Positions 1 to 64,000 of a stretch of 64,000 nucleotides of DNA are shown here, in pieces. How positions within the stretch are numbered: position 1 is the first letter of the stretch; every line of letters starts with the position of its first letter. This stretch comes from Candidatus Omnitrophota bacterium (GTDB taxonomy: Bacteria; Omnitrophota; Omnitrophia; Omnitrophales; Aquincolibacteriaceae), in the NCBI GenBank assembly GCA_022711115.1, contig JAKLFP010000004.1:1-64000 (forward strand), read 5' to 3'. The position numbers and the translations under genes are program-made. The notes beneath the pieces are model-generated. The model saw only the letters and a list, made by a program, of their open reading frames with translations, did not search any database and was not told the origin of the DNA.

Positions 1-1
1 A

Positions 2-1390
2 ACGTTTATGTCCAAATGGGTACCTTCTGCCAAGAAAAGTTTTCTCTTTCGGCTTTTTAACGACGGGACTTCCTACCGGCTAGAGCTTTATCATTCTGAA
101 GATGGCACGAGGCTTTCACCTACGGCGATAGCTGTTGTCAACCCGACTGTGAATACCTGGTATCACATTGCGGTCGTACGGAGCGGTTCTTCAATGAAAT
201 TCTTTTTAAACGGAAGCCAGATAGGGACAACGCAAAATATCGGGAATGTATCATTTTTTAACTCCTCCGAGCCGCTTATTTTAGGGGCAAGCCATGGGGG
301 AGCGATCTATCATTTCAACGGCTGGCTGGATGAAGTGAGGATCACCCAAGGGACACCATGGGTTTCAGATTTCACCCCGCCCGTTACGGAGTACACACGG
401 GATGCGGCCACAAAATTACTGCTCCACTTTACAGAACAGGAATTTAAGGATGGAAAAGACAGCTCAGGCTCGCGTTCGGAAGTGAGAGCTTTTGATCAGC
501 GGTCAGCATCAAGAGAACCCAGACTCAGACTTGAACGAATCAAGGCGGATCCTTTCTTTGCGGAGATAATCCAACCGATTATTGCGGTAGCGTTTGTTGC
601 CGAAGGCACATTCCGTTCTGAGCTCCGGCAACAACTTGCCCGTTTGATGAAACCAAGATTGGAAACTCTGGATGCCGGCATCGTAGGCATGCCGCGTGTT
701 TTTGAAGCATTGGTGACTCTTGAAGTAAATGCCATTCTAAGAAGAGTTTTCCCCGCAAGATTTCAAACAACGTCAAAGGTCCCGGCAACTTTTGCGGATC
801 AATGGCCGGGATTTAGCGCGATCGTGGGGCATGCCACAGCGACTGCTTCTGTGGAGCGTGTGGTGATCGATCAGCGGCAGGGTGTTCCGGATGAGGCGAG
901 CGTGCTGCCTTTGGTGACTTTTGCCCGTTACAACCCGAAAGTGACCGTTGTCCTTGCTTTAATCGGGGAGGTTAAAGACGTGAGCGCCTTGACCAAAAAA
1001 CTCACGGTCTTGAGTGCCAAGGGGATATTGCCGGAGAATTTCAAAATTCAGGCATTCAAAACCGTTAATGAATTTGTTCGCGCATTCCCAAAAATCTATA
1101 ACAGCGCAGCCCCGTTCGGTAAATCTGTGGCGCTTGTGACGGATCGGAAGGATTCGTTCATAACCCGCAAGATTGGTTCGCAGAGGAACCTTTTGAGCGT
1201 CGTGGGAGCGCAGAATCCATTGAAACAGACCGCTTCGACGCTCTTGGCTGCGGACAAACTTTTGGATGAATCGATATGGTCAAAAGGGTATCACTTTGTG
1301 CCTATTGAAACGCTTGGAGGTTTGGAGGCTTTGATGGCAGAACTGACCAGCTATCTTGAGGGACAAAAGGCCATGTCAGCTTCGGCCTAA
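2..1390 (+). CDS. Large LamG-domain protein, 3' part only
   Basis: The frame is open to the left edge, so this is the C-terminal part of a longer gene; the ATG at 8 is probably internal. Residues of about 10-120 fit a LamG/concanavalin-A-like lectin fold, with the family's 'W..IAVVR.....FFLNG' and 'GWLDEVRI' signatures, a module used for glycan or surface binding. The motif RSEVR (473-487) then marks a seam, and a second copy, RSELR, lies at 614-628. The rest, to residue 460, is an alpha/beta domain I do not recognise. Its general build (alternating strands and helices, a short S/A-rich end) resembles the C-terminal regions of the two giant genes downstream. Inferred to be an exported surface protein of the same class as those two genes; no enzymatic residues are evident. 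Confidence 0.75.
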   Translation, partial: TFMSKWVPSAKKSFLFRLFNDGTSYRLELYHSEDGTRLSPTAIAVVNPTVNTWYHIAVVRSGSSMKFFLNGSQIGTTQNIGNVSFFNSSEPLILGASHGGAIYHFNGWLDEVRITQGTPWVSDFTPPVTEYTRDAATKLLLHFTEQEFKDGKDSSGSRSEVRAFDQRSASREPRLRLERIKADPFFAEIIQPIIAVAFVAEGTFRSELRQQLARLMKPRLETLDAGIVGMPRVFEALVTLEVNAILRRVFPARFQTTSKVPATFADQWPGFSAIVGHATATASVERVVIDQRQGVPDEASVLPLVTFARYNPKVTVVLALIGEVKDVSALTKKLTVLSAKGILPENFKIQAFKTVNEFVRAFPKIYNSAAPFGKSVALVTDRKDSFITRKIGSQRNLLSVVGAQNPLKQTASTLLAADKLLDESIWSKGYHFVPIETLGGLEALMAELTSYLEGQKAMSASA

Positions 1391-1720
1391 ACAGTATCGA
1401 GATGTTGCAGAAAAGGTCGAAGTCAGAAATTACCTGCCATAGTTGGTACGTGAAAGGTGATGTGTTTCTATGGGAAGCGGTTGTGTGGAAGGTGGATTTA
1501 TAAACTAGAGGCCGTTCTCTTAGAATGTTTTTTCATTTAAAACATCTCTTGAAAAGAAAAGATGGGGTTCAGGCGCATTTCGCGTTTTTTTTTATGTTAA
1601 AGCATATAGCAATTATGCTCATCGGATAAATAAGGACATCATTTGCTTCTTGTTTTTTGTTTACCGATTATTTTTCATACCACTCTTTTTTGAGGAAAAG
1701 AGACATCAAAAAGGCGAAAA
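1391..1720. other. Intergenic gap before first complete giant gene
   Basis: No coding sequence is seen. It contains an A+T-rich perfect inverted repeat of 7 bp (1525-1531 and 1539-1545, 7-nt spacer) and a run of nine T after a very short GC stem near 1576-1593 that could be a weak terminator. No convincing -35/-10 pair was found, although the 100 bases before 1721 are A+T rich as expected for a promoter region. A GAGGAAAAGAGA stretch at 1692-1703 is purine-rich but rather far from the ATG at 1721. Confidence 0.35.
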
Positions 1721-4700
1721 ATGATTTTTAAATCTGGTGGGACAGAACGTTTCTTTTTACTTCAAAAAACAATGGCTCTGCTTTTGTCTCTTTCGTTGAT
1801 TCTTTGTGATCCAATTTCTTACGCCGCATCGTTATCTCCAGAGGCTGACCCTGGAAAGGGTATGCCAGCTGATCTTGCCACCCTCTTACCCTCTGATTTG
1901 ATCCCTGCAACTTTTGGAAAGGTCGATGAGTCTTTTGCGGGCGATTCGAATAAAAGCATTATTTATATTCAGGATGCCCACGATTCGCTTGATGCCCAGG
2001 AAAATATCGCACGGATTATTGCTTATCTTGTGGAGCATCATGGCGTGAGAACGGTCTATGAAGAAGGTTATGAAGGACCGGTTCCGACCGACAAATATTT
2101 CGGTTTTTTGAAAGATCCAAAATCAAAAGAAAGGGCGTCCTATTTCCTGATGGATCGACTGCGGCTCAGCGGAGCAGAGTACGCGCATATCAACCGTACA
2201 AAAGACTTTAATCTCATCGGGGCTGACAGTCTAAAGAATCACCTGGCCAATATTACACAGTATCGCAAGTCTTCCCAATGGCAGCGAGAAACCGCAAGAG
2301 ATCTCGAAGCCATTCAAAAAGAAATCGCAAGTTTGATAAATCAATATTTCCCTAAAGACATGAAAGAATGGATCAAGATCAAAGACCGGTTTGATGGCCA
2401 TAAATTAAATCTCATGGATTATATGAGAAGATCTAAAAGTTTTATGATGCAACGGGTATCTTCCCGGAGATTTCAAGTTCTGTATCCCCATATCGATTTG
2501 ATTTTATCTTCCACGGAAAATTCCAGGGCAGAAGTTCTGAAGCGGATGAATAATTTAGATCCCAAAGGTCTTTTTCGGGAGATGCTGCAAATGGAAAAGG
2601 ATTATGCGGCTTCTGTCCTCCGCAACGAGCGGGATATGACGATATTCCAATACTACAAAATCCTGCAGATTTTTAAACGGCTTAATGCGATGGAAGTCCC
2701 GGCGGCGGAATTTGAAGTGGTGAAAGAAACATTGAACCAATTCAAGACCGGGGCATTGGCTCAATTTATTGTCGGAAATACGAATCGATCGCTTGTGCTT
2801 TCGAAAAGATTCGAAAGGAATCTCCGTGAAGCGATTTCTTTTTATGAGATCGCACACAGCAGAGATCATGCGATTGAAAAACAGCTGGGCCGTTTTGTTG
2901 CTGCACCTGAAGAAAAAATCGCGGTGTTGGTGTTCGGGGGATTCCACAGAGACAGGATTCAAGAGATCTTGAGGAGAAAACAGTTGTCTTATCAAATCGT
3001 CAGCCCGAAGATCCAGGTCATCGATGAGAAGCACAAAGCTTATTATAAACAGCTTATGACCGTAGGTTCTTATCCCTATGAATGGTCCTCGAGTGTTGTT
3101 TATTCGAGGGTGGCTGGGGACTCGCTTGCGGCGCGCTCTCAGCTGCCGGCCAATCTCCGGATTGCTTCAAGAACGCAGAGCAGCATTCAGATATGGGAGC
3201 TGAACCGTGAACAGGGATTTCAAATGGCCAGGGAAGAGTTAAAGATTATGGGGGATCTCGCCGCTCGTTATCCGGATTATGCTAACTTCAGTCTGGCTGT
3301 GGAAACCGCATTAAAACATTTAACAGTACCCACCGAAAATGCAGCCCGTTCGGAAGCGCGTAGCAGCTTCCGCATTGAGAGGAACGGCACTTCTGTTCTC
3401 ATGCGTGCCGAAATGCGAAAGGCAGATGAAACAACTGTTGCGATGTCATCCGAAGACATTCAAAGCATCCAAACGGAAATTAATTGGTTGATGGGGGAAT
3501 ACGCAAGGAGGCAAAGTCAATTAAACGGAAATATCAAAAAAGGTTTTCCGGACTTAATGGGACTTTTAAATCAAGGGCAGACTTTAATAACTCGCTTGCC
3601 GGAATCTTTGCCTGAAACTCAAGGATTTCGTATGGATTTATCCTTCAGAAAAGGAATGCTCTATCAAAGGGCAGCTCAAGCAACTGAGGATCCCGAGAAA
3701 CAATTGGATTTTCTGTTCGATGCCGAGAAGGAATATCGTAAAGCGTATACTGCTAAAAGCCGGCAGCAGGAAGCTTGGTCAATCATGAATCGGAATATCG
3801 AGATCCAGATGTTGTTGGCCCAATGGTTCAAAAAGAACATGAGTAAGGCTCGCGATGCGCAGGAATCAGAACGGAAGGCTTTTCACCATTTTTATCAAGC
3901 CATGCTTCTTTTATTCGAAGCCCAGCGGCTATTTGGTCCTGAAAGGATGAGCGATTTAACAAACCGGCTCCGGAAATTAGAACCTGTGATTCTTGATGCG
4001 AGACTCAGAGAGAATCACGCCCATGCAGTCAAGTTTAATCTGGTGAAGGCGGTTTATCGTTTATGGTTTGGTCAGTATAACAGCGGGGAATTTCAGAGAT
4101 TAGTCATGAAATATCAAAAAGTGCCGGGCATGAGGCGGGTTCTTGCTGCCATTGCCTACGACGAGCATCTGTTCGGCACTGTGACGGAACTCGAAATTGC
4201 CGAAAGACTCGAATCACTTTCTCCAAATCCCGATGGCATTAAGGTGATCGCGTTCCGGCAGCCCCTCGCCGACGCTTTGGATACCGTTGCTCCAAGAATT
4301 CAGATTGATCTCGTGATAAAAGTCGACGTGCCTGACGGCAAGATTTTCCGTAAGGCCGGAATCTATCTTGTGGAAGTGAAATCAACGAGACACGGAAGCT
4401 TCACGGCATGGATGGAAGATCCTGTGACCGTCAAAAGGCTTCCCGATATTGCAGTTCGGCAGAAAGAAGCGGCTGTTTATTTGCAGAAAAAAAAGGTTTC
4501 CATAGCGGGCCATTTGATTGCCTTGTCAGGAAAGGATATGGCAGATGGGTTGGAATATCCGGATGTTTATGGTCTGCGCGTTATGACTTTTCGAAAGGTT
4601 TGGTCGCAGGGGAATAGGGATGTGGTGGCCCCTCCGACGATGGAAGATATTATTGAATGGGGCAGAGAAATTTCCAACCTCTTGAGCGTCCTCGGTGTTT

Positions 4701-7700
4701 CAAGTGTCTCATTGAGACCCGAAGAAACGGATATTTCATCAAAAGGCACTTCAGAAATGCTACCAAAACCTAAAACACAAATGATGCGGCAAAGTGACGT
4801 CGAGAAGAAAATCTACGAGGCCTTTTCGATGTTGGCACGCGAGAAAAGTTTCCTGGAAATTTCATTGGATCTTGATGTTTCAGAATTAATTGTCACGCGG
4901 GATGGCGCCCTGGGGCAGAGATTTCCCACGCCTAAAATGGAGCGGATTGGGAAAAACACTCCTTTCGGAGCAACGGGAAATTTAAAGAATGTAAAACTTA
5001 TCTACATTGCGAAGCGTCCGGATGGGAAAATTTACCTCCATTTTTCCTATCAAACCAAGACTGGAGAAAATGGCACGGCCATTATTTATTGGACGAACGA
5101 TCACTACGCGGTCAGAGGCGCGGATGAAGAAGACGCGATTTATACTGCTTTTGAGGCATTGACGGATCAAACAGAGGGCCGCAAGATTTTAAACCTTGAA
5201 ATTTTGAAAGGATTGGGCTCCAGAAAATTGATTGTTCAGTTGCAGGGGCACCTGAGCCGGTGGTTTCCGACGCCACTGGGTTCTGAGATTGGCGAAAATC
5301 TTTCTATCGGGGCGGGTAACCAGTTGTATTCTGTACAACTTCAATGGATAGAAAAACGCAAAGATGGAAGATTGTATCTTTATTTTGCCTATGAGACCGA
5401 GGCTGGAGAAAAGGGAACGACTCTTCTCGCCTGGACTGGGGCAACTTATGAAGTGCGCGGAAATGCGGAGGAAGATAGGATTCATGCTGCTTTTGAGGAT
5501 CTTGCTTTTGTCAAAGAAGGAAAAAAGATTTTGAATCTAGAAATCTTTATGGGACTTGGTTCCGGAAAGCTGGTGACTGAGGAAGGCAAGCTTAGCCAAA
5601 GATTCCCGAATCCTAAAAATGATTCCTCCAATAAAAAGAGTTTAGGGCTTGGCATTCCCGGCAAAGTGAAGTTGGTTAGGCTGGTTCAAATTGAAAAACG
5701 CAAGGATGAAAATTTCTATCTGCATTTTGCGTATGAAACAGAAAATGGTGAAAAAGGGACAGCGGTTGTGGTGTGGGAAGAGAACCAGTATAGGATGCGT
5801 GGAAATGAAGAAAAGGACACAATTTATTTGGCTTTCGAAGAAATTCTTCGAGGGGAAAGAGATTCTAAGAAGCTTGATCTGGAGATTTTGATGGGGATCG
5901 GCCCCAAAAAAATGATCGATTCTCGCGACGGTGAACTTGGTCAGGGTTTTCCCTTTCCCCAAGCTCCTGAGTTGAAGGGGTTAAGAAAAGGTCAAGCATT
6001 TGGTGCGAGAGGGGACTTGAAATCAGTGAAACTTGACAGGATCGAAAAACGCGATGGGGGAACAATCTTTCTCCATTTTAGCTATGAAACCCGGTCCGGG
6101 AAGACGGGTTCGACCGTAGTTTTCTGGACGGGAGAAAATTATGCTGTGAAAGGGAACAGAGAACAAGACGTCATTTACTCAGTTTTCGATAAGCTTTCCA
6201 AATCTCCGGAAGCGCGTAGGATCGAATTGGGACTCGATGTTTCGAATTTAACAGATAAGCATCATGGCGAGCTCAGTTCTAGTTTTCCCACCCCATTGAT
6301 GCGTTTACTGGGCCAGTCCCAATCTTTCGGAGCTGCCAGCGATTTAAAATCGATCGTATTGACTTGGATAGAAAAAAGAAACGATGGAAAAATGTATCTC
6401 CATTTTTCGTATGAAACGCTACTCGGAGAAACAGGAACAACCGTAGTGCGCTGGGCGGAATCAAATTACGCCGTCCAAGGGAGTGAAGAGGCCGATAGGA
6501 TTTATTCTGTTTTCGAGGAAATCGGTCGTACGAAGGGACTGCGCAAAACTTCAATGGATTTGGATCTTTCTCGCACCAATTTGATCTGGTTAAAAACGGG
6601 TGCTCTTGGAACTAAGTTTCCAACCCCCTTAGGGCAAGGTTTAAAGCAAGCGAAGGCGATTGGTGCTGGTTGGAATCTTAAATCGGTGAAGTTAACCCAG
6701 ATTGAGCGTCGCGAAAACGGCAAGATCTATTTAACACTGATTTGTGAAAATCAAGAAGGCGAAATGCGGTCGGTGGAAATCGCATGGGATGGAGTCAGGA
6801 AGGAGTACCTGACTGCGGATCAGACGCTGGACCTTGAATTTGATAATCCTCAAATGGCTGAGGTAGTGTCAGGCTTGGCGAGTGATCCTGAGATGATGCT
6901 GGCTTATCTCCTTTTGGACACAGGTCTTGACTCGAAGCGTGCCCAAGCCTTAGTCACAGAAAGTGTTGCGGGACTTGCCGGTGTTGCTCCCTGGGTCCCT
7001 GATGTTTCCGCTTACGAATTGGTGGCCGGAAGGGCACACCCTGTTGCCAATACTATCAAAACCGCGGCCCCTTCTGTCATGATCGAAGGCAAAGTCGAAG
7101 GGAATTTTCGGCATCTCCTGATTCGAGGAGACCGGGAAAGACTGGTGGATGTCAACGAGGACGGGACTTTTCGTGTACGAATCATGTTGGCGGCAGGGAC
7201 GAATGTTCGTTTGACAATGACTCCGATCGATATCGACAAAGAAATCCGGGGGCAGGATGTTTCCGTCGAGATTGAACAATCTGCTGTCCGTCGTGACTTG
7301 GATGAAGTGATTATGCATCTGATCAGCGCTAAAGCAGGGCTCCTGAAGGCTATTCAGAAAGATGCTTACCGCTACAATTATTTACAACAAAAAATGGAAG
7401 TCGCGCTTTTGCAGCACTTTATGGAAGATGAAAGCGAAGGATTCAGGATTTTAGAACAAAAGATTCTTTCTGCTCCGAATGCGGGTGTGAGGGAGTTTTA
7501 CGAAAAGATCCGGGACAAATTTCAAAAAGTGCAGGCCCTGTCGATTCCGGATTTCCGGGAAAAATCTGAGGGAGTTCCGCAGCGCGTCTACTTTTATCAG
7601 CGGTACGCGCTTTATGAAGTTCTGCTTCATCAGGTTTCCGCAATGGCGGATTTTTTCAATCAACCGAGTGCCGACAAATACCTTCGCCAGCTCAATCCGA

Positions 7701-10700
7701 CGATCCAGCGATTACTTGAAAAAGTAAAAAATTCGGCTGTATCGGTATCTTGCCTTAATGCGGAAGAACTCTTAATGCTTTATCGCGGTTTAATGGAGGC
7801 CATTTATCCGAATGAGGGAGAAAGAAAAAAGGCTATTGCGGATTTTAAAGTGCCAGGTGTGATCCTTGCACTTGAACAAGGACTGGGTAAAACGCTTGTG
7901 GCACTTCTTTTGGGCCACATGAATCCGCAAGGGGCGCTTATTCTTGCACCCAAATCCCTTACCTCGAATTGGGAAAGTCAGGCATGGCGTTTTTTTGAAG
8001 AACCCAAGACACGGATGATGACCGGAAGCGGCGAAGAAAAAACCGAGGCATTATTAGAGGCGCCTGCGGATTCTCTCCGCATTGTCAATCTGGAATATTT
8101 GAGGGTGGATGATCCCACGAAGCGTCTTGAGGCCTTAAATCGTTATCCAGGGCAAGTCGTAATCCTGGATGAGAGTCAATTCGTTAAAAATACCGATTCC
8201 CTACAAACGCAAACTGCACTCCGGCTTCAGGGTGCTTTCAAATTATTTGTGAGCGCAACGCCGGTTTCGAATCCCCAGAGTGCGCGTCCGGTTTTAAAAG
8301 CACTTACGGATGAAAAGGCCTTTGAAGCATCAGAAGCTTTCAAAGCCATCATGCTGAAAGAAGAAGGGTTGGACGCGATCCGTCAGATTCATTTTATGTT
8401 GTCTCCCTATATGGTCCGGATCAAAAAGAAAAACGTATTTCGCGAATATGATACGAAAAAACCTCTCGAGATGCAGCACGATCGCTTGCCTGCAAAAAGG
8501 TGGGTCCCTCCCCGTAAACTGGGATTATTTGATTATACCTTAAACCAATCAGAATCCATGTTGGAACTTATGGTGGATTGGCCGGGTTGGAGCCGGAAAA
8601 AAATAGAGAGAACGCAAACACATGAAGCGGTTCAGACGGTTGATGACCTTGAAAGACGTCGTCGCGGCGAAATGCTGCTGGCAAAAATCCATGCCTTGAA
8701 ACAACTTGGGAATAATCCCCGGTATGTCGGGATTAACGAAGACTCGCCCAAAGCAGCCAAAGTAAGAGAAATCGTGGATTTGGAAGCAGGCCGGGATCTG
8801 GCAGCCGGACAAAGAAATGGAAAGGTTGTCATTTATACCTCCTACAAGCAGGAGGTCAAAGATTATGAAGCCATGTTTCGCCAATACGGAGCGGTCACTT
8901 ATTACGGCGATACGGGTGAAGGTCAGGTGGACTCCGATGGCTATTTAGTCAACGGAGAAGGCCAGCGATTACGTTTCAAATTGGAAAACAATCAATATGC
9001 CTTAAATCGAAAGGGGCGACCGTCCGAAGCGGAGTCTTATGAGCCAGGCGCACCGATGACTGCCTTGGAGTACAATCGTCTTGTATTTCAAAATGATCCG
9101 GACGTGCGAGTTTTGATTGCCACTTATGAAACAGGGGGATTAGGGGCGACATTTACGGCCGCGGATGCCGCAATTTTTGATGATCCGCCCCGAGATTATA
9201 TTCAACTTTATCAGGCCAGCGACCGCAATAACCGGATCGATAATAAGAGAAAAAAAATAGAAGTCCGGTATTATCAATTAACCGGAAAATATCCGGAATC
9301 CTTTTTAGCCAGCCTTGAAAATTTATTTGCCATTATCAATCATCGAACAGGAGCCATTCAATTAGTGAAAAAAACAGAACTGACCGCTGAAATGTCGGAT
9401 CCCGAAAAATTCAGGAAAATTAATCTCGAAAAAGCATTTCGTAAGGGAACTTATGATGAGATTCATGGTCTCCGGAACCTGAGCCGCCAGGGACGGATCT
9501 TTAGCCTTCAGATGGACGGTTTGCAAGGGCCTGAGGACCTGGAGCTCATGACCAAGTCTACTTTGCGCGAATCCATGCCGCTTCTTTTTGATGCGTCCGC
9601 ACCCGAAAAGGGAAAAGAGAGAGTCTATGTGCGGAGAAAGACTAGGGGTGAGAGTGAAGCGGATTACTTAGGCAAGATTTTAAAAGCGAGGGATTTACAG
9701 GGGCCTATCTTTTCGGATACCGAAGCCCGTATGATTCGCGAGATCGAAGATCGAAAAAATCTGGTGCCATTGCTCCGGGAATTACTGGCCTGGCAGGGCA
9801 TGGGGATGAAAGGCGCGCAGATTATGGACCTGCTCCAAGACAAGCGCAGTTTCCCCCGAATCTTGGAGATCCTTCGGTATTTTAGGAGCGAAAATTTAAT
9901 TGGCAAGGGACGATTGACGGCATCGGAACTTGTGACTGTTTTAAAACGGCCATACAGCAAAGAAGATTGGGGCAGTTATATCTCCTTCTTAAAAGACGGA
10001 CTTGGGAAAAGTATGCCACGTGAAATTGCCAAGATGGTGGCATCACCGATCTCTCAAAAAGAAATCGAAATGCGGTTAAATGCGATCAATGAAAACCCCG
10101 ATCTCAAAGTCATCAATACAAGGCAAAAACGGCAAGTGATTTTGGGACCTCTTCCGATAGGCGATATAAAACCCCTAGCGGATTATTTGAGATTAGTTTA
10201 TGACGAACTCACTGCATCGATCCGGCAGGAAGACGAACAGTTTTTTGTCACAAGATGGGATATCAATCGTTTTTCTGTTCCCATTTTGTCAAGTGCCCGT
10301 TCTTTTCGTGAAGCAAAACAGCTTATTGAAACTCTTCAACAAGAGGATCCGGGGCTAAAGCGGGGAACTGTCCTGAGTATTTTTCGAAGCGGTTTTGGAG
10401 AAAAGGAATGGCTGGAGATGCGGCAATTTTGGCGCCAGCCCGGTGTGACGGAGTTGATCCTTGAGCGGTCGGTTCGGGAAACGGCAGAAGTGCTTCAAAA
10501 TATTTATGAAAATCGGGCGGGGTTTAAAACACTGATCGAGCGCAATGGGACCTTACCGGACATGACAGGTCCTTTGAGCAAACCTGATAAAACGTATGTT
10601 CAGTTGCGCTATTGGTTAAGGCAGATTCCCGAAGCAGGATTAGATCAGGTTTTTCATGCTCTCCTTTCTCCGGAAGATTACTCCGAGGTCATGGCGATTG

Positions 10701-12157
10701 TTAAGGCGAGTCAGGAACGAGACAAAAAAAGTTTGGAAATATTTCTAGCGAGGACATCTTCGCCCAAATACCAAGTTACGGAATGGGGTGATGAGACGGA
10801 ACGGGATCCGGGAATAACAACCGCATGGCCTCAGGATGATTATGCGGAGGCCGGGCGCCTCCTTTTTTCATTCAATGGTGTTGGTTCAGCTGTTGTGGAA
10901 CGGCTTGTAGAAACTCATATCCCGCTTTTGGACCAAATCGAGCATGTTAACTACAGACGTGTGATGTATCGCGCCCTTCTGGAAGCAACCCGCCGTTATA
11001 ATCCCTATGACGACATGCTTCACGGAAGCGGTCGGTTCTTATCATTTCTTCAATCATGGCGTGGTCTCCTGAAGAAGGATGAACGTTTAGCGAGACAATT
11101 GTGGGCAGAGAACAGAGAGCCGATTTATGACAAAAAAAAATTCGAACTTGATAAAACGCAACGGGGGCGTGGTCCTCATAGTCGCCACGGATCTCGGGGC
11201 AATGATGAGGTTGTTAGTGAAGAAGATCTTGTGGGCTTTGATCAGCAGCAAATCAACTTAGATCGTTTAGTGAGATTATTTCGTCAGCGAGGATTTTCAA
11301 CTTCAGAAGCGGCAGAACATTTAAGGAAAAAAGTTAATGAGGCGCGCCGTCAGCCGTTTATGTTCGATGAAGATCCCGAATTCATAGCAGAAATGGCGCA
11401 AGAGATTGTCGCGCAGATGTTGCTTGATGATTCTCAGGAGAACCTGCCGAGCAAAGGAGAGAACGTTGGATCGAATGGGAATCTTTTGGATCTTTTGCTG
11501 GTCAAGGAAGATTTGGCTAAAGCGGGCAACCGGAATCATCAAAAAGGTTCTTCGGCGGTAATCCGTTCTGAAATGAGAGAAACTCAGCCGGATGTGCTTG
11601 CAGAGCCAAAATTTTTAGCTAAAAAGCCCATTGAAAATCTTACGCTTCCCGCGGCAATTTTTCTTGAATCAAAAGAGCTGGCTCAATTTACTCCCAATCA
11701 GTGGTCGGAAATCCTGATGCTTGTGCAGATGCACAAAACTTTGGATATTTATATTGATCAGGCCGATTTGCATTTGGCGGATCAAATCCCTTGGCTTCAA
11801 CGGTTGTTAAGGACAAACCCGGAACGGGTACATCTGGGCATGAGAAATCGTTCAAAATTGTCCAAAGCTCAGATCTTGATCCATGCCTCTTCAGTGGGAA
11901 CAGATCATGAGATTCAGTCAATCAAGCGAAGATACGGGCTGCAACGCGAAGTCTTCGCATTGGAATATGACCGGGGCGGTGCGATCTGCGCATTTCTTGG
12001 GATTCTCGAGTCTCTGGGCGACAAAGTTGCGCTGCTTCGCCAAATTCAGGATTATGCCGTTAAAGGTCCCAGCGGTCGCTGGCAAATCGCAGCATCCTAT
12101 CTTGCGTCCGTCTGGACCGAAATGCAAAACAGTTATGCCATCGCCTGGTCTGCTTAA
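1721..12157 (+). CDS. Giant exported multidomain protein with SNF2-type helicase (3478 aa)
   Basis: The N-terminus has a basic start, a hydrophobic stretch (about residues 17-32) and a likely cleavage site near SYAA, so export is predicted. Residues of about 80-450 form a ChaN/TraB-like domain ('IYIQDAHDS' at its start, 'VLVFGGFHRD' near its end) that also opens the next giant gene. Motifs RSEAR and RAEMR (3347-3418) end it. A helical region, a PD-(D/E)XK-like segment, six tandem repeats (4853-6830), a beta-rich segment, an SNF2-type helicase core (7837-9300) and long helical regions follow. RSEMR at 11564-11578 precedes a C-terminal alpha/beta domain ending in AIAWSA. The combination of a signal peptide with an ATP-dependent DNA translocase core is paradoxical. 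Either the N-terminus is a membrane anchor, or the domain is non-catalytic outside the cell. Overall function is unknown. Confidence 0.85.
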   Translation: MIFKSGGTERFFLLQKTMALLLSLSLILCDPISYAASLSPEADPGKGMPADLATLLPSDLIPATFGKVDESFAGDSNKSIIYIQDAHDSLDAQENIARIIAYLVEHHGVRTVYEEGYEGPVPTDKYFGFLKDPKSKERASYFLMDRLRLSGAEYAHINRTKDFNLIGADSLKNHLANITQYRKSSQWQRETARDLEAIQKEIASLINQYFPKDMKEWIKIKDRFDGHKLNLMDYMRRSKSFMMQRVSSRRFQVLYPHIDLILSSTENSRAEVLKRMNNLDPKGLFREMLQMEKDYAASVLRNERDMTIFQYYKILQIFKRLNAMEVPAAEFEVVKETLNQFKTGALAQFIVGNTNRSLVLSKRFERNLREAISFYEIAHSRDHAIEKQLGRFVAAPEEKIAVLVFGGFHRDRIQEILRRKQLSYQIVSPKIQVIDEKHKAYYKQLMTVGSYPYEWSSSVVYSRVAGDSLAARSQLPANLRIASRTQSSIQIWELNREQGFQMAREELKIMGDLAARYPDYANFSLAVETALKHLTVPTENAARSEARSSFRIERNGTSVLMRAEMRKADETTVAMSSEDIQSIQTEINWLMGEYARRQSQLNGNIKKGFPDLMGLLNQGQTLITRLPESLPETQGFRMDLSFRKGMLYQRAAQATEDPEKQLDFLFDAEKEYRKAYTAKSRQQEAWSIMNRNIEIQMLLAQWFKKNMSKARDAQESERKAFHHFYQAMLLLFEAQRLFGPERMSDLTNRLRKLEPVILDARLRENHAHAVKFNLVKAVYRLWFGQYNSGEFQRLVMKYQKVPGMRRVLAAIAYDEHLFGTVTELEIAERLESLSPNPDGIKVIAFRQPLADALDTVAPRIQIDLVIKVDVPDGKIFRKAGIYLVEVKSTRHGSFTAWMEDPVTVKRLPDIAVRQKEAAVYLQKKKVSIAGHLIALSGKDMADGLEYPDVYGLRVMTFRKVWSQGNRDVVAPPTMEDIIEWGREISNLLSVLGVSSVSLRPEETDISSKGTSEMLPKPKTQMMRQSDVEKKIYEAFSMLAREKSFLEISLDLDVSELIVTRDGALGQRFPTPKMERIGKNTPFGATGNLKNVKLIYIAKRPDGKIYLHFSYQTKTGENGTAIIYWTNDHYAVRGADEEDAIYTAFEALTDQTEGRKILNLEILKGLGSRKLIVQLQGHLSRWFPTPLGSEIGENLSIGAGNQLYSVQLQWIEKRKDGRLYLYFAYETEAGEKGTTLLAWTGATYEVRGNAEEDRIHAAFEDLAFVKEGKKILNLEIFMGLGSGKLVTEEGKLSQRFPNPKNDSSNKKSLGLGIPGKVKLVRLVQIEKRKDENFYLHFAYETENGEKGTAVVVWEENQYRMRGNEEKDTIYLAFEEILRGERDSKKLDLEILMGIGPKKMIDSRDGELGQGFPFPQAPELKGLRKGQAFGARGDLKSVKLDRIEKRDGGTIFLHFSYETRSGKTGSTVVFWTGENYAVKGNREQDVIYSVFDKLSKSPEARRIELGLDVSNLTDKHHGELSSSFPTPLMRLLGQSQSFGAASDLKSIVLTWIEKRNDGKMYLHFSYETLLGETGTTVVRWAESNYAVQGSEEADRIYSVFEEIGRTKGLRKTSMDLDLSRTNLIWLKTGALGTKFPTPLGQGLKQAKAIGAGWNLKSVKLTQIERRENGKIYLTLICENQEGEMRSVEIAWDGVRKEYLTADQTLDLEFDNPQMAEVVSGLASDPEMMLAYLLLDTGLDSKRAQALVTESVAGLAGVAPWVPDVSAYELVAGRAHPVANTIKTAAPSVMIEGKVEGNFRHLLIRGDRERLVDVNEDGTFRVRIMLAAGTNVRLTMTPIDIDKEIRGQDVSVEIEQSAVRRDLDEVIMHLISAKAGLLKAIQKDAYRYNYLQQKMEVALLQHFMEDESEGFRILEQKILSAPNAGVREFYEKIRDKFQKVQALSIPDFREKSEGVPQRVYFYQRYALYEVLLHQVSAMADFFNQPSADKYLRQLNPTIQRLLEKVKNSAVSVSCLNAEELLMLYRGLMEAIYPNEGERKKAIADFKVPGVILALEQGLGKTLVALLLGHMNPQGALILAPKSLTSNWESQAWRFFEEPKTRMMTGSGEEKTEALLEAPADSLRIVNLEYLRVDDPTKRLEALNRYPGQVVILDESQFVKNTDSLQTQTALRLQGAFKLFVSATPVSNPQSARPVLKALTDEKAFEASEAFKAIMLKEEGLDAIRQIHFMLSPYMVRIKKKNVFREYDTKKPLEMQHDRLPAKRWVPPRKLGLFDYTLNQSESMLELMVDWPGWSRKKIERTQTHEAVQTVDDLERRRRGEMLLAKIHALKQLGNNPRYVGINEDSPKAAKVREIVDLEAGRDLAAGQRNGKVVIYTSYKQEVKDYEAMFRQYGAVTYYGDTGEGQVDSDGYLVNGEGQRLRFKLENNQYALNRKGRPSEAESYEPGAPMTALEYNRLVFQNDPDVRVLIATYETGGLGATFTAADAAIFDDPPRDYIQLYQASDRNNRIDNKRKKIEVRYYQLTGKYPESFLASLENLFAIINHRTGAIQLVKKTELTAEMSDPEKFRKINLEKAFRKGTYDEIHGLRNLSRQGRIFSLQMDGLQGPEDLELMTKSTLRESMPLLFDASAPEKGKERVYVRRKTRGESEADYLGKILKARDLQGPIFSDTEARMIREIEDRKNLVPLLRELLAWQGMGMKGAQIMDLLQDKRSFPRILEILRYFRSENLIGKGRLTASELVTVLKRPYSKEDWGSYISFLKDGLGKSMPREIAKMVASPISQKEIEMRLNAINENPDLKVINTRQKRQVILGPLPIGDIKPLADYLRLVYDELTASIRQEDEQFFVTRWDINRFSVPILSSARSFREAKQLIETLQQEDPGLKRGTVLSIFRSGFGEKEWLEMRQFWRQPGVTELILERSVRETAEVLQNIYENRAGFKTLIERNGTLPDMTGPLSKPDKTYVQLRYWLRQIPEAGLDQVFHALLSPEDYSEVMAIVKASQERDKKSLEIFLARTSSPKYQVTEWGDETERDPGITTAWPQDDYAEAGRLLFSFNGVGSAVVERLVETHIPLLDQIEHVNYRRVMYRALLEATRRYNPYDDMLHGSGRFLSFLQSWRGLLKKDERLARQLWAENREPIYDKKKFELDKTQRGRGPHSRHGSRGNDEVVSEEDLVGFDQQQINLDRLVRLFRQRGFSTSEAAEHLRKKVNEARRQPFMFDEDPEFIAEMAQEIVAQMLLDDSQENLPSKGENVGSNGNLLDLLLVKEDLAKAGNRNHQKGSSAVIRSEMRETQPDVLAEPKFLAKKPIENLTLPAAIFLESKELAQFTPNQWSEILMLVQMHKTLDIYIDQADLHLADQIPWLQRLLRTNPERVHLGMRNRSKLSKAQILIHASSVGTDHEIQSIKRRYGLQREVFALEYDRGGAICAFLGILESLGDKVALLRQIQDYAVKGPSGRWQIAASYLASVWTEMQNSYAIAWSA
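4300..4570 (+). other. PD-(D/E)XK nuclease-like segment in the 3478-aa protein
   Basis: The segment has an Asp in 'QIDLVIKV' followed by a strand carrying E-V-K ('YLVEVKST', Glu codon at 4373, Lys codon at 4379), the core arrangement of PD-(D/E)XK nucleases and related restriction-like folds. The spacing and the hydrophobic strands fit, but the match is short and rests on motif shape alone. An alternative is a non-nuclease alpha/beta domain with a chance E-x-K. Confidence 0.35.
4853..6830 (+). repeat. Six tandem protein repeats of about 95-117 residues
   Basis: Units start near 4853, 5186, 5528, 5870, 6221 and 6545. Each begins with L/I-x-L-x-(L/I), then a 'FPTP' or 'FPNP' turn, a 'G-A/x-G-x-L-K-S-V-K-L' strand, an 'IEKR-D-G-x-x-Y-L-H-F-x-Y-E-T' hairpin, 'G-E-x-G-T', an aromatic 'W' strand, and an acidic helix 'G-x-E-E-D-x-I-Y-x-x-F-E'. 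The sixth unit is shorter and has lost the last helix. Divergence between units is large at DNA level, so this is an old amplification. The fold looks like a beta-meander with a capping helix. No known family is recognised. Confidence 0.85.
7837..9300 (+). other. SNF2-type helicase core inside the 3478-aa protein
   Basis: Motif I is 'EQGLGKT' (about 7873-7893). Motif II is 'VVILDESQFVKN' (about 8156-8191), DESQ in place of the usual DEAH/DEGH. Motif III is 'LFVSATPVSN'. Motifs V and VI are 'YETGGLGATFTAADAAIFDD' and 'QLYQASDRNNRID' (about 9124-9243), matching the SNF2 pattern of G-G-x-G followed by Q-x-x-D-R-x-x-R. The nucleotide-binding Lys, the acidic Asp-Glu and the arginine finger all appear present, so ATPase activity is possible. 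In SNF2 enzymes these motifs drive translocation on double-stranded DNA. Finding them inside a protein with an apparent signal peptide is the odd point. Confidence 0.8.
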
Positions 12158-12173
12158 GCTCAAGGCATAAAAA

Positions 12174-12198
12174 TAGAGAAAAAAATCTCTACGTTTTT
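12174..12198 (+). terminator. Weak intrinsic terminator after the 3478-aa gene
   Basis: A 6-bp stem (TAGAGA at 12174-12179, TCTCTA at 12186-12191) with an A6 loop is followed by CG and five T. It lies 16 bases past the stop codon. The stem is A+T rich, so termination may be inefficient. Confidence 0.45.
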
Positions 12199-12385
12199 CC
12201 TCAAAATTAAAGGCAACGTGAGTCTTCTTTTAAGCTTTTATTTATCTAGTCAGGAATTCCATTTCTGGTTATGGAAAAAATGATGGCTAGTAATTATTTA
12301 TCCGATTTTAGTGATCTGAGGTAGATCAGTCTTGTAGATTATCTGTAACCCATTATATTTAAATAAGATACGATCTAATTTAAAT

Positions 12386-12415
12386 TTGACACCGTTTCAT
12401 TTTAGAGGTTATACT
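12386..12415 (+). promoter_or_regulatory. Sigma-70-type promoter for the 7015-aa gene
   Basis: TTGACA at 12386-12391 and TATACT at 12410-12415 are separated by 18 bases. Predicted transcription start is near 12422. This position supports initiation at the downstream ATG (12511 or 12526) and argues against the TTG at 12433, which would leave only about 11 bases of leader. Confidence 0.7.
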
Positions 12416-12510
12416 TTAAAAGATAATAAATCTTGAAAATAAGTGTTTATTTTATACTTTCTTTTCAAGACCCTATCCTAGAGACAAAAAACAGGAAAAA
12501 CTATACAAGT

Positions 12511-15500
12511 ATGACAGTTTCTAACATGAAATCTGCGATGCTGAAGGGGATTTCTTTATTTGTGGCCATAGCTTTTTTTGTGACCACAATTATTTGGGAT
12601 CCGTCCGGTGCCATAGCTCAAAGTTTTGAGTTTGCGGAGCAGTCGAAGATCCAGCGCGATCTACAGCAGTATTTATATTCGATACCTGCGCAATGGGGTG
12701 CTCTCTCAGGTCAATGGATGCCTCCCACAACTTCAACGGCTCGTACCTTTATTGTCCATATCCAGGATGCGCACGCGAATCCCGAAGCTCAGCGGAATAT
12801 TAAATCAATGTTGTCCTATCTGGACAAGAAATATCCGGGACTTGTCATCGGGATTGAAGGACTCAAGGGGTCTTTGCATCCCGAGTATCTGGATTTCTTT
12901 ACAGAATATCCTGATGCAAACCGCGCCGTGATCGAGGACCTCCATCAAAAAGGCGAACTGAACGGAGCTGAGCTTTTCCTCCTGGAAAAATATCAAAAAA
13001 GACAACAGACCACAGACTACGGGCTTAAGACTAAAGATGTTGAAGTCTTGGCCGCGGTCTCGAGTCTGCAATCTCCGGTCTCCGGTATTGAAGACCTGGG
13101 ACTTTATCGCGACAATCTGAAAACCTATCGAGAACTTTTATCCAAGCGCGATGAGGTCCAAACGCTGTTGAACCCAGGCCGCGCTCAGCTTGAAAAAGAG
13201 ATTTCTTTGGTGCTGAACGCCGATCTTCGTGATTTCTTAAAAGAGCGTAGCCGCCGTAAGGAAGGGCGTTTCGATGTTTCGACCCAGGGCGATCCGCAGT
13301 TGCAAGTTTATGTCCGATATCTCGCCCAATTGTCTTCAAAAGTGCTCGCGATCGATCTTACGGATTCCCTGGAGCAATTACGTTTTCCGAATCTTCTCCG
13401 CGTGCTTCTTGCGGAGCAGGCTCAAAGAGATTTTGATCCAGAAACGGCCAAGGCCCAGTGGATGAAGACGGTGCAAACCATCCGTTCTTTGGTGCGCGAT
13501 ACGAACGAAAAAAAATTTTCGGATGCCTTGAGCTCTTTTGCCCGCGAAAAAGGTTTTCTTCCGGAAGCCGAGAGCGCTCCTTCTCGTTATTCCATCGACC
13601 GGGCGTTTTATCCCCGAAAACTTCTTGAAGGTTTGTTCCGATTTGCTAAAAAGCACGGAGTGAAATTAGAAACACAGGCCGACTTTTTGAAAAGCTGGAA
13701 ATGCATTGTTTTTCAGGCAGAGATCGATGTCAACGAGCTTCTGCAGGAAATGGCAAGTTTGGAAAATGGAGTGATTCGAAAGCTGGCCCGATCTGAAAAG
13801 GAAATGGTGATTGTCCGGCATTGGGAGATGATGGATCTTCTTGAAAAGTTGCTCAGGCTTGAATTAACGCGCGAGGAATATGAAAAGGTCGTGGCGCAGC
13901 GTTCTCAAATGGAAATTTTTACGAAAGGTTCCGGGGGCCTAGCGGCTTTTCTGACAAAGGCATTTCATTTTTATAAAATTTCCATCGAGCGTGACCATGC
14001 CATGGTTGAAAATCTTTTATCATTCATGCCTGAGGGCAAGGATCAAAAACCACGGGTCGGTGTTTTATATACCGGAGGATTTCATAGCGGGGGGATCCAT
14101 GACCTGCTGCGGCAAAAGGGGATCGGTTATGCTGTCTTGACACCGCGGACTCATGCCGTAGATCATGGGGAACTTTATTCAGAAGTTATGTCCGGTGAAC
14201 ATGCGGACCTGTCGGCGTATTTCAAAGTGAAAAATCCTTTTGCGACCAAACAGGAGGCCCTGCTGTTCAAAGAACTTCTCGAGACTGCAGCGCCGGTGCT
14301 GTTTGAAACATATCGCCGTTCGACGGAAGAAATTGCAAAACATGTCAGCGACACGATGGCCAAGCATCCGGTACTTTCCCAAGCAATAACCGCGGAACTT
14401 TCAGGACCCTCTGCCGTCATTTTCCATTCAAAACCGGGCTATCGGGCAAACATCCCTGGAACCGCAGCCGTGATGCCGCCTGCCATGACGGGGGATGCTC
14501 TGTACCTGCGTCAGCTTGAAAGTCAGGAATCTGTTTGGGGCAGGTCTTTGTCAGCCGAGGGGTTCGAGGTAACCGTTGATTTTGGAGAAGCCAAGGCCCT
14601 GACGCTGAATGTGAAACAGACAGAAATCATATCGGCGACGAAATCTAGAACGGTTAAGTTAGACAAAAGCATTGAAGCAACCATGGGCTCTCTGGCGGAT
14701 TTTCAAACACAAAGCACCTCCGCTGAGTTATCTCCCGGGGTATTCGCCGACGCTGTTTCTGCTGTTTCGGGAACACCCAACACTCTTGCTCGTTCCGAAG
14801 TGCGAGGGGAAAGGAAAGTAATCGATGGAAAAATTTTGAGTCCAATCCCGATGCTTGGTACCATCCTTCCTTTGGACCCTAAAGGGCGTTCGAGTTTTCA
14901 TTGGAGCATTCCGCCTTCGGCAGTTCCGGAAGCCAGGGAAAAAGCGGAAGCTTTTGTGGAGGAATTGATAACAAGTTATCAGGGTGATTTCAAAGTCAGA
15001 AAGACAGAGCGAGTGTCCCAGAAAGGGCTTTTGGCCTGGATCTTTCCGGCGATCGAAACCAAGATCTTTTCTGAATTCCTCTCGAAAAAATTAAAAGTCC
15101 AAAAAAAGAAAGGGATTCCGGAAAAGACCGCCATTGTGGAGCATCCGATCAGCCAACTGTTGACCGCCATTGAGGAAAACGAAGAAGCGCTGATCTATCA
15201 AATCAAAGAGGCCTATGATGTTTCGGATTTGATTCCTCCGGAAGAAAGATGGAACAATTCCGCGAGGGCTTCGATTGCGGTTAGCGAATTGATCCAACTT
15301 ATGTCGGATCTGACCCAGATCATGTACTTTTCTGAAAACAAGTTAGACCCTCTTCCAAAAGTCAGAGAACTTATAGTGTCTCTGTCTCAGGAAAAAGAAA
15401 AATTCCATCAAGAGCAAATGGAAATGCTCGACGCGACCGTTCTCTATCTTGCCAAAAGAAAAGAAGAACTTGTCCGGCGGAGGATAGAACGAAAGATGCT

Positions 15501-18500
15501 TTTCGCTTTAGATCAATTCATTCAATCCATTTTAAGTGGGCCGGAATTACTTCGTGACTTCAAACCGAGAATTGAAGCAGCCATTGAGGAAACAGCGAAG
15601 GCTTTGGATGAGATCATGGCTCGGAAATTGGAAAAAATATCAATTGTGATTCAACAAAAGCAAACGGAATTTCCTGAAGGGCCGGATATGCCGGATGTCA
15701 GAAAGTTAAAAGAACAAAAAGCGCTTATTCAGGACCGCAGAGACGCTGTTCTGGCCAAAAAGGCAAGCCTTCTCGACCAGCTGAGAAGTTCGGCGGATTT
15801 TCAAACCTTTCAGAAGGGCGTTGAGACGGATCTGAAGGCGTTGGAAGGGGAGATAAAAGAAGCTCAAAATTATATTAAGGAACACGGATCTGCCGCAGAT
15901 CAAAGCTATCTGGAAGGCAATAAAGCGGGACTTCACCAAGGATATGCGGCCCTATTCCGGTCTTTTGAATTTGTCGCAAATGACTTGGAAGGAGATTTTG
16001 ATGCTCACTCCTTGACGGGGAACGGATTAGCGGAAGGGTGGGATCAAGGGAGGCTTGATGCGATCAGGGCAAGGTTGGGCAATGGAGAAGCTGTCACGAA
16101 ACAAGAATGGGTTGAGGCAATCAACCAGATTCTATCGATCAGAATGCGCCTTGAAGATTATCAGAGCATGCGGGACAATCCGGACATTCTCACAATGCTG
16201 GAAAGGCGCGATAGCGATGCCAAGAATTTATTGTTAAAAGCATCGGACCCTAATTTTTTTCTAAGTAAATTGCAACTGGAACGTCTCAACAGGAGATTGT
16301 TAGAGGCTATTTATCCGGAGCAACTCAACAAAGCCCCTCTTTTCAGGAGTCTTTTGGAAAAAGCAGAAGATCATCCGGAGAGGCCGCTTTTGTGGCTGTT
16401 TTATGATGATCAAATCTTTGGAATGCTCAAAACCCGTTTGCTTATGGGGCCGTACCGGGGTCATCAATCTTTCGATAACGCCACCGATTCAGGAATGACC
16501 GGGCAAGCTTTAGTCCATGAAGTGATGAAACAATTGCAGGAAACGCCCGAAGAAGAGGTGGTTCAGGATGGCTCCGAGGTTTCTTATATTTTAGTAGTAC
16601 CTCCGGGGACGACGGACGAAAAGGTGACACCTCAAATCGAACGCTATGGCCGCCAAATCAAAGGCATTGTCGGTATTGATGCGATGCCCTACACCCATTG
16701 GGTGGCTCTGATCCGGGGCCGTTCCCATAAGATTCCTGTTCTGCTGGTCTTGTCGAATAACGCGGGAGATCTTCTAAAGCAACAAGGGACAAGAGCCATT
16801 CTCATGCCTCAATCTGAAGAGAACGGTGCGTTGATCTTGAATCCCAACAATGATGATTTAGCCGAGGAAAAAAAGAAAGCTCTGGAGCTTCAAAGATTGA
16901 GGGCGGCTCAAATTCGTATGCGCCAATTAATTGCCCCGGTTCGTCTCGCAGTCAATATCGATGCCTCGAATGCCGGAGCCTTGACGCAAGCCAATAAACA
17001 AGGAGGATCTGTGGTGTCTGCCGGACTTGTCCGCACCGATGTGATCCAGTCTGCCGTTGCGGAGAAAATGAAGCATCTGGCCACAAACACGGCGACCTCT
17101 AAATTCGATCCTGAGGCATGGCTGGATGGTTTTGGCCGTTCCGAAGTAAGGATGTCCTTTTCTCTCATGGAACGTTTTTCCAAATGGGATCCGAAAGGCC
17201 GTGGAAATCCGGATGCGATTCATGCCATTTTGGCAGTCAGGTCTGGGACGTATGAAGAAGTATTGAAACAGCAGGCGTTCGTTGGTGAAGACGTTCCCCT
17301 CAGGACATTGGATCTTCAAAGAGACAGTAAGAACCGCTCTGTCCTCGAAATGCTGGAAAAAATAGCGGAGGAGCATCCTCTGTCGACGGTCCGGAAAGAT
17401 CCGTCAAAACCTATCAGCGGGTTTAATTTTTATGAAAATAGCTCGATAGGGGAACTGATGCTAGCGCTTGAGATGGCCGCGATGATCATCGCTTATCAAA
17501 AAATCTGTCAAACGGTACCGAAAGGCCAGCGAGGCCGGTTAGTGCCTCTTTTCCCGCTGATTGAAACTCATGCCCAGTTTGAATGGATCAAACAAAAGAT
17601 CTGGCCCTTGGCACAGCGTATTGCTCTTTGGGAAATCGCAAACCGGTCCGGGTTTGATGCCGTGAAAATCGAACGTGCCGAAAAAGATATCCAAAAGATC
17701 GGTTCCGAAACAAAATTTGGGATCATGGTCGAATACATGTCTTTGTTGACCGGCCCGGAATTGGAGCTTTTTCTCCGGGATCCGGATATTGTCCGTTTTA
17801 ATGTCGGGAACAATGATCTCGTCAAGAATTATTGGGAGAGAAAGGGATTAAGGGTCAATCGTGAGAATCCCGCGAGTGGTTTCCTTCTGGAAAGGCTTGC
17901 CCCGGATTTGATAACGGGTCTGGAAGAGCTTATTCGAAGGGCCCAAAAAGTGGGGAAAAAAGTTTGCTTTTGCGGCGGGATGGCGGAAAGCGGTAAATTT
18001 CTTCTTGCCGTGGAATGGTGGCGGCGCCAAATCGGTACTCCCGATATGGCCGCCAAGGATTCACCGATATCGGTCAGTGGTACCGGTGATGGTGTGTCTC
18101 AGGTAAATTATGCCCTTCAGGTTTTTCGCGGCATCCCTGGCGAAGAACTCGAAACAGTTTTCGGTTCCTCCCAACAGGGATCTGAACTGGATATGCGGGC
18201 CAAGGAACTCTCGAGCCGTTATTTATCCATCTCGGAAGCGATTTCGGTCCTGGTGGAAGAATGGCAGGAGAGGTATGAGCGGGCAGGTTTTCAATACGGC
18301 CTCTATCGTCTTAACATCCACCCTGAAAATGATCTGGGGGGCAGTAAGGAATTTGTCTCCTTAAAGAAAGTTGTCCGTGCGTGGCTTGCAAACAATGAAC
18401 CCGATCTTTTGAAGCTTCAATTGTCAGAAAAGGATACGGCCGAAAAAGAAGAGGTGCGCAGAATTTTAACGTATTTGGCCGATCACAAAATGATGATTCG

Positions 18501-21500
18501 GGCAAATATCGAGAGAATTTTGGAAGCCTTTGATTTTATCGAGTCTGTCCGTGAAGTCCACCAGGAACTCCAGACGCAAGATCCTGAAAAATTCAGCGGG
18601 AATCTTTATCCGGCGATCATGGGTGAATTCGTTAATGCGTGGGAAAAGACCTGGCGAAAGAAGTATCACCGCTCTGAATCCGAACGTCCCAAATGGCTTT
18701 CGGAAGGAAAAACCAACGGCGATAAATCTCCTGAGGGTGATAAAAAAGAAGAACAGCGGATCAATGATTTCTATAAACATTATCATACTCAGGCGACCAT
18801 TATTTTTAAAGCCAATCGTCGAACTTTGCATGAAATCGATGCCTCTTTGATTCGGCCGACTTATTCGCATGAGGAACCCATTGAAGAATTCAAGGGGTAT
18901 GACGGCTTGATGCATAAGATCAAAATCCAGACCCGCCATGGGTTGACTTTTAGTCTACAGAGGGGACGAAAGGGTGAAGAGGCGGGTCAATATGTCCATG
19001 TGGAGAATGCCTTGGAAAATTTCAGAGCGCGACCGGAGCTGATGCTCAAAGTTTTTGCGATTGCGGCTGAAAGAGGCGCCTACATCAGCCATCGCACTCA
19101 GTGGGCCATGGAAGAATTGCAGCGTGAATTGGAGTCGGATCTGGAATCTCAAACGACGCAAGGCAGTGCGAAGGGCCGCCAGGAAGGATTGAAATTGGCC
19201 TTTAACACTTTTTTTGGAAAACTGCTGCGTCTGAATGATCCCAATTCGAACATAGCGTATGTGCTCTGGCGCATGGAAGAATATTATTTCTTGGCGCAAC
19301 ACGTTCCCTATTTCAGGGAATTGAATCGTTATTCCTTGAAGGATGGCACCATCTTTCCGCTTCAAATGCAGACCTTGCAGACTATGGAAACATTGGAAGG
19401 CCTTTACAGACAACAAGATGATTTTGTGAATCATCGTGCCGCCCGTGTTTTCAGACAATTGCGGGCTGATCCTGGGTTGCTGCAGCTGGCCCGGTTGGCT
19501 GTTCTGCTGCATCCGATGATTGAAAATGAAACAGGGTCTTATTTCACGGAGGAGAATGTTAGCCGGATCACAAAGCAATTTTTAGAAGGTTTGGGAATCC
19601 ATGATATGACACTCGAAAGACGGCTTGTCTGGCTTATGTTTCATCAGCATGGATTTGCCCGTTACGGCCTTCTGTCACTTCAGGATATCGAAAAGAAAGT
19701 GAATGAAATCGTGAAAAGCGAAGGAGCGGAGCTTCATCTTTTTTCTGTCTTGTACGCGGTGACTTTTGCGAAACAAGCAACGGAAGCCAATCCGGAAAGC
19801 AGGATTATGCTCCCGCGTCAGGGAGCAGACAATCCCTTGGCCAGTCTCGACAAATTTTTTCTGGCAGGGCAAGCCCTGTTGGCGCATGCGGCTAAAGTGC
19901 CGGTCTCCACGGCTGCGCTTACGGCCCATGATGCAGTGACTGTCGCAAATTACGAGGTGACCAAGGGGCGGAAAGCAGAAGTTTTTTCACAGTTGCAATC
20001 TTTGGTAATCTCCCAAGACTGGAAAAGCATTCTTGATGATTATTTAGCTAACACGCTGGGAGGAAAATATCCCGCACTGCGTCAGCTTTTAATCCAAACC
20101 CTCACTTCGCCGGATCTTTTTCAGAAACTTTTTGAGCGATTCAGCGCTAGGACATCCACCTATTACATGCAGACCATGGATACTGGTTCCTTATTGAAAC
20201 AGTTGCTTTTTTACCGCCATCTTTTGTATCTCAGGGAAAACAAGGATCATTATGCCCGGGCAACGGTTTTTTTCCCATTGCCTCACCAGTACAACGAAGC
20301 CTATGAAGTGATCATCGGCGCCGGGTTTGACGAAGTCGGCGAAGCAGCCCTGGATACCAGGGTGCTTTATGAAAACGGATTTTTTGTAGAGAATGCCGCC
20401 ATCCGGAATCCCCCTGATGAGCCGGTGTTGATCCGCTTCGTGGGTCATTTCCCGCACGGAGAGAACATGGCCCTGATCCAGAAAAAGATAGTGTCAGATC
20501 TCTCAGCTGTTTTTGCTCCCATTACTAGCGGCAAAAAATTTTGGCGCATAAGTTTGCGGGTTCCGACAGATACCGAAATGCGTTTCGAACGCGCGGATGA
20601 AGTGTATGAAGACCAAGCTATTTATGTTCCTAAAACGGATGCATGGGTCGGTTCCCCAACGCGTGCCATTTTTGACGCGAAGCCAGTCGACTATTATGGA
20701 AGAAGAGTGAGTGTTCTTCATGTCTCGATAGGTTCTTCAAACTGGCGTGGGCAGCTTTTAGTGCTTCTGACGACCCTTTCATGGCTCCAAGAACTTGATA
20801 TTAACGGGCTTCAATTCGAACAGATCAAAGGGTTCCCGCCGGAGACGCAGGTTTTTGTGACTAAAAAAGGGGAGCCCTTGGCTCCAGACCAGCAGGCATT
20901 GATCGCGAGACGTGTCGCGGAAATTTTAGACATGAAACCCATTACCATACAAAGTAAAGAAGCTTTCCCTGCGAAACCGGTTGAAAGAGCGGAAACCGTG
21001 ACCCAGACCTTGAAAATAAATCCGCTGGCGAGGCTCCATTTCCGGCCGGCCGCACAGATTATCAAACTTCTTAATGACTATCGTGTTCATCGCGCGACGC
21101 TTCGTTTTGGAGATCATCCGGACATTGATCTGAAGAGTCTTAATAAAGTGGTTGCGGCCGGGATCAAGGGAGATCCGCAGCAGGAGGTTCAGGTCACGAT
21201 TGTGCTGGAAGGAAAAAACAGGCGTAAATTGGAAGAGGTGATGGAGAAGATTGCGGAAAATGTGATTGCCATCCACGGGGAGGAAGAAGAACAGGTAAAA
21301 CTTTTTCAGCCTGTTCAGCGCTCGGAGCTAAGATCTCAGCCGTTTGGTTTCATAGGGCAGCTTGCAGGACAAGTTTTAAAAAAACAATTCAGATTTCCGG
21401 ATCTAGGATTTCATAAAGCACGTTCTGAAGTCCGCGAAGAGGTAACGCGGCAAGCTAAGATCACGAATAAGAAAGGAATCCATGAGCGGCCGGCAGGTCA

Positions 21501-24500
21501 AATAGTGAAAGTAGGTGAAAATTATCCGCGGCTTGAGATTTTTTTTGAAAATGAGGGCATCAAGGAATGGGGCAAGGGTGTCATGGCTCTTTTGATGCTC
21601 GCGGCAAAAAAAGGCTCTCAGGTGACCATCACGGCTTCCGGGTCTCGCCATGATATCGAAGCCTATTTCCAGGAATTAGCGGGGCTCGTTGATGAAAGCG
21701 AACCGGGACGGGAGAAGATTTTTCTTTTTCCAAAACGGGCCGAGTTGAGACTACCGTCTTCAGGCTTTATGGCGGGACTGATGGGGACGGTTTCGGAGAC
21801 AGCGACCTTCCAACGATCCGAAATTCGCGGACAATTTGTGAAAGAGTATCAGATAGGTAATGAACTCGGGATTCATGCGCGCCCTGCAGCGCAGATTGCA
21901 AAATTAATTCGAGAACCCAAATATGCCTCTCTCCAAATCGAAATCGAGGATTTAGACAGTGGCATGGAGCCCGTCATTTCTTCGTCGGCCACTCTCCAAA
22001 TGGACATTCAAATGCTGGCGGCAAAAAAAGGGCATAAAATTAAATTTACTGTTGAAGGATCCAAGGCGCTTGCTGATGCGTTTTTCTACAAGCTAAAAAG
22101 TCTTAAGGATGATGATAGTCATGAGGATATTTTTAAAGAAATTTCACAGGGACCGGCACTTTCTTCCGGGCGCTCGGAGATGCGAGAGGAGGGGGCGGCT
22201 CCGGCATCGTTCCTACAGAGACCGATCAAGAAGATTCTTCTGGCAGATGATAGCCTTTTTGTCCGGGTTGTTTTAGGAAAGATTCTCGATGGAACGGGTG
22301 CTAAATTTGAGTTACTTGCTGTCCAGGATGGGCAGGAGGCATTGGATCAAATCGAGAGATTCAATCCGGATGCCATTTTGACCGATGTGCATATGCCTAA
22401 ATTAAGCGGCCCCGAGTGGGTCATGCAGGCTGTTCAAAAACCTCAATTCAGTAACATTCCGGTTGTTTTTATGAGCGATCTTACAGAAATGCCGGATGCG
22501 CTTCATATCGCAATGAATGTACTGGCGGAACAGCATCCGGTTCATTTTTTGCATAAAAAGGACGCAGGCAATCGGACGATATTGCTCGATTTGTTCCAGA
22601 ATCCTAACGCCCAAAATTTTAACCGCTGGCCCGGCCGTTCGGAAATGCGGGGTTTTGAAAAATATCCGGTTTTTATGGGTGGTTTTTTGGATCCGGATTA
22701 TCATGCGAAAACCAAGGGAAATGTCTTGTTGTTTTTGAAGAGCAGTTTGACACGGACTGGATTAACGGTTGTTGCGGATTCGGTCGATGAAAAGTTGCCT
22801 CCGGCTGTTGCTATTTTGAGGCTCAGCAGTCCTTCTACGAAAAATAATATCCGCAAGCTCAAGGCATTGAATCCGAATGTCAAAATCATCCTGATAACCG
22901 GCGGCACAGCTTTTTTTACGGAAGAACAATTGCATACCATGGGTGCGGATAAGCTTCTTTATATGCCTTTCGCATCAAATACGGAACTGGCGGATGTGGT
23001 TCATGAATATATCCGATCAGCACAAGCGATCCCGGAAGCACAGACGCCGGTATCGGTTCGTCAGATGGATCCTGCTAGCATTTTTCAACCCATAACCGAA
23101 AAAGATGAGGTTTTGATCGAGCAGCTTTTCGGCAAACTGGAGGCATGGCAATTTGACGATCTTCGGCGCCGGCTTTTAAGGGATACTCAGACCGGAAATA
23201 TTTATCTGGTCAAATATGAATCCGAATTAAATCCCTTGGAAGCAAAGCGTTTTATGTGGAGCACCAAGGACGATTTGGAACGTCAGCTTCTTATGACCGA
23301 ACTTTTCCGGCGTCTGGATGGCAATGCGGTCGATACCCTTGTTCCTGATGATGCTGAACGCTGGCGGATCGCTCAGTATCTGGACTTGTCGCCTCAACAG
23401 GCATCGACGCTTCATCTCGTGAGTTTGGCTTCAAATTACAAACTGAGCGACAAGGCGGTGAAGCAAAATGATTTTAACAGGGCCATGACGCGTCATCTGG
23501 TTCTGGCGGTGTTGACACGATGGTACGATTACCATACGGGCAATCACGGGCCTTTAGCGGATGCGCGCATCCCGATGACTTTTGATCATGAACAGGCCTT
23601 TCATCCTTCGCTGGCCGGCATCGATGATTTTACGCGCAGATTCATTCCGAATTATTTCGGGAATATCTCTTTAGAGCAAATGCTTTCCATGCTGGATCTC
23701 AACGAGTTGACGCGTTCTGTGGAGGCGGTTCGATCTTTTGACCTCCAGACTTTCAAAACTGATTTTGAAAGAAAATATGCCGGAGGGTTTTCTCGAGAAC
23801 GATTTTACGAAAGTTATTTTAAGAGTCTTGTTCATTGGCAACACAGCTTCGATACGGACATCAAAAGATTCTTTGAGATATTGTTTTCAAGCCAGCTCAA
23901 AAGTTTCATGCCTTCGCAAATCACAAGGCCGCTTCCCACTCTCGAACAAATCCAGGTTGCCTTGGTGCCGGCGCCGCGTTCGGAACTCCGGAGTTTAAAA
24001 CCGAAACAGGAACCGAAACAAAAACCGAAACTGATCGTTCTTGTCGGGACCGTTTCTTTAATCGGGGCAGGGATCCTTTTAAGCCTGGCATGGGACCGGC
24101 TTTTTAATCCTCAATATCTTCGAGTTCGGGAATTCCAGCGGCAAGCACTTCAAAATCAACCTCCCATACTGACTGAAATGGCGGAGGGGATAGGATTCAG
24201 GCACCAGACATTACGAAATTGGGAGGGAATGGACCAGGTCGAAGTCTTTTACGGCGGCCATGCGCATCCGGCGCTTAGTCAGGGTATCGTAGATGTTTCT
24301 AAAAAGGTGCTGCATGAAAAAGGGCAGTGGGTGCTGGCACTTGAAGACGCACAAGCCTTGCTTGATTCCGGGATGCCTATTGTGGCCGCGGATAACATAG
24401 CGTTACTTGCGCTTCGAGAGGAAAGCCAAGCTCCGCTCATTGATCCTTGGAAAGGATTGGATCATTTAAGTGAGCCGGTCATACGCGGGGTTGCCGCCAA

Positions 24501-27500
24501 ACTTGGCAAAAACTATGAAGAAACGCGTGACGCGGTTTTTTTTGAGAAATGGCTGGAGCAGGTTCGAATCGCTTTGCTTACTAATCCGAATGCCGTAGTG
24601 CATGAAATCTTTCTTGAAGCGATTAACGATCTTGCTTTTCTGGGTGAACATGACCCGGAGCAAACCAAGTTGGTTTTCAAACGAATCATCAAAGAGCTGG
24701 AGGATCCTGCTCACGCGCAATCTTTCCTTGAACTTGTCAACAAGATTGCGCCGACATCCAATCAAGTGAGAATGGAACTCGGTGGCCAGCGATTAAAAGC
24801 GCAGTTACAACAAATGCCGGAGAAGAAACTTTTGATTCTCATGGGGCCGTCCTATGGGCCGATCTTTGGGTTGCCGTCGCTTGAAAACCCGTCGTATCAA
24901 CCGTTCAGCCCACAGGAACTTTCGAACGGCTTCTTGCTTCTGAATAAAATCGGTCTTCCGGAATATAAATCTCCGCCGCGCGCCGAGGTCAGGGCCATGG
25001 GAGCAGTGGAAGTGACCATGACGGATCGCGGCATTTCAGTCAAATTGGGTGAAGCGAAGGGCCAGTCATGGGAAGGCAATCAGTTTTTTATGTTAGCGCA
25101 GTTCCTTAAAAAACAAGGGATCAAACCGGCGGATTTCAGGTCTGAAAAGACAGAAGGGCAAAGGGGGACCGTGCCGGTGCTGACAATCGGAAAGACAAAG
25201 ATCCCGCAACCGGATGCCAAAAGCGAAACAACGCGAGCCGCGATTGAGCTTGCCATTCTGGATCTCATGACGCAACCGGACGAGAAAAAATGGGACGTCA
25301 TTCCTTTGGTGTCAAGTCCCGAAGAAGCCTTTGCCCAATCCTTGAACAGCCTTCAGTTGCCGCCCTATGAATCATGGGTTATCGAATTGCAGCAAGCAGT
25401 GGAAGCGGGACTGCAGATTCATACGGTTCAGACCGTGGGCGGAAGGGAGGAAACAAAATACACCTATGGGCCGCTGGGCATGTATCTCCGTTCCCGCTTA
25501 AAGGATCCCCCTGCCAAGTTCCTGGCCGTGGTCCAGCAAATGACCAGTAATTCTCAAAGCCAGCCGTTTAAACTGCTTTTCCAACTTGCCCAAAGCCATT
25601 TTTTGGCAGATAGGGATGGAAAACTGCCTCTACTGATTCCGATGGGTCGTAAAGAGTCGTCTCAGGAAGTTTTGGGCATGGAAAATCCGGCCAGACAAAA
25701 AGTCTGGATGGACGGGCGGGAAGTGGCCCAATTCCTTAAACCGATGCTGCAAGAAAATCAACCGGTTCGAGTTTACATTGCCAGAGAAGTCACGCCCAAA
25801 GGGGTTTCGGAAGATCATGACGGAAAAATATGGAAACAAGAAGGAAGAATTTTTTATCAAAACGGTGTTTTTAAAGGGGAGCTGCAGCCCACGGACCTCG
25901 TGCTTATGGATGCGGAGGGGATGCTGCATTTTATCCCGTTCCCATCCCCCCATTTAGTAACCCATCAAGGAAACCCGGCCGTAACGTCGACGGCTACCGA
26001 AGCGTTCATCAGCCATATTCAATTTGCTCAAGCGACTTATCCGCGTGTTTTTCTTCAGGCCCGTTCCGAGGTCAGAAATAGAATCCTATCGCCGTTCTAC
26101 AGGAAAATGCTGCAAGGAGGTAAAGGTGCTTCAGAGTCCTTGAGTTATATGATGGAATTTCAAAATCGCGCAGATACCATTCTTAACGCGCTTGACCAGC
26201 CAGTGCTGCCGCATTATCTGCAGGGTCTTCCGGACATCGATGATATCGTAGATCGCGCGAAAAACGTTTTGGAAAAGATTACCGGGGAAATGCAGGCGAA
26301 TGTCAGTTTGGGTTCTCAGATGCAGAGTAATAACATGCTCACATTGTATAAGCTCGGCCAGGATTTTCTTGAAAGCCTGGGCGACCTGCGACGCATCGCG
26401 CAAGGCACCTCTTTTGATAATGAATTCGGGATCAGCGAATTGATCACTTTATTTTCAAAGGCAGCCGGACTGGATAACGATGCGAACCAACCCGCGGTCA
26501 TCGGGGATGAAAATTATCGCGTCTTGAAAAATATTTTTCAAAAAACGGCACAAGCCCGTGCTGAGGTGAGGGGTGCCACAAAACTGGATGGAATCAAACT
26601 GACGGGCCAACTCACTTCCAATGTGTTTCAGGAGATAGCTTATCGGTTACGAGCCAATCCGGAACCGTTCCTGGCGTTGGATCTTCCGCTTATCAAGTCG
26701 ACGAATAAAAAACCGTCTTCGCAGTCGACACAAAAAAGAATAGAAGTTTATTTCCCGGGAATTCCTGCCACGCCGATGCAGATGGTTGAGATCAAGAGCG
26801 TTTCTAAAGTCCGTTCCGAGGTGAGGGAAGATGTTCGGGAATATCTTGAGAGGCAATTTCAAAGAATACAAAGGACTTCTTACTTCGCGCCGAATGCGGA
26901 GGCCTTCTATTCCAAAGAGAAAGTGTCCGGTCGTGAAGTGCACACGCTAAGCGTCCAGCACTTGTCCCAACGAGCCCTAGAGATCCTGTACAGGGATGTT
27001 TTGCCGGAGGTCTTGAAGAATCCCGAAGAGTGGTTGTTTGTCGTTGAATCCGAATCACAGGAAGAACGAGAGCTTTTCCGAAAGGCAACGGGTATCCCGT
27101 ATGAGATTCCGGAAGAATCATTCGCGCTTGAGATCGCGAAGACTTTTAAAATACCGGTCGCTACTCCAAGCCCTATCCTGCCGCTGTTGAGCCTTGAAGT
27201 CACACAGGAGTTCGAGCGCAAAGGAATGAATGCGGGAAAACCGTTCCAATTTGCGGCTCTTGATTTGAGGTATGAGGCTTTGGCAAGAGGGAAGGAGTTC
27301 TCCTGGAGCGCTGTAAAATCAGGCCTTATCACGGAATATGCGAGGCAGTGGAAAGTCGATCCCAAGGTTTTGGACAAAGCCTACGAAGAGTTACGCCAAA
27401 TCGCTTGGAAGATTCCGTCCGAGTTGGCGAATATCTATAAGGAAATGAGCCGGCTTCTCACCGAGACCGCCAATGGGTTAATGAGATCAAAGATGCGATC

Positions 27501-30500
27501 CGTTTTGGAGCAGCACGATCAAAAAACAAAAGTATTTATTCTGACCGGAAGTCTTCACGCCAAAGAGGCGACCGACGAAGTAAAAGCTTATATGGCTGAA
27601 CATCCTCGTTCCGAGGTGAGGGATGCTTCTGCTGCAGCCCTCACCGTGCCGGTTCCGCCAAAACAATCTGTGATCGTTGAAGGAGATGAAGCGACGAAAT
27701 TGCTGAATGCCCTTGTGATGATTGCTGATGATCAGACGATCTTTGATATCGGTGTTTTGCCGACTACGGTTTGGGAATACGATCCGCCCAATGCGAGCTT
27801 TGAATTCAGCGATAGATCCCGTGATGCAGCTTCGGCCTATATCACGATTCGCAAAACGGATTATCTCATCGTTGATTCAAAGGGAAGAGTTATCTATGTT
27901 CCGGTGATTGATCCTGATCTTTCGAAGCATCCGGCCCTTGAATATAAAAAACAATTTGTTGTCGCTACGGCCGATGCTTTGCTCGGTAAACCTTCTAGCG
28001 ACTTTACCACTAACTTGCCTTCACCCGGCCAAACGCAAGAAGGCAACTGGACCGTTCTCTCCCTTCAAGAGCTGATTGATCAATATGGAGAAAAAATCCA
28101 GCGACAAGAAAAAACATCGCATGCGACAGAATCAGATCCTGCGGTCATGGCAGCACTTCAGAATTTGTCTGAGGAAATGGGCGGCCGGACGTTAGGTGGT
28201 TTGTCCATAATGGGAGCAGAAGAAATTCAGGGTCTGACGATGTTTGCCAGCAACTGGGCGCAAAAAAGACAATTGATATTAGATAAGCTTGAGACTTTTC
28301 CTGATCTAGAATTACGTAAAATCTTTGACTCTTTAGATTTGTCAGTATCCAAGGAGATGTCCGCTCTTCTCGCAAAGTTCCGCAACTATGATGATTTGGG
28401 AAAAGAAATTCGCAGTTCCGTGGGAAAAGGAAATTCTGTTGATTTTTATAGAAGGAAGCAGGCGGAATTTCGGGATCTAAAAAATCGGAAGCAAGCATTT
28501 GCCATGTCGATCGATGACCGATTAATTGATTGGAACGGTAAACTTGCCGAACTTGAGGAAGGGACTGGGATCCGCTCGGAGGTAAGGGAGGGTGCCATAG
28601 GGGAACCATTTGAGTCGGATCACGGAATGCCGTTGCAATCCTTGAAAGCGGTTTTTGATCAGCTGACCTTGTTCGATTCACTCGATAAAAATTTGGCCCA
28701 AAAATTAATTGAAAAAGGTTCCCAAAGCCGTTTCACATTTTATTTGAATAACGGATCCCGGAAAGAAGGTTTGGCCCAGGCCTCAAATCCGACAAGTGTG
28801 ACCATAACCAACGGCGACGTGATTCCGTGGGATGATATAGAAGCCGCGGAGGCTTTCTTGACGGTTCAGGATTCAAAAGAGTTATGGCGCGGCACTTTTC
28901 TGCTCTCAAACGAAAGCTTTTTGGCAAGGGACAAATTCGCCGTCAGCGGTCTTGGGCGTCCGGAGAAAACGGTGCATATCGGTTTGGCGGGCATGTTTAA
29001 TTTTGATATGTTGGCGGCGAGGAAAACCGGATACGCGATTTTGCTGGATAAGAATGAAAGACAGATCGAAGCGTTCCGTCTTATGAGGAATGTGATCGGC
29101 GCGGCGATAAATTCCACCGAGTTCGTACGAAGTTTCCTTGACGCTTTACAAAAACGTTACGACTATTTTTTCCCGAATCACGAAGAATTTGAGAAATTTT
29201 CCGAATCTTTTAAATTTGGCCTTACGCAATCGGATAGCTGGCTGGGAAATGCTGAAGATTTCGACTGGATCAGGAATATGTTTCGTGAGGGCAGAATCCT
29301 TTCTTATCGGGCCGATGTCGCCAATGCCAATCTGTTTCGCGCAATAGGCGATTGGATGGGCAGACAGCAGCTTGAGCTTGATTCGGTTTATCTGAGCAAT
29401 GTCCCAGAATGGCTTTTGGAAAATCGAGGCGGCGGGATCGTCAGAAAGAATGTAGCGGGTTTTTATCAAGGATTATTGCCGCTTCTTCTTCCACAAACAT
29501 TGATCATAGAAGCCTATGAGAATCCATTTCCCTCCGACGAATTGTTGCCTCGCCGAAGATTCAATCAAAAGGAGTGGACTCGTGATTTTGAGGGGCGCGT
29601 TACCAGGAAGCTTCAAGCACCGATCGAATCATTAGCCGCTGCGTTTCCGATTGCAACCCCCGGATTTCGTTCGGAGGTGAGGGGGGATGGGCGGGAAAGT
29701 TCAGAAACTTATATTGCGAATCGGAACTTGTCACGCTTAGTCAGTCGTCTTGAGAGCTGGTTAGAGGATTTTGTGGAAGGACAGGCAGTCGATTTAGACC
29801 GTATGGCATTATTTCGGGCGGAAATAGATCGTCTGGAGAAAGAAATGGGATACCCTCCTCAAAACAGCAGACGGGCGAATTTGGGTCGGGCCATTATTAA
29901 TTTTCTGGAAGCGTGTCATTTGCCGTCGCCGAATTTAAAACTGGCCTCCCAATATAGGGATCAAGTCGGTCGGATCGAAAGCAGTTTAAATCAGGCGCAG
30001 CACGGTCCTTGGAAAAAATCCGCACAAGAGGTTCTGAATAATATGAATCTCTATCTAAACCGTGCGGAGGTGAGGACGAAGCCTGAAAGAAATTATGAAT
30101 CCTTTGCCTTAGCGCTTTTGAACGATCACGACATCGGCACTCAACCCTTTACCATGCGGCAGCTTCAGGCGAAAGGCCTGAGGTTTCCCTATGACTACAT
30201 CTACAATGCCATCATCTTATACGGCTATCTCGAGAAAGGACCTGTGGCCGGCGGGGCGCAGACTTATCGCCTTACGGCCAAGGGGCGGGAAGCGGCAAAA
30301 CAAGAGCAAACCCAACTGAAACCCTGGGAAACACCTTATTTATTTAGCATTCAGCCTCGATGGATACCAGCACGGGGTAAAGATTATGAGCCTTCCGTGA
30401 CGGAACGATTGCAAAAAGCCTGGCCTTCATTGAAACAATTACCGCCGGCATTGCGCACGGATAAGTACATCGGGCAGCTCATCGGCGTTCGCGCCAATTA

Positions 30501-33500
30501 TCCGGTCAAATTAAAACTCCAGGAAATGGGACTGGAATTTCCGGAGGCCGGCCGTTCCGAAGTGCGTGCGGGAAAGGGAAGGGATCCCGGTCGTAAAATC
30601 AGTTTAAACGTAAAGGCGCCTCAATGGGGCGATATCGGATTTTCAGATCTCGCATCATTGGAAAGATTTCTCGATGCGCATGCCGCCCAATTTACATCGG
30701 ATGAGCGGATTGTCACGATTGAATTGTCGGGATTGAAAGAGGGAAAAAAATCAACATTGAGACAGATCGCCGCCTCATTTGAAAAACCCAAAACCCGTGC
30801 CAGGGCGGGGCAGATCGCAGAAAAACTTCCCGAAAAGATCCTTTATCTGAAAGCGCGTGATGCTCATCTTGCTGGGGTTCAGAAGATAACGCCGAGTTTG
30901 GAAGTGATCCTTCAGGAGATTCGATTCGCGCAAGGACGTCCGGGGGTGGCAACTCGAATTGAGACTCGGCTGAAAAATATATTTCCCAAGGACAAATCTG
31001 CGAATTTCACTATCACCACAATGTATGAATTGCTCCAACAGGATGTTGAAATACTGCAGGAACATCGCAGGATGGGAGACGAGGTCATCGGTGCTTTGAA
31101 TGAAGCGTTGAATTTCTTTGATTTGCGTTTGACCGGAACAAAGCCGTTTGACGGGGAAGGATATTTGAAGGCCAGGGAGGAGCATGTTGCCGGGACAAAA
31201 AAGATTGTGCCGGATCTGAATATGATTTTGCTTGAGATCCGGTATGGACAAAATCAGCCTGTCAGAGCGGCCCGCCTCGAGACCATTCTCAAAAATTATG
31301 ATATTACCGCGCTGGAGCAACTGCTTGAAAAAAGTGAATCCACATTATTCAAATACCCGCATCTGGGCACGGCGGTCATAGACGCCCTGAAAGAAGCACT
31401 TGCGTTTTACGGACTTCAGTTGGCCCGTTCTGAAATAAGAGCCGACCGAAAGCCTACGCCGGATGGGGTGAGGATGCACGGGCAAATGGTGTTAGAACCA
31501 ACTGTTGTTGATCTGTCAAAGCTTACCAAGTGGCCTCGTGGTACTTTATTGAATCGAGTGATTGTTGCTGCGGATAATTCAAAAACCCTAGCGGCAAAAG
31601 CGACGCTCCCTATCAGCGGTGATATTTTGAATCAGTTACAGGCTTTTTTACATCATTCAGGGAATGACTTGATTGTTAATTCCGGAGATTCCACAGAGCA
31701 ACTAGCGATTTCTCAACAACCTCTATTGGATTTACTATCTGGGGTGGCAAACCGTTATCGTCTTATTGCGCAAGGAGGGCAAATACAATTCACTTATCAC
31801 TCGGATGGTTTTGTGAAAGAGCGAAAGCAAATTCCGGATTGGGATATTGTCAAACGTGAACGCTATGCGGAATTGATGCTGCGCTCATTCTATGCTTCAC
31901 TGGAACGCGTGGCAAAGGATAAAACAGGTCCATTAGCATCTTTACTCCGTGAAGTAAATCCGGAGGAAGTTCGAACATGGGGTACTCAGCGAATGCTGGA
32001 TTTCAAAAAAATAAAAGATAAAGGCACATGGGGGAAACTAGCATCAGGGGAAACGAATTACGTCTTCGAGCTGTTGTCGCCTCGGTTGCAAAGGGAATTG
32101 GGGCGTCTTTATCTTTACGATGCAGGCGGGATATTAACGCTTGAATTTGACGATTGTAAAGTGAACAACGTCTCACAGTTTTCGGAAGAAATCGCAGATG
32201 AAATCAGAACGAAATTCTCTTCCTCTGACGATGCTTATCTCTTTGCTGGTCCTACCTTTGTAGATGTCAGCGTGACAACAAAGGCTCATGCTGTAGAAGA
32301 AAACCTCGAATCATTGCTGGCGGATAAGGAGGACTACACTTTGGTGGTCTTGATGGGGGATGGCTCCAATGATATTCCGACGTTTCAGCTAGCCGATAGA
32401 ATTAGGGCAAAGCATCCAAAAGCTTATGTTTTGATCTTTTTTCTGAATCGAATCTACGATCCATCATTGCCTGACGGGACGTTTGTGACCGAAGAAGCGC
32501 AACTCGCTGGTGCCTTGCCGGTGCTTAGGTATCTGAACGGGATCAGTGGGAGACGGATAGAAGATATCGGTGAAATGTCAGGCGTTTCAAAATGGCATGC
32601 CACAGCCCCTTCTGAAATAAGAGCCGACCGAAAGCCTACGCCGGAAAGTGTTCGGTCGGAACTTCGAGATCTGAATTTTGGAACTGTTGCGACGCCCGCG
32701 GCGCTGTCCTTGCTTAAGGCGTTCAAATTCAATGTGCCCGCCGATTTTGTTCGGGAAGAAAAGAAACCTTGGATCATTGCCGCGGCACGTGCGCTCAGCG
32801 GAATTTTTTCGGCCAAGGCGGTGGCGGCGGAAGCCGAAGGCGGTGTGACGGATGAGAATATAATCAAGGCGAGGCTCTGGATCGCGTTGCAGCTTAAAGA
32901 AATAATCGAACAAAATGCCAAAGATCTTGGCATTTCAGACGAGCGATTAAAAGGCATTCTGGCGAATATTGATCGTATGGCGCTGGATAAAACGGCGGAT
33001 CTGTCTTCGATGGCACAAGGTCCTGTGGTCCACGCGAATCTTCCTGAGATGACGGATGCGCAGTGGCAGGAATTCCTGAAGCAGCTTCCTGTGGTGCTCG
33101 GAGTGGTCGTATCGTTGCATGCGAATTTATTCTTCAATATGCCGGGTGATACGGTTTTGATAAAGGAACGGGAGGCAGAACTTCTCAAAAAAGCTGGAGA
33201 GAGCGGCTTGGGTTTCGCGCCGGACCAGGTGCGGATCTTTGCGATAACCGGGAAAAACTTTTTTGAGTCACTCAAATTGTCCAAGGGAGATGTGAATGCG
33301 GTTTTTGCTTTCGAAGAATCGCAATTGCCCGGGCATCAGAAGAACATCAAGACACGCTGGCTTGCGGATGAAAATGCCGCCGGTCATATGCCGACTTTGG
33401 CCGCGGATATCGCAACTATTCTTTACGCAGCTCTGGATCAGAAGATCGTCGATCCTTACGGGAAGCCTCGCCGTCCTTCCGAGTATAACAGCGGCGTTCT

Positions 33501-33558
33501 TTTGGCGGCCGTGATGAACGCGATTCAGGGTTATCTCCAGATCCGGACCGCTGCCTAA
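12511..33558 (+). CDS. Giant mosaic protein of about 7015 aa with PTS, receiver, GlnD-like, HAD and other domains
   Basis: One uninterrupted frame runs for 21 kb. I chose the ATG at 12511 over the TTG at 12433 because of promoter position and because a signal-like hydrophobic segment follows directly (ending near GAIAQ). In order it carries: a ChaN/TraB-like domain to about 14200; coiled coil; PTS Enzyme I-like (16582-18015); GlnD-like HD/ACT region; three HPr-like domains; two receiver-like domains; an atypical-kinase-like domain; a transmembrane segment (24031-24093); further ChaN-like units; a LIC_10091/methyltransferase-like unit; a winged helix (about 30080-30300); two alpha-CTD-like units; a HAD-like unit; and a C-terminal alpha/beta domain ending QIRTAA. 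RSEVR-type motifs occur 21 times at or near the borders. Several domains keep catalytic residues and others have lost them. The role of the whole is unknown. A sequencing artefact is unlikely, since the frame stays open across divergent units. Confidence 0.85.
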   Translation: MTVSNMKSAMLKGISLFVAIAFFVTTIIWDPSGAIAQSFEFAEQSKIQRDLQQYLYSIPAQWGALSGQWMPPTTSTARTFIVHIQDAHANPEAQRNIKSMLSYLDKKYPGLVIGIEGLKGSLHPEYLDFFTEYPDANRAVIEDLHQKGELNGAELFLLEKYQKRQQTTDYGLKTKDVEVLAAVSSLQSPVSGIEDLGLYRDNLKTYRELLSKRDEVQTLLNPGRAQLEKEISLVLNADLRDFLKERSRRKEGRFDVSTQGDPQLQVYVRYLAQLSSKVLAIDLTDSLEQLRFPNLLRVLLAEQAQRDFDPETAKAQWMKTVQTIRSLVRDTNEKKFSDALSSFAREKGFLPEAESAPSRYSIDRAFYPRKLLEGLFRFAKKHGVKLETQADFLKSWKCIVFQAEIDVNELLQEMASLENGVIRKLARSEKEMVIVRHWEMMDLLEKLLRLELTREEYEKVVAQRSQMEIFTKGSGGLAAFLTKAFHFYKISIERDHAMVENLLSFMPEGKDQKPRVGVLYTGGFHSGGIHDLLRQKGIGYAVLTPRTHAVDHGELYSEVMSGEHADLSAYFKVKNPFATKQEALLFKELLETAAPVLFETYRRSTEEIAKHVSDTMAKHPVLSQAITAELSGPSAVIFHSKPGYRANIPGTAAVMPPAMTGDALYLRQLESQESVWGRSLSAEGFEVTVDFGEAKALTLNVKQTEIISATKSRTVKLDKSIEATMGSLADFQTQSTSAELSPGVFADAVSAVSGTPNTLARSEVRGERKVIDGKILSPIPMLGTILPLDPKGRSSFHWSIPPSAVPEAREKAEAFVEELITSYQGDFKVRKTERVSQKGLLAWIFPAIETKIFSEFLSKKLKVQKKKGIPEKTAIVEHPISQLLTAIEENEEALIYQIKEAYDVSDLIPPEERWNNSARASIAVSELIQLMSDLTQIMYFSENKLDPLPKVRELIVSLSQEKEKFHQEQMEMLDATVLYLAKRKEELVRRRIERKMLFALDQFIQSILSGPELLRDFKPRIEAAIEETAKALDEIMARKLEKISIVIQQKQTEFPEGPDMPDVRKLKEQKALIQDRRDAVLAKKASLLDQLRSSADFQTFQKGVETDLKALEGEIKEAQNYIKEHGSAADQSYLEGNKAGLHQGYAALFRSFEFVANDLEGDFDAHSLTGNGLAEGWDQGRLDAIRARLGNGEAVTKQEWVEAINQILSIRMRLEDYQSMRDNPDILTMLERRDSDAKNLLLKASDPNFFLSKLQLERLNRRLLEAIYPEQLNKAPLFRSLLEKAEDHPERPLLWLFYDDQIFGMLKTRLLMGPYRGHQSFDNATDSGMTGQALVHEVMKQLQETPEEEVVQDGSEVSYILVVPPGTTDEKVTPQIERYGRQIKGIVGIDAMPYTHWVALIRGRSHKIPVLLVLSNNAGDLLKQQGTRAILMPQSEENGALILNPNNDDLAEEKKKALELQRLRAAQIRMRQLIAPVRLAVNIDASNAGALTQANKQGGSVVSAGLVRTDVIQSAVAEKMKHLATNTATSKFDPEAWLDGFGRSEVRMSFSLMERFSKWDPKGRGNPDAIHAILAVRSGTYEEVLKQQAFVGEDVPLRTLDLQRDSKNRSVLEMLEKIAEEHPLSTVRKDPSKPISGFNFYENSSIGELMLALEMAAMIIAYQKICQTVPKGQRGRLVPLFPLIETHAQFEWIKQKIWPLAQRIALWEIANRSGFDAVKIERAEKDIQKIGSETKFGIMVEYMSLLTGPELELFLRDPDIVRFNVGNNDLVKNYWERKGLRVNRENPASGFLLERLAPDLITGLEELIRRAQKVGKKVCFCGGMAESGKFLLAVEWWRRQIGTPDMAAKDSPISVSGTGDGVSQVNYALQVFRGIPGEELETVFGSSQQGSELDMRAKELSSRYLSISEAISVLVEEWQERYERAGFQYGLYRLNIHPENDLGGSKEFVSLKKVVRAWLANNEPDLLKLQLSEKDTAEKEEVRRILTYLADHKMMIRANIERILEAFDFIESVREVHQELQTQDPEKFSGNLYPAIMGEFVNAWEKTWRKKYHRSESERPKWLSEGKTNGDKSPEGDKKEEQRINDFYKHYHTQATIIFKANRRTLHEIDASLIRPTYSHEEPIEEFKGYDGLMHKIKIQTRHGLTFSLQRGRKGEEAGQYVHVENALENFRARPELMLKVFAIAAERGAYISHRTQWAMEELQRELESDLESQTTQGSAKGRQEGLKLAFNTFFGKLLRLNDPNSNIAYVLWRMEEYYFLAQHVPYFRELNRYSLKDGTIFPLQMQTLQTMETLEGLYRQQDDFVNHRAARVFRQLRADPGLLQLARLAVLLHPMIENETGSYFTEENVSRITKQFLEGLGIHDMTLERRLVWLMFHQHGFARYGLLSLQDIEKKVNEIVKSEGAELHLFSVLYAVTFAKQATEANPESRIMLPRQGADNPLASLDKFFLAGQALLAHAAKVPVSTAALTAHDAVTVANYEVTKGRKAEVFSQLQSLVISQDWKSILDDYLANTLGGKYPALRQLLIQTLTSPDLFQKLFERFSARTSTYYMQTMDTGSLLKQLLFYRHLLYLRENKDHYARATVFFPLPHQYNEAYEVIIGAGFDEVGEAALDTRVLYENGFFVENAAIRNPPDEPVLIRFVGHFPHGENMALIQKKIVSDLSAVFAPITSGKKFWRISLRVPTDTEMRFERADEVYEDQAIYVPKTDAWVGSPTRAIFDAKPVDYYGRRVSVLHVSIGSSNWRGQLLVLLTTLSWLQELDINGLQFEQIKGFPPETQVFVTKKGEPLAPDQQALIARRVAEILDMKPITIQSKEAFPAKPVERAETVTQTLKINPLARLHFRPAAQIIKLLNDYRVHRATLRFGDHPDIDLKSLNKVVAAGIKGDPQQEVQVTIVLEGKNRRKLEEVMEKIAENVIAIHGEEEEQVKLFQPVQRSELRSQPFGFIGQLAGQVLKKQFRFPDLGFHKARSEVREEVTRQAKITNKKGIHERPAGQIVKVGENYPRLEIFFENEGIKEWGKGVMALLMLAAKKGSQVTITASGSRHDIEAYFQELAGLVDESEPGREKIFLFPKRAELRLPSSGFMAGLMGTVSETATFQRSEIRGQFVKEYQIGNELGIHARPAAQIAKLIREPKYASLQIEIEDLDSGMEPVISSSATLQMDIQMLAAKKGHKIKFTVEGSKALADAFFYKLKSLKDDDSHEDIFKEISQGPALSSGRSEMREEGAAPASFLQRPIKKILLADDSLFVRVVLGKILDGTGAKFELLAVQDGQEALDQIERFNPDAILTDVHMPKLSGPEWVMQAVQKPQFSNIPVVFMSDLTEMPDALHIAMNVLAEQHPVHFLHKKDAGNRTILLDLFQNPNAQNFNRWPGRSEMRGFEKYPVFMGGFLDPDYHAKTKGNVLLFLKSSLTRTGLTVVADSVDEKLPPAVAILRLSSPSTKNNIRKLKALNPNVKIILITGGTAFFTEEQLHTMGADKLLYMPFASNTELADVVHEYIRSAQAIPEAQTPVSVRQMDPASIFQPITEKDEVLIEQLFGKLEAWQFDDLRRRLLRDTQTGNIYLVKYESELNPLEAKRFMWSTKDDLERQLLMTELFRRLDGNAVDTLVPDDAERWRIAQYLDLSPQQASTLHLVSLASNYKLSDKAVKQNDFNRAMTRHLVLAVLTRWYDYHTGNHGPLADARIPMTFDHEQAFHPSLAGIDDFTRRFIPNYFGNISLEQMLSMLDLNELTRSVEAVRSFDLQTFKTDFERKYAGGFSRERFYESYFKSLVHWQHSFDTDIKRFFEILFSSQLKSFMPSQITRPLPTLEQIQVALVPAPRSELRSLKPKQEPKQKPKLIVLVGTVSLIGAGILLSLAWDRLFNPQYLRVREFQRQALQNQPPILTEMAEGIGFRHQTLRNWEGMDQVEVFYGGHAHPALSQGIVDVSKKVLHEKGQWVLALEDAQALLDSGMPIVAADNIALLALREESQAPLIDPWKGLDHLSEPVIRGVAAKLGKNYEETRDAVFFEKWLEQVRIALLTNPNAVVHEIFLEAINDLAFLGEHDPEQTKLVFKRIIKELEDPAHAQSFLELVNKIAPTSNQVRMELGGQRLKAQLQQMPEKKLLILMGPSYGPIFGLPSLENPSYQPFSPQELSNGFLLLNKIGLPEYKSPPRAEVRAMGAVEVTMTDRGISVKLGEAKGQSWEGNQFFMLAQFLKKQGIKPADFRSEKTEGQRGTVPVLTIGKTKIPQPDAKSETTRAAIELAILDLMTQPDEKKWDVIPLVSSPEEAFAQSLNSLQLPPYESWVIELQQAVEAGLQIHTVQTVGGREETKYTYGPLGMYLRSRLKDPPAKFLAVVQQMTSNSQSQPFKLLFQLAQSHFLADRDGKLPLLIPMGRKESSQEVLGMENPARQKVWMDGREVAQFLKPMLQENQPVRVYIAREVTPKGVSEDHDGKIWKQEGRIFYQNGVFKGELQPTDLVLMDAEGMLHFIPFPSPHLVTHQGNPAVTSTATEAFISHIQFAQATYPRVFLQARSEVRNRILSPFYRKMLQGGKGASESLSYMMEFQNRADTILNALDQPVLPHYLQGLPDIDDIVDRAKNVLEKITGEMQANVSLGSQMQSNNMLTLYKLGQDFLESLGDLRRIAQGTSFDNEFGISELITLFSKAAGLDNDANQPAVIGDENYRVLKNIFQKTAQARAEVRGATKLDGIKLTGQLTSNVFQEIAYRLRANPEPFLALDLPLIKSTNKKPSSQSTQKRIEVYFPGIPATPMQMVEIKSVSKVRSEVREDVREYLERQFQRIQRTSYFAPNAEAFYSKEKVSGREVHTLSVQHLSQRALEILYRDVLPEVLKNPEEWLFVVESESQEERELFRKATGIPYEIPEESFALEIAKTFKIPVATPSPILPLLSLEVTQEFERKGMNAGKPFQFAALDLRYEALARGKEFSWSAVKSGLITEYARQWKVDPKVLDKAYEELRQIAWKIPSELANIYKEMSRLLTETANGLMRSKMRSVLEQHDQKTKVFILTGSLHAKEATDEVKAYMAEHPRSEVRDASAAALTVPVPPKQSVIVEGDEATKLLNALVMIADDQTIFDIGVLPTTVWEYDPPNASFEFSDRSRDAASAYITIRKTDYLIVDSKGRVIYVPVIDPDLSKHPALEYKKQFVVATADALLGKPSSDFTTNLPSPGQTQEGNWTVLSLQELIDQYGEKIQRQEKTSHATESDPAVMAALQNLSEEMGGRTLGGLSIMGAEEIQGLTMFASNWAQKRQLILDKLETFPDLELRKIFDSLDLSVSKEMSALLAKFRNYDDLGKEIRSSVGKGNSVDFYRRKQAEFRDLKNRKQAFAMSIDDRLIDWNGKLAELEEGTGIRSEVREGAIGEPFESDHGMPLQSLKAVFDQLTLFDSLDKNLAQKLIEKGSQSRFTFYLNNGSRKEGLAQASNPTSVTITNGDVIPWDDIEAAEAFLTVQDSKELWRGTFLLSNESFLARDKFAVSGLGRPEKTVHIGLAGMFNFDMLAARKTGYAILLDKNERQIEAFRLMRNVIGAAINSTEFVRSFLDALQKRYDYFFPNHEEFEKFSESFKFGLTQSDSWLGNAEDFDWIRNMFREGRILSYRADVANANLFRAIGDWMGRQQLELDSVYLSNVPEWLLENRGGGIVRKNVAGFYQGLLPLLLPQTLIIEAYENPFPSDELLPRRRFNQKEWTRDFEGRVTRKLQAPIESLAAAFPIATPGFRSEVRGDGRESSETYIANRNLSRLVSRLESWLEDFVEGQAVDLDRMALFRAEIDRLEKEMGYPPQNSRRANLGRAIINFLEACHLPSPNLKLASQYRDQVGRIESSLNQAQHGPWKKSAQEVLNNMNLYLNRAEVRTKPERNYESFALALLNDHDIGTQPFTMRQLQAKGLRFPYDYIYNAIILYGYLEKGPVAGGAQTYRLTAKGREAAKQEQTQLKPWETPYLFSIQPRWIPARGKDYEPSVTERLQKAWPSLKQLPPALRTDKYIGQLIGVRANYPVKLKLQEMGLEFPEAGRSEVRAGKGRDPGRKISLNVKAPQWGDIGFSDLASLERFLDAHAAQFTSDERIVTIELSGLKEGKKSTLRQIAASFEKPKTRARAGQIAEKLPEKILYLKARDAHLAGVQKITPSLEVILQEIRFAQGRPGVATRIETRLKNIFPKDKSANFTITTMYELLQQDVEILQEHRRMGDEVIGALNEALNFFDLRLTGTKPFDGEGYLKAREEHVAGTKKIVPDLNMILLEIRYGQNQPVRAARLETILKNYDITALEQLLEKSESTLFKYPHLGTAVIDALKEALAFYGLQLARSEIRADRKPTPDGVRMHGQMVLEPTVVDLSKLTKWPRGTLLNRVIVAADNSKTLAAKATLPISGDILNQLQAFLHHSGNDLIVNSGDSTEQLAISQQPLLDLLSGVANRYRLIAQGGQIQFTYHSDGFVKERKQIPDWDIVKRERYAELMLRSFYASLERVAKDKTGPLASLLREVNPEEVRTWGTQRMLDFKKIKDKGTWGKLASGETNYVFELLSPRLQRELGRLYLYDAGGILTLEFDDCKVNNVSQFSEEIADEIRTKFSSSDDAYLFAGPTFVDVSVTTKAHAVEENLESLLADKEDYTLVVLMGDGSNDIPTFQLADRIRAKHPKAYVLIFFLNRIYDPSLPDGTFVTEEAQLAGALPVLRYLNGISGRRIEDIGEMSGVSKWHATAPSEIRADRKPTPESVRSELRDLNFGTVATPAALSLLKAFKFNVPADFVREEKKPWIIAAARALSGIFSAKAVAAEAEGGVTDENIIKARLWIALQLKEIIEQNAKDLGISDERLKGILANIDRMALDKTADLSSMAQGPVVHANLPEMTDAQWQEFLKQLPVVLGVVVSLHANLFFNMPGDTVLIKEREAELLKKAGESGLGFAPDQVRIFAITGKNFFESLKLSKGDVNAVFAFEESQLPGHQKNIKTRWLADENAAGHMPTLAADIATILYAALDQKIVDPYGKPRRPSEYNSGVLLAAVMNAIQGYLQIRTAA
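12754..14160 (+). other. ChaN/TraB-like N-terminal domain of the 7015-aa protein
   Basis: It starts with 'IVHIQDAHANPEAQRNI' and 'VIGIEGLKG' and ends with 'VLYTGGFHSGGIHDLL' (GGFH near 14074). This is the layout of ChaN/TraB/EreA-like proteins: an early His-rich strand, an acidic 'E' strand and a late G-x-H strand. The same domain opens the 3478-aa protein, so it is a shared N-terminal head of these giants. The function in this setting is not known; ChaN binds haem, EreA hydrolyses macrolides, and neither can be assumed. Confidence 0.55.
16582..18015 (+). other. PTS Enzyme I-like phosphotransfer module
   Basis: The swivelling phosphohistidine part is 'GIDAMPYTHWVALIRG' (His codon 16696-16698), equivalent to the G-G-x-T-S-H-T segment of Enzyme I. 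After an RSEVR seam at 17137-17151 comes the PEP-binding barrel: 'PLRTLDLQRD' (family R-T-L-D-x-G-G-D), 'FPLIETHAQFEWIK', 'FGIMVEYMSLL', 'FNVGNNDLVKNY' (family G-T-N-D-L-x-Q-Y) and 'VCFCGGMAES' (family M-C-G-E-x-A-G-D, with the catalytic Cys kept). Enzyme I moves phosphate from PEP to HPr. All main catalytic positions look present. PPDK/PEP synthase is less likely because of the R-T-L-D motif. Confidence 0.8.
18760..20940 (+). other. GlnD-like region (HD remnant and ACT-like domains)
   Basis: The order follows the second half of PII uridylyltransferase: 'NALENFRARPELMLKVFAIA...YISHRTQ', then 'LWRMEEYYFLAQHVPYFREL', then an HD-like helical core ('RLAVLLHPMIEN', 'LVWLMFHQHG'), then ACT-like strands ('ARATVFFPLPHQYNEAYEVI', 'RVSVLHVSIGSSNWRGQLLV'). 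The metal-binding His and His-Asp pairs of the HD domain are not seen (for example HP instead of HD), so uridylyl-removing activity is probably lost. No nucleotidyltransferase domain was found in front. GlnD senses glutamine and modifies PII in other bacteria. Confidence 0.6.
21001..22125 (+). other. Three HPr-like phosphocarrier domains in tandem
   Basis: Domains lie at about 21001-21300, 21436-21735 and 21829-22125. Their active-site segments are 'RLHFRPAAQI', 'GIHERPAGQI' and 'GIHARPAAQI', matching the HPr signature G-L-H-x-R-P-A with the phosphorylated His in all three. The second half of each has the HPr 'L-A-A-K-K-G' or equivalent turn. The regulatory Ser of HPr is present as 'LKSLN' only in the first. 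They are separated by RSELR/RSEVR and RAELR/RSEIR pairs, each pair enclosing a short G-F-(I/M)-x-G/Q-L linker. They sit downstream of the Enzyme I module in the same chain, so intramolecular phosphate transfer is conceivable. Confidence 0.85.
22225..22620 (+). other. CheY-like receiver domain
   Basis: It has the acidic pair in 'LLADDSLFVR' (Asp codons 22246 and 22249), the phospho-acceptor Asp in 'AILTDVHMPKLSGPEW' (codon 22384), the Ser of 'VVFMSD' and the Lys of 'FLHKKD'. All five receiver positions are present, so it should be phosphorylatable. RSEMR lies on each side (22171-22185 and 22636-22650). Confidence 0.85.
22651..23030 (+). other. Degenerate second receiver-like domain
   Basis: It has the same alternation of strands and helices ('NVLLFLKSSLTRTGL', 'VAILRLSSPS', 'VKIILITGG', 'KLLYMPFASNTEL'), but lacks the acidic pair and has L-R-L-S where the phospho-acceptor Asp belongs. 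It is probably a non-phosphorylated partner or fossil of the receiver just before it. Confidence 0.55.
23086..23910 (+). other. Atypical-kinase-like domain
   Basis: Early strand 'GNIYLVKYE' offers an ATP-binding Lys, followed by a helix with Glu ('ERQLLMTELFRRL'). Later 'YDYHTGNHGPL' and 'PMTFDHEQAF' look like the catalytic loop (D..H..N) and metal-binding D-H-x-x-A-F of HipA/FAM20/PI3-PI4-kinase-like enzymes. The match rests on motif order only, and the family is not assigned. Confidence 0.4.
24031..24093 (+). other. Transmembrane segment in the middle of the 7015-aa protein
   Basis: About 21 uncharged residues (LIVLVGTVSLIG...LSLAW) follow a Lys/Pro-rich stretch (KPKQEPKQKPK) and precede charged sequence. 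It lies about 3840 residues into the chain, just after RSELR at 23977-23991. With the N-terminal hydrophobic segment this gives two possible membrane passes. If the N-terminal one is an uncleaved anchor with its C-terminal side outside, the PTS and receiver domains would be periplasmic. Confidence 0.75.
26827..27606 (+). other. Further ChaN/TraB-like unit in the 7015-aa protein
   Basis: A strand 'EEWLFVVESES' is followed by helical sequence and a closing 'TKVFILTGSLHAKEA', the same beginning-and-end pattern as the N-terminal domain. It is bounded by RSEVR at 26812-26826 and 27607-27621. A related pattern is seen at about 24230-24880 ('VFYGGHAHPAL', 'LALEDAQALL', 'LLILMGPSYG'). These may be internal copies of one ancestral unit, but similarity is weak. 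Confidence 0.4.
28588..29667 (+). other. LIC_10091/methyltransferase-like unit
   Basis: The segment 'HIGLAGMFNFDMLAARKTGYAILLDKNERQIEAFRLM' region and the later 'SVYLSNVPEWL' recall the Rossmann-type LIC_10091-like proteins, in which a glycine-poor loop, a strand ending in Asp and an S-N-V strand occur in this order. It is bounded by RSEVR at 28573-28587 and 29668-29682. Activity is not predictable. Confidence 0.4.
30840..31425 (+). repeat. Two tandem units ending in RNA polymerase alpha-CTD-like helices
   Basis: Two units of about 95 residues begin 'YLKARDAHLAGVQKI' (30844) and 'YLKAREEHVAGTKKI' (about 31162). Each ends in a helix-hairpin pattern (second unit: 'LEQLLEKSESTLFKYPHLG' then 'VIDALKEALAFYGLQL') very like the alpha-subunit C-terminal domain, where the same helices bind DNA. 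The resemblance is in pattern and not in a unique motif. Confidence 0.5.
31423..31463 (+). repeat. Left copy of direct repeat flanking the HAD unit
   Basis: This 41-bp stretch matches 32605-32645 at 40 of 41 positions, with 36 contiguous identical bases (31428-31463 and 32610-32645). It encodes A-R-S-E-I-R-A-D-R-K-P-T-P. The two copies start exactly 1182 bases (394 codons) apart, so removal or gain of the unit keeps the frame. The single mismatch turns the first Arg of the motif into Pro in the right copy. Confidence 0.95.
31464..32607 (+). other. HAD phosphatase-like unit between direct repeats
   Basis: Motif I is 'VIVAADNSKTL' (Asp codon 31573), motif II-like 'LIVNSGDS', a Lys in 'VSVTTKAHAVEENL', and motif IV 'LMGDGSNDIPTF' (Asp codons 32359 and 32371). 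The order and the G-D-G-x-N-D signature are those of Cof/trehalose-phosphatase-type HAD hydrolases. The second motif I Asp (general acid) is Ser here, so catalysis is uncertain. The unit sits exactly between two copies of a 36-bp repeat that includes the RSEIR motif. Confidence 0.65.
32605..32645 (+). repeat. Right copy of direct repeat flanking the HAD unit
   Basis: Matches 31423-31463 with one mismatch. It is followed within 10 bases by another RSELR motif (32653-32667) that opens the C-terminal domain of the giant protein. Confidence 0.95.
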
Positions 33559-33569
33559 GATACCGTAAC

Positions 33570-33628
33570 AACACCCGGTGTTAGGCTTTGTGTCCATGAA
33601 GATCAAACGTCGGGTGTTATGGTTTTTT
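33570..33628 (+). terminator. Terminator after the 7015-aa gene
   Basis: AACACCCG (33570-33577) pairs with CGGGTGTT (33611-33618), followed by ATGG and six T. The loop is long (33 nt); a compact alternative hairpin AACACC/GGTGTT forms at 33570-33582. Confidence 0.55.
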
Positions 33629-33636
33629 GAATAATC

Positions 33637-33664
33637 TTGGTTTTTTTTCCAAAAACGGTATAAT
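33637..33664 (+). promoter_or_regulatory. Promoter of tRNA-Glu
   Basis: TTGGTT (33637-33642) and TATAAT (33659-33664) with a 16-base spacer. Predicted start lies about 37 bases before the tRNA. Confidence 0.55.
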
Positions 33665-33707
33665 TCACAACTCCAGTATTGACATTATTTCTGTAGCTCT
33701 AAACCGC

Positions 33708-33785
33708 GTCCCTATCGTCTAGGTCGGCCTAGGACACCAGATTTTCATTCTGGTAACAGGGGTTCGAATCCCCTTAGGGACGCCA
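33708..33785 (+). tRNA. tRNA-Glu (anticodon UUC)
   Basis: Acceptor stem GTCCCTA/TAGGGAC (33708-33714, 33775-33781), anticodon stem CCAGA/TCTGG around loop TTTTCAT with anticodon TTC at 33744-33746, T-arm GGTTCGAATCC, and an encoded CCA at 33783-33785. Its 3' end is repeated downstream, marking it as an integration target. Confidence 0.95.
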
Positions 33786-33800
33786 AACTTGATTCTGGGG

Positions 33801-33845
33801 CCGCTGAAATCTGTAACACCTTGAAAAATATATAGGTTTCAGCGG
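33801..33845. repeat. Inverted repeat beside tRNA-Glu
   Basis: CCGCTGAAA (33801-33809) and TTTCAGCGG (33837-33845), perfect 9 bp with a 27-base spacer. It has no T-run directly after it. It could be a recombinase-binding arm next to the attachment site or a tRNA processing or termination structure. Confidence 0.5.
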
Positions 33846-33900
33846 TTCCAAATCTTCCCTCCGAAAAAGACGATCGGTGTCAGCGATCAGACCTATCCCC

Positions 33901-33928
33901 TTGACTTTCATTTATAATCGTATATAAT
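33901..33928 (+). promoter_or_regulatory. Promoter of the Fic gene
   Basis: TTGACT (33901-33906) and TATAAT (33923-33928), 16-base spacer, in a very A+T-rich stretch. The start would be near 33935, with AAAGGAAG as ribosome-binding site before the ATG at 33966. Confidence 0.6.
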
Positions 33929-33965
33929 CTTATATAGTTATATTATAAGAAAGGAAGCTAGGCTT

Positions 33966-35024
33966 ATGGCGCAGTCAAAGTTCAGTAAGCGGATCGAAAA
34001 CCTGCCCGGGGAGATATGGACCAAAATCGCCCGGATCGATGAGTTGAAAGGGCAATGGACCGGAGGGGTTCATCTAAGCCCTCAGATCCTGGGCCGTTTG
34101 AAACAATCCGTTCTGGTGACTTCGACCGGTGCGTCAACCCGTATCGAAGGAGCGAGGCTTTTCGATGAGGACGTGGAGAAGCTTATGCGCGGCATTTCGG
34201 TGCAGAGGTTTACGGACCGCGATAAACAGGAAGTGAAAGGGTATTATGAACTCCTTCTGAATGTCTTTGAATCTTGGCGTCACATCCGCTTTTCCGAGAG
34301 TAGCATCAAGCACTTTCATCAGGAGCTCCTGAAATACGCGGAAAAGGACAAGCAGCACAAAGGAGAGTACAAGAGGACCGAGAACAAGGTTCACATGGTG
34401 GACTCGTCCGGAAAATCGACGGACATTCTTTTTGATACGACTCCTGCTTATCTGACACCGAAAGAAATGCAGGAGCTTGTCGAATGGACGCAGGTAGCGC
34501 TCGGGGACCGGAAATTCCATCCGCTGCTTGTGATCGGAAATTTCATCGTCGAATTCCTCAGGATTCACCCTTTTCAGGACGGTAATGGGAGAATCTCACG
34601 AGTGCTGACTAATCTGCTTTTACTGCAGCAGGGCTATCTTTATGCGCCTTATATTTCTCATGAGAAGCTGATCGAAGACAACAAGGCGGATTATTATATT
34701 GCGCTCCGTAAAAGTCAGAAGACATTCGGTAAAACCAAGGAAGACATCATTCCGTGGCTGGAATTCTTTTTTTCCATGGCCAGTGAGCAGGCTAAGCGGG
34801 CCGTGGATCTTCTGTCTAAAGAATCCATCGAAAAATTGTTTTCCCCGAATCAGATCGCAGTGATGAACTATATCCAGACGGTGGAGGAGACTTCTCCTGG
34901 TGAGATCGCGAAGAAACTTAAAATAGCGCGGCCGACTGTAAATCAGGTCCTGTCGCGCCTCATTCAGTTCAAGAAAATCGAGCGCTTTGGGCTCGGGCGC
35001 AGTACACGATATAGGAAGCTTTAA
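33966..35024 (+). CDS. Fic family protein with winged-helix tail
   Basis: The active-site motif is 'IHPFQDGNGRISR' (about residues 197-209), the full HPFx(D/E)GNGRxxR of Fic AMP-transferases, with the catalytic His. The N-terminal part has 'STRIEGA', the (S/T)xxxE(G/N) inhibitory helix that blocks ATP binding in class II Fic proteins. The C-terminal 60 residues ('SPGEIAKKLKIARPTVNQVLSRL') form a winged helix, common in Fic proteins of this size (352 residues). Fic enzymes usually transfer AMP from ATP to a hydroxyl of a target protein; the target here cannot be predicted. The gene lies directly beside tRNA-Glu in an island with recombination scars, so it is probably horizontally acquired. A small gene follows after 32 bases. 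Confidence 0.9.
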   Translation: MAQSKFSKRIENLPGEIWTKIARIDELKGQWTGGVHLSPQILGRLKQSVLVTSTGASTRIEGARLFDEDVEKLMRGISVQRFTDRDKQEVKGYYELLLNVFESWRHIRFSESSIKHFHQELLKYAEKDKQHKGEYKRTENKVHMVDSSGKSTDILFDTTPAYLTPKEMQELVEWTQVALGDRKFHPLLVIGNFIVEFLRIHPFQDGNGRISRVLTNLLLLQQGYLYAPYISHEKLIEDNKADYYIALRKSQKTFGKTKEDIIPWLEFFFSMASEQAKRAVDLLSKESIEKLFSPNQIAVMNYIQTVEETSPGEIAKKLKIARPTVNQVLSRLIQFKKIERFGLGRSTRYRKL

Positions 35025-35056
35025 TCGCAGGATGTTTTTTGGGAGCGACAAGTTAG

Positions 35057-35248
35057 ATGAAAAAGAAACCAGCAGTGCGGTCGCCTTATAGCACTAGCGA
35101 ATGGACGAAGATTAATAAGCTCGCTTCTGAAAAGGGTAAGATCTTTCTTGCCCCAAAAGCTGCGCTGAAAAAGATTCGTGAAGAAGATGTTCTCAAGGAC
35201 TTCAAAGAATTTAAACGAAAGCGCGCTAAGCGTCAGCTTCCTCGGTAA
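35057..35248 (+). CDS. Small basic protein downstream of Fic gene (63 aa)
   Basis: No family is recognised. The protein is rich in Lys/Arg, with 'STSEWTKINKLASEKGKIF' and a charged helical C-terminus ('DVLKDFKEFKRKRAKRQ'). It starts 32 bases after the Fic stop on the same strand, so co-transcription is likely. It could be a Fic partner or regulator, but there is no direct evidence. Confidence 0.5.
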   Translation: MKKKPAVRSPYSTSEWTKINKLASEKGKIFLAPKAALKKIREEDVLKDFKEFKRKRAKRQLPR

Positions 35249-35433
35249 TACCGGAACGCTATAATCGCCAGCTGCTTGGAGACGTTTAAAGTTTTTGCAA
35301 TGGCGCTGAAGGTCATGTTAAGATGCCGCAACTCCGCAACCTTCTGGGCTATTTTCCTATAGACGGGTACTTGCACAAGCGGAGGAATGACTATATGGGC
35401 GTCCACCTCTGACGCGGTTCGAATTGGTGTCAC
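35233..35433 (-). pseudogene. C-terminal remnant of a serine recombinase
   Basis: The 66-residue frame has 'VQVPVYRKIAQKVAEL' followed by a helix-turn-helix 'LNMTFSAIAKTLNVSKQLAIIAFRY', which resembles the last 60 residues of large serine recombinases in metagenomic phage-like elements. The catalytic domain is absent. The upstream edge on the minus strand coincides with a partial copy of the tRNA-Glu 3' end (35416-35445), as if a recombination event cut the gene. It overlaps the 3' end of the small plus-strand gene by 16 bases. A stand-alone HTH protein is the alternative. Confidence 0.45.
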
Positions 35434-35445
35434 TGGGGGACGCCA
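35416..35445 (+). repeat. Partial copy of tRNA-Glu 3' end
   Basis: GGTTCGAAT (35416-35424) and GGGGACGCCA (35436-35445) match the T-arm and acceptor end of tRNA-Glu, with altered sequence between them. Probably an old attachment-site scar. Confidence 0.5.
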
Positions 35446-35462
35446 GTTTTCTTCAGGTTATA

Positions 35463-35503
35463 AGCCTCTGTGTCGGAACAAGGATACGGAGGCTCTCTTT
35501 TTT
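35463..35503. terminator. Intrinsic terminator
   Basis: A 12-bp stem with two G-T wobbles (35463-35474 with 35483-35494), an 8-base loop, then CTC and six T. It terminates plus-strand transcription past the Fic/small-gene unit. Confidence 0.7.
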
Positions 35504-35556
35504 ACCCCAACCGGATATTCGAACTTTTAAAGTGATGGTGTGCGTTGTTAGAGGAG

Positions 35557-36795
35557 TTATCCCTTAGATTGAATTTCCGATGTAAAACGCCAGTCATAAC
35601 CATAAGCTTTTTTGCGATACCCATATCCTGTTGTGCATGCTCTGCGCAAGCAAACAGCATTTAGCGATGAAACGCATTTCGTATTTTTTGCTATCCCTTT
35701 TTCTACTAGCCACCTTGCTGCCGCATGAAGACTAGGAAAATTTTGTAAAACCTCTCTCGAATTCAAATCTATCATACAAACTGCTTTGCTTAATTTAACT
35801 GCAGCTGCCTTAGCTCTTTTTTGTGCATTTTCTTTCGCTTTTTGAGGATTCTTATCGCTCCATGCTTTTCGTGATGCTTTACGTTTATCCTTAGCTTCCG
35901 GGCTTGTATGAGAACTTATAAGTTTCCTCATGTAAGCTTTGTATTCTTCAGGATTAGCCTCTTTCCACTTGCCGAAGCTGGCTTTTCGTTTGGCTTGGAC
36001 TTCTGAGGTTTTAATCTTTTCATGATTTTTTTTTCTTGCCTCAGCGTATGCTTCAGGATAATTCTCTTTCCACTTCACGATTCTTGCGCGGGACATTTCA
36101 CGATGTTTTTCTTTGCTCATTGTTTCTTTTATTCTTTTACTGCGAGCACGAAGTGCTGCGGTATCACCTGAACGAAAAGCCTTCTTAGAAGCTTCAAGCA
36201 TTGGTTTAAATTGTTCAGGATGATTCTTCATATATTGACGTTTTTTTTCACTTGTTTCTGCAATGGTAGGATGATTACTTGTTCCGCCGCCACCAGCGAC
36301 AAGATTAAGACATTTTTCATCGGACAAAAGGTCTTTATCAACAATTGAAGCTTCAAGTTTTTCTGTTTCTTCTGCGGTTTCACACGTTGCGATGTAGTAA
36401 CGTACAAATTCATTTATATTCTTTTTGAATTTAGCTTTAAATTTCAAGCCAGACCCTTGATATCGCTTTAATTGAGACCAAGTGGCTCTATTAGCTTTAC
36501 CAATATAATATTCACCACTTTCCCTGTTTATTTGTATATAAATTACTCTATAGTAACCATCACGTTTGCTCTCTTTACGGACTACCTCACTAGGAGTTAA
36601 AACATCAAACCATCGATCTTTAATTGCAATACGCTGTTTATTAAAAACTAGATTTCCCGAATTGCGTTTTAAACCAAAAGAATCGAACTGGTTGTGCCCC
36701 CAATGTAATTCTATCGGATGAAATTCCTGCCAAATTTTGATATTTTCATTAATTGCTATTACGTAGCCGTCATTTTTTAGTTTTTCGTTGCTCAT
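35557..36795 (-). CDS. GIY-YIG homing-endonuclease-like protein with NUMOD repeats
   Basis: The N-terminal part has 'YRVIYIQINRESGEYYIGKA', a variant GIY-YIG nuclease core, with an 'ETEKLEASIVDKDLL' helix carrying the Glu expected later in the fold, and 'CLNLVAGGGG'. The middle is a series of short Lys-rich helices (K-W-K-E-N-x-P-E-A-Y pattern) like NUMOD3 DNA-binding units. The C-terminus ('VCMIDLNSREVLQNFPSLHAAARWL') fits NUMOD1. Such genes in phages and introns cut DNA to copy themselves into empty sites. The frame extends upstream to a TTG at 36915, but those 40 residues are encoded by a repeat also present at 38127-38171 without a gene, so I prefer the ATG at 36795. It is A+T richer in appearance than its neighbours. 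Confidence 0.75.
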   Translation of the reverse strand: MSNEKLKNDGYVIAINENIKIWQEFHPIELHWGHNQFDSFGLKRNSGNLVFNKQRIAIKDRWFDVLTPSEVVRKESKRDGYYRVIYIQINRESGEYYIGKANRATWSQLKRYQGSGLKFKAKFKKNINEFVRYYIATCETAEETEKLEASIVDKDLLSDEKCLNLVAGGGGTSNHPTIAETSEKKRQYMKNHPEQFKPMLEASKKAFRSGDTAALRARSKRIKETMSKEKHREMSRARIVKWKENYPEAYAEARKKNHEKIKTSEVQAKRKASFGKWKEANPEEYKAYMRKLISSHTSPEAKDKRKASRKAWSDKNPQKAKENAQKRAKAAAVKLSKAVCMIDLNSREVLQNFPSLHAAARWLVEKGIAKNTKCVSSLNAVCLRRACTTGYGYRKKAYGYDWRFTSEIQSKG

Positions 36796-36940
36796 GGCCG
36801 ACATTTTATCATACGGAGTCATGATTCCAATAAATGAAGGAAGTGATCTGCTAAAGCCGTACAGGCCTCTTTTAGCATTTCCATTTCCTTGAGCCACAGG
36901 TATAATTTGGGCCAATCAAAGGTGTCCTCGGAGTTCAAAC

Positions 36941-36963
36941 TCAAAATGCTTAGGGACGCCAAA
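36941..36963 (+). repeat. Attachment-site-like copy of tRNA-Glu 3' end
   Basis: The 15 bases at 36949-36963 are identical to 33773-33787, covering the acceptor 3' strand, CCA and two following bases. With the intact tRNA they bracket 3.2 kb holding the Fic gene, recombinase remnant and endonuclease, the usual layout of attL/attR around an integrated island. Confidence 0.7.
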
Positions 36964-36998
36964 AATACCCAATGGTAAAAACCATTGGGTATTTTTGT
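36961..36998. terminator. Strong bidirectional terminator
   Basis: A perfect 15-bp inverted repeat (36961-36975 and 36982-36996) with a 6-base loop, A-run on one side and T-run on the other. It can stop transcription in both directions at the island border. Confidence 0.85.
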
Positions 36999-37000
36999 TT

Positions 37001-37281
37001 AGATGGTGGGGATCCGAAGAGAGCACTTGTTTGAAATCATGACTTATGTCATGATTTTAGTGCGAGTGGCCGACCCGAACCCGCCAGGCAATGTGGCGGG
37101 GAAGGGCGCCGAATTCCCTCCCAAAGCCGGTTGCTTTGAGACGTTAAACAAATCAAAACTTGAGGTTTCAATTTAACGTCGATGATTTCTGTCGTCCTTG
37201 AAGCAAAGCGAAAAGGGTAGAGATGCTTGATTTCGCCTGCCCCAAATGGATTTCATTTGAACTGAAAGTAGATAAAAGATT
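37001..37281. other. Non-coding stretch with several hairpins
   Basis: No gene is seen. It has a perfect 10-bp hairpin with a 4-base loop (37034-37057), a CCCGCCA/TGGCGGG stem (about 37079-37100) and a perfect 9-bp inverted repeat (37140-37148 and 37172-37180). This density of structure at an island edge suggests recombinase sites or a small structured RNA; it matches no RNA family I can name. Confidence 0.4.
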
Positions 37282-38043
37282 ATGAAACAATGGTACGAAG
37301 CATTATTTGAGAATTACGCCCACAAATACGACAAAGAATGCTTTGTTCAGGGGACTGTGGGCGAATGCGATTTTATTGAAGCTGAAATCGGTCGCGATAA
37401 ATCACTAAGGATCATCGATATCGGATGCGGCACCGGCCGTCATTCGATCGAATTGGCAAAAAGGGGATATGACGTGACGGGCGTTGATTTATCCGGATCG
37501 CAGATTGTCAGGGCAATCGAAAAAGCCAAAGAAGCGGGGGTGATAGTCGACTTTCGGAAACAAGACGCCAGAAACCTTCCGTTTGAAAGTGAATTTGATC
37601 TGGCGATCATGATTTGTGAAGGCGGGTTTTCTTTAATGGAAACGGATGAGATGAATTTTGAAATCCTCAGGAACGCGGCAAAAGCGCTTGAAAGCAAAGG
37701 CAAGCTCATTTTCACCGCATTAAACGGATTGTTCCCGCTGTTTCATTCTGTCAATGAATTCTATAAGGCGGCGCAGCAAGAAGGCCAGTCCCAGTGCCAG
37801 GAGTGCTCCTTTGATCTGATGACTTTTCGTGATCATAACACCGTTGTTTTTGAGGACGACGCGGGCAACAAAAAAGAACTAAAGTGCAATGAGCGTTATT
37901 ATGTGCCCAGCGAAATAACCTGGCTTCTCAAAAGCCTCGGATTGAAGAAAATCGATATTTTGGGAGCAAAACTCGGCGCCTTTTCCAGAAAAGATAAATT
38001 AACGACAGAAAATTTTGAGATGCTGGTCGTTGCGGAAAAATAA
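37282..38043 (+). CDS. Class I SAM-dependent methyltransferase (253 aa)
   Basis: Motif I is 'IIDIGCGTGRHSIELAKRG', followed by 'VTGVDLSGSQI' (acidic residue for the SAM ribose), 'VDFRKQDARNLPF' and 'FDLAIMICEGGF'. This order is standard for small-molecule class I methyltransferases of the UbiE/Methyltransf_25 type. The C-terminal half ('YYVPSEITWLLKSLGLKKI') is the substrate-binding part and gives no substrate. Length is typical. It stands alone between structured non-coding stretches in the accessory region, so co-transfer with the island is plausible. A ribosome-binding site is not obvious. Confidence 0.85.
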   Translation: MKQWYEALFENYAHKYDKECFVQGTVGECDFIEAEIGRDKSLRIIDIGCGTGRHSIELAKRGYDVTGVDLSGSQIVRAIEKAKEAGVIVDFRKQDARNLPFESEFDLAIMICEGGFSLMETDEMNFEILRNAAKALESKGKLIFTALNGLFPLFHSVNEFYKAAQQEGQSQCQECSFDLMTFRDHNTVVFEDDAGNKKELKCNERYYVPSEITWLLKSLGLKKIDILGAKLGAFSRKDKLTTENFEMLVVAEK

Positions 38044-38476
38044 TCATGTGAAACATGTGTCGCTTTTTTCCCTTGTTAGCATGGATCTCCCAGAAGGGGA
38101 CATTGCTATAACATACAAGTTTCTTGTAGCATTTTCATTTCTCTGAGCCACGGGTATCATTTGGGCCAATCTCCGACTTGCTGTATTCCCGGCAAGGACA
38201 GTTCCGTCTTTGCCAAAAAACAGGCGAGATTCGCCCGGACGGATTCCGCCAAAGACGAACAGCGATGTTTGGCGGAAAAAGTACCCTGACAGTCCGAATT
38301 CAAAATGCTTGGGGGCGTCATTCTTTTGACTCTTTTGCAGCCTTGCCGGTTGAGTGTGCCATTCAAGTTAAAAGCCTTGGATGGCCCCTGCTTTTTATAT
38401 GAAAAAAATCCTTATTCTTAAATTGTTTGAATTGAATAAGTTGCATCAAAAATACAACTAAAAGTATGTAAAATAC
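38044..38476. other. Non-coding stretch with second copy of island-end sequence
   Basis: No convincing gene. 38127-38171 repeats 36872-36917 with a few differences, and 38300-38319 repeats 36941-36960 at 17 of 20 positions (tRNA-Glu end-like). Between them lie small hairpins, for example 38187-38211 and GGCGA/TCGCC at about 38222-38234. It looks like the remains of another integration at the same tRNA end. Confidence 0.55.
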
Positions 38477-38511
38477 TTGAAAATACAACTTTTAAGATGT
38501 ATTATTAGATC
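38477..38511 (+). promoter_or_regulatory. Promoter of toxin-antitoxin pair, probably leaderless
   Basis: TTGAAA (38477-38482) and TATTAT (38500-38505) with 17 bases between. The start would fall at or next to the ATG (38512), and no Shine-Dalgarno is seen, so a leaderless message is likely. Copies of AAATACAACT lie at about 38450-38459 and 38481-38490, and an inverted AGTAT/ATACT at about 38464-38477, possible operator sites for the HTH protein of the pair. Confidence 0.55.
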
Positions 38512-39243
38512 ATGGACAAAAGCTCAATGAAGAAGATTCTGGAGAGTCAGGAAACTGCCTTAAAGATATTGGCAGACAAGATGGAAGGATTTTATCTTGT
38601 CGGCGGCACAGCTTTGTCCCGCGGGTATTTTCATCACAGGAAATCTTATGACCTGGATTTCTTTGCCAAGGAGTATTTACCGGACAAAATCGACGAAGCT
38701 ATCCGCTTCATCAGCTCTCGCATGCGTAAAACCATCAAAAAGAGCGTGGATTCCAATGCGAAAGGTAAAAGCAGGCTTCTCAGGATGCGACGCTATGAGA
38801 TCCCTCTGGGTACGGGCGAGCCGCTCAAGATTGATTTTGTCAAAGATCCGGTTGATCTTTTACAGCCATTCAAACGGATCGACGGCATTGATTTTGCCTC
38901 TCTGGATGATATTTATTTGCGCAAGCTTTACACGGTCACGGGGTTCATCACCGGGAATGATAAAATCGGCAGGATCCGGACAAAGGGTAAAAGGCAAGAA
39001 GCCCGGGATCTTTTCGACCTTTATCATTTATCCAAAACGTATAAACCTTTGGCGGCTTTTGCGGGAAACTATCCCAGGCGGATCCAAATCCCGGCCATTT
39101 TGCAATGGTATCATTCTCTTTCAAAGTCCGAAATGGACTTGGGACTTGGCGATATTGTCACGACTCGCCCGCTCGAATTCACGGAAATTAGTAGGCATTT
39201 CAAAAAAGAGGTGGAGGCATTGATGAAGGAGATCACGGAATGA
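38512..39243 (+). CDS. AbiEii/AbiGii-type nucleotidyltransferase toxin
   Basis: The motif 'LVGGTALSRGYFHHRKSYDLDFF' region (about residues 26-48) has the G-G-T-A-L, H-R-x-S and D-L-D-F elements of the AbiEii nucleotidyltransferase family. The residues that bind nucleotide and metal in DNA-polymerase-beta-like enzymes are kept. Family members act as toxins that block growth, often against phage, by adding nucleotides to tRNA or other targets. The length (243 residues) is usual. Its stop overlaps the start of the next gene (ATGA at 39240-39243), showing translational coupling. The partner lies downstream, whereas in classical AbiE systems the AbiEi antitoxin comes first. Confidence 0.85.
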   Translation: MDKSSMKKILESQETALKILADKMEGFYLVGGTALSRGYFHHRKSYDLDFFAKEYLPDKIDEAIRFISSRMRKTIKKSVDSNAKGKSRLLRMRRYEIPLGTGEPLKIDFVKDPVDLLQPFKRIDGIDFASLDDIYLRKLYTVTGFITGNDKIGRIRTKGKRQEARDLFDLYHLSKTYKPLAAFAGNYPRRIQIPAILQWYHSLSKSEMDLGLGDIVTTRPLEFTEISRHFKKEVEALMKEITE

Positions 39244-39836
39244 AAGCGAGTTCCTGGCTATGGAATATCAATAAAACGGAAGCGGAAGTAAAACGGATTC
39301 TCGCGAATCCGGAAGAGAAAGCCTTTATTCATTATGCGGCGTTATTGCTTTCGAGGCACTCCGGCCTGCCCAAGGAAGTTTTCAAAGACTATCTTCGCAA
39401 AGAGGATTTCTGCCGCTATTGGCAGGCGATTAAGCGCCGGATGCGCAAAGATCAATGGAATGACGAGCGGATCCCTTTTTGGGACGGGATTTATAAATTT
39501 CTTTTGCGCGAGTTCAAGAAAAAAGGCGTGACGTTTCCCAAAGAGACCAAAGAGCTGGCTCGGAATCCGGTTTGGGAAAAAACCGCGGCCATAATCCGCA
39601 CCTGGCGTCTCGCGCGTAAAATGACCCAAGCCGAACTCGCCCGAAAACTGGGAGTGAAACAGCAGTTTATTTCTAAAATCGAGAGCGGAACACAGAACCT
39701 TTCCTTGGCCACTCTGGCCAAGATCGAAAACGCGCTGGGAATGCGTGCAAAAGAATACGCGATTGAAAGTCCATCGACGGCCTCGTTTTGGGTTCGGGAT
39801 GCCTCCATCTCCAAACCCGGCACCACCTGGCTGTGA
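39240..39836 (+). CDS. XRE-type HTH protein, probable antitoxin (198 aa)
   Basis: The C-terminal part ('MTQAELARKLGVKQQFISKIESG') is a clear Cro/CI-type helix-turn-helix. The N-terminal 115 residues are rich in Lys, Arg and Trp and form an unrecognised helical domain ('FIHYAALLLSRHSGLPKEVFKDYL'), similar in layout to proteins encoded next to AbiEii toxins. It overlaps the toxin gene by four bases and likely neutralises it and represses the promoter before 38512. The strong hairpin at 39837-39911 begins immediately after its stop. Confidence 0.75.
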   Translation: MKASSWLWNINKTEAEVKRILANPEEKAFIHYAALLLSRHSGLPKEVFKDYLRKEDFCRYWQAIKRRMRKDQWNDERIPFWDGIYKFLLREFKKKGVTFPKETKELARNPVWEKTAAIIRTWRLARKMTQAELARKLGVKQQFISKIESGTQNLSLATLAKIENALGMRAKEYAIESPSTASFWVRDASISKPGTTWL

Positions 39837-39911
39837 TAGCTTCTAGCCGATAGCCAATAGCTCCTAGCTCTAGCTTAAAGCTATTGGCTATGAACTATAA
39901 GCTGGAAGCTA
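39837..39911. repeat. Long imperfect hairpin after the toxin-antitoxin pair
   Basis: An inner perfect 13-bp inverted repeat (39850-39862 and 39879-39891) and an outer 11-bp arm with one wobble (39837-39847 and 39901-39911). No T-run follows. It may be a terminator-like mRNA end or a small palindromic mobile repeat. Confidence 0.75.
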
Positions 39912-40095
39912 GAGGCGCGTCGCGGTCAGTCACGGTCCGGTCAGTCACGGTCAGGTCACGGGACGGCGTCCGGCTGGGAGGGGTAAGCTTTCAGAGTCAC
40001 GGGACGGCGTCGGGTTGGGACAGGTGTTTTTTCAGAAATCGCCTGGCCAGCCAGATTAAGTCAGTTTATACTATCCCTCAATCACGGGGGTTCCT

Positions 40096-40791
40096 TTGAA
40101 GAAGGCCATAGCGTTCCTTTTTATTCTTTTTTTCCTAATAAGCCCCTGCCTAGCTTCTGAGCCTCTTACCGCTATTGATGTTTTGCTCGATCCTGACGAT
40201 TCCATGGTTGTAAAAGCTCAGGCGGACAATCTTCGTCTCAGGGAAAACTATCCTGCCGGATTTGCCCTGGATGTGACTCACGTACCGCATATCTCAGTCC
40301 TTCAGTGCTATGTCCGCACACGAGATCTCGACAAAGTTTCCGATGCTGTGAAACGGGTGAACGTAGCTCAGGATCCTGTTGGAATGGAACTGAATGCGAC
40401 GGGCTACTTTGCGGCTTCATGGAAGGGGTTGGGGTTGGCGGGTATCACCGTTGCCCCGACGCCCCAGTTGCTCAAGTATCAGGAAGCGATCCTGTCCGCC
40501 GTTTCACCGTTTTGCGCCAAACAGGGGACCGTTGCGGCGCTTGTACCCAACGAAGACGGCAAGCCCTCCGACGAGGCCATAGCGTCCTATATCAACACCT
40601 TTGCTTCCAAGCAGACCGGAAAGAATTATAACCCGCATGTCACAATCGGGCTGTGCAGGCAGGACTTTGTCAGGGAAATGACGGAAGCTTCTTATACCCC
40701 GTTCACATTCAAAATTAGGAGCGTAAGTATCTACCAACTCGGAGATTACGGAACCGCCCGAAAGAAACTCTGGCCTTCGGCAAAGTGGTAA
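40096..40791 (+). CDS. Exported 2H phosphoesterase-like protein (231 aa)
   Basis: A clear signal peptide (KKAIAFLFILFFLISPCLAS) precedes a domain with two H-x-(S/T) motifs, 'VPHISVLQ' (about residue 57) and 'YNPHVTIGL' (about residue 178). This pair defines the 2H phosphoesterase superfamily (LigT, cyclic phosphodiesterase), which opens 2',3'-cyclic phosphates or makes 2'-5' bonds in RNA or nucleotides. An exported member suggests action on extracellular nucleotides in the periplasm or outside. The start is TTG with GGGGG five bases before it. It is flanked on both sides by GGACGGCGTCC repeats and has no operon partner. Confidence 0.75.
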   Translation: MKKAIAFLFILFFLISPCLASEPLTAIDVLLDPDDSMVVKAQADNLRLRENYPAGFALDVTHVPHISVLQCYVRTRDLDKVSDAVKRVNVAQDPVGMELNATGYFAASWKGLGLAGITVAPTPQLLKYQEAILSAVSPFCAKQGTVAALVPNEDGKPSDEAIASYINTFASKQTGKNYNPHVTIGLCRQDFVREMTEASYTPFTFKIRSVSIYQLGDYGTARKKLWPSAKW

Positions 40792-40946
40792 CCGGACGGC
40801 GTCCAGCTGAGGGTAACCGGACGGCGTCCAGCTGGGGTAACCGGACGGCGTCCAGCTGGGAGGGGTAACAACCTACGCAAACCGGAGGCGTCACTGGAAG
40901 TGCAGGGCTGAATTGAATTACATACAACCCAATAAAGGAGAACAGA

Positions 40947-41198
40947 GTGGAAGAGCATGAAGAAAACAAGAATATTCCGAATGAGACAAAGGAAGAGCGA
41001 TTCAAACGGCTCGCGGAACAGAGGGTCGCTGCGACCCTGGATAAAATTCGGTTGATTGGGAATCTAGCGACTTCCCAGTATGCCTACAACGGTGATCAGG
41101 TGTCGAAGATCTTCACGGCGTTGAAAGACGCGCTTGCGGAAGTCGAAGAGAAATTTCAGCGGACCCTGGAGCGGAAAAAAGACAAATTTCATTTATAG
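40947..41198 (+). CDS. Small helical protein (83 aa)
   Basis: No family recognised. GTG start with an excellent AAAGGAG (40934-40940) six bases before it, so it is very likely translated. The protein is charged and helical ('ERFKRLAEQRVAATLDKIRLIGNLA' region) with a coiled-coil-like C-terminus ('ALAEVEEKFQRTLERKK'). It precedes a hemerythrin-like gene by 65 bases; no functional link can be shown. Confidence 0.65.
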   Translation: MEEHEENKNIPNETKEERFKRLAEQRVAATLDKIRLIGNLATSQYAYNGDQVSKIFTALKDALAEVEEKFQRTLERKKDKFHL

Positions 41199-41263
41199 AG
41201 CTCGTGAGGCGCGCGGTCCAAGCATGATAAAACGAAACCGTTGACATGAATGAGAGGTGATCG

Positions 41264-41686
41264 ATGCTGGATTATCTGAAAACCTGGCGCAAAGAACATG
41301 AGAAGATCCAGGCGGACCTTTTTGAGGTCGTCCAGCTTGATATCTTTAGCAGAGCGGGGAAAATGAAGCTGCAGGAGCTCAAGCGGGTTCTCGAGCTCCA
41401 CCTTCTCGATGAAGACCAGAATTTTTATCCGGCCCTGAAAAAAGCCGCTGAAACCGATGCCGGTCTCAGACGGGAGCTGTTCCTTTTTGCCGCGGATATG
41501 GAGAAGATCACCGCGGCGGTCCAGGCGTTTTTCCGGAAAGAAGAAAGCGATCCGTTGGGCGCGGACATTGCCCCGGAGTTCAGCAAGATTTCCGCCATGA
41601 TCAAAAGCCGTATTGCCCGTGAGGAAAACATCCTGATGAAGGAGTTCACGAAATTGGCGGAGCGGAAGACGGCCCGGGCGGAATAA
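41264..41686 (+). CDS. Hemerythrin-like HHE protein, partly degenerate (140 aa)
   Basis: Four-helix layout with 'WRKEHEKIQADLFEV' and 'LELHLLDEDQNFYPAL', the H-x-x-x-E element of hemerythrin HHE domains, which bind a di-iron centre. In the last helix the expected His is replaced ('IAREENILMKEF'), so iron or oxygen binding may be altered or lost. Length fits the family. It sits between small genes and palindromic repeats, with AGAGGTGATCG before the ATG as ribosome-binding site. Confidence 0.6.
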   Translation: MLDYLKTWRKEHEKIQADLFEVVQLDIFSRAGKMKLQELKRVLELHLLDEDQNFYPALKKAAETDAGLRRELFLFAADMEKITAAVQAFFRKEESDPLGADIAPEFSKISAMIKSRIAREENILMKEFTKLAERKTARAE

Positions 41687-41903
41687 AAACGGTAACCGTA
41701 AACGCGTAACCGCGTAACCGGACGGCGTTCGGGAGGGAGGAGTAAGGCATTCTAAGGCTTCCCTGCGGGACGGCGTCCCATGAACGAACGCATGAACGTG
41801 AATACGAATGGAAATAAAAGCTAATTTTCGTTTTTTTGTTTTATGATAGAATTTGATTTCCGGGGACGGCTCAGTTTTAAATCATTTCGAGGCCTTACAT
41901 CAA

Positions 41904-42233
41904 ATGATCAAGAAACTTTTAGCGCTTGTTGTGCTGACAGCCCTAACAGGATTTTGCATCTATGGAGCCTGCCTTTCAGCCGGCGCGAAAGATCAGCAGG
42001 GTTTGTGGCTCTTTATCGCGTTCGCGTTTTTCCCGGCGATCCCGCTCTTTTTGCTGCTACTTCATATCCTTAGCGCGCGGTTTTCTTTTCTTGAGCCGCT
42101 CAATCGTGCGCTGGCCGGACCTCCCCCGAAAAGCATGCCGGTGCGTTTTGTGCCGCACTGGTTTGTCATGAGCGCAATCCTGGCAGTTGTGATTGCGGTT
42201 GTTCTGATTTTGCTCGCGTCAATTTTTCGGTAG
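41904..42233 (+). CDS. Small membrane protein with three predicted TM segments (109 aa)
   Basis: Hydrophobic segments lie at about residues 5-24, 33-52 and 87-107 ('LLALVVLTALTGFCIYGA', 'LWLFIAFAFFPAIPLFLLLL', 'MSAILAVVIAVVLILLAS'). No family is recognised. I chose the ATG at 41904 since the upstream TTG at 41853 adds non-hydrophobic residues with no ribosome-binding site. The next 11 bases after the stop carry GGGGACACTGTC. Confidence 0.6.
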   Translation: MIKKLLALVVLTALTGFCIYGACLSAGAKDQQGLWLFIAFAFFPAIPLFLLLLHILSARFSFLEPLNRALAGPPPKSMPVRFVPHWFVMSAILAVVIAVVLILLASIFR

Positions 42234-42616
42234 GGGACACTGTCTTTTTTTTGTATATCTGATCTCATCCATAGAGCTTCGCTTTCTGAGTTCGACTCTG
42301 GCTTACCGTCCAGAGGCTGATATAAAAAGGACGCGGTATTTTCTGCAGATGTGAAAGAAATTTCTGTAACCCGTTGATGACCCTCGAGATGCTTTTATAG
42401 CCGAGCGATTTCTGGGGTTTCTTGTTTTTTTTATTTTTCGAGGGATTGTCTTTCGTTCTTCTAGGAAGAAACGTTTTGGGTATACGGTTTTTAAAAAACT
42501 TATGTATAATAAATAATAATTTGAGATTCATCCTTGCGTTAGGCCAAGTTGGGGTAGCTTTTGTACTATTGTTGAAAATCATTTTCAATTTCCGCCAACG
42601 GGTTCAGACAAAATCG
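42234..42616. other. Non-coding stretch, possible transposase scrap on minus strand
   Basis: GGGGACACTGTC followed by a T-run starts at 42234, the sort of end sequence often seen beside REP/IS200-type elements. A minus-strand frame (42265-42588) encodes 'KNKKPQKSLGYKS', faintly like the C-terminus of rve-type transposases (P-H-x-x-L-G-Y), but nothing else supports it. Otherwise no gene is seen. Confidence 0.3.
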
Positions 42617-43537
42617 ATGAAAACAAGCCGGTATTTCCTTACATGCTTTTTTCTTTCGTTCTTTTTTCTACGTCCCTCCTTTGCCGACGACTTCTACGGT
42701 ATTGAACCGGGAAGGAGTTCTAAAACTGACGTTGAAAAAATGCTTGGCCAAGCAACACAATCCGCGCCTCTGGGGGAGTGGGAGGAATATCGAGGGGCGA
42801 ATTACGATGCTGAAAAGATCGTCGCCCATTATCAACTCAACAATGCGACAGTCGAGAAAATTGATATTTATCCCTCGGTTTCAAGTGGAGAGGCCGATTA
42901 CCACCAGTGGCTGTCTCTTGATGACAGTGGAGAGGTGACGAAAGCCGCTGATGGTTCGCGTCTTAAGATTTATAGGGCACGAGGCATCATGTTGAAATTT
43001 TCCGGGCCGGCGGAAACGGACCCGATCCAAATGATTACCCACTTTCCCGCGCCTGGCCGAACAGCTGTTCAGGCCGCCACACCGGCAGTTACAAGCTTTC
43101 CTCCGCAGTCTTCCGGACGGAAATATCTCGGGGTCGAAATACAGTACGATAACGGCAGCATTCATGTGGTGGGGATTCATCCCGGCTCGCCGGCGGAACG
43201 CGGTGGTTTGGCCGTGGGCGACCGGATCCTGGGAAGCGGGGCGATGCGTTTCCAAAGCAACGCGGAATTTGTAGCCGCGCTGCAACGCCTTCCAGTCAAT
43301 TATCCGGTGCAATTTTTCATTCAACGGAACGGGAAGGTCCTTGAATTCCGCATCCCGCTGGAACTGAGATCCGAGGCCGAAATCCAGGCGATTGGTGAGC
43401 AGCAGCGCCAGATCCGCGAGACCAAAGAACAGGAGACGCAGGCGGAAGCTCAAAGGCGGAGGCAGAATGTCGCCGATTCTATCGCGAAGGTCGTGGCGGT
43501 TATCAACGAACAGGTGATTCAGAAGATGGATGACTGA
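42617..43537 (+). CDS. Exported PDZ-domain protein (306 aa)
   Basis: Signal peptide 'KTSRYFLTCFFLSFFFLRPSFAD' fixes the start at the ATG at 42617; the longer frame upstream from 42422 would bury it. Residues of about 25-140 form a small exported domain starting 'FYGIEPGRSSKTDVEKMLG', like SmpA/OmlA-type 'G-x-s-k-x-d-v' domains. A PDZ domain follows ('YLGVEIQYDN...VVGIHPGSPAERGGLAVGDRIL'), which typically binds exposed protein C-termini. A charged coiled-coil tail (QQRQIRETKEQETQAEAQRRR) ends the protein. Its stop lies seven bases before the ATG of the next large exported protein, so the two are co-expressed and may form a complex. Confidence 0.8.
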   Translation: MKTSRYFLTCFFLSFFFLRPSFADDFYGIEPGRSSKTDVEKMLGQATQSAPLGEWEEYRGANYDAEKIVAHYQLNNATVEKIDIYPSVSSGEADYHQWLSLDDSGEVTKAADGSRLKIYRARGIMLKFSGPAETDPIQMITHFPAPGRTAVQAATPAVTSFPPQSSGRKYLGVEIQYDNGSIHVVGIHPGSPAERGGLAVGDRILGSGAMRFQSNAEFVAALQRLPVNYPVQFFIQRNGKVLEFRIPLELRSEAEIQAIGEQQRQIRETKEQETQAEAQRRRQNVADSIAKVVAVINEQVIQKMDD

Positions 43538-43544
43538 GGCGGTT

Positions 43545-46500
43545 ATGAAAAAGACAAATTTTCACCTTTTGCGTCGATTTTTTTCGGGAGCAATAGCTTT
43601 TGTTTTTCTGATTACTAACCTTCAGCTCCCGTTCGCCTACGCCGCCACAGCCGAAGAGCTTCTGGCGGATCCGAGCAGGGTGGATCCCTTTACGACGGAC
43701 GTACCCAAATTGCGCGAAAATTTTTTCGAGACTTTACATCACCAGGAAAAAGCAATCATTCAAAAACACGTTCAGGAAACCGGAATTCCCTGGACTGATT
43801 CTGCGGGAGAGATCTACACGCATCACCCACGCTACGAGCAGGCAGTCAAAGAATACAACCAGGTTTGGCAGCAGCACATGGAACAGGTTAGGAGGTTCGA
43901 CGCCGCCATTCGAGAGCGGGGTATGACCCAAGTTCTGGATCGGGCTAGGGAACTTGCCAAAAAAGACGGCGTTACAATAAACTGGTCGGAAGAATTCAGG
44001 TCTAGCGGTACGGATCCCTGGAAAGGGCGCGGCGTTTATACGGACGCCGAATATACCGGTACAGATCGCGCCAACCGATATGTCCGTCAGGCGCTCCAGG
44101 AAAAAAATATGACGGTTACCGCCACGCCCGGTCAAAACAGCACAAAAGTCAAACAATGGGATCTCCAACTCTGGGGTGAAGAAGGGAAAGGAAAGATACA
44201 CAGGGCCTTTGAAGCCGAGAATCGGGAATTTGCGAAAACGGCTATGTCCGGAGATCAGGCGGGACCGGTCAACAAACAGGCCGCCGCCCTCGACGCTCTC
44301 AAAAAAGCTCATCTGGACGAACGGCCCGCACCGCCGGGAAGCTGGCAGGAATACCAGCGCATGAACGATTTGGTCAAGGCTGTTGAGCGCGGTGAGCAGA
44401 ACGTGCTCGGGAAAAAACCGAAAAATCCAGAGATCCAGGAACTGAACAAAGTCCGCTCCATGGAGATTGATCCCGTGACCGGAGGCCTTCGGAAGCTCGG
44501 TGATGAGCGGGGACTTCAGAACCCGATGTACAAGGAATTCGAGCAAAAACAGATGCAACGGCTTTCCGACATTTTGAAAGAAGGCGAGAATGCCAACAAA
44601 ACTTTTATCGCGGACATCGACAAAAAGATCCAGATCGCTGAAACCCAGGGGAATGCCGCGCTCGCCAACGAACTTAAAACCTTCAAAAATCAATCGCTTC
44701 AACAACAGATCCTGCAGAGGAAGGCGCTTGTCAATCAACTCGGTCAGCAAAAGTTCGCCGAAACCGTGGAAAACACCCAATTTGAACTGGTGCGGGATCC
44801 TGACGCGGGTCAGACCATGGTTTTCCGGAACAAGGAAACAGGCAAAGCCTTAACCAAGCTGGAAATGATGGAAAAATACCGGAGCATCGTCAACGACCTT
44901 GAAAAAAATCAAGCGGCCGGCAAGGAGTTGAAATACAGGAACCTGGCGACCAATGAACTCATATCGCAAAAAGATCTTTTAGAGCGTTCCAAAGCGATCC
45001 TCAAAAATCTGGAAGAAGGAAAATATGTCGAAGCGATGAAACTGACGGAATACGAACCGATGTTCCAACGAGGCAAAGTCGTTCCTACCGTCAAAGGTGA
45101 ATACGTAGAGATTTCCAGGAGAGGCCCCGACGGGCACTATATGCTCCGCAACATCAAGACCGGTGAAGAGGTCACTGCATCCGAACTGCGTAACCAACCG
45201 CTTGTTAAAAAGCTGGAATACGAAGTGGTCTTTGAAAAAGGTACCGGAGGCCAGAGGATGTACCGCAATGTCAAGACAGGCGAAATGATTACCGAAGCCG
45301 AAATGCAAAAAAGGTACGTCAAAAACCCTATTGAGGATCTCCGTAAGCAGATGAGCGACCTCGGTGCCAAAGAAGGGAAGGCGAGTTTCAGCGAAGATGC
45401 TTTTTCTTTTAAGGGAGTTGATGAAAAAGCCTTCAAATCGCTCAAAACGATCGAGTTGCCAAAGGTTAAAGAGAATATCCTGCCTCCGTCCCGGGCAAAA
45501 AATATCAAACTTGTCTACAAGTACGCTAAGTTGGCCGAGAAATATTTTAAGAATAAATACCCGAAATTAGGCAGCCAGCCGAACGGCGCCTTCTGGTTGG
45601 CAGATCCGGCTGAGGCGATCGAGGAATATCTGCTCGAAGCGGAACGAAAAATGTCGCAACACCCGGATATCCTGAAAGCTTTCCGGGCAGCTAAAAAAGA
45701 TATTCTTCGGCAATATGTCCGAACGCAACTCCAACATCAAAAGGACGCGGTAATGATCGCGCAGGAAGAATACATTAAAGCAGCCAAGGAGAGGACGATC
45801 CTGCGAGTGCGCAAGATGGCACAGGACGCGGAATTCAACCAGGCCTTGCAGAACATGATGTTCACGCTTTTAGTAGCCTCGAAGCTCGTGGATTTCATGC
45901 AGACCTGGTACGACGAGGGTTTTGATGCCTTGGCACGCAAGGCGAAGGTCTTTCTTGCCGTTGAGATCCCGGTCGGGTTGGTTGTCGCGAAAGGGTTTAG
46001 CCTTTTGATCCCTTATCTGGCCATGAATTCTCCCAAATTATACACTGTGGTCCAAGGGGTTCTTGCCTACGGGGGGGCGGTGGCGGTTGGCGCGATGGTC
46101 TTTACAATCGCAGGCGGGATCAGCTATATGACAACGGATTATTTTATCCTGGATGAGAACCGGCAGACGCTTATTCGGAGCCTTTGTCCGTTTCCTCCCA
46201 AGAGGACAAATCTATGGGATATCTGGACTTGGCTTGCTGAAAAGCGGCACATCGATGTCGAAAAAGATTTCACACCGATCCTGGATCCTCTAACGGATCC
46301 CAGCACAAGTTGGACCACGTCGGTGCAGCATATCCAGGAATACGCCGCGCAGCTTGTGACCATGTACCGGCACTGGCTTACGAACAATTATGACTATGTT
46401 CGTCGTCTTCGCTATTTCGAAGACGATCCGAAAGTGTGGAGCGTCATAACCGGTGAACTGGCGAAAAGGATCTGGCTGGTTAATAAGGCCGAGGAATTCA

Positions 46501-48455
46501 AAGAAGCACAAGAGGAAGAGTCGAGAGCGCAGAAAGAGATGGAAGACGCATTTTTTAACGAACCACCGCAGGAAATTCCGGAAGAACGACAAGCCGTGAT
46601 CTACGAGGTTGCTGTTAACGGCCAGCCGATCGCCAGTTATTTTTCTGATTTTAAAGCATGGAGCGATTATGTCCATAAAGCCGTGACGCCGCCTGTCAAA
46701 CTCAAGGCCGGAAGCGACATGAAAGTCCATATCGGTTATGCCATTTTGGCTTTACCGAAGGATGTTCTCAAGGTGCGGATCAACTCTTCCTATGAGGAAG
46801 GATACGGTATTGCTTCGGGGGAAGAAGCGTCACTTAGGAGCGGTTCCGTGGTTGAAGAAAAGGTTACGGCGGATGAAGAATTCGGTATCGTTTTGGGAGC
46901 CGCGGAATTTTCACTTCCGCTTCAGTACCCGAGCGAGAAGCAAAACAATAGCGAAGAACTTTTCCATTCAACCCTGAAATTTCTTTTAAACGTTGAGGAA
47001 AAAAACCTTTTCAGCGCGACCGTAAACAATGCCTTCACTGTGGAAGGGCCTGGTACAGATTTCAATGGGAAAGGGAATTTGAAAGTGACGGTCAAAGCAG
47101 ATAAAGCGACTCTCAAGGATGTGCCGATCGGTGATTTGCCGGATGTGACGGTTAAATTGGAACCGCTTTCTGGACAGACTGAAGTGCCGCAACCTGTTAA
47201 GGGCATGTACCTCAACGGCGCACACACATTCGAGAACCTCCAACTCGGGCAGTGGCGCGTGATCGCCGAACTGGAAAAAAAGGAAATCGAAAAGACCGAA
47301 ACTCCACCAGCCCCATCAAGTGGCCAATCCGGTAAAGATGGGAATATTTATACGGTTGCCAAGCTGTTTTGGAACGTAGAGGAAGCTTACGCCGCGGAAT
47401 ATGCTGGCCCCGGGAAAGGAGAAAAATTAGTCACGATGTTCATGCCTCGGCCGATGAAAGCGGAGACCCCTTTAGAAAAACGCCACGCCGGTGATTTTAA
47501 AGTGGAAGTGGAGCTTGGTAAGTTTGATCTCAAAGATTTCATCAAGATCAAGCGGAAACAAACCGATTTGACTTCTTGGAATATCCTGGTAACGGTTCAG
47601 GATATGAGCGGGAAACCGGTTATCGGGGCGGAAGTGGTGACACTTGACGGCAACCGCTCAAAAGCAACGGAAATTGGCCAAGGACAGTATATTTTCAGGA
47701 AGCTTTCTGCTGCGGGAACGGGAACTGTACGCGTGGGAGCCGAGATTCACGCGCAACTTATGCGTGCTGTAGGAACTCACCGATATTTCGGTGAAACGAC
47801 GGCAACATTTAACAATGCGTCTCAGGAAAACGTGACAATCGTGATTCCTAATCTTGCGCAGCACAAATGGCTTATCCGCGGGACAGCCCGATATAGCGAC
47901 GGTACTTCGGTCTCCCTCCAACCCGGTGATGAATTTACCATTACCATGGGAGGAGAAGAACAATCCGAAAAAAAAGTTTCGGGACTTTCTTATTCTTTTG
48001 GTCCATTTTCCGTTCCTCCAGACAGCGGGGCAGAGAATCCAGCGATTGATACCAATAATCGGGGACTTCGTGCAGAGATCCGGCGCGGTGGTAAGATGAT
48101 AGCTGTGGCTTCCGGTACGGTAGTTCGGAAGGGCCTGGAACTTACGGAATATGATATTCCCTTTGCGGCAAGCCTGAAAAATATTATCGAGCCTCAAAAA
48201 AAAACACCGCGTTTCATAAGTCCTGCGCCCCAAACAACTCCTTCGCAAGCTTCCAACCAGACCTCGGTTCAGGTCTCGCCTCCAATGCCCAAAGTTCAGC
48301 CGGTTCCTCAGGCAACATTGCCAGTAGCAAAACCACCTGTTTTTATTTCTCCGGCGTCTACATCGAAACCGGTTCACCCCGCGCAGCCGGCCGGAAATAA
48401 TGACTGTGTGGATGCCGATGGAAGACCAACACTTTTTTGTAAAACCTTCAACTAA
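43545..48455 (+). CDS. Large exported/membrane protein with internal repeats (1636 aa)
   Basis: A signal peptide (FFSGAIAFVFLITNLQLPFAYAA) starts it; the ATG at 43545 has GAGG five bases ahead, and ATG 43530 would overlap the previous gene. The first 600 residues are charged and helical and include four short repeats of the form (F/Y/L)RN-x-x-T-G-x-x-(L/I/V)-T-x-x-E (near 44817, 44928, 45138, 45255). Hydrophobic segments at about 45860-46130 give two or three membrane passes. A long region with Ig-like or carboxypeptidase-regulatory-like beta domains follows ('ILVTVQDMSGKPVIGAEVVT' near 47584), then a Pro/Gln-rich tail and a final 'NNDCVDADGRP' segment. Function is unknown; it is built like an envelope machine or surface anchor. 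It is in one operon with the PDZ protein before it and two small proteins after it. Confidence 0.75.
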   Translation: MKKTNFHLLRRFFSGAIAFVFLITNLQLPFAYAATAEELLADPSRVDPFTTDVPKLRENFFETLHHQEKAIIQKHVQETGIPWTDSAGEIYTHHPRYEQAVKEYNQVWQQHMEQVRRFDAAIRERGMTQVLDRARELAKKDGVTINWSEEFRSSGTDPWKGRGVYTDAEYTGTDRANRYVRQALQEKNMTVTATPGQNSTKVKQWDLQLWGEEGKGKIHRAFEAENREFAKTAMSGDQAGPVNKQAAALDALKKAHLDERPAPPGSWQEYQRMNDLVKAVERGEQNVLGKKPKNPEIQELNKVRSMEIDPVTGGLRKLGDERGLQNPMYKEFEQKQMQRLSDILKEGENANKTFIADIDKKIQIAETQGNAALANELKTFKNQSLQQQILQRKALVNQLGQQKFAETVENTQFELVRDPDAGQTMVFRNKETGKALTKLEMMEKYRSIVNDLEKNQAAGKELKYRNLATNELISQKDLLERSKAILKNLEEGKYVEAMKLTEYEPMFQRGKVVPTVKGEYVEISRRGPDGHYMLRNIKTGEEVTASELRNQPLVKKLEYEVVFEKGTGGQRMYRNVKTGEMITEAEMQKRYVKNPIEDLRKQMSDLGAKEGKASFSEDAFSFKGVDEKAFKSLKTIELPKVKENILPPSRAKNIKLVYKYAKLAEKYFKNKYPKLGSQPNGAFWLADPAEAIEEYLLEAERKMSQHPDILKAFRAAKKDILRQYVRTQLQHQKDAVMIAQEEYIKAAKERTILRVRKMAQDAEFNQALQNMMFTLLVASKLVDFMQTWYDEGFDALARKAKVFLAVEIPVGLVVAKGFSLLIPYLAMNSPKLYTVVQGVLAYGGAVAVGAMVFTIAGGISYMTTDYFILDENRQTLIRSLCPFPPKRTNLWDIWTWLAEKRHIDVEKDFTPILDPLTDPSTSWTTSVQHIQEYAAQLVTMYRHWLTNNYDYVRRLRYFEDDPKVWSVITGELAKRIWLVNKAEEFKEAQEEESRAQKEMEDAFFNEPPQEIPEERQAVIYEVAVNGQPIASYFSDFKAWSDYVHKAVTPPVKLKAGSDMKVHIGYAILALPKDVLKVRINSSYEEGYGIASGEEASLRSGSVVEEKVTADEEFGIVLGAAEFSLPLQYPSEKQNNSEELFHSTLKFLLNVEEKNLFSATVNNAFTVEGPGTDFNGKGNLKVTVKADKATLKDVPIGDLPDVTVKLEPLSGQTEVPQPVKGMYLNGAHTFENLQLGQWRVIAELEKKEIEKTETPPAPSSGQSGKDGNIYTVAKLFWNVEEAYAAEYAGPGKGEKLVTMFMPRPMKAETPLEKRHAGDFKVEVELGKFDLKDFIKIKRKQTDLTSWNILVTVQDMSGKPVIGAEVVTLDGNRSKATEIGQGQYIFRKLSAAGTGTVRVGAEIHAQLMRAVGTHRYFGETTATFNNASQENVTIVIPNLAQHKWLIRGTARYSDGTSVSLQPGDEFTITMGGEEQSEKKVSGLSYSFGPFSVPPDSGAENPAIDTNNRGLRAEIRRGGKMIAVASGTVVRKGLELTEYDIPFAASLKNIIEPQKKTPRFISPAPQTTPSQASNQTSVQVSPPMPKVQPVPQATLPVAKPPVFISPASTSKPVHPAQPAGNNDCVDADGRPTLFCKTFN

Positions 48456-48471
48456 AGAAAGAGAAAAAAAC

Positions 48472-49152
48472 ATGGGGACCTTCTTTTCAAAAACGTTCTT
48501 CGTATTATTTGCTTTTTTGATTTTCTTGGGATTTAAAGGACATACACTCAATGCCACAGAGGAATCAGCGCAAGAAGGTGGGCTGTTAGGAGCGGATTTT
48601 GATGTTGGTGGGGGCAAGGGGGAGACGGTAAACAAGACAAAAGGTCAAACGGAAGAGGAAGAATGGTCCGGGGAAAGAGACGATTATGATGTCTTGTCTT
48701 TACATGCCGACATGACACCAGTCACTTATAAAGGCCGGCCCGCTTACCAGTTGAAGAATGTCGATGCCTCGCAAGTCAAGATCAAGATGCGTGGTGAGGA
48801 GCATCATGTGGATAAATACGAAGCGACGATGCTATTACTTGAAAAAGGGTTTTTAAAGCAGGTGCCCGGGGTGGGCATCATTACCACGAAAAAATACGAT
48901 CGATTCATGAAACAACAAAAACCAGAACCGATAATCCAAGAATCTATCAAGGACAAACCGGCTGCATCGAGTGACCATCATTGCAGATCCAAGGAAAAAG
49001 CATTCAAGGTTTGTCAGGCGAAATACGGGCCTCGCTTCAGTCTCACCGATACCCAGCTTGCTGAAATCGCCAAAAAAGATCCAGCTTGGCATCGAGATGT
49101 GGTGGATTGCTTAAAAACACAGAAAGAATATTTGCATTGCACCGGCCGTTGA
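48472..49152 (+). CDS. Small exported protein with Cys-rich C-terminus (226 aa)
   Basis: A signal peptide (FFSKTFFVLFAFLIFLGFKG) follows the ATG at 48472, chosen because AAAGAAAGAG precedes it and the frame start at 48400 is inside the preceding gene. An acidic Gly-rich linker and a short alpha/beta domain come next. The last 70 residues contain four Cys ('HHCRSKEKAFKVCQAKYG', 'VVDCLKTQKEYLHC'), possibly a disulphide-bonded helical hairpin of the CHCH type. It starts 16 bases after the 1636-residue gene and is likely co-transcribed. Confidence 0.65.
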   Translation: MGTFFSKTFFVLFAFLIFLGFKGHTLNATEESAQEGGLLGADFDVGGGKGETVNKTKGQTEEEEWSGERDDYDVLSLHADMTPVTYKGRPAYQLKNVDASQVKIKMRGEEHHVDKYEATMLLLEKGFLKQVPGVGIITTKKYDRFMKQQKPEPIIQESIKDKPAASSDHHCRSKEKAFKVCQAKYGPRFSLTDTQLAEIAKKDPAWHRDVVDCLKTQKEYLHCTGR

Positions 49153-49223
49153 TCTTCGAGGGTTCAGGAGTGTCAAAATTTTTTTTGCGGGATTTTAAAA
49201 ACCAATAATTTAGAAATGGTGCT

Positions 49224-49541
49224 ATGGAGCGATCAAAAAATTTCTTTATTTCCTCAGTTTTAAACGCGATGCTTACCGTTGCTTACTGCTCGTTTGTTTT
49301 TTATGCGTTTCATTTTTTTGAATTTTTTGCCAGCGCCCACCAGACCGCGCTTCCTTTGCTTTCTCGCATAACCGCTCAGCACGTAACCCTTTGGCAAGGT
49401 TTAGCTGTCGTTTCTTTTTTAACGAATATAATCTGGCGAAAAAGAGAAATCGATCATTTGATCTTCCTTTTTTTATGCATCTTATTTCATGCTGTTGGCA
49501 TGATGTTTCCGTTTTTTATGCCGGTTTATGTCATTAGATAA
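49224..49541 (+). CDS. Small membrane protein (105 aa)
   Basis: Three to four hydrophobic segments ('LNAMLTVAYCSFVFYAFHFF', 'QGLAVVSFLTNIIW', 'LIFLFLCILFHAVGMMFPFF') make up most of the protein. No family recognised. It lies 71 bases behind the Cys-rich exported protein on the same strand. Confidence 0.55.
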   Translation: MERSKNFFISSVLNAMLTVAYCSFVFYAFHFFEFFASAHQTALPLLSRITAQHVTLWQGLAVVSFLTNIIWRKREIDHLIFLFLCILFHAVGMMFPFFMPVYVIR

Positions 49542-50258
49542 AAAACTCTACAGTTCTTTTAAAGGCTTTGATAAGCCTGAGGTCAAGCAAGGGCGTCCAG
49601 GCAGTTCAGTGTCAATTACTCGGTGTGCCACTCTTTGCTTCCTCAGCGCTAAAGAGAGAAATGAAAGTTCTCAGTGATGCATCAATCGATGAAGTCTTTA
49701 AACTATATAAAAACCGTACCGGTTCTCGCAGTGGCGGGTTGATTCGTGGTAAGCCGAGTAAAACGGCACACTCACCCTATCCTAAAGGACTGCCCTGATT
49801 ACCGTACATTTTTTAATTAAAAATCAGGGCTGCTGCGCTGAAGGGCTGCGAAAGGTTTGCGCGTGCTGCGATACCACAGCACTGATGATTGTTTGTTTTA
49901 AAATTAGAAATCAGTGCGGCCATGATTTCAAATAGATAGTGGATGAAAATCACGGGCAGGGGCGGTAAAAGCCCGAATGCGTGTCGGGGGGACACCCCGG
50001 TACCTCAAAAAGCGCTGCCAAAGGGAAATGAAAACCGGACGCCCCCGCTCATTAGGAGCTTATTTATTGGCCAGTTTTACTTACCGGTGCATGTCCATGC
50101 TTAATTAATTTCAAGAAAGGTCGATGAATAAATGGCTTGAGAGTGACAGAGCGGTGGTTTTTTAGCAAAAAATTGAGTTACATTAATAAATTTATACGCG
50201 CCGGTTTTTGTAAGTTTTGGTTTGATTATGGATTTTTCAACCATAGAGGAGTTCCAGT
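49542..50258. other. 717-base stretch without a clear gene
   Basis: A short open frame (49568-49798) has no ribosome-binding site, no recognisable motif and an irregular composition, so I do not call it. From about 49950 to 50060 the strand is rich in G and C runs that fold locally (GTGTC/GACAC and CGGGG/CCCCG around 50000), and GGGGCG near 49963 could pair with CGCCCC near 50040. This could be a structured RNA or the leader of the CBS gene; it matches no riboswitch consensus I know. Confidence 0.35.
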
Positions 50259-50693
50259 ATGAAAGCGAATCCGCTATTAAAAGACATCATGACCCCCAAT
50301 CCCATCACGTTGAATATTGACGAACCTTTTTTGAGGGTGGCCGAGATCTTTCAGGAGAGGTCGATCCGGCATCTGCCGATTGTGAATAAACAAGGCGTCA
50401 TCATGGGGATCATTTCCCAACGGGATCTTAATCGCGTGGCGATCCCGAAACATACCGAGAGCGGTGAGTATGTCTATAACATGGAAGAACTGGCGAGCTA
50501 TGTTTTAAGGCAGCATGTCATTCAAAAGGTTCTTACGATGAAGCCGGATGATACGGTTGAAAAAGCACTGGAAGTCATGATCCCGAAGAAATTCGGCTGT
50601 ATTCCGGTTGTGGATGACGGGGATCGCGTGTTGGGAATCGTGACGGCCATTGACCTTCAGAAATTACTGCTTAAGATCCTGCGCGAAGGATAA
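50259..50693 (+). CDS. Tandem CBS-domain protein (144 aa)
   Basis: Two CBS domains fill the protein: 'IMTPNPITLNIDEPFLRVAE...HLPIVNKQGVIMGIISQRDL' and 'VLTMKPDDTVEKALEVM...CIPVVDDGDRVLGIVTAIDL'. Paired CBS domains bind adenosyl ligands such as AMP or ATP and act as energy sensors. No effector domain is attached, so it probably acts on a partner. Ribosome-binding site AGAGGAG precedes the ATG by eight bases. Confidence 0.9.
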   Translation: MKANPLLKDIMTPNPITLNIDEPFLRVAEIFQERSIRHLPIVNKQGVIMGIISQRDLNRVAIPKHTESGEYVYNMEELASYVLRQHVIQKVLTMKPDDTVEKALEVMIPKKFGCIPVVDDGDRVLGIVTAIDLQKLLLKILREG

Positions 50694-50815
50694 TCCACGA
50701 ACGGAAAAGATCTCCAAAGTATTCTTGTTCTGTTCTCTTTGGTTTGAGGGACTCCCGCTGGAAACGTCATGCCGAAACCGGGCCGTAAGGCCAGCACGCA
50801 TCAAGGAAGATCTTC

Positions 50816-52216
50816 ATGAAGTCATTTTCGATCCGATCGATCACGGATTCTTTTGCGAAAGGCCCTTTCCGGAGACTGTTCAAGAACACCGGACTGCTGA
50901 TTAGCGGAGATACGGTTTCAGCGGTTTTAGGTGTGCTGACGTTTGTCGTGACGGCGCGCGCGCTTGGGACCGAAATGCTCGGTATATTGATCCTGATTGA
51001 CACCTATGTCCGGATCGTGGACAAGCTTATGAATTTCCAGTCCTGGCAGTTCATGATCAAATACGGCGCGGACGCTTTGGGAAACAAGGACGCCGGTGGT
51101 TTTAAGGCACTTGTGAAACTGGGAACATTGGTGGACGGTTTTACGGCACTGCTCGGTTGCGGGGTATCGCTTGCGCTGGCCGGCATTGTCGGAAAATGGC
51201 AGCAGTGGCCGACGGACATGGTGCAATTCGCTTTGATCTACAGCGCGATCATTGTCTTTGATGTCGCGGGTGTGCCGACGGGCATCCTGCGGATCTTTGA
51301 TCAATTCAAACTTTTTTCCATCCAGAAATCCGTCTGTGCCTCAGTTAAATTTTTGGGGGTACTTCTCGCCTGGCAATCCGGTTATGGGTTCAAAGGATTT
51401 CTTTGGGTCTGGATGATCACGGAGATCGTGGATTATGTTTCTCTGACCGTGATGGCCTGGATGGAAATGCACAGGCGGGGGTATACGCGTGTTTGGGCCG
51501 AACCCCTGAAGGGGATCACCCAACGTTATCCCGGGATCTGGAATTTTTTGATCTCCACGAACCTGACGGGTTCAGTGAAAGTGGGGTTCCGGGAGTTCGA
51601 TATTTTAATTGTCGGGCGGCTTCTTGGCCTGACGGATGTCAGTTTGTACAAGCTGGCAAAAAAACTTTGCGCTTTTCTAGATCGGGCCACGAACCCGCTT
51701 TACCAATCACTTTATCCCGAGTTGACGCGGGTTTGGTCTCAACGCGATTACACAAGCTTTAAGCATGTTGTGAAGCAAATGGTTTATGTGATGGGCGGAC
51801 TTTCGCTTGTCACCTGGGTCATTTTTATTTTTTGGGGAAAATGGATCATCGCGATCACGACCGGCAGGGAATTCGTCAATGCATACGCCGTCACGGTTTG
51901 GTACTTGCTGGCCAACGGGATCGCCATCACGGCGTTGCCGCTTTCGCCGATGATCCTTGCGATGGGCCGTGCCAATCTCAGTTTCTGGATTCAGTTCCTG
52001 CCAACGCTTGTTTATTTTCCGGTTCTTTACTGGATGATCACGGTCTGGCATCTGGAAGGGGCCGGTTATGCCTATATCGTTTATCACGGATTGCGTGTCG
52101 TCCTCCAGTATTTTATCGTCAAAAAACTCGTCAAAGAAATTCCACAGAAAAAAGCACCGCCTACCGGCCTCGCCGCTCAAACTTCGGAGGAAGGCCCCGC
52201 TTCTTTTGCAGATTAA
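50816..52216 (+). CDS. Oligosaccharide flippase (Wzx/MATE-like, 466 aa)
   Basis: The protein is almost entirely hydrophobic helices (about 12), with an N-terminal 'LLISGDTVSAVLGVLTFVVTARALGTEMLGI' characteristic of polysaccharide-export flippases, and a repeat of the pattern in the second half ('ILIVGRLLGLTDVSLYKLA'). It would flip lipid-linked glycans across the inner membrane. A glycosyltransferase and a polysaccharide deacetylase lie downstream, supporting an envelope or exopolysaccharide role. AGGAAGA precedes the ATG. Confidence 0.85.
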   Translation: MKSFSIRSITDSFAKGPFRRLFKNTGLLISGDTVSAVLGVLTFVVTARALGTEMLGILILIDTYVRIVDKLMNFQSWQFMIKYGADALGNKDAGGFKALVKLGTLVDGFTALLGCGVSLALAGIVGKWQQWPTDMVQFALIYSAIIVFDVAGVPTGILRIFDQFKLFSIQKSVCASVKFLGVLLAWQSGYGFKGFLWVWMITEIVDYVSLTVMAWMEMHRRGYTRVWAEPLKGITQRYPGIWNFLISTNLTGSVKVGFREFDILIVGRLLGLTDVSLYKLAKKLCAFLDRATNPLYQSLYPELTRVWSQRDYTSFKHVVKQMVYVMGGLSLVTWVIFIFWGKWIIAITTGREFVNAYAVTVWYLLANGIAITALPLSPMILAMGRANLSFWIQFLPTLVYFPVLYWMITVWHLEGAGYAYIVYHGLRVVLQYFIVKKLVKEIPQKKAPPTGLAAQTSEEGPASFAD

Positions 52217-52378
52217 AGAGGAAACCGGCAGCCCAGACTCTTGGAAGTCTGAAGATGGACGCATGGGATGGCGTTAGGCAAAGGGGACGGTCTAAATTTA
52301 GCTGGCAATGATTTGTCTTGGTAAATATAATGTCGCAACAGATTGAGAATTTTCCATGAAACCTGAGGAGAATTTGTT

Positions 52379-52756
52379 GTGAGGCTTCAAAGTTTTTTTT
52401 TAACGGTTCTGATCTCCGGTGCTTTTGTGGCGGCAGGTTGTGCGGAGAAGGCAGATCCCAAAAAACCGGTCCAGCAGATCAAAAAAGAAGTCGAGAGGAT
52501 GTCGGTTGAAGAGCTTCAGTCCGCGGCAGAGGCGTATGCGCAGAAGCTGAGAAGTCAGCATGCGGAAGTTGCCAAGATCACGGAAAGAATGAAGACTATT
52601 TCCGTGGAGGAAATCTTCAGTAAGAAAACGAAACCGATCAAGGACCGTTTCCTAAGTATCCAGGTCGAATCTTCAGCGCTTTTTCAACGCTATCAAATCT
52701 ATATCAATAAGCTTCAGGAAAAGGGAGTGGATACGAGTCAAATCCGGATCGATTGA
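52379..52756 (+). CDS. Small helical lipoprotein (125 aa)
   Basis: Lipoprotein signal 'LTVLISGAFVAAGC' with the lipidated Cys at about residue 21, then two charged helices ('VERMSVEELQSAAEAYAQKL', 'VESSALFQRYQIYINKLQEK'). GTG start with GAGGAG eight bases upstream. No family is recognised; helical hairpin lipoproteins of this size are common in the envelopes of Gram-negative bacteria. A terminator follows at once. Confidence 0.8.
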   Translation: MRLQSFFLTVLISGAFVAAGCAEKADPKKPVQQIKKEVERMSVEELQSAAEAYAQKLRSQHAEVAKITERMKTISVEEIFSKKTKPIKDRFLSIQVESSALFQRYQIYINKLQEKGVDTSQIRID

Positions 52757-52773
52757 TTTTCGCATCGATCTTT

Positions 52774-52816
52774 AAAGGGGCTTTTTACATGACGCGCAGG
52801 GATCCCCTTTTTTATT
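52774..52816 (+). terminator. Intrinsic terminator after lipoprotein gene
   Basis: AAAGGGG (52774-52780) pairs with CCCCTTT (52804-52810), followed by TTTATTTT. The glycosyltransferase start comes 22 bases later, so it likely depends on read-through or on a promoter overlapping this stretch. Confidence 0.6.
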
Positions 52817-52837
52817 TTCAACCAAAAAGGTAGCGAT

Positions 52838-53956
52838 TTGAAAATTTTGCATATCACCTCACATTTGAATACAGGGGGTATCACGACCTATCTTCTGACC
52901 CTCATCAAAGAGCAGAAAAAAGCGGGGCATGAGGTTTCTATTTGGTCCAGTCCCGGAACCTGCCGGGATGCTTTCAGGGAATGCTGCGCCGAGGTGGTTT
53001 GCGATGTGCCTCGCTGCAAGAGTGAGCTTTCGCCGAGACTTTGGGCGCAACTGCCGGGATTGACATCATTTCTCAAGAGCCGTGTCATCCAGATCATTCA
53101 TACGCATACCCGTGTTGGGCAAGTACTGGCCACAGCGGCGACTCGTTTTATCGATATACCGCATGTATCTACCGCGCATATGTTTTACAAACGCCGTTTG
53201 GGCCGGCGTCTTTTTCCATGTTGGGGGAAAACCGTGATTGCTATTTCTCAAACGATGCAACAGGGATTGGTGGACATCTTTGGTGCAGAAAACTTGCCGC
53301 CCATTAAAGTCGTGACAAATGGCATCGATATTTTCGGGCTGCAAAGCAGGGTTGACAAAGTGGACCGTCATGTTGCCAGGGGAAAATATGGTTACACACA
53401 GGATCACATTGTCATTCTTGCGCTTTCGCGTCAAATTCCGGTGAAAGGGACTCACATTTTGATCGAGGCATTTGCCATAGCGCATCAGCAGATCCCAAAA
53501 CTGCGCTTGCTCATTGCGGGGGCGGGGGATGAGGATTACTTGGCTCAGTTAAGGGAACAGGTGCAGCGCTTAAAACTTCAGGATGTTGTGGTTTTTATCG
53601 GGAATGAGCCTGCCATCGAAGAGCCTTTTAAAGCTGCGGACATTTATGCCGCACCTTTCATGTGGCCGGAGGCCTTTGGGCTTTCCATCCTTGAAGCGAT
53701 GGCTGCGGGATTGCCGGTGATCGGTTCGGACTCCGGCGGGATTTCGGAACTTCTGGGCCGCGGCAGTTATGGGCTTCTTTTTCAGGAAGCCCATGTTCCG
53801 GAGCTTGTGCGTTGTTTGATCACTTACGCGAAAGATCCGGATTTGCGACGAAAAATGAGCGCTGCTGCAAAACAGGTTTCTTCCGATTATTCTTCGGAGA
53901 AAATGTGCCGGCAAATCCAGGAAGTTTATGAGGAAGTTTTGGAGGCGAAGCGGTGA
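52838..53956 (+). CDS. GT4-family glycosyltransferase (372 aa)
   Basis: N-terminal 'LHITSHLNTGGITTYLLTLIKEQKKAGHEV' is the acceptor half of a GT-B enzyme, and 'PEAFGLSILEAMAAGLPVIGSDSGGISELL' is the donor half with the E-x7-E motif of GT4. It transfers a sugar from a nucleotide-sugar to a lipid-linked or polysaccharide acceptor on the cytoplasmic face. TTG start with AAAAGG eight bases ahead. Its stop overlaps the GTG of the deacetylase gene (GTGA), so the two are translationally coupled. Confidence 0.9.
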   Translation: MKILHITSHLNTGGITTYLLTLIKEQKKAGHEVSIWSSPGTCRDAFRECCAEVVCDVPRCKSELSPRLWAQLPGLTSFLKSRVIQIIHTHTRVGQVLATAATRFIDIPHVSTAHMFYKRRLGRRLFPCWGKTVIAISQTMQQGLVDIFGAENLPPIKVVTNGIDIFGLQSRVDKVDRHVARGKYGYTQDHIVILALSRQIPVKGTHILIEAFAIAHQQIPKLRLLIAGAGDEDYLAQLREQVQRLKLQDVVVFIGNEPAIEEPFKAADIYAAPFMWPEAFGLSILEAMAAGLPVIGSDSGGISELLGRGSYGLLFQEAHVPELVRCLITYAKDPDLRRKMSAAAKQVSSDYSSEKMCRQIQEVYEEVLEAKR

Positions 53957-54645
53957 AAAAATTTATTCCTATTTTGGCTTATCACAGCTTTAACCCGCAA
54001 TGCTTTTCCGGCAAGCTCGCCCTTGCGCCCGAGCTTTTCAAAAAACAGATGCTGTTTTTGAAAAAGAAAAACTTTTATGTGGTAGGACTCGATCAGTGCG
54101 TGGAAAATGCCTGGACCGAGAATTTTTGGGAGCAGAAAGCCGCCATCACTTTTGATGATGGCTACTTGGATAATTATCACGTTGCCTTTCCCGCGTTGAA
54201 GGAGTGCGCATTCCCGGGGACTTTTTTCGTGACGCCGGAAGATGTGGGCAGTACCGGTTTTATGACTTGGGACATGCTTGGGGAAATGGCTCGTATGCCT
54301 GGCGTTGAGATCGGAAGTCACGGTCTTTTCCATAAGGCGCTTGGCGATATTCCCGAGGACGAAGCCTGGAAATCTATAAGCGTTTCCAAAAAGATTCTCG
54401 AGGAACGTTTAGGACGGGAAATCAAAGCCTTTTCTTATCCGTCGGGATCGTTCAACGAAAACATCGTCGAAATGGTCCGCAGGGCGGGATATGTCTATGC
54501 CTGTGCCGCGAGTCACGTGCATGACCGGAAATGGGAAGGGAATCCCTTTCTTTTGCGCCGCATCAAGATCTCTTCATCTTCGTCCTCCGATTTTGCTTTT
54601 TCTCTCCGTCTTTCCGGTTTTTACCACTCGTTCGGAAGGCCCTGA
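53953..54645 (+). CDS. Polysaccharide deacetylase (NodB-like, 230 aa)
   Basis: Motifs 'ILAYHSF', 'AITFDDGYLDNY' (catalytic and metal Asp), 'IGSHGLFHKAL' (metal His pair) and 'FSYPSGSFN' follow the NodB homology domain order. The enzyme removes acetyl groups from N-acetylated sugars. No signal peptide, so it probably acts on intermediates in the cytoplasm or is peripheral. It overlaps the preceding glycosyltransferase gene by four bases and ends eight bases before mnmA. The C-terminus ends abruptly in a Ser-rich stretch (SSSSSSDF). Confidence 0.9.
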   Translation: MKKFIPILAYHSFNPQCFSGKLALAPELFKKQMLFLKKKNFYVVGLDQCVENAWTENFWEQKAAITFDDGYLDNYHVAFPALKECAFPGTFFVTPEDVGSTGFMTWDMLGEMARMPGVEIGSHGLFHKALGDIPEDEAWKSISVSKKILEERLGREIKAFSYPSGSFNENIVEMVRRAGYVYACAASHVHDRKWEGNPFLLRRIKISSSSSSDFAFSLRLSGFYHSFGRP

Positions 54646-54653
54646 TCATTTTG

Positions 54654-55739
54654 ATGAAAAAAGAGACGCCAAAATCCATTGTAGTGGGTATGTCAGGCGG
54701 AGTGGATTCTTCCATGGCGCTGGTGCTTTTGAAAAAACAAGGCTGGGCGCCTGTGGGTGTCTCGTTGAAATATCCTGTTTGGGAAGACACCTCGAATTGT
54801 TTGCGTGAAAATGTGTGTTGCAGTGCCGAGTCTTTCAGGATTGCCGAAGAGGTTTGCCGGAAGCTTCATGTGCCTTATCATGTCTATGATGTCTCCCGCG
54901 ATTTTCAAAAGGAAGTGATTAATTATTTTCTTAAAAGTCTCCGGAATCATCTGACGCCCAACCCTTGCGTGATGTGCAACCGCTTCCTCAAGTTCAAAAA
55001 GCTTTTTGAATGGGCCCAGGATCATCAAATTAAATATGTTGCGACAGGGCACTATGCCCGCATCAAAAAAAATCCGAAGACCAACCTCTACGAACTTCTC
55101 AAAAGCAAAGATGTGGAAAAGGATCAGACCTATTCGTTGAGTTTTTTGTCGCAGAAACAATTAAGTCATATCGTCCTTCCGCTCGGGCGATACACCAAAA
55201 AAGAAATTTATGACATGGCACAAAAAGAAGGCTTCGAAATATTTCTCAAAAGGAAACAAAGCCAGGATTTCTGTTTTGTGGCGGGCCATGCCATGGATTC
55301 TTTTCTGGGAAAAGAAGTCGGCATAGCCGTCGGGGTCGTTCAGGATGATCAAGGCCATAGCATCGGTAAACACCGCGGATTGCATTTTTACACCATCGGT
55401 CAGAGAAAAGGACTTGGGTTGTCCGGCGGACCGTATTTTGTCACAGGATTTGACGTGAAACGGAATATTCTTAAAGTGTCTCGCGATGAAAAAAAATTGC
55501 TTCAAAAAGAAGCCCTGCTCGGTCCCTGTAATTTCTTTTCCGGTTTACCCAAAAAATCCTTGCGTGTTCAAGCCAAGATAAGGTATCGGCAGAAAACAGC
55601 TTCGGGGACCCTTTTCCCAGTTTCAAAAAGCCGGGTCAGGATTGTTTTTGACAAGCCGCAGCGGGCGGTGACTCCCGGACAATTCGCTGTTTTTTACAAG
55701 AGAAATGTCTGCCTCGGAGGAGGGGAGATACGGTTCTGA
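54654..55739 (+). CDS. mnmA: tRNA-specific 2-thiouridylase
   Basis: PP-loop 'VVGMSGGVDSSMALVLL' binds ATP. The two catalytic cysteines lie in 'TPNPCVMCNRFLKF' and 'SQDFCFVAGH'. The central 'YVATGHYAR', 'KDQTYSLSFL', 'FYTIGQRKGLGL' and the C-terminal beta barrel match the full-length enzyme (361 residues). It activates U34 of tRNA-Glu, -Lys and -Gln with ATP and inserts sulphur, using relay proteins in the cytoplasm. I chose the ATG at 54654, since the longer frame upstream lies within the deacetylase gene. Placement behind envelope-sugar genes is unusual and probably accidental. Confidence 0.95.
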   Translation: MKKETPKSIVVGMSGGVDSSMALVLLKKQGWAPVGVSLKYPVWEDTSNCLRENVCCSAESFRIAEEVCRKLHVPYHVYDVSRDFQKEVINYFLKSLRNHLTPNPCVMCNRFLKFKKLFEWAQDHQIKYVATGHYARIKKNPKTNLYELLKSKDVEKDQTYSLSFLSQKQLSHIVLPLGRYTKKEIYDMAQKEGFEIFLKRKQSQDFCFVAGHAMDSFLGKEVGIAVGVVQDDQGHSIGKHRGLHFYTIGQRKGLGLSGGPYFVTGFDVKRNILKVSRDEKKLLQKEALLGPCNFFSGLPKKSLRVQAKIRYRQKTASGTLFPVSKSRVRIVFDKPQRAVTPGQFAVFYKRNVCLGGGEIRF

Positions 55740-55800
55740 AACGCGCGAAACTCCATGCGTCACAATCGATTTTCACTTCGGGCATTGTTCGTTGCTTTCA
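55740..55800. other. Start of 298-base gap before bactofilin gene
   Basis: No gene in 55740-56037. The gap carries the promoter at 55801-55829 and a leader of about 200 bases before the ATG at 56038. I see no strong hairpin or riboswitch consensus in the leader. Confidence 0.4.
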
Positions 55801-55829
55801 TTGACAACCCGCAGGAAAATGATGATAAT
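55801..55829 (+). promoter_or_regulatory. Sigma-70-type promoter of the bactofilin operon
   Basis: TTGACA (55801-55806) and GATAAT (55824-55829), 17-base spacer. It leaves an unusually long 5' leader of about 200 bases. Confidence 0.7.
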
Positions 55830-56037
55830 GACATATCTTTTTTCAAATTTTTCGGTGAGATAGTGCTGCTAAAACGTTGGTTCCAGGTAAGGCATCGTCA
55901 AAGTAAAAGCTTTATTTGAAAGTCAAGCTCGCACATAGAAGCGATCAAAAAGGTGAGGTCCAGGATTCCGGGCGCTATTCGATCATTTAATTTCCGCACG
56001 GTCTTGCAATAAAAAGATTCAACATAGGAGAACAGCT

Positions 56038-56568
56038 ATGGTCAAAAAGAAAGAAGAAATCCAGGAAAAAATCCTTGATGTTGATGCCAGCATGCAGGGA
56101 ACGATCTCGTTCAAAGATCCCGTCAATCTGAGAATTAATGGCAGTTTTGAAGGTAAACTCGAAGTTCGCGGCAATCTGACCATCGGTGAAAACGCCAAGG
56201 TCACGGCGAACATCCAGGGAGACCACATTGTGATTGGTGGAAAGGTTTCTGGAGATATCATTGCTTCCCAGAGCTTGTCGATTTTGAATCCGGCAACAAT
56301 CAACGGGAACATCACCACGCCGCGTTTGAGCATCACGGAAGGTGCGGTCTTGCAGGGGCAGGTGAACATGCTCGGAATCCATGCCTCCCAGGGGACGGAC
56401 GTCTTTTTGACTTTAAAAGATGTCGCTCAGTATCTTGAGGTCGAGGCCAGGATCATCGAGGAATGGGCCAATGCCAAAAAGATTCCCGCACGATTTGAAA
56501 ATGGGCATTGGGTTTTTGTGAAAAATGAGGTCGACCAGTGGATCCAACAGGAAAGAGCCAGGGTCTGA
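56038..56568 (+). CDS. Bactofilin fused to an excisionase/MerR-like HTH (176 aa)
   Basis: Residues of about 10-115 form a bactofilin domain, a right-handed beta-helix with repeating 'G-x-I-x-G-x-x-I-x-G' ('GTISFKDPVNLRINGSFEGK', 'ANIQGDHIVIGGKVSGDI'). Bactofilins polymerise into cytoskeletal filaments at the membrane. Residues of about 122-172 ('FLTLKDVAQYLEVEARIIEEW...VKNEVDQWI') form a helix-turn-helix of the excisionase/MerR type, normally DNA-binding. Such a fusion is uncommon and may link the filament to DNA or to a partner protein. The next gene encodes the same HTH type with a membrane anchor. Ribosome-binding site AGGAGA lies just before the ATG. Confidence 0.9.
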   Translation: MVKKKEEIQEKILDVDASMQGTISFKDPVNLRINGSFEGKLEVRGNLTIGENAKVTANIQGDHIVIGGKVSGDIIASQSLSILNPATINGNITTPRLSITEGAVLQGQVNMLGIHASQGTDVFLTLKDVAQYLEVEARIIEEWANAKKIPARFENGHWVFVKNEVDQWIQQERARV

Positions 56569-56648
56569 TTTTTAGGAAATAAGTTTAGCAGGTTTGATAC
56601 TGACGGACATTTCTCTCTTTTGATTAATGGAAGGACAAACGGATCCTC

Positions 56649-56960
56649 ATGAATAATATGCTGACTCTCGATGAAGTAAAAAACTATCTGGAGGTTGAAC
56701 AACAGGAGATCGAAAAATTCATCCGGGACGGCATGCTGCATGCGTATAAAATCGGAGGGGTGTATATCCGCTTTCGAAAAGAAGAGGTCCTCAATCTCAA
56801 ATACGATGTTCTTTTAAAGAAAAAAAAAGGCATCCAGCAGGTTTCTTTCGGGCAAAGGCTTTGGAATTTTTGGCGCTTCAATAATTTTTATATTATTTCT
56901 CTTTTGATCATTGCGGCTTTGGCCTATTGGTTTCTCCATACGACCGTGTCATCATCCTGA
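56649..56960 (+). CDS. Excisionase-like HTH with C-terminal TM anchor (103 aa)
   Basis: 'MLTLDEVKNYLEVEQQEIEKFIRDG' and 'YIRFRKEEVLNLKYD' form the same HTH type as the tail of the bactofilin before it. A basic linker (KKKKG) and one hydrophobic helix ('FYIISLLIIAALAYWFL') follow, so the DNA-binding-like domain would lie on the cytoplasmic face of the membrane. It is 80 bases after the bactofilin gene and 10 bases before acpS, on the same strand. It may pair with the bactofilin tail through HTH-HTH contacts. Confidence 0.8.
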   Translation: MNNMLTLDEVKNYLEVEQQEIEKFIRDGMLHAYKIGGVYIRFRKEEVLNLKYDVLLKKKKGIQQVSFGQRLWNFWRFNNFYIISLLIIAALAYWFLHTTVSSS

Positions 56961-56970
56961 GGCGGCATTT

Positions 56971-57351
56971 TTGAAGATCTTACAGGGTATCGATCTTGTC
57001 AAAGTTTCCCGTATCGAACAGCTCATCAAGCGGTCCGGAAAGAAATTTCTAGATCGTGTTTTCAGCGCCGGAGAACAGTCGTATTGCAGTTCCAAACGGA
57101 TGAGTTGTGAGCATTATGCGGCGCGTTTTGCGGCGAAAGAAGCGGTTTTGAAAGCATTGAAAGTAAAACCCCAAAAGGGACAAAAACTTTCGGAAATAGA
57201 AGTCCGGCGTGAGGCTACCGGTAAGCCTTTTATCGTATTAAGCAAAGTGATTTGTCGGCAATTAAGGCTTCCTGCTAAAGCTCAAATCGAATTATCGGTT
57301 GCTCATGAGCGAGAATACGCGATTGCGACGGTTGTGATTGTGATTCCTTAG
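56971..57351 (+). CDS. acpS: Holo-[acyl-carrier-protein] synthase
   Basis: 'GIDLVKVSRIEQLI' carries the Mg-binding Asp and 'ARFAAKEAVLKAL' the Glu-Ala-x-x-K motif of AcpS. The length (126 residues) is standard. It transfers 4'-phosphopantetheine from CoA to a Ser of acyl carrier protein in the cytoplasm, for fatty-acid synthesis. TTG start with GAGGCGG about six bases ahead; an upstream start at 56911 would overlap the HTH-TM gene and add unrelated residues. Confidence 0.9.
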   Translation: MKILQGIDLVKVSRIEQLIKRSGKKFLDRVFSAGEQSYCSSKRMSCEHYAARFAAKEAVLKALKVKPQKGQKLSEIEVRREATGKPFIVLSKVICRQLRLPAKAQIELSVAHEREYAIATVVIVIP

Positions 57352-57368
57352 AAAATGAGGAAAAGGTA

Positions 57369-58151
57369 ATGAAGCAAAAAGTACTGATCATCAACGCGGA
57401 TGACTGTAACCTCACGTCCCAGGTGACGGAAGCGATCCTTAAGGCGCATGCGAACGGGATTGTGACCAGTACGACCTTTATGGTGAATCTGCCTGCCAAT
57501 GGCGATGTGGTCCGGGAACTGAATGCATCCAAAAATCTTGGAGTCGGGCTGCATTTGAATGTGACGCTGGGGGAACCCGCGGCCAAGGCGTCGCTTGTGA
57601 AGTCCTTATTGCAAAAAGACGGCCGATTCAAAAAAAAGGACCAGTATGCAGTCCATAAATTTCCTCCCGCCGTGGAAATTGCGGAAGAATTTAAGGCCCA
57701 ACTGCAGCGTTTCGTGAAACTCTTCAAACACTTGCCGACGCACGTCGATGTCCACCATCACATGCATGACCATCGCCCTTTTTTTGAAGCCCTTGCAGGG
57801 ATTGTCAAAAAGCACAATCTGCCGATTCGCTGGACAAGGCTTTTAAACGAGCGCGAGATCAAGCAATCTTATAAATTTCTCAAAACAACGGATCATTTTT
57901 TCGGCAATCTGGACCCTCACACGTTCTGGACCGAAGAAGTGCTTCGGCATCTTCTTTTTACGTTGCCCGAAGGTACAAATGAGGTGATGTGCCATCCGGG
58001 ATGGGTGGACGACGAATTATGCGCGATCAGTTCGTTGACGATTCCGCGGGAGAGGGAATACCAGCTGTTCAGCTTGAAGGAATTACGCAAGTATATTGCT
58101 CATTTGGGTATTACGCTGACAAACTTCGGTTTTTTTTCGAAAAGCCGGTAA
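57369..58151 (+). CDS. ChbG/HpnK-family carbohydrate deacetylase (260 aa)
   Basis: Starts with 'VLIINADDCNLTSQVTEAI', the N-A-D-D-x metal site of the YdjC/ChbG/HpnK family, followed by 'GLHLNVTLGEP', 'HVDVHHHMHDH' and 'EVMCHPGW'. These enzymes remove N-acetyl groups from chito-oligosaccharides or from hopanoid glycolipid intermediates. With no hopanoid genes visible, the substrate is open. It follows acpS by 17 bases and probably shares its transcript. AATGAGGAAAAGG precedes the ATG. Confidence 0.9.
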   Translation: MKQKVLIINADDCNLTSQVTEAILKAHANGIVTSTTFMVNLPANGDVVRELNASKNLGVGLHLNVTLGEPAAKASLVKSLLQKDGRFKKKDQYAVHKFPPAVEIAEEFKAQLQRFVKLFKHLPTHVDVHHHMHDHRPFFEALAGIVKKHNLPIRWTRLLNEREIKQSYKFLKTTDHFFGNLDPHTFWTEEVLRHLLFTLPEGTNEVMCHPGWVDDELCAISSLTIPREREYQLFSLKELRKYIAHLGITLTNFGFFSKSR

Positions 58152-58160
58152 GCGCGGAAA

Positions 58161-58352
58161 CTATTTTGCAATCGTGCCGTCCAGTGTCTCAAAGATGATC
58201 GTCACGAGATTATGGCACTTGGGGCATTTAATCTGCTTGAAGGCTTGGATGTTGTCGTGCTTGGGGCGGTACATGATGGAGAGAATTTTGGTCACGAAAC
58301 TTGATTCGTTTCCTGACCATTGACATGCAGGACAGTTGTAAGCTGATTTCAT
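58161..58352 (-). CDS. Small zinc-ribbon protein (63 aa)
   Basis: Two Cys pairs, 'NCPACQW' and 'KCPKCHN', about 37 residues apart, form a likely zinc ribbon. A GAGAGGA lies seven bases before the ATG on the minus strand. It is convergent with the deacetylase gene, whose stop is nine bases away. No specific family is recognised. Confidence 0.7.
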   Translation of the reverse strand: MKSAYNCPACQWSGNESSFVTKILSIMYRPKHDNIQAFKQIKCPKCHNLVTIIFETLDGTIAK

Positions 58353-58475
58353 GGGTTCCTCTCCAGAGCGGTTAAGCTCGTATTGTTATGCATAAAAGTC
58401 ATCGGCGCAGGTTCCTCGAAACTTTAAGTTTGTTTAATAAAAGCTTAGTCATGTGAATTGAAACAGGAGGTTGGC

Positions 58476-58817
58476 ATGCGGAAAATCGCGATAGGATGGA
58501 TATTGATCGCGGGGGTTTTTTTATTTGCTGTACCCCCTGCTTTGGCGAACGAAGAAGGATATTTTGCCCAAATGAGTCGAACCATGGTGACGGGTTTGAA
58601 AAACATCGTGTCCTCACCTTGGGAGATTCCTTATACGATGGGGCAATATGATCAGAAAGACGACGGAAACTCACGAGCTATCCGCGGTGCGGCAGGCTTT
58701 GTTGATGGGACATTTCGCTCCCTTACCCGGTTTTGTTGCGGGTTTTGGGACGTAGCTTTTTCGGTTGTTCCGGGCGATCAGGAAGGGCTCCCTCTAAAGC
58801 CGGAAACTTTCTTCTGA
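58476..58817 (+). CDS. Exported protein like the exosortase-associated TIGR04073 family (113 aa)
   Basis: A signal peptide (RKIAIGWILIAGVFLFAVPPALA) follows the ATG at 58476, which has a perfect AGGAGG five bases ahead; the frame start at 58458 lacks one. The mature part 'MVTGLKNIVSSPWEIPYTM', a Gly-rich middle ('AIRGAAGFVDGTFRSL') and 'GDQEGLPLKPETFF' recall the small TIGR04073 proteins linked to exosortase systems in Verrucomicrobia and relatives. Family membership rests on memory of this pattern. The ExeA-like ATPase beginning at 63935 belongs to the same kind of system. Confidence 0.6.
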   Translation: MRKIAIGWILIAGVFLFAVPPALANEEGYFAQMSRTMVTGLKNIVSSPWEIPYTMGQYDQKDDGNSRAIRGAAGFVDGTFRSLTRFCCGFWDVAFSVVPGDQEGLPLKPETFF

Positions 58818-58957
58818 TAAAAGAATTGGCGCGATTGTTGGGGAAGAACCAGTTTTATGCAGTTAACTCGACCTCAAAATCTTATTGCCCCGTTTGTTGG
58901 GGAAGAACCGAAGAACCTCAAACTCTCACGAGGCAGTGCTGGTTCATGTCGAACCAG

Positions 58958-59043
58958 TGCGAGAGGAGGGAGTCGAACCCTCATGGTGTTTGAGCACCGC
59001 TGGATTTTGAGTCCAGTGCGTCTGCCAGTTCCGCCACTCTCGC
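58958..59043 (-). tRNA. tRNA-Leu (anticodon CAA)
   Basis: On the minus strand the acceptor stem is GCGAGAG/CTCTCGC (59043-59037 and 58965-58959), the anticodon loop reads CTCAAAA with anticodon CAA, and there is a long variable arm as in all class II tRNAs. CCA is not encoded. It lies next to leuS on the opposite strand. Confidence 0.93.
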
Positions 59044-59128
59044 GAATTATTTCTATAAATTAAGGATGCAGTCGCCGTACGCGGCTATCTTCGAGCCGCG
59101 ACGGCGCAGCGCCAAACCATCAAAGGTT

Positions 59129-59204
59129 TGGTGGACCGGAGGGGAGTTGAACCCCTGACCTCTACAATGCCATTGTAGCGTTCTCCCAACTGAACTACCG
59201 GCCC
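59129..59204 (-). tRNA. tRNA-Ala (anticodon GGC)
   Basis: Acceptor stem GGGCCGG/CCGGTCC with one G-T wobble, anticodon stem CTACA/TGTAG around loop ATGGCAT (anticodon GGC), T-arm GGTTCAACTCC, and an encoded CCA at the 3' end (59131-59129). Confidence 0.95.
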
Positions 59205-59312
59205 ATAAACGGACAAATTTCAAAATGACAGGTGAGATGTAAGACAGCATCTTAAAGGAAATAGCTTTTTTTTCAAGAAATATCAACGGACTTTTGCTAA
59301 AATACCCCCCTT

Positions 59313-61787
59313 ATGGCCAGTGGATTCAAAGCATATCCTTTTGATGAGATCGAGAAGAAATGGCAAGCCTTCTGGCTTGACCATAAAACCTTCCGTTCTT
59401 CGGATCCCGGAGAACCGGGTAGTGCTAAACCCAAATATTATGTCCTCGATATGTTTCCATACCCGTCAGGTTCCGGTCTTCATGTCGGTCATTTAGAGGG
59501 TTACACGGCAACAGATATTGTCAGCCGCTATAAGCGCATGTGTGGATTCAATGTATTACACCCGATGGGTTGGGATGCCTTTGGGCTTCCCGCGGAACAA
59601 TACGCGATCGAAACCGGCACCCATCCGAGCCAAACCACTCAAAATAATATCCGGACTTTCAAACGTCAAATCCAACAAGTCGGTTTCAGCTATGATTGGG
59701 ACCGAGAGATCGATACGACGGATCCGGATTATTATCGGTGGACGCAATGGATCTTCATGAAGCTCTATGAAAAGGGGCTGGCGTATGAAGCGGAGGTTCC
59801 CGTGTGGTGGTGCGACGGTTGCAAGGCAGTGCTCGCCAATGAAGAAGTAGATGCCAACGGGACCTGCGAGCGCAAAGGCCACAAAAATGTTTATCGTCGT
59901 CCTCTCAGGCAGTGGATTTTAAAAATCACGGCCTATGCGGAACGTTTGCTTGCGGATCTTGAAAAACTGGACTGGTCCGACGCGATCAAGGAAATGCAAC
60001 GCAACTGGGTCGGGAAGTCCGTTGGGGCGGAAGTGGACTTTAGGCTCGAAAAAGGGCAGGAGACGATTCGCGTTTTCACCACCCGACCGGACACACTTTT
60101 TGGGGCGACTTACATGGTGCTGGCGCCCGAACATCCGTTGGTGGCAAAGGTCGCGACAGGCGAACATAAAAAAGAAGTCGAACAATATGTCGCGGCAGCA
60201 CAGCGTAAATCCGATCTTGACCGTACGGATCTTGCGAAAACCAAAACGGGTGTTTTTACGGGCGCTTACGCGATCAATCCTGTGAATGGTCAAAAAATTC
60301 CGATCTGGATTGCGGATTATGTTCTTATGGGTTATGGCACCGGCGCTATCATGGCCGTACCGGCGCATGACACGCGCGATTTCGAATTTGCGACCAAATT
60401 TCAATTACCGATCATTCAAGTTGTCCAACCGCCGGATCCCGCCACTGATTGGCGCGGTTTTGTTGAGGATGGGACCTCGGTCAATTCCACAGGGCCTGAA
60501 GTTTCAATCACCGGTTTATTGACGCCTGAAGCGAAGAAAAAAATCACGAGCTGGCTCGAAGCAAAAGGATTAGGCAAGGAAGCGGTTCAGTACAAACTCC
60601 GGGACTGGCTTTTTAGCCGGCAGCGTTACTGGGGTGAGCCGATTCCCATTGTCCACTGCGGGAAATGCGGGACAGTACTGATTTCGGAAAAAGAGTTGCC
60701 ATTACGCCTTCCTGAGTTGACGGATTACACGCCTTCCGGAAATGCGGAGCCACCGCTTGCGAAGGCAAAAGATTGGCTGAAGTGTCAATGTCCGAAATGT
60801 GGCGGCAATGCGACTCGCGAAACCAACACTATGCCGCAATGGGCTGGGTCTTGTTGGTATTACCTTCGCTACATTGATCCTAAGAATAGCGCCCAAGCCG
60901 TTGATCCGAAAAAAGAACAATACTGGATGAATGTCGATCTTTATGTCGGCGGTGCGGAGCACGCGGTGCTGCACCTCCTCTATTCCAGATTCTGGCACAA
61001 GGTGCTTTATGATATCGGGGTGGTCTCGACGGTCGAACCTTTTCAGAAACTCACGAATCAGGGCATGATTCTAGGGGAAGACAGCCAGAAAATGTCGAAA
61101 TCCAGGGGGAATGTCATTAATCCCGATGAAATGATCCGTCAATATGGAGCCGACAGTCTACGGCTTTATGAAATGTTCATGGGGCCTTTGGAAATGACCA
61201 AGCCTTGGGCCAGTTCCGGCGTGGAGGGAGTGTACAGATTCTTGGGTAAGGTATGGCGACTCTTTTTAAATAAAGAAGATCAGTTGCATGCGAATATTCT
61301 GGGCCGCGAACCCAATGCTCCCGAACTCAAAATCCTGCATCAGACCATCAAAAAGGTGACAGAAGACCTAGAAGGGCTCCGGTTTAATACGGCGATTTCT
61401 GCCCTGATGATTTTTGTGAATGAAAACAACCAGTTTCAGGATCACTCAAGAGAAGTGCTTGAAACATTCGTTCTCTTGCTTGCACCCTTTGCCCCTCATA
61501 TCGCAGAAGAAATTTGGCATCGTCTCGGTCATGCTGCGACTCTTGCTTATGAAAAATGGCCGGTATACGATGAAAAATACCTGATCGAGGACCAAGCTGA
61601 AATAGCGATCCTTGTTGGCGGTAAAGTTCGGGCTAAAATGGTCGTTTCTCGTAACCAGGGTGAAGATGCGATCATCAAACAAGCCCTTGGACAGTCGCGT
61701 ATCCAGGAACTCATGGCCGGGAAGAAATTGAAAAAAGCGATTGTGATCCCCGGCCGGACCGTTAACCTCGTGCTGGAAGATGCCTAA
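59313..61787 (+). CDS. leuS: Leucyl-tRNA synthetase
   Basis: Class I synthetase with '[17 protein letters not shown]' (HIGH motif) and '[10 protein letters not shown]' (KMSKS motif). The editing domain keeps '[19 protein letters not shown]' with the Asp that discards mis-charged amino acids. Cys pairs 'WWCDGC' and 'HCGKCG...CQCPKCGG' mark the zinc-binding insertions. The anticodon-binding domain and C-terminus ('[12 protein letters not shown]...GRTVNLV') are complete at 824 residues. It charges tRNA-Leu in the cytoplasm; one tRNA-Leu is encoded divergently 270 bases upstream. No Shine-Dalgarno is visible before the ATG (CCCCCCTT), so initiation may be from a very short leader. Confidence 0.97.
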
Positions 61788-63828
61788 AGTCGAGATCAAG
61801 AATCAAAAAATCTGGGTCGGTAAAAAAGAAGTCCCTCTTATTTCCGGAGAGGTTCATTACTGGCGACTCAATCCCAATTACTGGCCGGATGTTCTTCGCC
61901 GTGTCCGCGAGATGGGACTGCATATTATCTCCACCTATGTCCCTTGGGATTTTCATGAATATAAGCGCGGTCATTACGATTTCACAGGCGCTACCGATGA
62001 AGCCCGCAATCTCAAGGCATTCCTTGAGCTGACACGCAAGGAAGGTTTTTGGCTCATTATCCGCCCTGGACCTTATATTTACAGTGAATGGCCTCATGAC
62101 GGTGTTCCGGATTATGCTTATAAATTTCACCGCCTTCATCCTAAATTTCTTTCCTATGCCGCGGAATATCTGAAGCATGTGACAAAAGTTTTCAAACCGT
62201 ATCTGGCATCGCGCCGCGGCGGTCACATCATTTTGGTCCAGGCAGACAATGAAATCGATTCTTGGCCGGATGTGTTTGGTCATCAGTACGGGCTTTCCAA
62301 TAAACCGGGTCTTTTCCAGGATTTTATCAAACGTCTCTATTATGGCAATCTTGAAGCGCTGAATGAGGCATGGGGAACCGAATACAGTTCTTTTGACGAA
62401 GTGGCGCCGTTTATCGCTACGATGCTGCCGGGAGAAAAAGGTCTGCCGCTCAAAGGCGATCATGAACTAAAACGACATTTGGATTATTTCAAATTTAAAT
62501 ACTATTATGCTTTTGAAGTTGCGAAATGGAGCGTTGAGGCCTACCGGAATTTTGGCATTGATGTGCCTATCTATCTTAATACCTATCCCTTTTTCTATGC
62601 CCATGATTGGAGCACCTTGCAAGGGACCTCTGATCTGGTGGGCCTGGACCTTTATCCGTCCAATGAACTGGCCGAGGATGAATTCGAACACCGGAAACTC
62701 TGTGACAAGATCCGATACCTTTCGAGTGTTTCCAAATTACCTTTTATCGCGGAATTTCAATCGGGTATTTGGCATGGTCGTCATTATGAAACCAGCGTGT
62801 TGACTCCCAACCACTATCGCATGATATGTCTTTCTGCGTTTCTGGGAGGGGTCAAGGGATGGAATTGGTATATGCTTGTGAATCGAGATAATTGGTACAT
62901 GTCGCCGATCAATGAATGGGGCAGGGTTCGAGGGGAGCTTTATGATGTTTTTAAGCAGCTCGTCTCGGTCTTTCATCGTTTAAACCCGCCGTCTCTGAAA
63001 AAGCTGACGGATGTTGCGGTAACTTTTAATCCCATCCAGTATGCGGCGCGGACCCTTTCCCATAACAGCCCGGTGCTTGTAGCGCTTTATCAAGCGGATG
63101 TTGATTACGAAATTTGTGATCCCCGCTTCACCCTCCCCAAGAAGAAAGTCCTTTTCTATTCGGGCAATCAGTGGCTGGAAAAAGATGCGCATGAGAATCT
63201 TTACCGCTATGTGAAAAACGGGGGGACTCTTGTCGCTTTCCGTGATTTTCCGCGCAAAAATGATCAATTTAAGTCTTATCAGACCATTGGATTCGAAGAG
63301 CCTGTGCGGACGCTGTTCGAATTCAAGCGTCAGTTTACCTTGCATATCAACAGAAGTCATAAACCGGTAAATATGATCAGCTCCGTTTATGTTTTTAAGG
63401 CACAGGGGTGTGTGAAATTTCAAGCGGATCTTGGAGCTTACGGAAAACAGACGGTCGGTTATGTCAAGAACATCGGGAAAGGAAAGATCATCCATTTTGG
63501 TGTCGAGCCGACGCCGGAACTTGTGCTTGAGGTCATTAATTATTTGAAGATCTCGCTTATCAGCTATTCTTTGACCCGCGATGTCAAAACCGCTTTATTC
63601 AGCCGGGGGAAAAAATATTATCTAGTGGCTGTGAATAATGGCAAGGAAGACAAGAGCGCTGCGGTCTATCTGCCGGCTTTGAGCAAGATCAAAGGTAAAA
63701 TGATCGTCCGGGATCTGTTGAATGGTCAAAAGACAATCTGTTCCCGTGAGCGACGGCATCCCATGGATTTTCATATTGCTCGCAAAGACGGACGTATTTT
63801 TGAGCTGACTGCAAAAAACGCCGGCTGA
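61780..63828 (+). CDS. GH35-like beta-galactosidase (682 aa)
   Basis: The first 330 residues form a glycoside hydrolase barrel of clan A: '[21 protein letters not shown]', '[19 protein letters not shown]', '[14 protein letters not shown]', '[12 protein letters not shown]' (acid/base Glu) and '[12 protein letters not shown]' (nucleophile Glu). The order is that of GH35 beta-galactosidases. No signal peptide is seen, so it probably works in the cytoplasm on imported galactosides. The C-terminal half contains a flavodoxin-like or trimerisation-type domain ('[22 protein letters not shown]') and a beta sandwich. Its ATG overlaps the end of leuS by eight bases, an unusual translational coupling between a synthetase and a glycosidase. 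Confidence 0.85.
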
Positions 63829-63875
63829 GATCCAAAGAACATTGCAGCGTTCCTGCCTTAACCCTTTCTTTAAAC

Positions 63876-63904
63876 TTGTTTCTTTTTTGGCGTTCCATTA
63901 AGAT
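63876..63904 (+). promoter_or_regulatory. Promoter of the ExeA-like gene
   Basis: TTGTTT (63876-63881) and TAAGAT (63899-63904), 17-base spacer. The predicted start leaves a leader of about 24 bases containing GAAGAGGG before the ATG at 63935. Confidence 0.45.
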
Positions 63905-63934
63905 AAAGAAACCAAAATACGAAGAGGGCCTGTT

Positions 63935-64000
63935 ATGTACGAACCATTCTTTGGTCTGGCGGAATCTCCGTTTAATGTGACGCCTGATCCTCGTTTTGTC
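63935..64000 (+). CDS. ExeA/GspA-like ATPase, first 22 codons
   Basis: The visible start M-Y-E-P-F-F-G-L-A-E-S-P-F-N-V-T-P-D-P-R-F-V is the typical opening of ExeA/GspA-type AAA ATPases, including those tied to exosortase and exopolysaccharide loci. The gene runs off the right edge, so no Walker motifs can be seen. Confidence 0.75.
   Translation, partial: MYEPFFGLAESPFNVTPDPRFV

What the first reader, a model, noticed from the sequence alone, without database searches (positions are those of the whole stretch)
7837..9300. SNF2-type helicase embedded in an apparently exported 3478-residue protein
Motifs I, II (as DESQ), III, V and VI are all visible, including the arginine finger. SNF2 proteins act on DNA in the cytoplasm. 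A secreted copy, beside a PD-(D/E)XK-like segment, could be a delivered toxin-like or DNA-processing protein used against other cells, fitting a predatory or symbiotic lifestyle reported for some Omnitrophota. That role is speculative.
Basis: partly seen in the sequence, partly recalled or inferred. Interest (0 to 1): 0.8.

Follow-up and report, generated by a model that had tools for sequence, protein, structure and literature searches.

The report
SNF2 motor in exported giant polyprotein
A gene for an apparently exported 3,478-residue bacterial protein really does contain an intact DNA-translocating motor, and it is one of about a dozen huge, almost cysteine-free proteins in this genome whose building blocks are separated by a five-residue tag (RSExR) that may be where they are cut apart, possibly to act in or on other cells.

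Summary
Window 7837-9300 encodes an SNF2 ATPase (Pfam E 6e-19; phage family phrog_62 E 4e-45) with all motifs intact. The catalytic residues are invariant in six homologues. The host ORF (1721-12157, 3478 aa) starts with a signal peptide. An independent sign of export was found: it has 4 cysteines where 37 are expected (P 6e-12). The genome's other leader-bearing giants are equally depleted (0.9 per 1000 aa, against 10.7 in neighbouring ORFs). The PD-(D/E)XK segment is motif-level only. The larger finding is the class this protein belongs to. At least 13 ORFs here share its leader domain, present in 137 of 270 sampled genomes of the phylum. Domains in the giants are separated by R-[SA]-E-[VMLIA]-R: 220 copies against 1.4 in shuffles, none of 128 inside a Pfam domain. 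Other modules are cysteine-poor copies of cytoplasmic enzymes with active sites kept. Best reading: an exported polyprotein, cut at RSExR, releasing a DNA-targeting SNF2 motor. Because SNF2 needs ATP and DNA, another cell's cytoplasm is the likeliest workplace; cleavage and delivery are inferred, not shown. Closest precedent: the SNF2 ATPase of injected phage 'polyvalent' proteins.

The parts
1721..12157 (+). ORF of 3478 aa: leader domain, RSExR linkers, repeat array, SNF2 module, C-terminal domain
1721..1828 (+). signal peptide (aa 1-36)
   Evidence: basic n-region, 14-aa core of mean hydropathy 2.10, A-x-A-like site; same layout in the leader-bearing ORFs examined; no dedicated predictor was available
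1901..3118 (+). leader domain (aa 61-466), invariant H, Q, EG, R and GGxH; resembles the ChaN/TIKI superfamily only weakly
   Evidence: alignment A1 of 13 ORFs of this genome; 22 matches in own genome; 137 of 270 genomes of the phylum; Pfam DUF5694 E 0.009, ChaN E 0.17
3347..3361 (+). inter-domain motif RSEAR (aa 543-547)
3404..3418 (+). inter-domain motif RAEMR (aa 562-566)
4298..4486 (+). PD-(D/E)XK-like motif D...EVK...Q (aa 860-922), unconfirmed
   Evidence: sequence inspection only; no Pfam match; no homologue found
4814..6823 (+). six tandem ~110-aa repeats (aa 1032-1701)
   Evidence: alignment A3, 38-45% identity to the first copy; related repeats before the SNF2 of G042:C11 and in another giant of this genome
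6845..6982 (+). helical element 'NPQMAEVVSGLASDPEMMLAYLL...GLAG' (aa 1709-1754), conserved upstream of SNF2
   Evidence: alignment A5
7073..7282 (+). Ig-like segment (aa 1785-1854), conserved upstream of SNF2
   Evidence: alignment A5; weak Glucodextran_B match E 0.06
7568..9640 (+). SNF2 ATPase (aa 1950-2640); motifs I-VI at 7874-9256
9641..11563 (+). mostly helical region after the SNF2 core (aa 2641-3281), no family match
11564..11578 (+). inter-domain motif RSEMR (aa 3282-3286)
11579..12154 (+). C-terminal domain, similar to the end of one other giant (E 5e-5), tail ...SA
12433..33558 (+). next gene: 7041-aa giant of the same class, 20 RSExR-type motifs; PTS EI-C, three HPr, response regulator, DUF7790 modules
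2..1390 (+). tail of another RSExR giant (LamG, two motifs, no cysteine), cut by the contig start

Best explanation
The gene encodes an exported, cysteine-depleted polyprotein. A signal peptide leads a conserved leader domain; R-[SA]-E-x-R tags follow it and precede the C-terminal domain, so that cutting at RAEMR (aa 562) and RSEMR (aa 3282) would release a ~2,700-residue DNA-acting module: tandem repeats that may recognise DNA, an Ig-like connector, and an SNF2 motor that translocates on double-stranded DNA using ATP. Shown: intact SNF2 with invariant catalysis, signal peptide, cysteine depletion, and strictly inter-domain RSExR tags. Inferred: that the tags are protease sites, that the module is active, and that its workplace is the cytoplasm of another (prey or host) cell, where ATP and DNA are both present.
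For: SNF2 identity and invariant catalytic residues. Hydrophobic signal-type N-termini in the leader-bearing ORFs examined. P0001 has 4 Cys against 37 expected, P 6e-12; giants 0.9 against 10.7 Cys per 1000 aa in neighbouring ORFs, other residues little changed; most giants of relatives are also Cys-poor, and SNF2-bearing ORFs have 0-3.6 per 1000. RSE[VMLIA]R 191 and RAE[VMLIA]R 29 copies in 86,309 aa, shuffle mean 1.36, single-change variants 0-2; top motif in an unbiased search; 0 of 128 inside Pfam domains (expected 15-17, P<5e-5), and 12 of 24 domains start within 50 aa of a motif (expected 4, P 3e-4); a small residue follows the second Arg, as at P1' of many processing sites. The SNF2 module recurs after repeat arrays in four other genomes, once after an HTH-repeat array (Pfam HTH_11, HTH_24, MerR) in a signal-peptide giant with another leader. 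Precedent: SNF2 ATPases in phage polyvalent proteins injected into hosts (PMC5512222).
Against: No cleavage, secretion or ATPase data. No secretion system or protease was linked to the gene. Most cargo of the class is metabolic, not toxin-like. The tags could be plain linkers or binding sites. A 2,700-residue piece is large to deliver. The repeats have no confident fold or DNA-binding match. Some distant relatives with the leader domain are not Cys-poor (G080 10.2, G122 6.1 per 1000).
Confidence: 0.45

Rival explanations
1. The SNF2 protein is exported and stays as one uncut surface or periplasmic molecule; RSExR tags are structural linkers or docking sites for a scaffold, and the motor binds extracellular DNA (attachment, DNA capture) without needing ATP turnover.
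For: Signal peptide and Cys depletion. Seymour et al. (PMC10066038) describe giant ORFs of this phylum as likely surface or adhesion proteins; a LamG module is present in the upstream giant.
Against: Catalytic residues of SNF2 are invariant and active-site motifs of embedded enzymes are recognisable, which implies catalysis rather than binding. The absence of near-miss tag variants fits a sequence-specific recognition event better than a mere flexible linker.
Confidence: 0.25
2. The giant is made and works inside the producer's cytoplasm; the hydrophobic N-terminus is only a membrane anchor or is not used, and the SNF2 motor serves DNA defence or chromosome work like DISARM DrmD, Zorya ZorD or Dpd DpdE.
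For: SNF2 motors act on DNA with ATP in the cytoplasm; PADLOC DpdE E 2e-13 and ZorD 5e-11; it is the only SNF2 match in the genome.
Against: A 12-fold cysteine depletion has no obvious reason in a cytoplasmic protein. Defence-family scores are far below curated cut-offs (31 of 1200, 27 of 1500 and 26 of 950 bits). The neighbouring genes are two more leader/RSExR giants, not defence partners.
Confidence: 0.15
3. Injected counter-defence protein of a resident phage or conjugative element (a true polyvalent protein).
For: Best family match in all six homologues is phage phrog_62 (E 5e-24 to 2e-45); polyvalent proteins carry SNF2 ATPases (PMC5512222).
Against: The leader domain and giants occur at many sites in this genome and in 137 of 270 genomes of the phylum. 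No methylase domain in the ORF. No relative in viral contigs, and phage protein matches are weak (best about 6e-10). The N-terminus is a signal peptide.
Confidence: 0.05
4. Decaying or junk capture: giants accumulate captured genes and the SNF2 is a non-functional passenger.
For: Patchy distribution, 5 of 384 genomes.
Against: No stop or frame break; motif residues invariant at 26-40% identity; the order helical element-Ig-like-SNF2 is conserved in four genomes and five of the six proteins.
Confidence: 0.1

Closest known systems
SNF2 ATPases of phage/plasmid polyvalent proteins (DarB type; phrog_62; Iyer et al. 2017, PMC5512222)
   Same: Best family match of all six homologues; SNF2 core embedded in very large multi-domain proteins; precedent for a translocated SNF2 motor.
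   Different: Here chromosomal, signal-peptide leader, cysteine-depleted, RSExR-punctuated, no adenine methylase in the ORF, no phage or conjugation context seen.
Giant ORFs of Omnitrophota (Seymour et al. 2023, PMC10066038) and gigantic multi-enzyme proteins of Omnitrophota noted by the lipocone study (eLife 2025, PMC12419801)
   Same: Very long ORFs, several per genome; enzymes, receiver domains, methylases and peptidases in one polypeptide; suggested role against prey.
   Different: The passages read mention no recurrent inter-domain motif, cysteine depletion, shared leader domain or SNF2; this ORF (10.4 kb) is below the 20-kb limit used by Seymour et al., though its neighbour (21.1 kb) is above it; phylum not verified here.
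Defence SNF2 helicases DpdE, ZorD, DrmD
   Same: SNF2 core, PADLOC E 2e-13 to 5e-11.
   Different: Scores far below curated cut-offs; exported giant context; no partner genes recognised.
Viral polyproteins (works-like comparison, from general knowledge)
   Same: Many functional modules in one chain separated by a short, near-invariant recognition sequence.
   Different: No protease, no cleavage evidence, bacterial chromosome, export signal.

Membership tests
SNF2 ATPase family | SNF2-rel domain above the curated cut-off | tested here: met
   68.7 bits against 24.9
SNF2 ATPase family | Motifs I, II, III, V, VI with catalytic Lys, Asp-Glu and motif VI arginines, conserved in relatives | tested here: met
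   invariant in six homologues; motif positions
SNF2 ATPase family | Helicase_C lobe above the curated cut-off | tested here: inconclusive
   19.2 bits against 23.5 in this protein, but 32.2 bits in the G311:C43 homologue
SNF2 ATPase family | DNA-stimulated ATPase activity | not testable with these tools
   needs an assay
Phage/plasmid polyvalent proteins | SNF2 domain of the phage type | tested here: met
   phrog_62 E 3.8e-45
Phage/plasmid polyvalent proteins | Carried by a phage, plasmid or conjugative element | tested here: not met
   leader and giants spread over the chromosome and phylum; no viral-contig relatives
Phage/plasmid polyvalent proteins | Adenine methylase coupled to SNF2 | tested here: not met
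   no methylase match in the ORF
DISARM DrmD / Zorya ZorD / Dpd | Family model cut-off reached | tested here: not met
   31 of 1200, 27 of 1500 and 26 of 950 bits; PADLOC matches only partial
Exported protein | Sec-type signal peptide | tested here: met
   composition scan; no dedicated predictor available
Exported protein | Cysteine depletion relative to cytoplasmic neighbours | tested here: met
Exported protein | Found outside the cytoplasm | not testable with these tools
   needs fractionation or imaging
Processed polyprotein | Short recognition sequence strictly between modules | tested here: met
   0 of 128 motifs inside Pfam domains, P<5e-5
Processed polyprotein | Cleavage at the sequence by a protease | not testable with these tools
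   no proteomic data available here
ChaN/TIKI/TraB superfamily (leader domain) | Profile or fold match | tested here: inconclusive
   Pfam DUF5694 0.009, ChaN 0.17; low-confidence model pLDDT 51.6, no Foldseek match
PD-(D/E)XK nuclease | Family match for aa 860-922 | tested here: inconclusive
   sequence motif only, no Pfam hit

The most novel reading that the evidence does not exclude
A bacterial lineage builds and exports genome-encoded polyproteins: dozens of cysteine-purged enzyme modules (glycolysis, amino-acid and sugar-nucleotide metabolism, phosphotransfer, methylation, DNA motors) behind a common signal-bearing leader, separated by a near-invariant RSExR processing tag (other lineages use A[AS]SLG or GARL[AS]), which are cut apart and work inside other cells. 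The SNF2 module would be the DNA-directed part of this kit.
Probability: 0.25. Interest if true: 0.96.

Novelty: new variant of a known kind. Interest (0 to 1): 0.8.

Why it matters
Giant ORFs of this phylum have been called functionally opaque (PMC10066038). Three simple, testable handles appear here: a shared leader domain, an RSExR tag strictly between modules, and cysteine purging of otherwise cytoplasmic enzymes. They let one predict boundaries of individual modules, express them separately, and look for cut termini in existing proteomes. If the modules are exported and cut, metabolic and DNA-acting enzymes would be operating outside the cell that made them, and an SNF2 motor would be among them.

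Tried and rejected
Defence-system membership (DrmD, ZorD, DpdE) rejected on cut-offs. Phage origin sought in viral contigs and phage records: no close relative. AlphaFold2 models of leader and repeat were of low confidence and gave no significant Foldseek match. A universally shared C-terminal domain was suspected and not supported: only one pair is similar. DNA-level origin of RSExR: 193 distinct 15-mers among 220 copies, but codons are biased (Ser is AGY in only 6 of 191, first Arg mostly CGY), so the copies probably descend from a common sequence and are now held at protein level; a recombination-site role is not excluded. Nuclease comparison with another giant carrying related repeats gave nothing. 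No held paper describes RSEVR in this setting. An orientation error made part wrong for two loci; corrected.

Full report
Observation. The ORF at window 1721-12157 encodes 3478 residues without interruption. It matches Pfam SNF2-rel_dom at aa 2043-2240 (E 5.9e-19) and, weakly, Helicase_C at 2459-2506. The strongest family match is phage phrog_62 'DNA helicase' (E 3.8e-45 for the 957-aa module); PDB sequence matches are all SNF2-family remodellers or helicases, best 8e-16. Motifs I to VI lie at 7874-9256. So the finding is real and at the stated place. It is the only SNF2 match in the genome.

Conservation. Profile searches found this subfamily in only 5 of 384 genomes of the phylum, six proteins in all. 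In their alignment (26-40% identity to the window protein) the motif I GxGKT, motif II DES, motif III TP, motif V glycines and TA, and motif VI Q...R..R.D..RK are invariant. Where the upstream part is held (five proteins from four genomes), the order is a helical element, an Ig-like segment, then SNF2. In front lie tandem repeats that differ between proteins. In the window protein they are six ~110-aa repeats, related to repeats in G042 and in another giant of this genome. In G311:C41 they are an array of HTH-like repeats (Pfam HTH_11, HTH_24, MerR). That ORF (4199 aa) also begins with a signal peptide but has an unrelated leader. A variable, possibly DNA-recognising array ahead of a constant motor is the simplest reading; DNA binding by the repeats in the window protein is not established.

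Export. The N-terminus has the layout of a signal peptide, as do those of the other leader-bearing ORFs examined, and P0001 has no further TM-like segment. Independent support comes from composition: P0001 has 4 cysteines where 37 are expected from neighbouring ORFs (Poisson P 6e-12). Giants of this genome average 0.9 Cys per 1000 residues against 10.7 in neighbouring ORFs, while other amino acids differ little. The SNF2-bearing ORFs of other genomes have 0 to 3.6 per 1000 and ordinary small ORFs there 13.3. Cysteine avoidance is typical of exported proteins (general knowledge). Some distant leader-bearing giants (G080, G122) are not depleted.

The class. The leader domain of P0001 occurs 22 times (as pieces) in its own genome, at the start of at least 13 ORFs of up to 11,701 aa, and in 137 of 270 sampled genomes of the phylum, with ORFs of up to 26,995 aa. 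Its invariant residues are H, Q, EG, R and GGxH. Resemblance to the ChaN/TIKI group is only suggestive, and a low-confidence model could not settle it. An unbiased gapped-motif search over 86,309 residues of giants put RSE.R first, 194 observed against 1.7 expected. R-[SA]-E-[VMLIA]-R occurs 220 times against 1.4 in shuffles, and single-change variants occur 0-2 times. None of 128 motifs falls in a Pfam domain (15-17 expected, P<5e-5), and 12 of 24 domains begin within 50 residues after a motif (4 expected, P 3e-4); two HPr boundaries in that test were set by eye. Ordinary ORFs lack the motif, apart from single cases noted. Relatives in the same family share RSExR to varying degree; G042 and G097 show A[AS]SLG and G031/G189 GARL[AS] instead, on small counts.

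Cargo. Modules between the tags include glutamate dehydrogenase (E 2e-57), malic enzyme, UDP-glucose pyrophosphorylase-like, epimerase, inositol phosphatase, phosphofructokinase, glucosamine-6-phosphate isomerase, phosphoglucomutase, PTS EI-C and HPr, a response regulator, MraZ, carrier protein and methyltransferases. By inspection their active-site motifs are kept and most hold no cysteine. The genome also holds ordinary stand-alone glutamate dehydrogenase (8 Cys) and phosphofructokinases, so the embedded copies are additional. The SNF2 module is thus one of many cargo types.

Mechanism. In P0001 the tags sit at aa 543, 562 and 3282. Cutting at the last two would free a ~2,700-residue piece carrying the repeats and the motor. 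Near-absolute conservation of the tag, its strictly inter-domain position, and a small residue after the second Arg make a processing site the most economical reading, but linker or docking roles remain. An SNF2 motor needs ATP and DNA; if it is exported, the compartment that offers both is another cell's cytoplasm. This last step is inference. Injected SNF2-bearing polyvalent proteins of phages are a precedent (PMC5512222), and giant multi-enzyme proteins of Omnitrophota have been proposed to act on prey (PMC12419801).

Limits. No activity, cleavage or localisation data exist here. The organism's name was not verified. The PD-(D/E)XK claim rests on a sequence motif alone. Gene calls used for the cysteine background were mechanical (longest non-overlapping ORFs).

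Noticed in passing
window 12433-33558: 7041-aa giant with 20 RSExR-type tags and modules of phosphotransfer proteins (EI-C, three HPr with the phosphorylatable His kept), response regulator and DUF7790.
   Followed up: yes
G000 giants on C12, C20, C21, C22, C24 (loci L030-L046): Giants carry extra cysteine-poor copies of central-metabolism enzymes beside ordinary stand-alone genes for two of the families checked.
   Followed up: partly
L076, L077, L079, L086 (G097, G042, G189, G031): Other lineages show different recurrent linkers, A[AS]SLG or GARL[AS], suggesting that the tag changes between lineages.
   Followed up: partly
C-termini of the complete giants of this genome: Nearly all end in -SA or -AA although the preceding domains are mostly not similar; could be a sorting or processing signal.
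   Followed up: no
RSExR codons in all giants of this genome: First Arg is mostly CGY and Ser mostly TCN although 193 of 220 15-mers are distinct: common descent of the tag DNA, or a DNA-level role.
   Followed up: partly
L108 (G311:C41), ORF from 12597 (-): Signal-peptide giant with an unrelated leader, an HTH-like repeat array, then an SNF2 module; a second leader type, also seen at L107:2141 (-).
   Followed up: partly
L042 16085 (+) (G000:C22): 733-aa stand-alone protein with the leader domain and no RSExR tag, divergent from and adjacent to an 11,701-aa giant; candidate helper or processing factor.
   Followed up: no
window 2-1390: LamG-bearing tail of a further RSExR giant, cut by the contig start.
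   Followed up: no
window 43530-48455: 1641-aa signal-peptide ORF with few cysteines and a single RAEIR; not a leader-type giant.
   Followed up: no

Follow-up and report, generated by a model that had tools for sequence, protein, structure and literature searches.

A Recurrent Pentapeptide between the Units of Giant Omnitrophota Proteins, a Candidate Processing Signal

Giant Genes and Seam Positions in the Window

The window, a stretch of 64,000 nucleotides, starts at base 1 of its contig, so the first of its three neighboring giant genes is incomplete. On the forward strand, which carries every feature given here, positions 2–1390 encode the C-terminal part of a LamG protein truncated by the contig start (Pfam Laminin_G_3 at residues 8–115, E 1.7e-16). 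It holds two copies of the pentapeptide R[SA]ExR, hereafter called seams: RSEVR at 473–487 and RSELR at 614–628. The next gene (1721–12157) encodes a giant protein of 3,478 aa with a signal peptide, a Tiki/ChaN-like N-terminal domain (N-domain), an SNF2-type helicase module (SNF2-related domain at 7847–8440; Pfam PF00176, E 5.9e-19), a double seam whose members lie 19 residues apart (RSEAR at 3347–3361 and RAEMR at 3404–3418), and a third seam, RSEMR, at 11564–11578. One stretch of 2,720 aa in it is free of seams.

The third gene (12433–33558) encodes 7,041 aa from a TTG start as listed, the first ATG codons lying 26–36 residues further in, and has 20 seams. Its N-domain (12730–14250) contains the invariant D and H (as DAH), an E 28 residues after the H, an R, and GGFH. 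RSEVR follows at 14791–14805 and 17137–17151, and then the PEP-binding domain of a PEP-utilizing enzyme (17668–17994; PF02896, E 4.3e-07). After RSELR at 21319–21333 and RSEVR at 21421–21435 comes an HPr domain, the best of three such stretches (21445–21690; PF00381, E 9.3e-34), which starts three residues after the preceding seam and ends 16 residues before the next (RAELR, 21736–21750). RSEIR (21814–21828) and RSEMR (22171–22185) precede a response-regulator receiver domain (22234–22506; PF00072, E 3.8e-12) with a seam on either side, at distances of 16 and 44 residues; the seam after this module is RSEMR at 22636–22650, and the receiver module in a relative (L149) likewise closes with a seam (RSELR). 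The series continues with RSELR at 23977–23991, RAEVR at 24979–24993, RSEVR at 26062–26076, RAEVR at 26557–26571, and RSEVR at 26812–26826, 27607–27621, and 28573–28587, then a DUF7790 domain (28909–29418; PF25046, E 1.2e-17), RSEVR at 29668–29682, RAEVR at 30061–30075, and RSEVR at 30553–30567. RSEIR at 31426–31440 lies inside the first copy (31423–31463) of a 41-nt direct repeat, the second copy of which (32605–32645) is 98% identical and has its seam decayed to PSEIR; the last seam, RSELR, is at 32653–32667. Seam-flanked repeats such as RSEAR-SSLRTES-RAEVR also recur in the giants.

A first-pass annotation had reported this repetition over 14791–32667, which corresponds exactly to the first and last seams of the 7,041-aa giant. 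Recounting gives the same three copies in the 3,478-aa protein and two in the LamG protein. The strong repetition in the largest protein stands, with 20 copies in 7,041 aa in place of the reported 21 in 7,015 residues, as does that over the three genes, with a total of 25 in place of about 26. The genome-wide scale, the dialects of other lineages, and the common N-domain described below went unnoticed in that annotation.

Enrichment, Placement, and Conservation of the Seam

Shuffling of residues gives mean counts of 0.30 for the 7,041-aa giant, 0.21 for the 3,478-aa giant, and 0.02 for the LamG protein. In this genome, nine giant ORFs totaling 73,271 aa contain 200 copies, with 3.4 expected. 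Its other ORFs, a background consisting of the neighborhoods of giant-gene regions read as stretches, hold ten copies in 58.8 kaa, and six of these ten fall in contig-end fragments of long proteins. A scan at the DNA level found 179 motif matches compared to 14 for the reversed pattern, and the enrichment is seen across most of the source family. Single copies do turn up by chance in ordinary ORFs, but this carries no weight beside 20 copies against 0.30, 200 against 3.4, 179 against 14, and a family-wide enrichment, and the probability that the seam is a by-product of chance or composition is negligible. The ordinary genes of the window, which had seemed to lack the motif, are near background and not wholly free of it (one copy, RAEIR, in a 1,641-aa ORF). 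The annotation had named two observations that would count against it, a motif equally common in single-domain proteins of the same genome and a motif absent from related giants; ordinary genes of the genome are near background, and related giants of the same family and of three others carry the motif.

Seams had also been proposed to lie mostly at domain borders, and this is upheld against shuffles: none of 28 Pfam domains is interrupted by a seam (10.1 expected; 0 of 5,000 random shifts as low), a border statistic that rests on few domains. Seam flanks have a higher disorder propensity than all 5,000 random site samples. Seam-bounded units include phosphoglucomutase (PGM, four domains), phosphofructokinase (PFK), ribose-5-phosphate isomerase A (RpiA), GlcN6P isomerase, inositol monophosphatase (IMPase), malic enzyme, HPr, MraZ, and others. 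PGM, PFK, RpiA, and IMPase are complete enzymes, with catalytic motifs that appear intact as judged by eye. A single ORF can thus encode several complete, normally separate proteins, with short conserved sites between units rather than inside them, as in a polyprotein. For the most part the units are enzymes unrelated to each other and not obviously part of a common pathway; many units have no recognizable domain, and a cytidylate-kinase match is weak (45 bits). RpiA was found solely in a giant ORF here and is absent in 57 relatives; it is therefore not the essential isomerase there, and we dropped the idea that essential genes reside only in giants.

Some units open with a signal peptide of their own. 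Hydrophobic or signal-like starts right after seams number ten in the giants of this genome (4.2 expected) and 21 in the pooled set (10.5 expected), and several clear signal peptides after seams end in ALAQ or WAQ. Homologous units in different giants have the same seam boundaries (56% identity over residues 4–317 of both). When orthologous seams were compared, 12 were kept and 19 were not, most of the misses coming from a poorly aligned part of a single giant. Ends of similarity segments coincide only weakly with seams (7 of 46; 3.4 expected), spacing from seam to seam is very uneven (13 to 5,151 residues), and a structure prediction of HPr-seam-receiver made without an alignment reached a pLDDT of only 46, too low to be informative.

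The peptide is under purifying selection. Variants with one mismatch occur at about chance level (13 versus 16.4, 4 versus 6.4, 17 versus 13.6, and 12 versus 16.4 expected, beside 194 intact copies), and silent sites of the E and of the last R vary close to background; the annotation's view that the peptide is kept despite synonymous drift is thus borne out. The first Arg is CGN in 25 of 25 window copies, as had been noted, and in 194 of 200 genome-wide (background 71%); a Ser in second position is TCN in 164 of 171. AGR at the last Arg is frequent as a count (72/200, 36%) but hardly peculiar, being roughly at the background of 29%. Selection on the peptide alone does not account for the bias of the first two codons. 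Shared ancestry at the DNA level, also proposed earlier, holds in part, for the CGY-TCS codon bias and the 41-nt duplicated seam; it does not extend to flanking DNA, where conservation is about 0.01–0.15 bits per site (one site, 0.46). Seam copies in giants keep the strand and frame of the host gene. In its flanks, its decayed copies, and its spread to ordinary genes, the seam does not behave as a mobile or palindromic DNA element.

Seam Dialects and the Shared N-Terminal Domain

R[SA]ExR is found in the giants of the source family and of f3, f6, and f8. Other families of the same order, with the same N-domain, use [AG]xSLG (f4, f5, f7) or [AS]GFG (f2) as the seam. SLG copies number 61 in G039 (2.1 expected) and 54 in G030 (1.4 expected), GFG copies number 36 in G027 (1.2 expected), and R[SA]ExR is at or below chance in all three. 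One seam type dominates in each genome with a clear signal, and giants within a genome agree. The second dialect also lies outside domains (0 of 10 interrupted, 2.9 expected, P 0.024), with a median domain-to-seam distance no different from chance. SLG codons are mostly TCG-CTG-GGG/GGC in G030 and AGT-TTG/TTA-GGN in G039, and f5 and f7 draw the serine of SLG from different codon families. Reverse-complement translations had looked alike, and SLG was considered as a possible opposite-strand reading of the RSExR DNA; the codons rule this out. Scanning 58 genomes for SLG at the DNA level did not discriminate, the pattern holding too little information.

The giants share the signal peptide and the N-domain, which is present in every giant for which the start is available and in 54 of 58 relatives. 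Over 70 sequences D13, H15, E43, R421, and GGxH452 are invariant, and a long helical stretch separates the active-site segments. The His-Glu spacing of 28 residues equals that of the Tiki-superfamily members Bcr135 (His85/Glu113) and RRSP (His3902/Glu3930) (PMC6254334), and the domain has the Tiki active-site pattern (acid-x-His, Glu, and His at the family spacing). PF04187 (ChaN, Tiki superfamily) matches 10 of 70 members weakly (best E 0.0012). An AlphaFold2 model of the domain from the 7,041-aa giant reached a pLDDT of 91; compared to the PDB, it gave no fold match with E below 0.001 (Bcr135, 3b55, at E 4.4). Judging from sequence, the N-domain probably belongs to the Tiki superfamily and retains its putative active-site residues. 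On the N-domain tree about six changes of seam type are needed, which suggests that one reader serves the whole genome in trans. No N-domain alignment column tracked seam type significantly, a comparison of only four independent pairs and without power.

The N-domain is the only candidate cutter found. The Arg-specific proteases of families C11 and C14 do not fit by genome distribution: Peptidase_C11 (clostripain) is absent in 58 of 58 genomes, and C14 (the caspase family) is present in only three of 58. In a search for C25 the controls themselves gave no signal, so that search has no bearing on C25.

Proposed Processing Sites and Other Readings

We consider it somewhat probable that seams are processing sites in multi-enzyme polyproteins, cut by a site-specific endopeptidase. 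Each giant would be synthesized as a single polypeptide that opens with the signal peptide and the Tiki/ChaN-like N-domain and continues with enzymes and other domains; in the flexible linkers that join the units of these chromosome-encoded polyproteins, the pentapeptide would serve as a processing signal. One endopeptidase serving all giants of the cell would read the seam, cut, and free the units, which may then work separately. Of the three readings offered by the first-pass annotation, a protease site that would cut the giant into units fits best and is partly supported. Cytosolic enzymes would be hard to reconcile with export of the whole chain via an N-terminal signal peptide, unless cutting precedes export. 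The many units that lack a recognizable domain, the 2,720 aa free of seams in the 3,478-aa protein, the bias of the first two codons, and the chance-level domain-to-seam distance of the second dialect also count against the processing reading. On a wider view, which we hold more tentatively, whole Omnitrophota families would express part of their enzyme repertoire as polyproteins that share one punctuation peptide throughout the genome, with a single processing enzyme per cell as its reader; punctuation and reader would have changed in step at least twice (RSExR, xSLG, GFG), giving a bacterial cleavage code with dialects.

A strict sequence and its lineage-wide replacement require a reader, not necessarily a protease, and a chaperone, scaffold, or export factor might instead dock on each linker of a giant that is never cut, as in an assembly line or surface coat. 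The literature does treat Omnitrophota giants as intact proteins with a surface or adhesion role (PMC10066038). We find uncut docking unlikely, given that the enzymes are mostly unrelated and share no evident pathway, that signal-peptide-like starts come after seams, and that spacing is very uneven. It is also doubtful, and more so, that the seam is a 15-bp recombination or insertion scar at joins of gene pieces, its peptide having little role. Such a scar would suit the codon bias at the first two positions, the 98% identical 41-nt duplicate, the recurrence of seam-flanked repeats (RSEAR-SSLRTES-RAEVR), and the homologous units bounded by seams in different giants. Against it, decayed copies are not in excess, there is little conservation of flanking DNA beyond the codons, copies in giants share the strand and reading frame of their gene, and giants of sister families carry a replacement peptide whose codons differ between f5 and f7 and are not the other strand of the seam. 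The annotation's third reading, the footprint of a DNA element that joins gene segments, is in its pure form disfavored.

Each giant's own N-domain might also be the endopeptidase, cutting its seams in cis. The domain's presence in every giant with a start in hand and its invariant residues suit this, and the Tiki superfamily contains a proven site-specific endopeptidase (PMC6254334). Still, N-domain paralogues that predate the family split all share the seam type of their genome, so all copies would have had to switch specificity together; no column among the four independent pairs tracks seam type significantly; and relatives outside the order (G048, G053) have the N-domain with no seam peptide detected. 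Self-cutting would seem very improbable, and a reader acting in trans remains our preferred form of the processing reading.

Omnitrophota and other PVC relatives commonly carry giant genes, for which the seams supply a grammar: by predicting where products start and end, they resolve unannotatable ORFs of 20–100 kb into sets of ordinary proteins, and whether a giant is one protein or many becomes directly testable. Should cutting be confirmed, it would represent processing of polyproteins at a scale for which no bacterial counterpart is known, along with a ready set of orthogonal cut sites; should the giants prove uncut, a strictly selected peptide would remain to be explained, one that the giants of entire families have exchanged for another sequence. 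Tryptic proteomics would be blind to a cut at RSEVR, as trypsin itself cleaves behind the same Arg, whereas cutting at the SLG and GFG dialects should be visible to it.

Published accounts describe Omnitrophota giant ORFs of over 20 kb with LamG domains and membrane helices (Seymour et al. 2023, PMC10066038), including one in V. archaeovorus with 42 predicted transmembrane helices (PMC10066038). Phylum, ORF size, and LamG domains are shared with the giants here. Those accounts interpret the giants as adhesins or predation weapons, call their function poorly understood and their "post-transcriptional integrity" unclear, and contain, in the passages found, no reference to seam peptides or their dialects, to strings of enzymes, or to a shared N-domain (PMC10066038, PMC12057145). 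We know of no description in bacteria of a five-letter punctuation peptide in giant proteins, and our literature search did not find RSEVR together with Omnitrophota or polyprotein.

Viral polyproteins likewise encode several working proteins per ORF with strict short sites between them. The giants here differ in being chromosomal, tens of kilobases each, nine or more per genome, and composed of unrelated enzymes, with a site replaced lineage-wide and a cutter that is only postulated. Light-harvesting polyproteins of Euglena and dinoflagellates are cut at a conserved short linker between mature proteins, but they are repeats of one protein, and the Omnitrophota giants consist of different enzymes, in a bacterium. 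Rickettsia palindromic elements and similar short DNA repeats are inserted in frame in protein-coding genes, and seam linkers here can hold in-frame repeats; the seam itself, in contrast, is 15 bp, conserved as a peptide, concentrated in giants, and outside domains. MARTX toxins carry a cysteine protease domain of their own that processes them. Like the giants, they are giant secreted proteins with several effector units, RRSP among them (PMC6254334). The MARTX hallmarks of RTX repeats and a built-in cysteine protease domain had no Pfam match in the giants scanned, and what sets the Omnitrophota giants apart from MARTX is a strict, repeated pentapeptide and a Tiki-like domain at the N-terminus.

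Seam motifs in the window and the assembly

The first-pass annotation reported about 26 copies of an R-(S/A)-E-x-R motif in three adjacent giant genes; the three genes stand, and the number becomes 25. The 7,041-aa ORF at 12433-33558 has 20 copies of R[SA]ExR against a mean of 0.30 in residue shuffles, the 3,478-aa ORF at 1721-12157 has three (0.21 in shuffles), and the LamG protein at 2-1390, where the contig begins, has two (0.02). The window's ordinary genes had seemed to lack this peptide, here called the seam; the remaining long genes carry one copy altogether. The first Arg, said always to be encoded by CGN, is so in 25 of 25 window copies.

The whole assembly (2.5 Mb in 25 contigs; the window is bases 1-64,000 of contig C20) has 179 matches to the DNA pattern CGNTCNGARNTNMG, compared with 14 for the reversed pattern. 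When the places were listed, a few clusters held most of them, and reading these clusters gave nine ORFs of >3,000 codons, which carry between 3 and 48 copies apiece. Their lengths range from 3.5 to 11.1 thousand residues, and several extend past the end of the contig or of the stretch read. Together these giants hold 200 copies in 73,271 residues versus 3.4 expected by composition, with residues taken as independent for this and the other expected numbers. The background, confined to ordinary-size ORFs in the surroundings of the giants, amounts to 58,852 residues with 10 copies; the LamG protein and a long protein truncated by a contig end account for six of the 10. An unbiased search of four-residue patterns also gave R-S-E-x-R as the top signal of the giants. 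The assemblies are metagenomic, and several giants stop at contig ends. At the ends of C20 (L048) and C21 (L051), the giants' last units share 93% identity across a 135-residue span; the breaks in the assembly probably fall within giants, at recent duplications.

Giant ORFs of Omnitrophota are already known; the passages on them in two papers name adhesive domains, term their roles poorly understood, and make no mention of seams (PMC10066038, PMC12057145). A literature search, with subscription papers and preprints (e.g., 10.1101/2023.11.21.568195) outside its scope, found no RSEVR in connection with Omnitrophota or polyproteins.

Seams and the units between them

By Pfam, the giants contain complete enzymes and domains of the housekeeping type, including HPr (in three stretches), response-regulator receiver, phosphofructokinase (PFK), phosphoglucomutase (PGM), glucosamine-6-phosphate isomerase, ribose-5-phosphate isomerase A (RpiA), malic enzyme, inositol monophosphatase, sugar-nucleotide enzymes, MraZ, the RNA polymerase alpha C-terminal domain, and dihydrouridine synthase. 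From inspection by eye, we take the catalytic motifs of PGM, PFK, RpiA, and inositol monophosphatase to be intact. The earlier impression that the motif lies mostly at domain borders is confirmed: R[SA]ExR interrupts 0 of 28 Pfam domains versus 10.1 expected (0 of 5,000 circular shifts gave so few), and domain edges lie a median of 41.5 residues from a motif versus 104 (p-value 0.0024; 28 domains). For the SLG seams of other families, 0 of 10 domains are interrupted versus 2.9 expected (p-value 0.024). HPr starts 3 residues past RSEVR and ends 16 short of the next seam, PGM has flanking seams at 14 and 24 residues, and malic enzyme lies 38 and 41 residues from its SLG seams. Where two different giants carry homologous units, the match spans residues 4-317 of each, from one seam to the next, at 56% identity. 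In the relative L149, a different giant has the window protein's receiver unit, there too with a seam at its end. Seam flanks show an abundance of S, P, A, G, and T and a disorder propensity above all 5,000 random site samples. Some units have their own signal peptide directly past the seam (e.g., RSEMR-AKTISKIALLGFLVLGLQAQSALAQ); hydrophobic starts within 35 residues past seams number 10 versus 4.2 expected in the window genome and 21 versus 10.5 pooled.

Giants of contigs C12, C20, and C22 (L040-L044, L052-L055) contain RNA polymerase alpha C-terminal domain and MraZ units as well as tRNA/rRNA-modification and PTS-type units, an odd cargo for a chain headed by a signal peptide. RpiA (C20:83168-83698, L058) has the giant ORF as its sole location here, and none of 57 relatives carries it; it probably came from outside and was then fused into the giant. 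A Fic/DOC-family protein (33966-35024) directly follows the 7,041-aa gene.

Seam types and the role of the seam

R[SA]ExR exceeds a reversed-pattern control in most genomes of the window genome's family and in several genomes from other families of the order; in other classes this enrichment is absent. In order-mates without R[SA]ExR, a de novo search found other peptides in giants headed by the N-domain, a shared Tiki/ChaN-like domain. [AG]xSLG is the seam in families f4, f5, and f7 (61 copies versus 2.1 expected in G039, 54 versus 1.4 in G030, 22 versus 0.8 in G036, and 9 versus 0.3 in G038), and [AS]GFG in f2 (36 versus 1.2 in G027, where AGFG occurs in seven of seven giants), in counts that omit some relatives' stretches with masked bases; in G005 and G029, copies are too few for a firm call. 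Genomes with a clear signal have the remaining motifs at or near chance. The SLG Ser codon is mainly TCG in G030 and AGT in G039, so what both families share is the peptide and not one DNA sequence. In two genomes outside the order (G048, G053), the N-domain is present and a seam peptide was undetected. Linkers between SLG seams in G030 (L087-L089) include SPSFAKATEG and PSTSLRAG, which look like translated intergenic repeats.

Judged from its substitutions, the seam peptide is under selection. Neutral scars would leave many one-mismatch copies, and none are in excess: beside 194 intact copies, positions 1, 2, 3, and 5 have 13, 4, 17, and 12 versus 16.4, 6.4, 13.6, and 16.4 by composition, making it improbable that the seam is a recombination scar. 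Position 4 is V, L, M, I, or A with the exception of six copies, and Lys replaces either Arg in zero cases among the patterns counted. Silent sites vary (Glu GAA/GAG, 115/85), and the last Arg uses all six codons at frequencies near background. Peptide selection gives no explanation for the codon bias of the first Arg (CGN in 194/200 versus a background of 71%) and Ser (TCN in 164/171 versus 67%). A 41-nt direct repeat includes a seam and seam-flanked spacers recur, showing that copying at the DNA level sometimes duplicates seams. These in-frame spacers (L050, L041, and window 3347-3418), RSEAR-SSLRTES..-RAExR (17 residues apart), RSESR-ASASNPGSADPGRSGIYQGGMQEG..-RSELR (33), and RSEVR-ITGSKPGFESRG..VLDS-RSEVR (27), look like repeats inserted inside a duplicated seam.

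The best reading is that seams are predicted cut sites of polyproteins, at which an endopeptidase common to all giants of a cell would free the units. Several observations argue for it: seams are strict, lie between domains, and sit in linkers; the units are complete enzymes, some with internal signal peptides; and seam replacement is concerted. Giants within a genome have one seam type in common, and on the N-domain tree, where window-genome copies interleave with those of SLG genomes, seam type changes about six times, at least four of them on well-supported branches. Seam type thus tracks the genome and not the giant's descent, for which one reader per cell, acting in trans on all giants, is the simplest reason; that the N-domain itself cuts seams in cis seems very improbable. 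Counting against cutting, a search for a cutter among Arg-specific proteases found C11 in 0 of 58 genomes and C14 in 3 of 58. A docking peptide that is never cut is a possible but unlikely alternative. On the best reading, the giants would work like polyproteins.

The N-domain

Every giant with a known start has a signal peptide followed by the homologous N-domain. Its profile has 15 matches in the window genome and matches in 54 of the 58 genomes searched, with a maximum of 56 per genome. Across 84,980 species the domain is nearly confined to Omnitrophota; of the 80 best matches, one is an Elusimicrobia record, and the system may thus extend past Omnitrophota, or was transferred. In that record (L175) the N-domain lies on an ORF of at least 2,092 residues. 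The longest N-domain-headed frame has 35,113 residues (G041:C37, L060-L063; N-domain at 183552-185117), and others have 26,995 (G025:C5) and 23,964 (G005:C88), the G041 and G025 stretches being partly N.

Numbered from window residue 100, D13, H15, Q21, E43, R421, G449, G450, H452, and P472 are invariant in 70 N-domain sequences. The AlphaFold2 model has a pLDDT of 91, and Foldseek found no significant match to it in the PDB. PF04187 (ChaN, Tiki superfamily) matches 10 of the 70 weakly (best E 0.0012), and the N-domain is probably a Tiki-superfamily domain. Its His-Glu distance of 28 residues is that of Bcr135 and RRSP (PMC6254334). RRSP requires a second His as well as an acid two residues ahead of the first (PMC6254334), and in the N-domain these would be H452 and D13, respectively.
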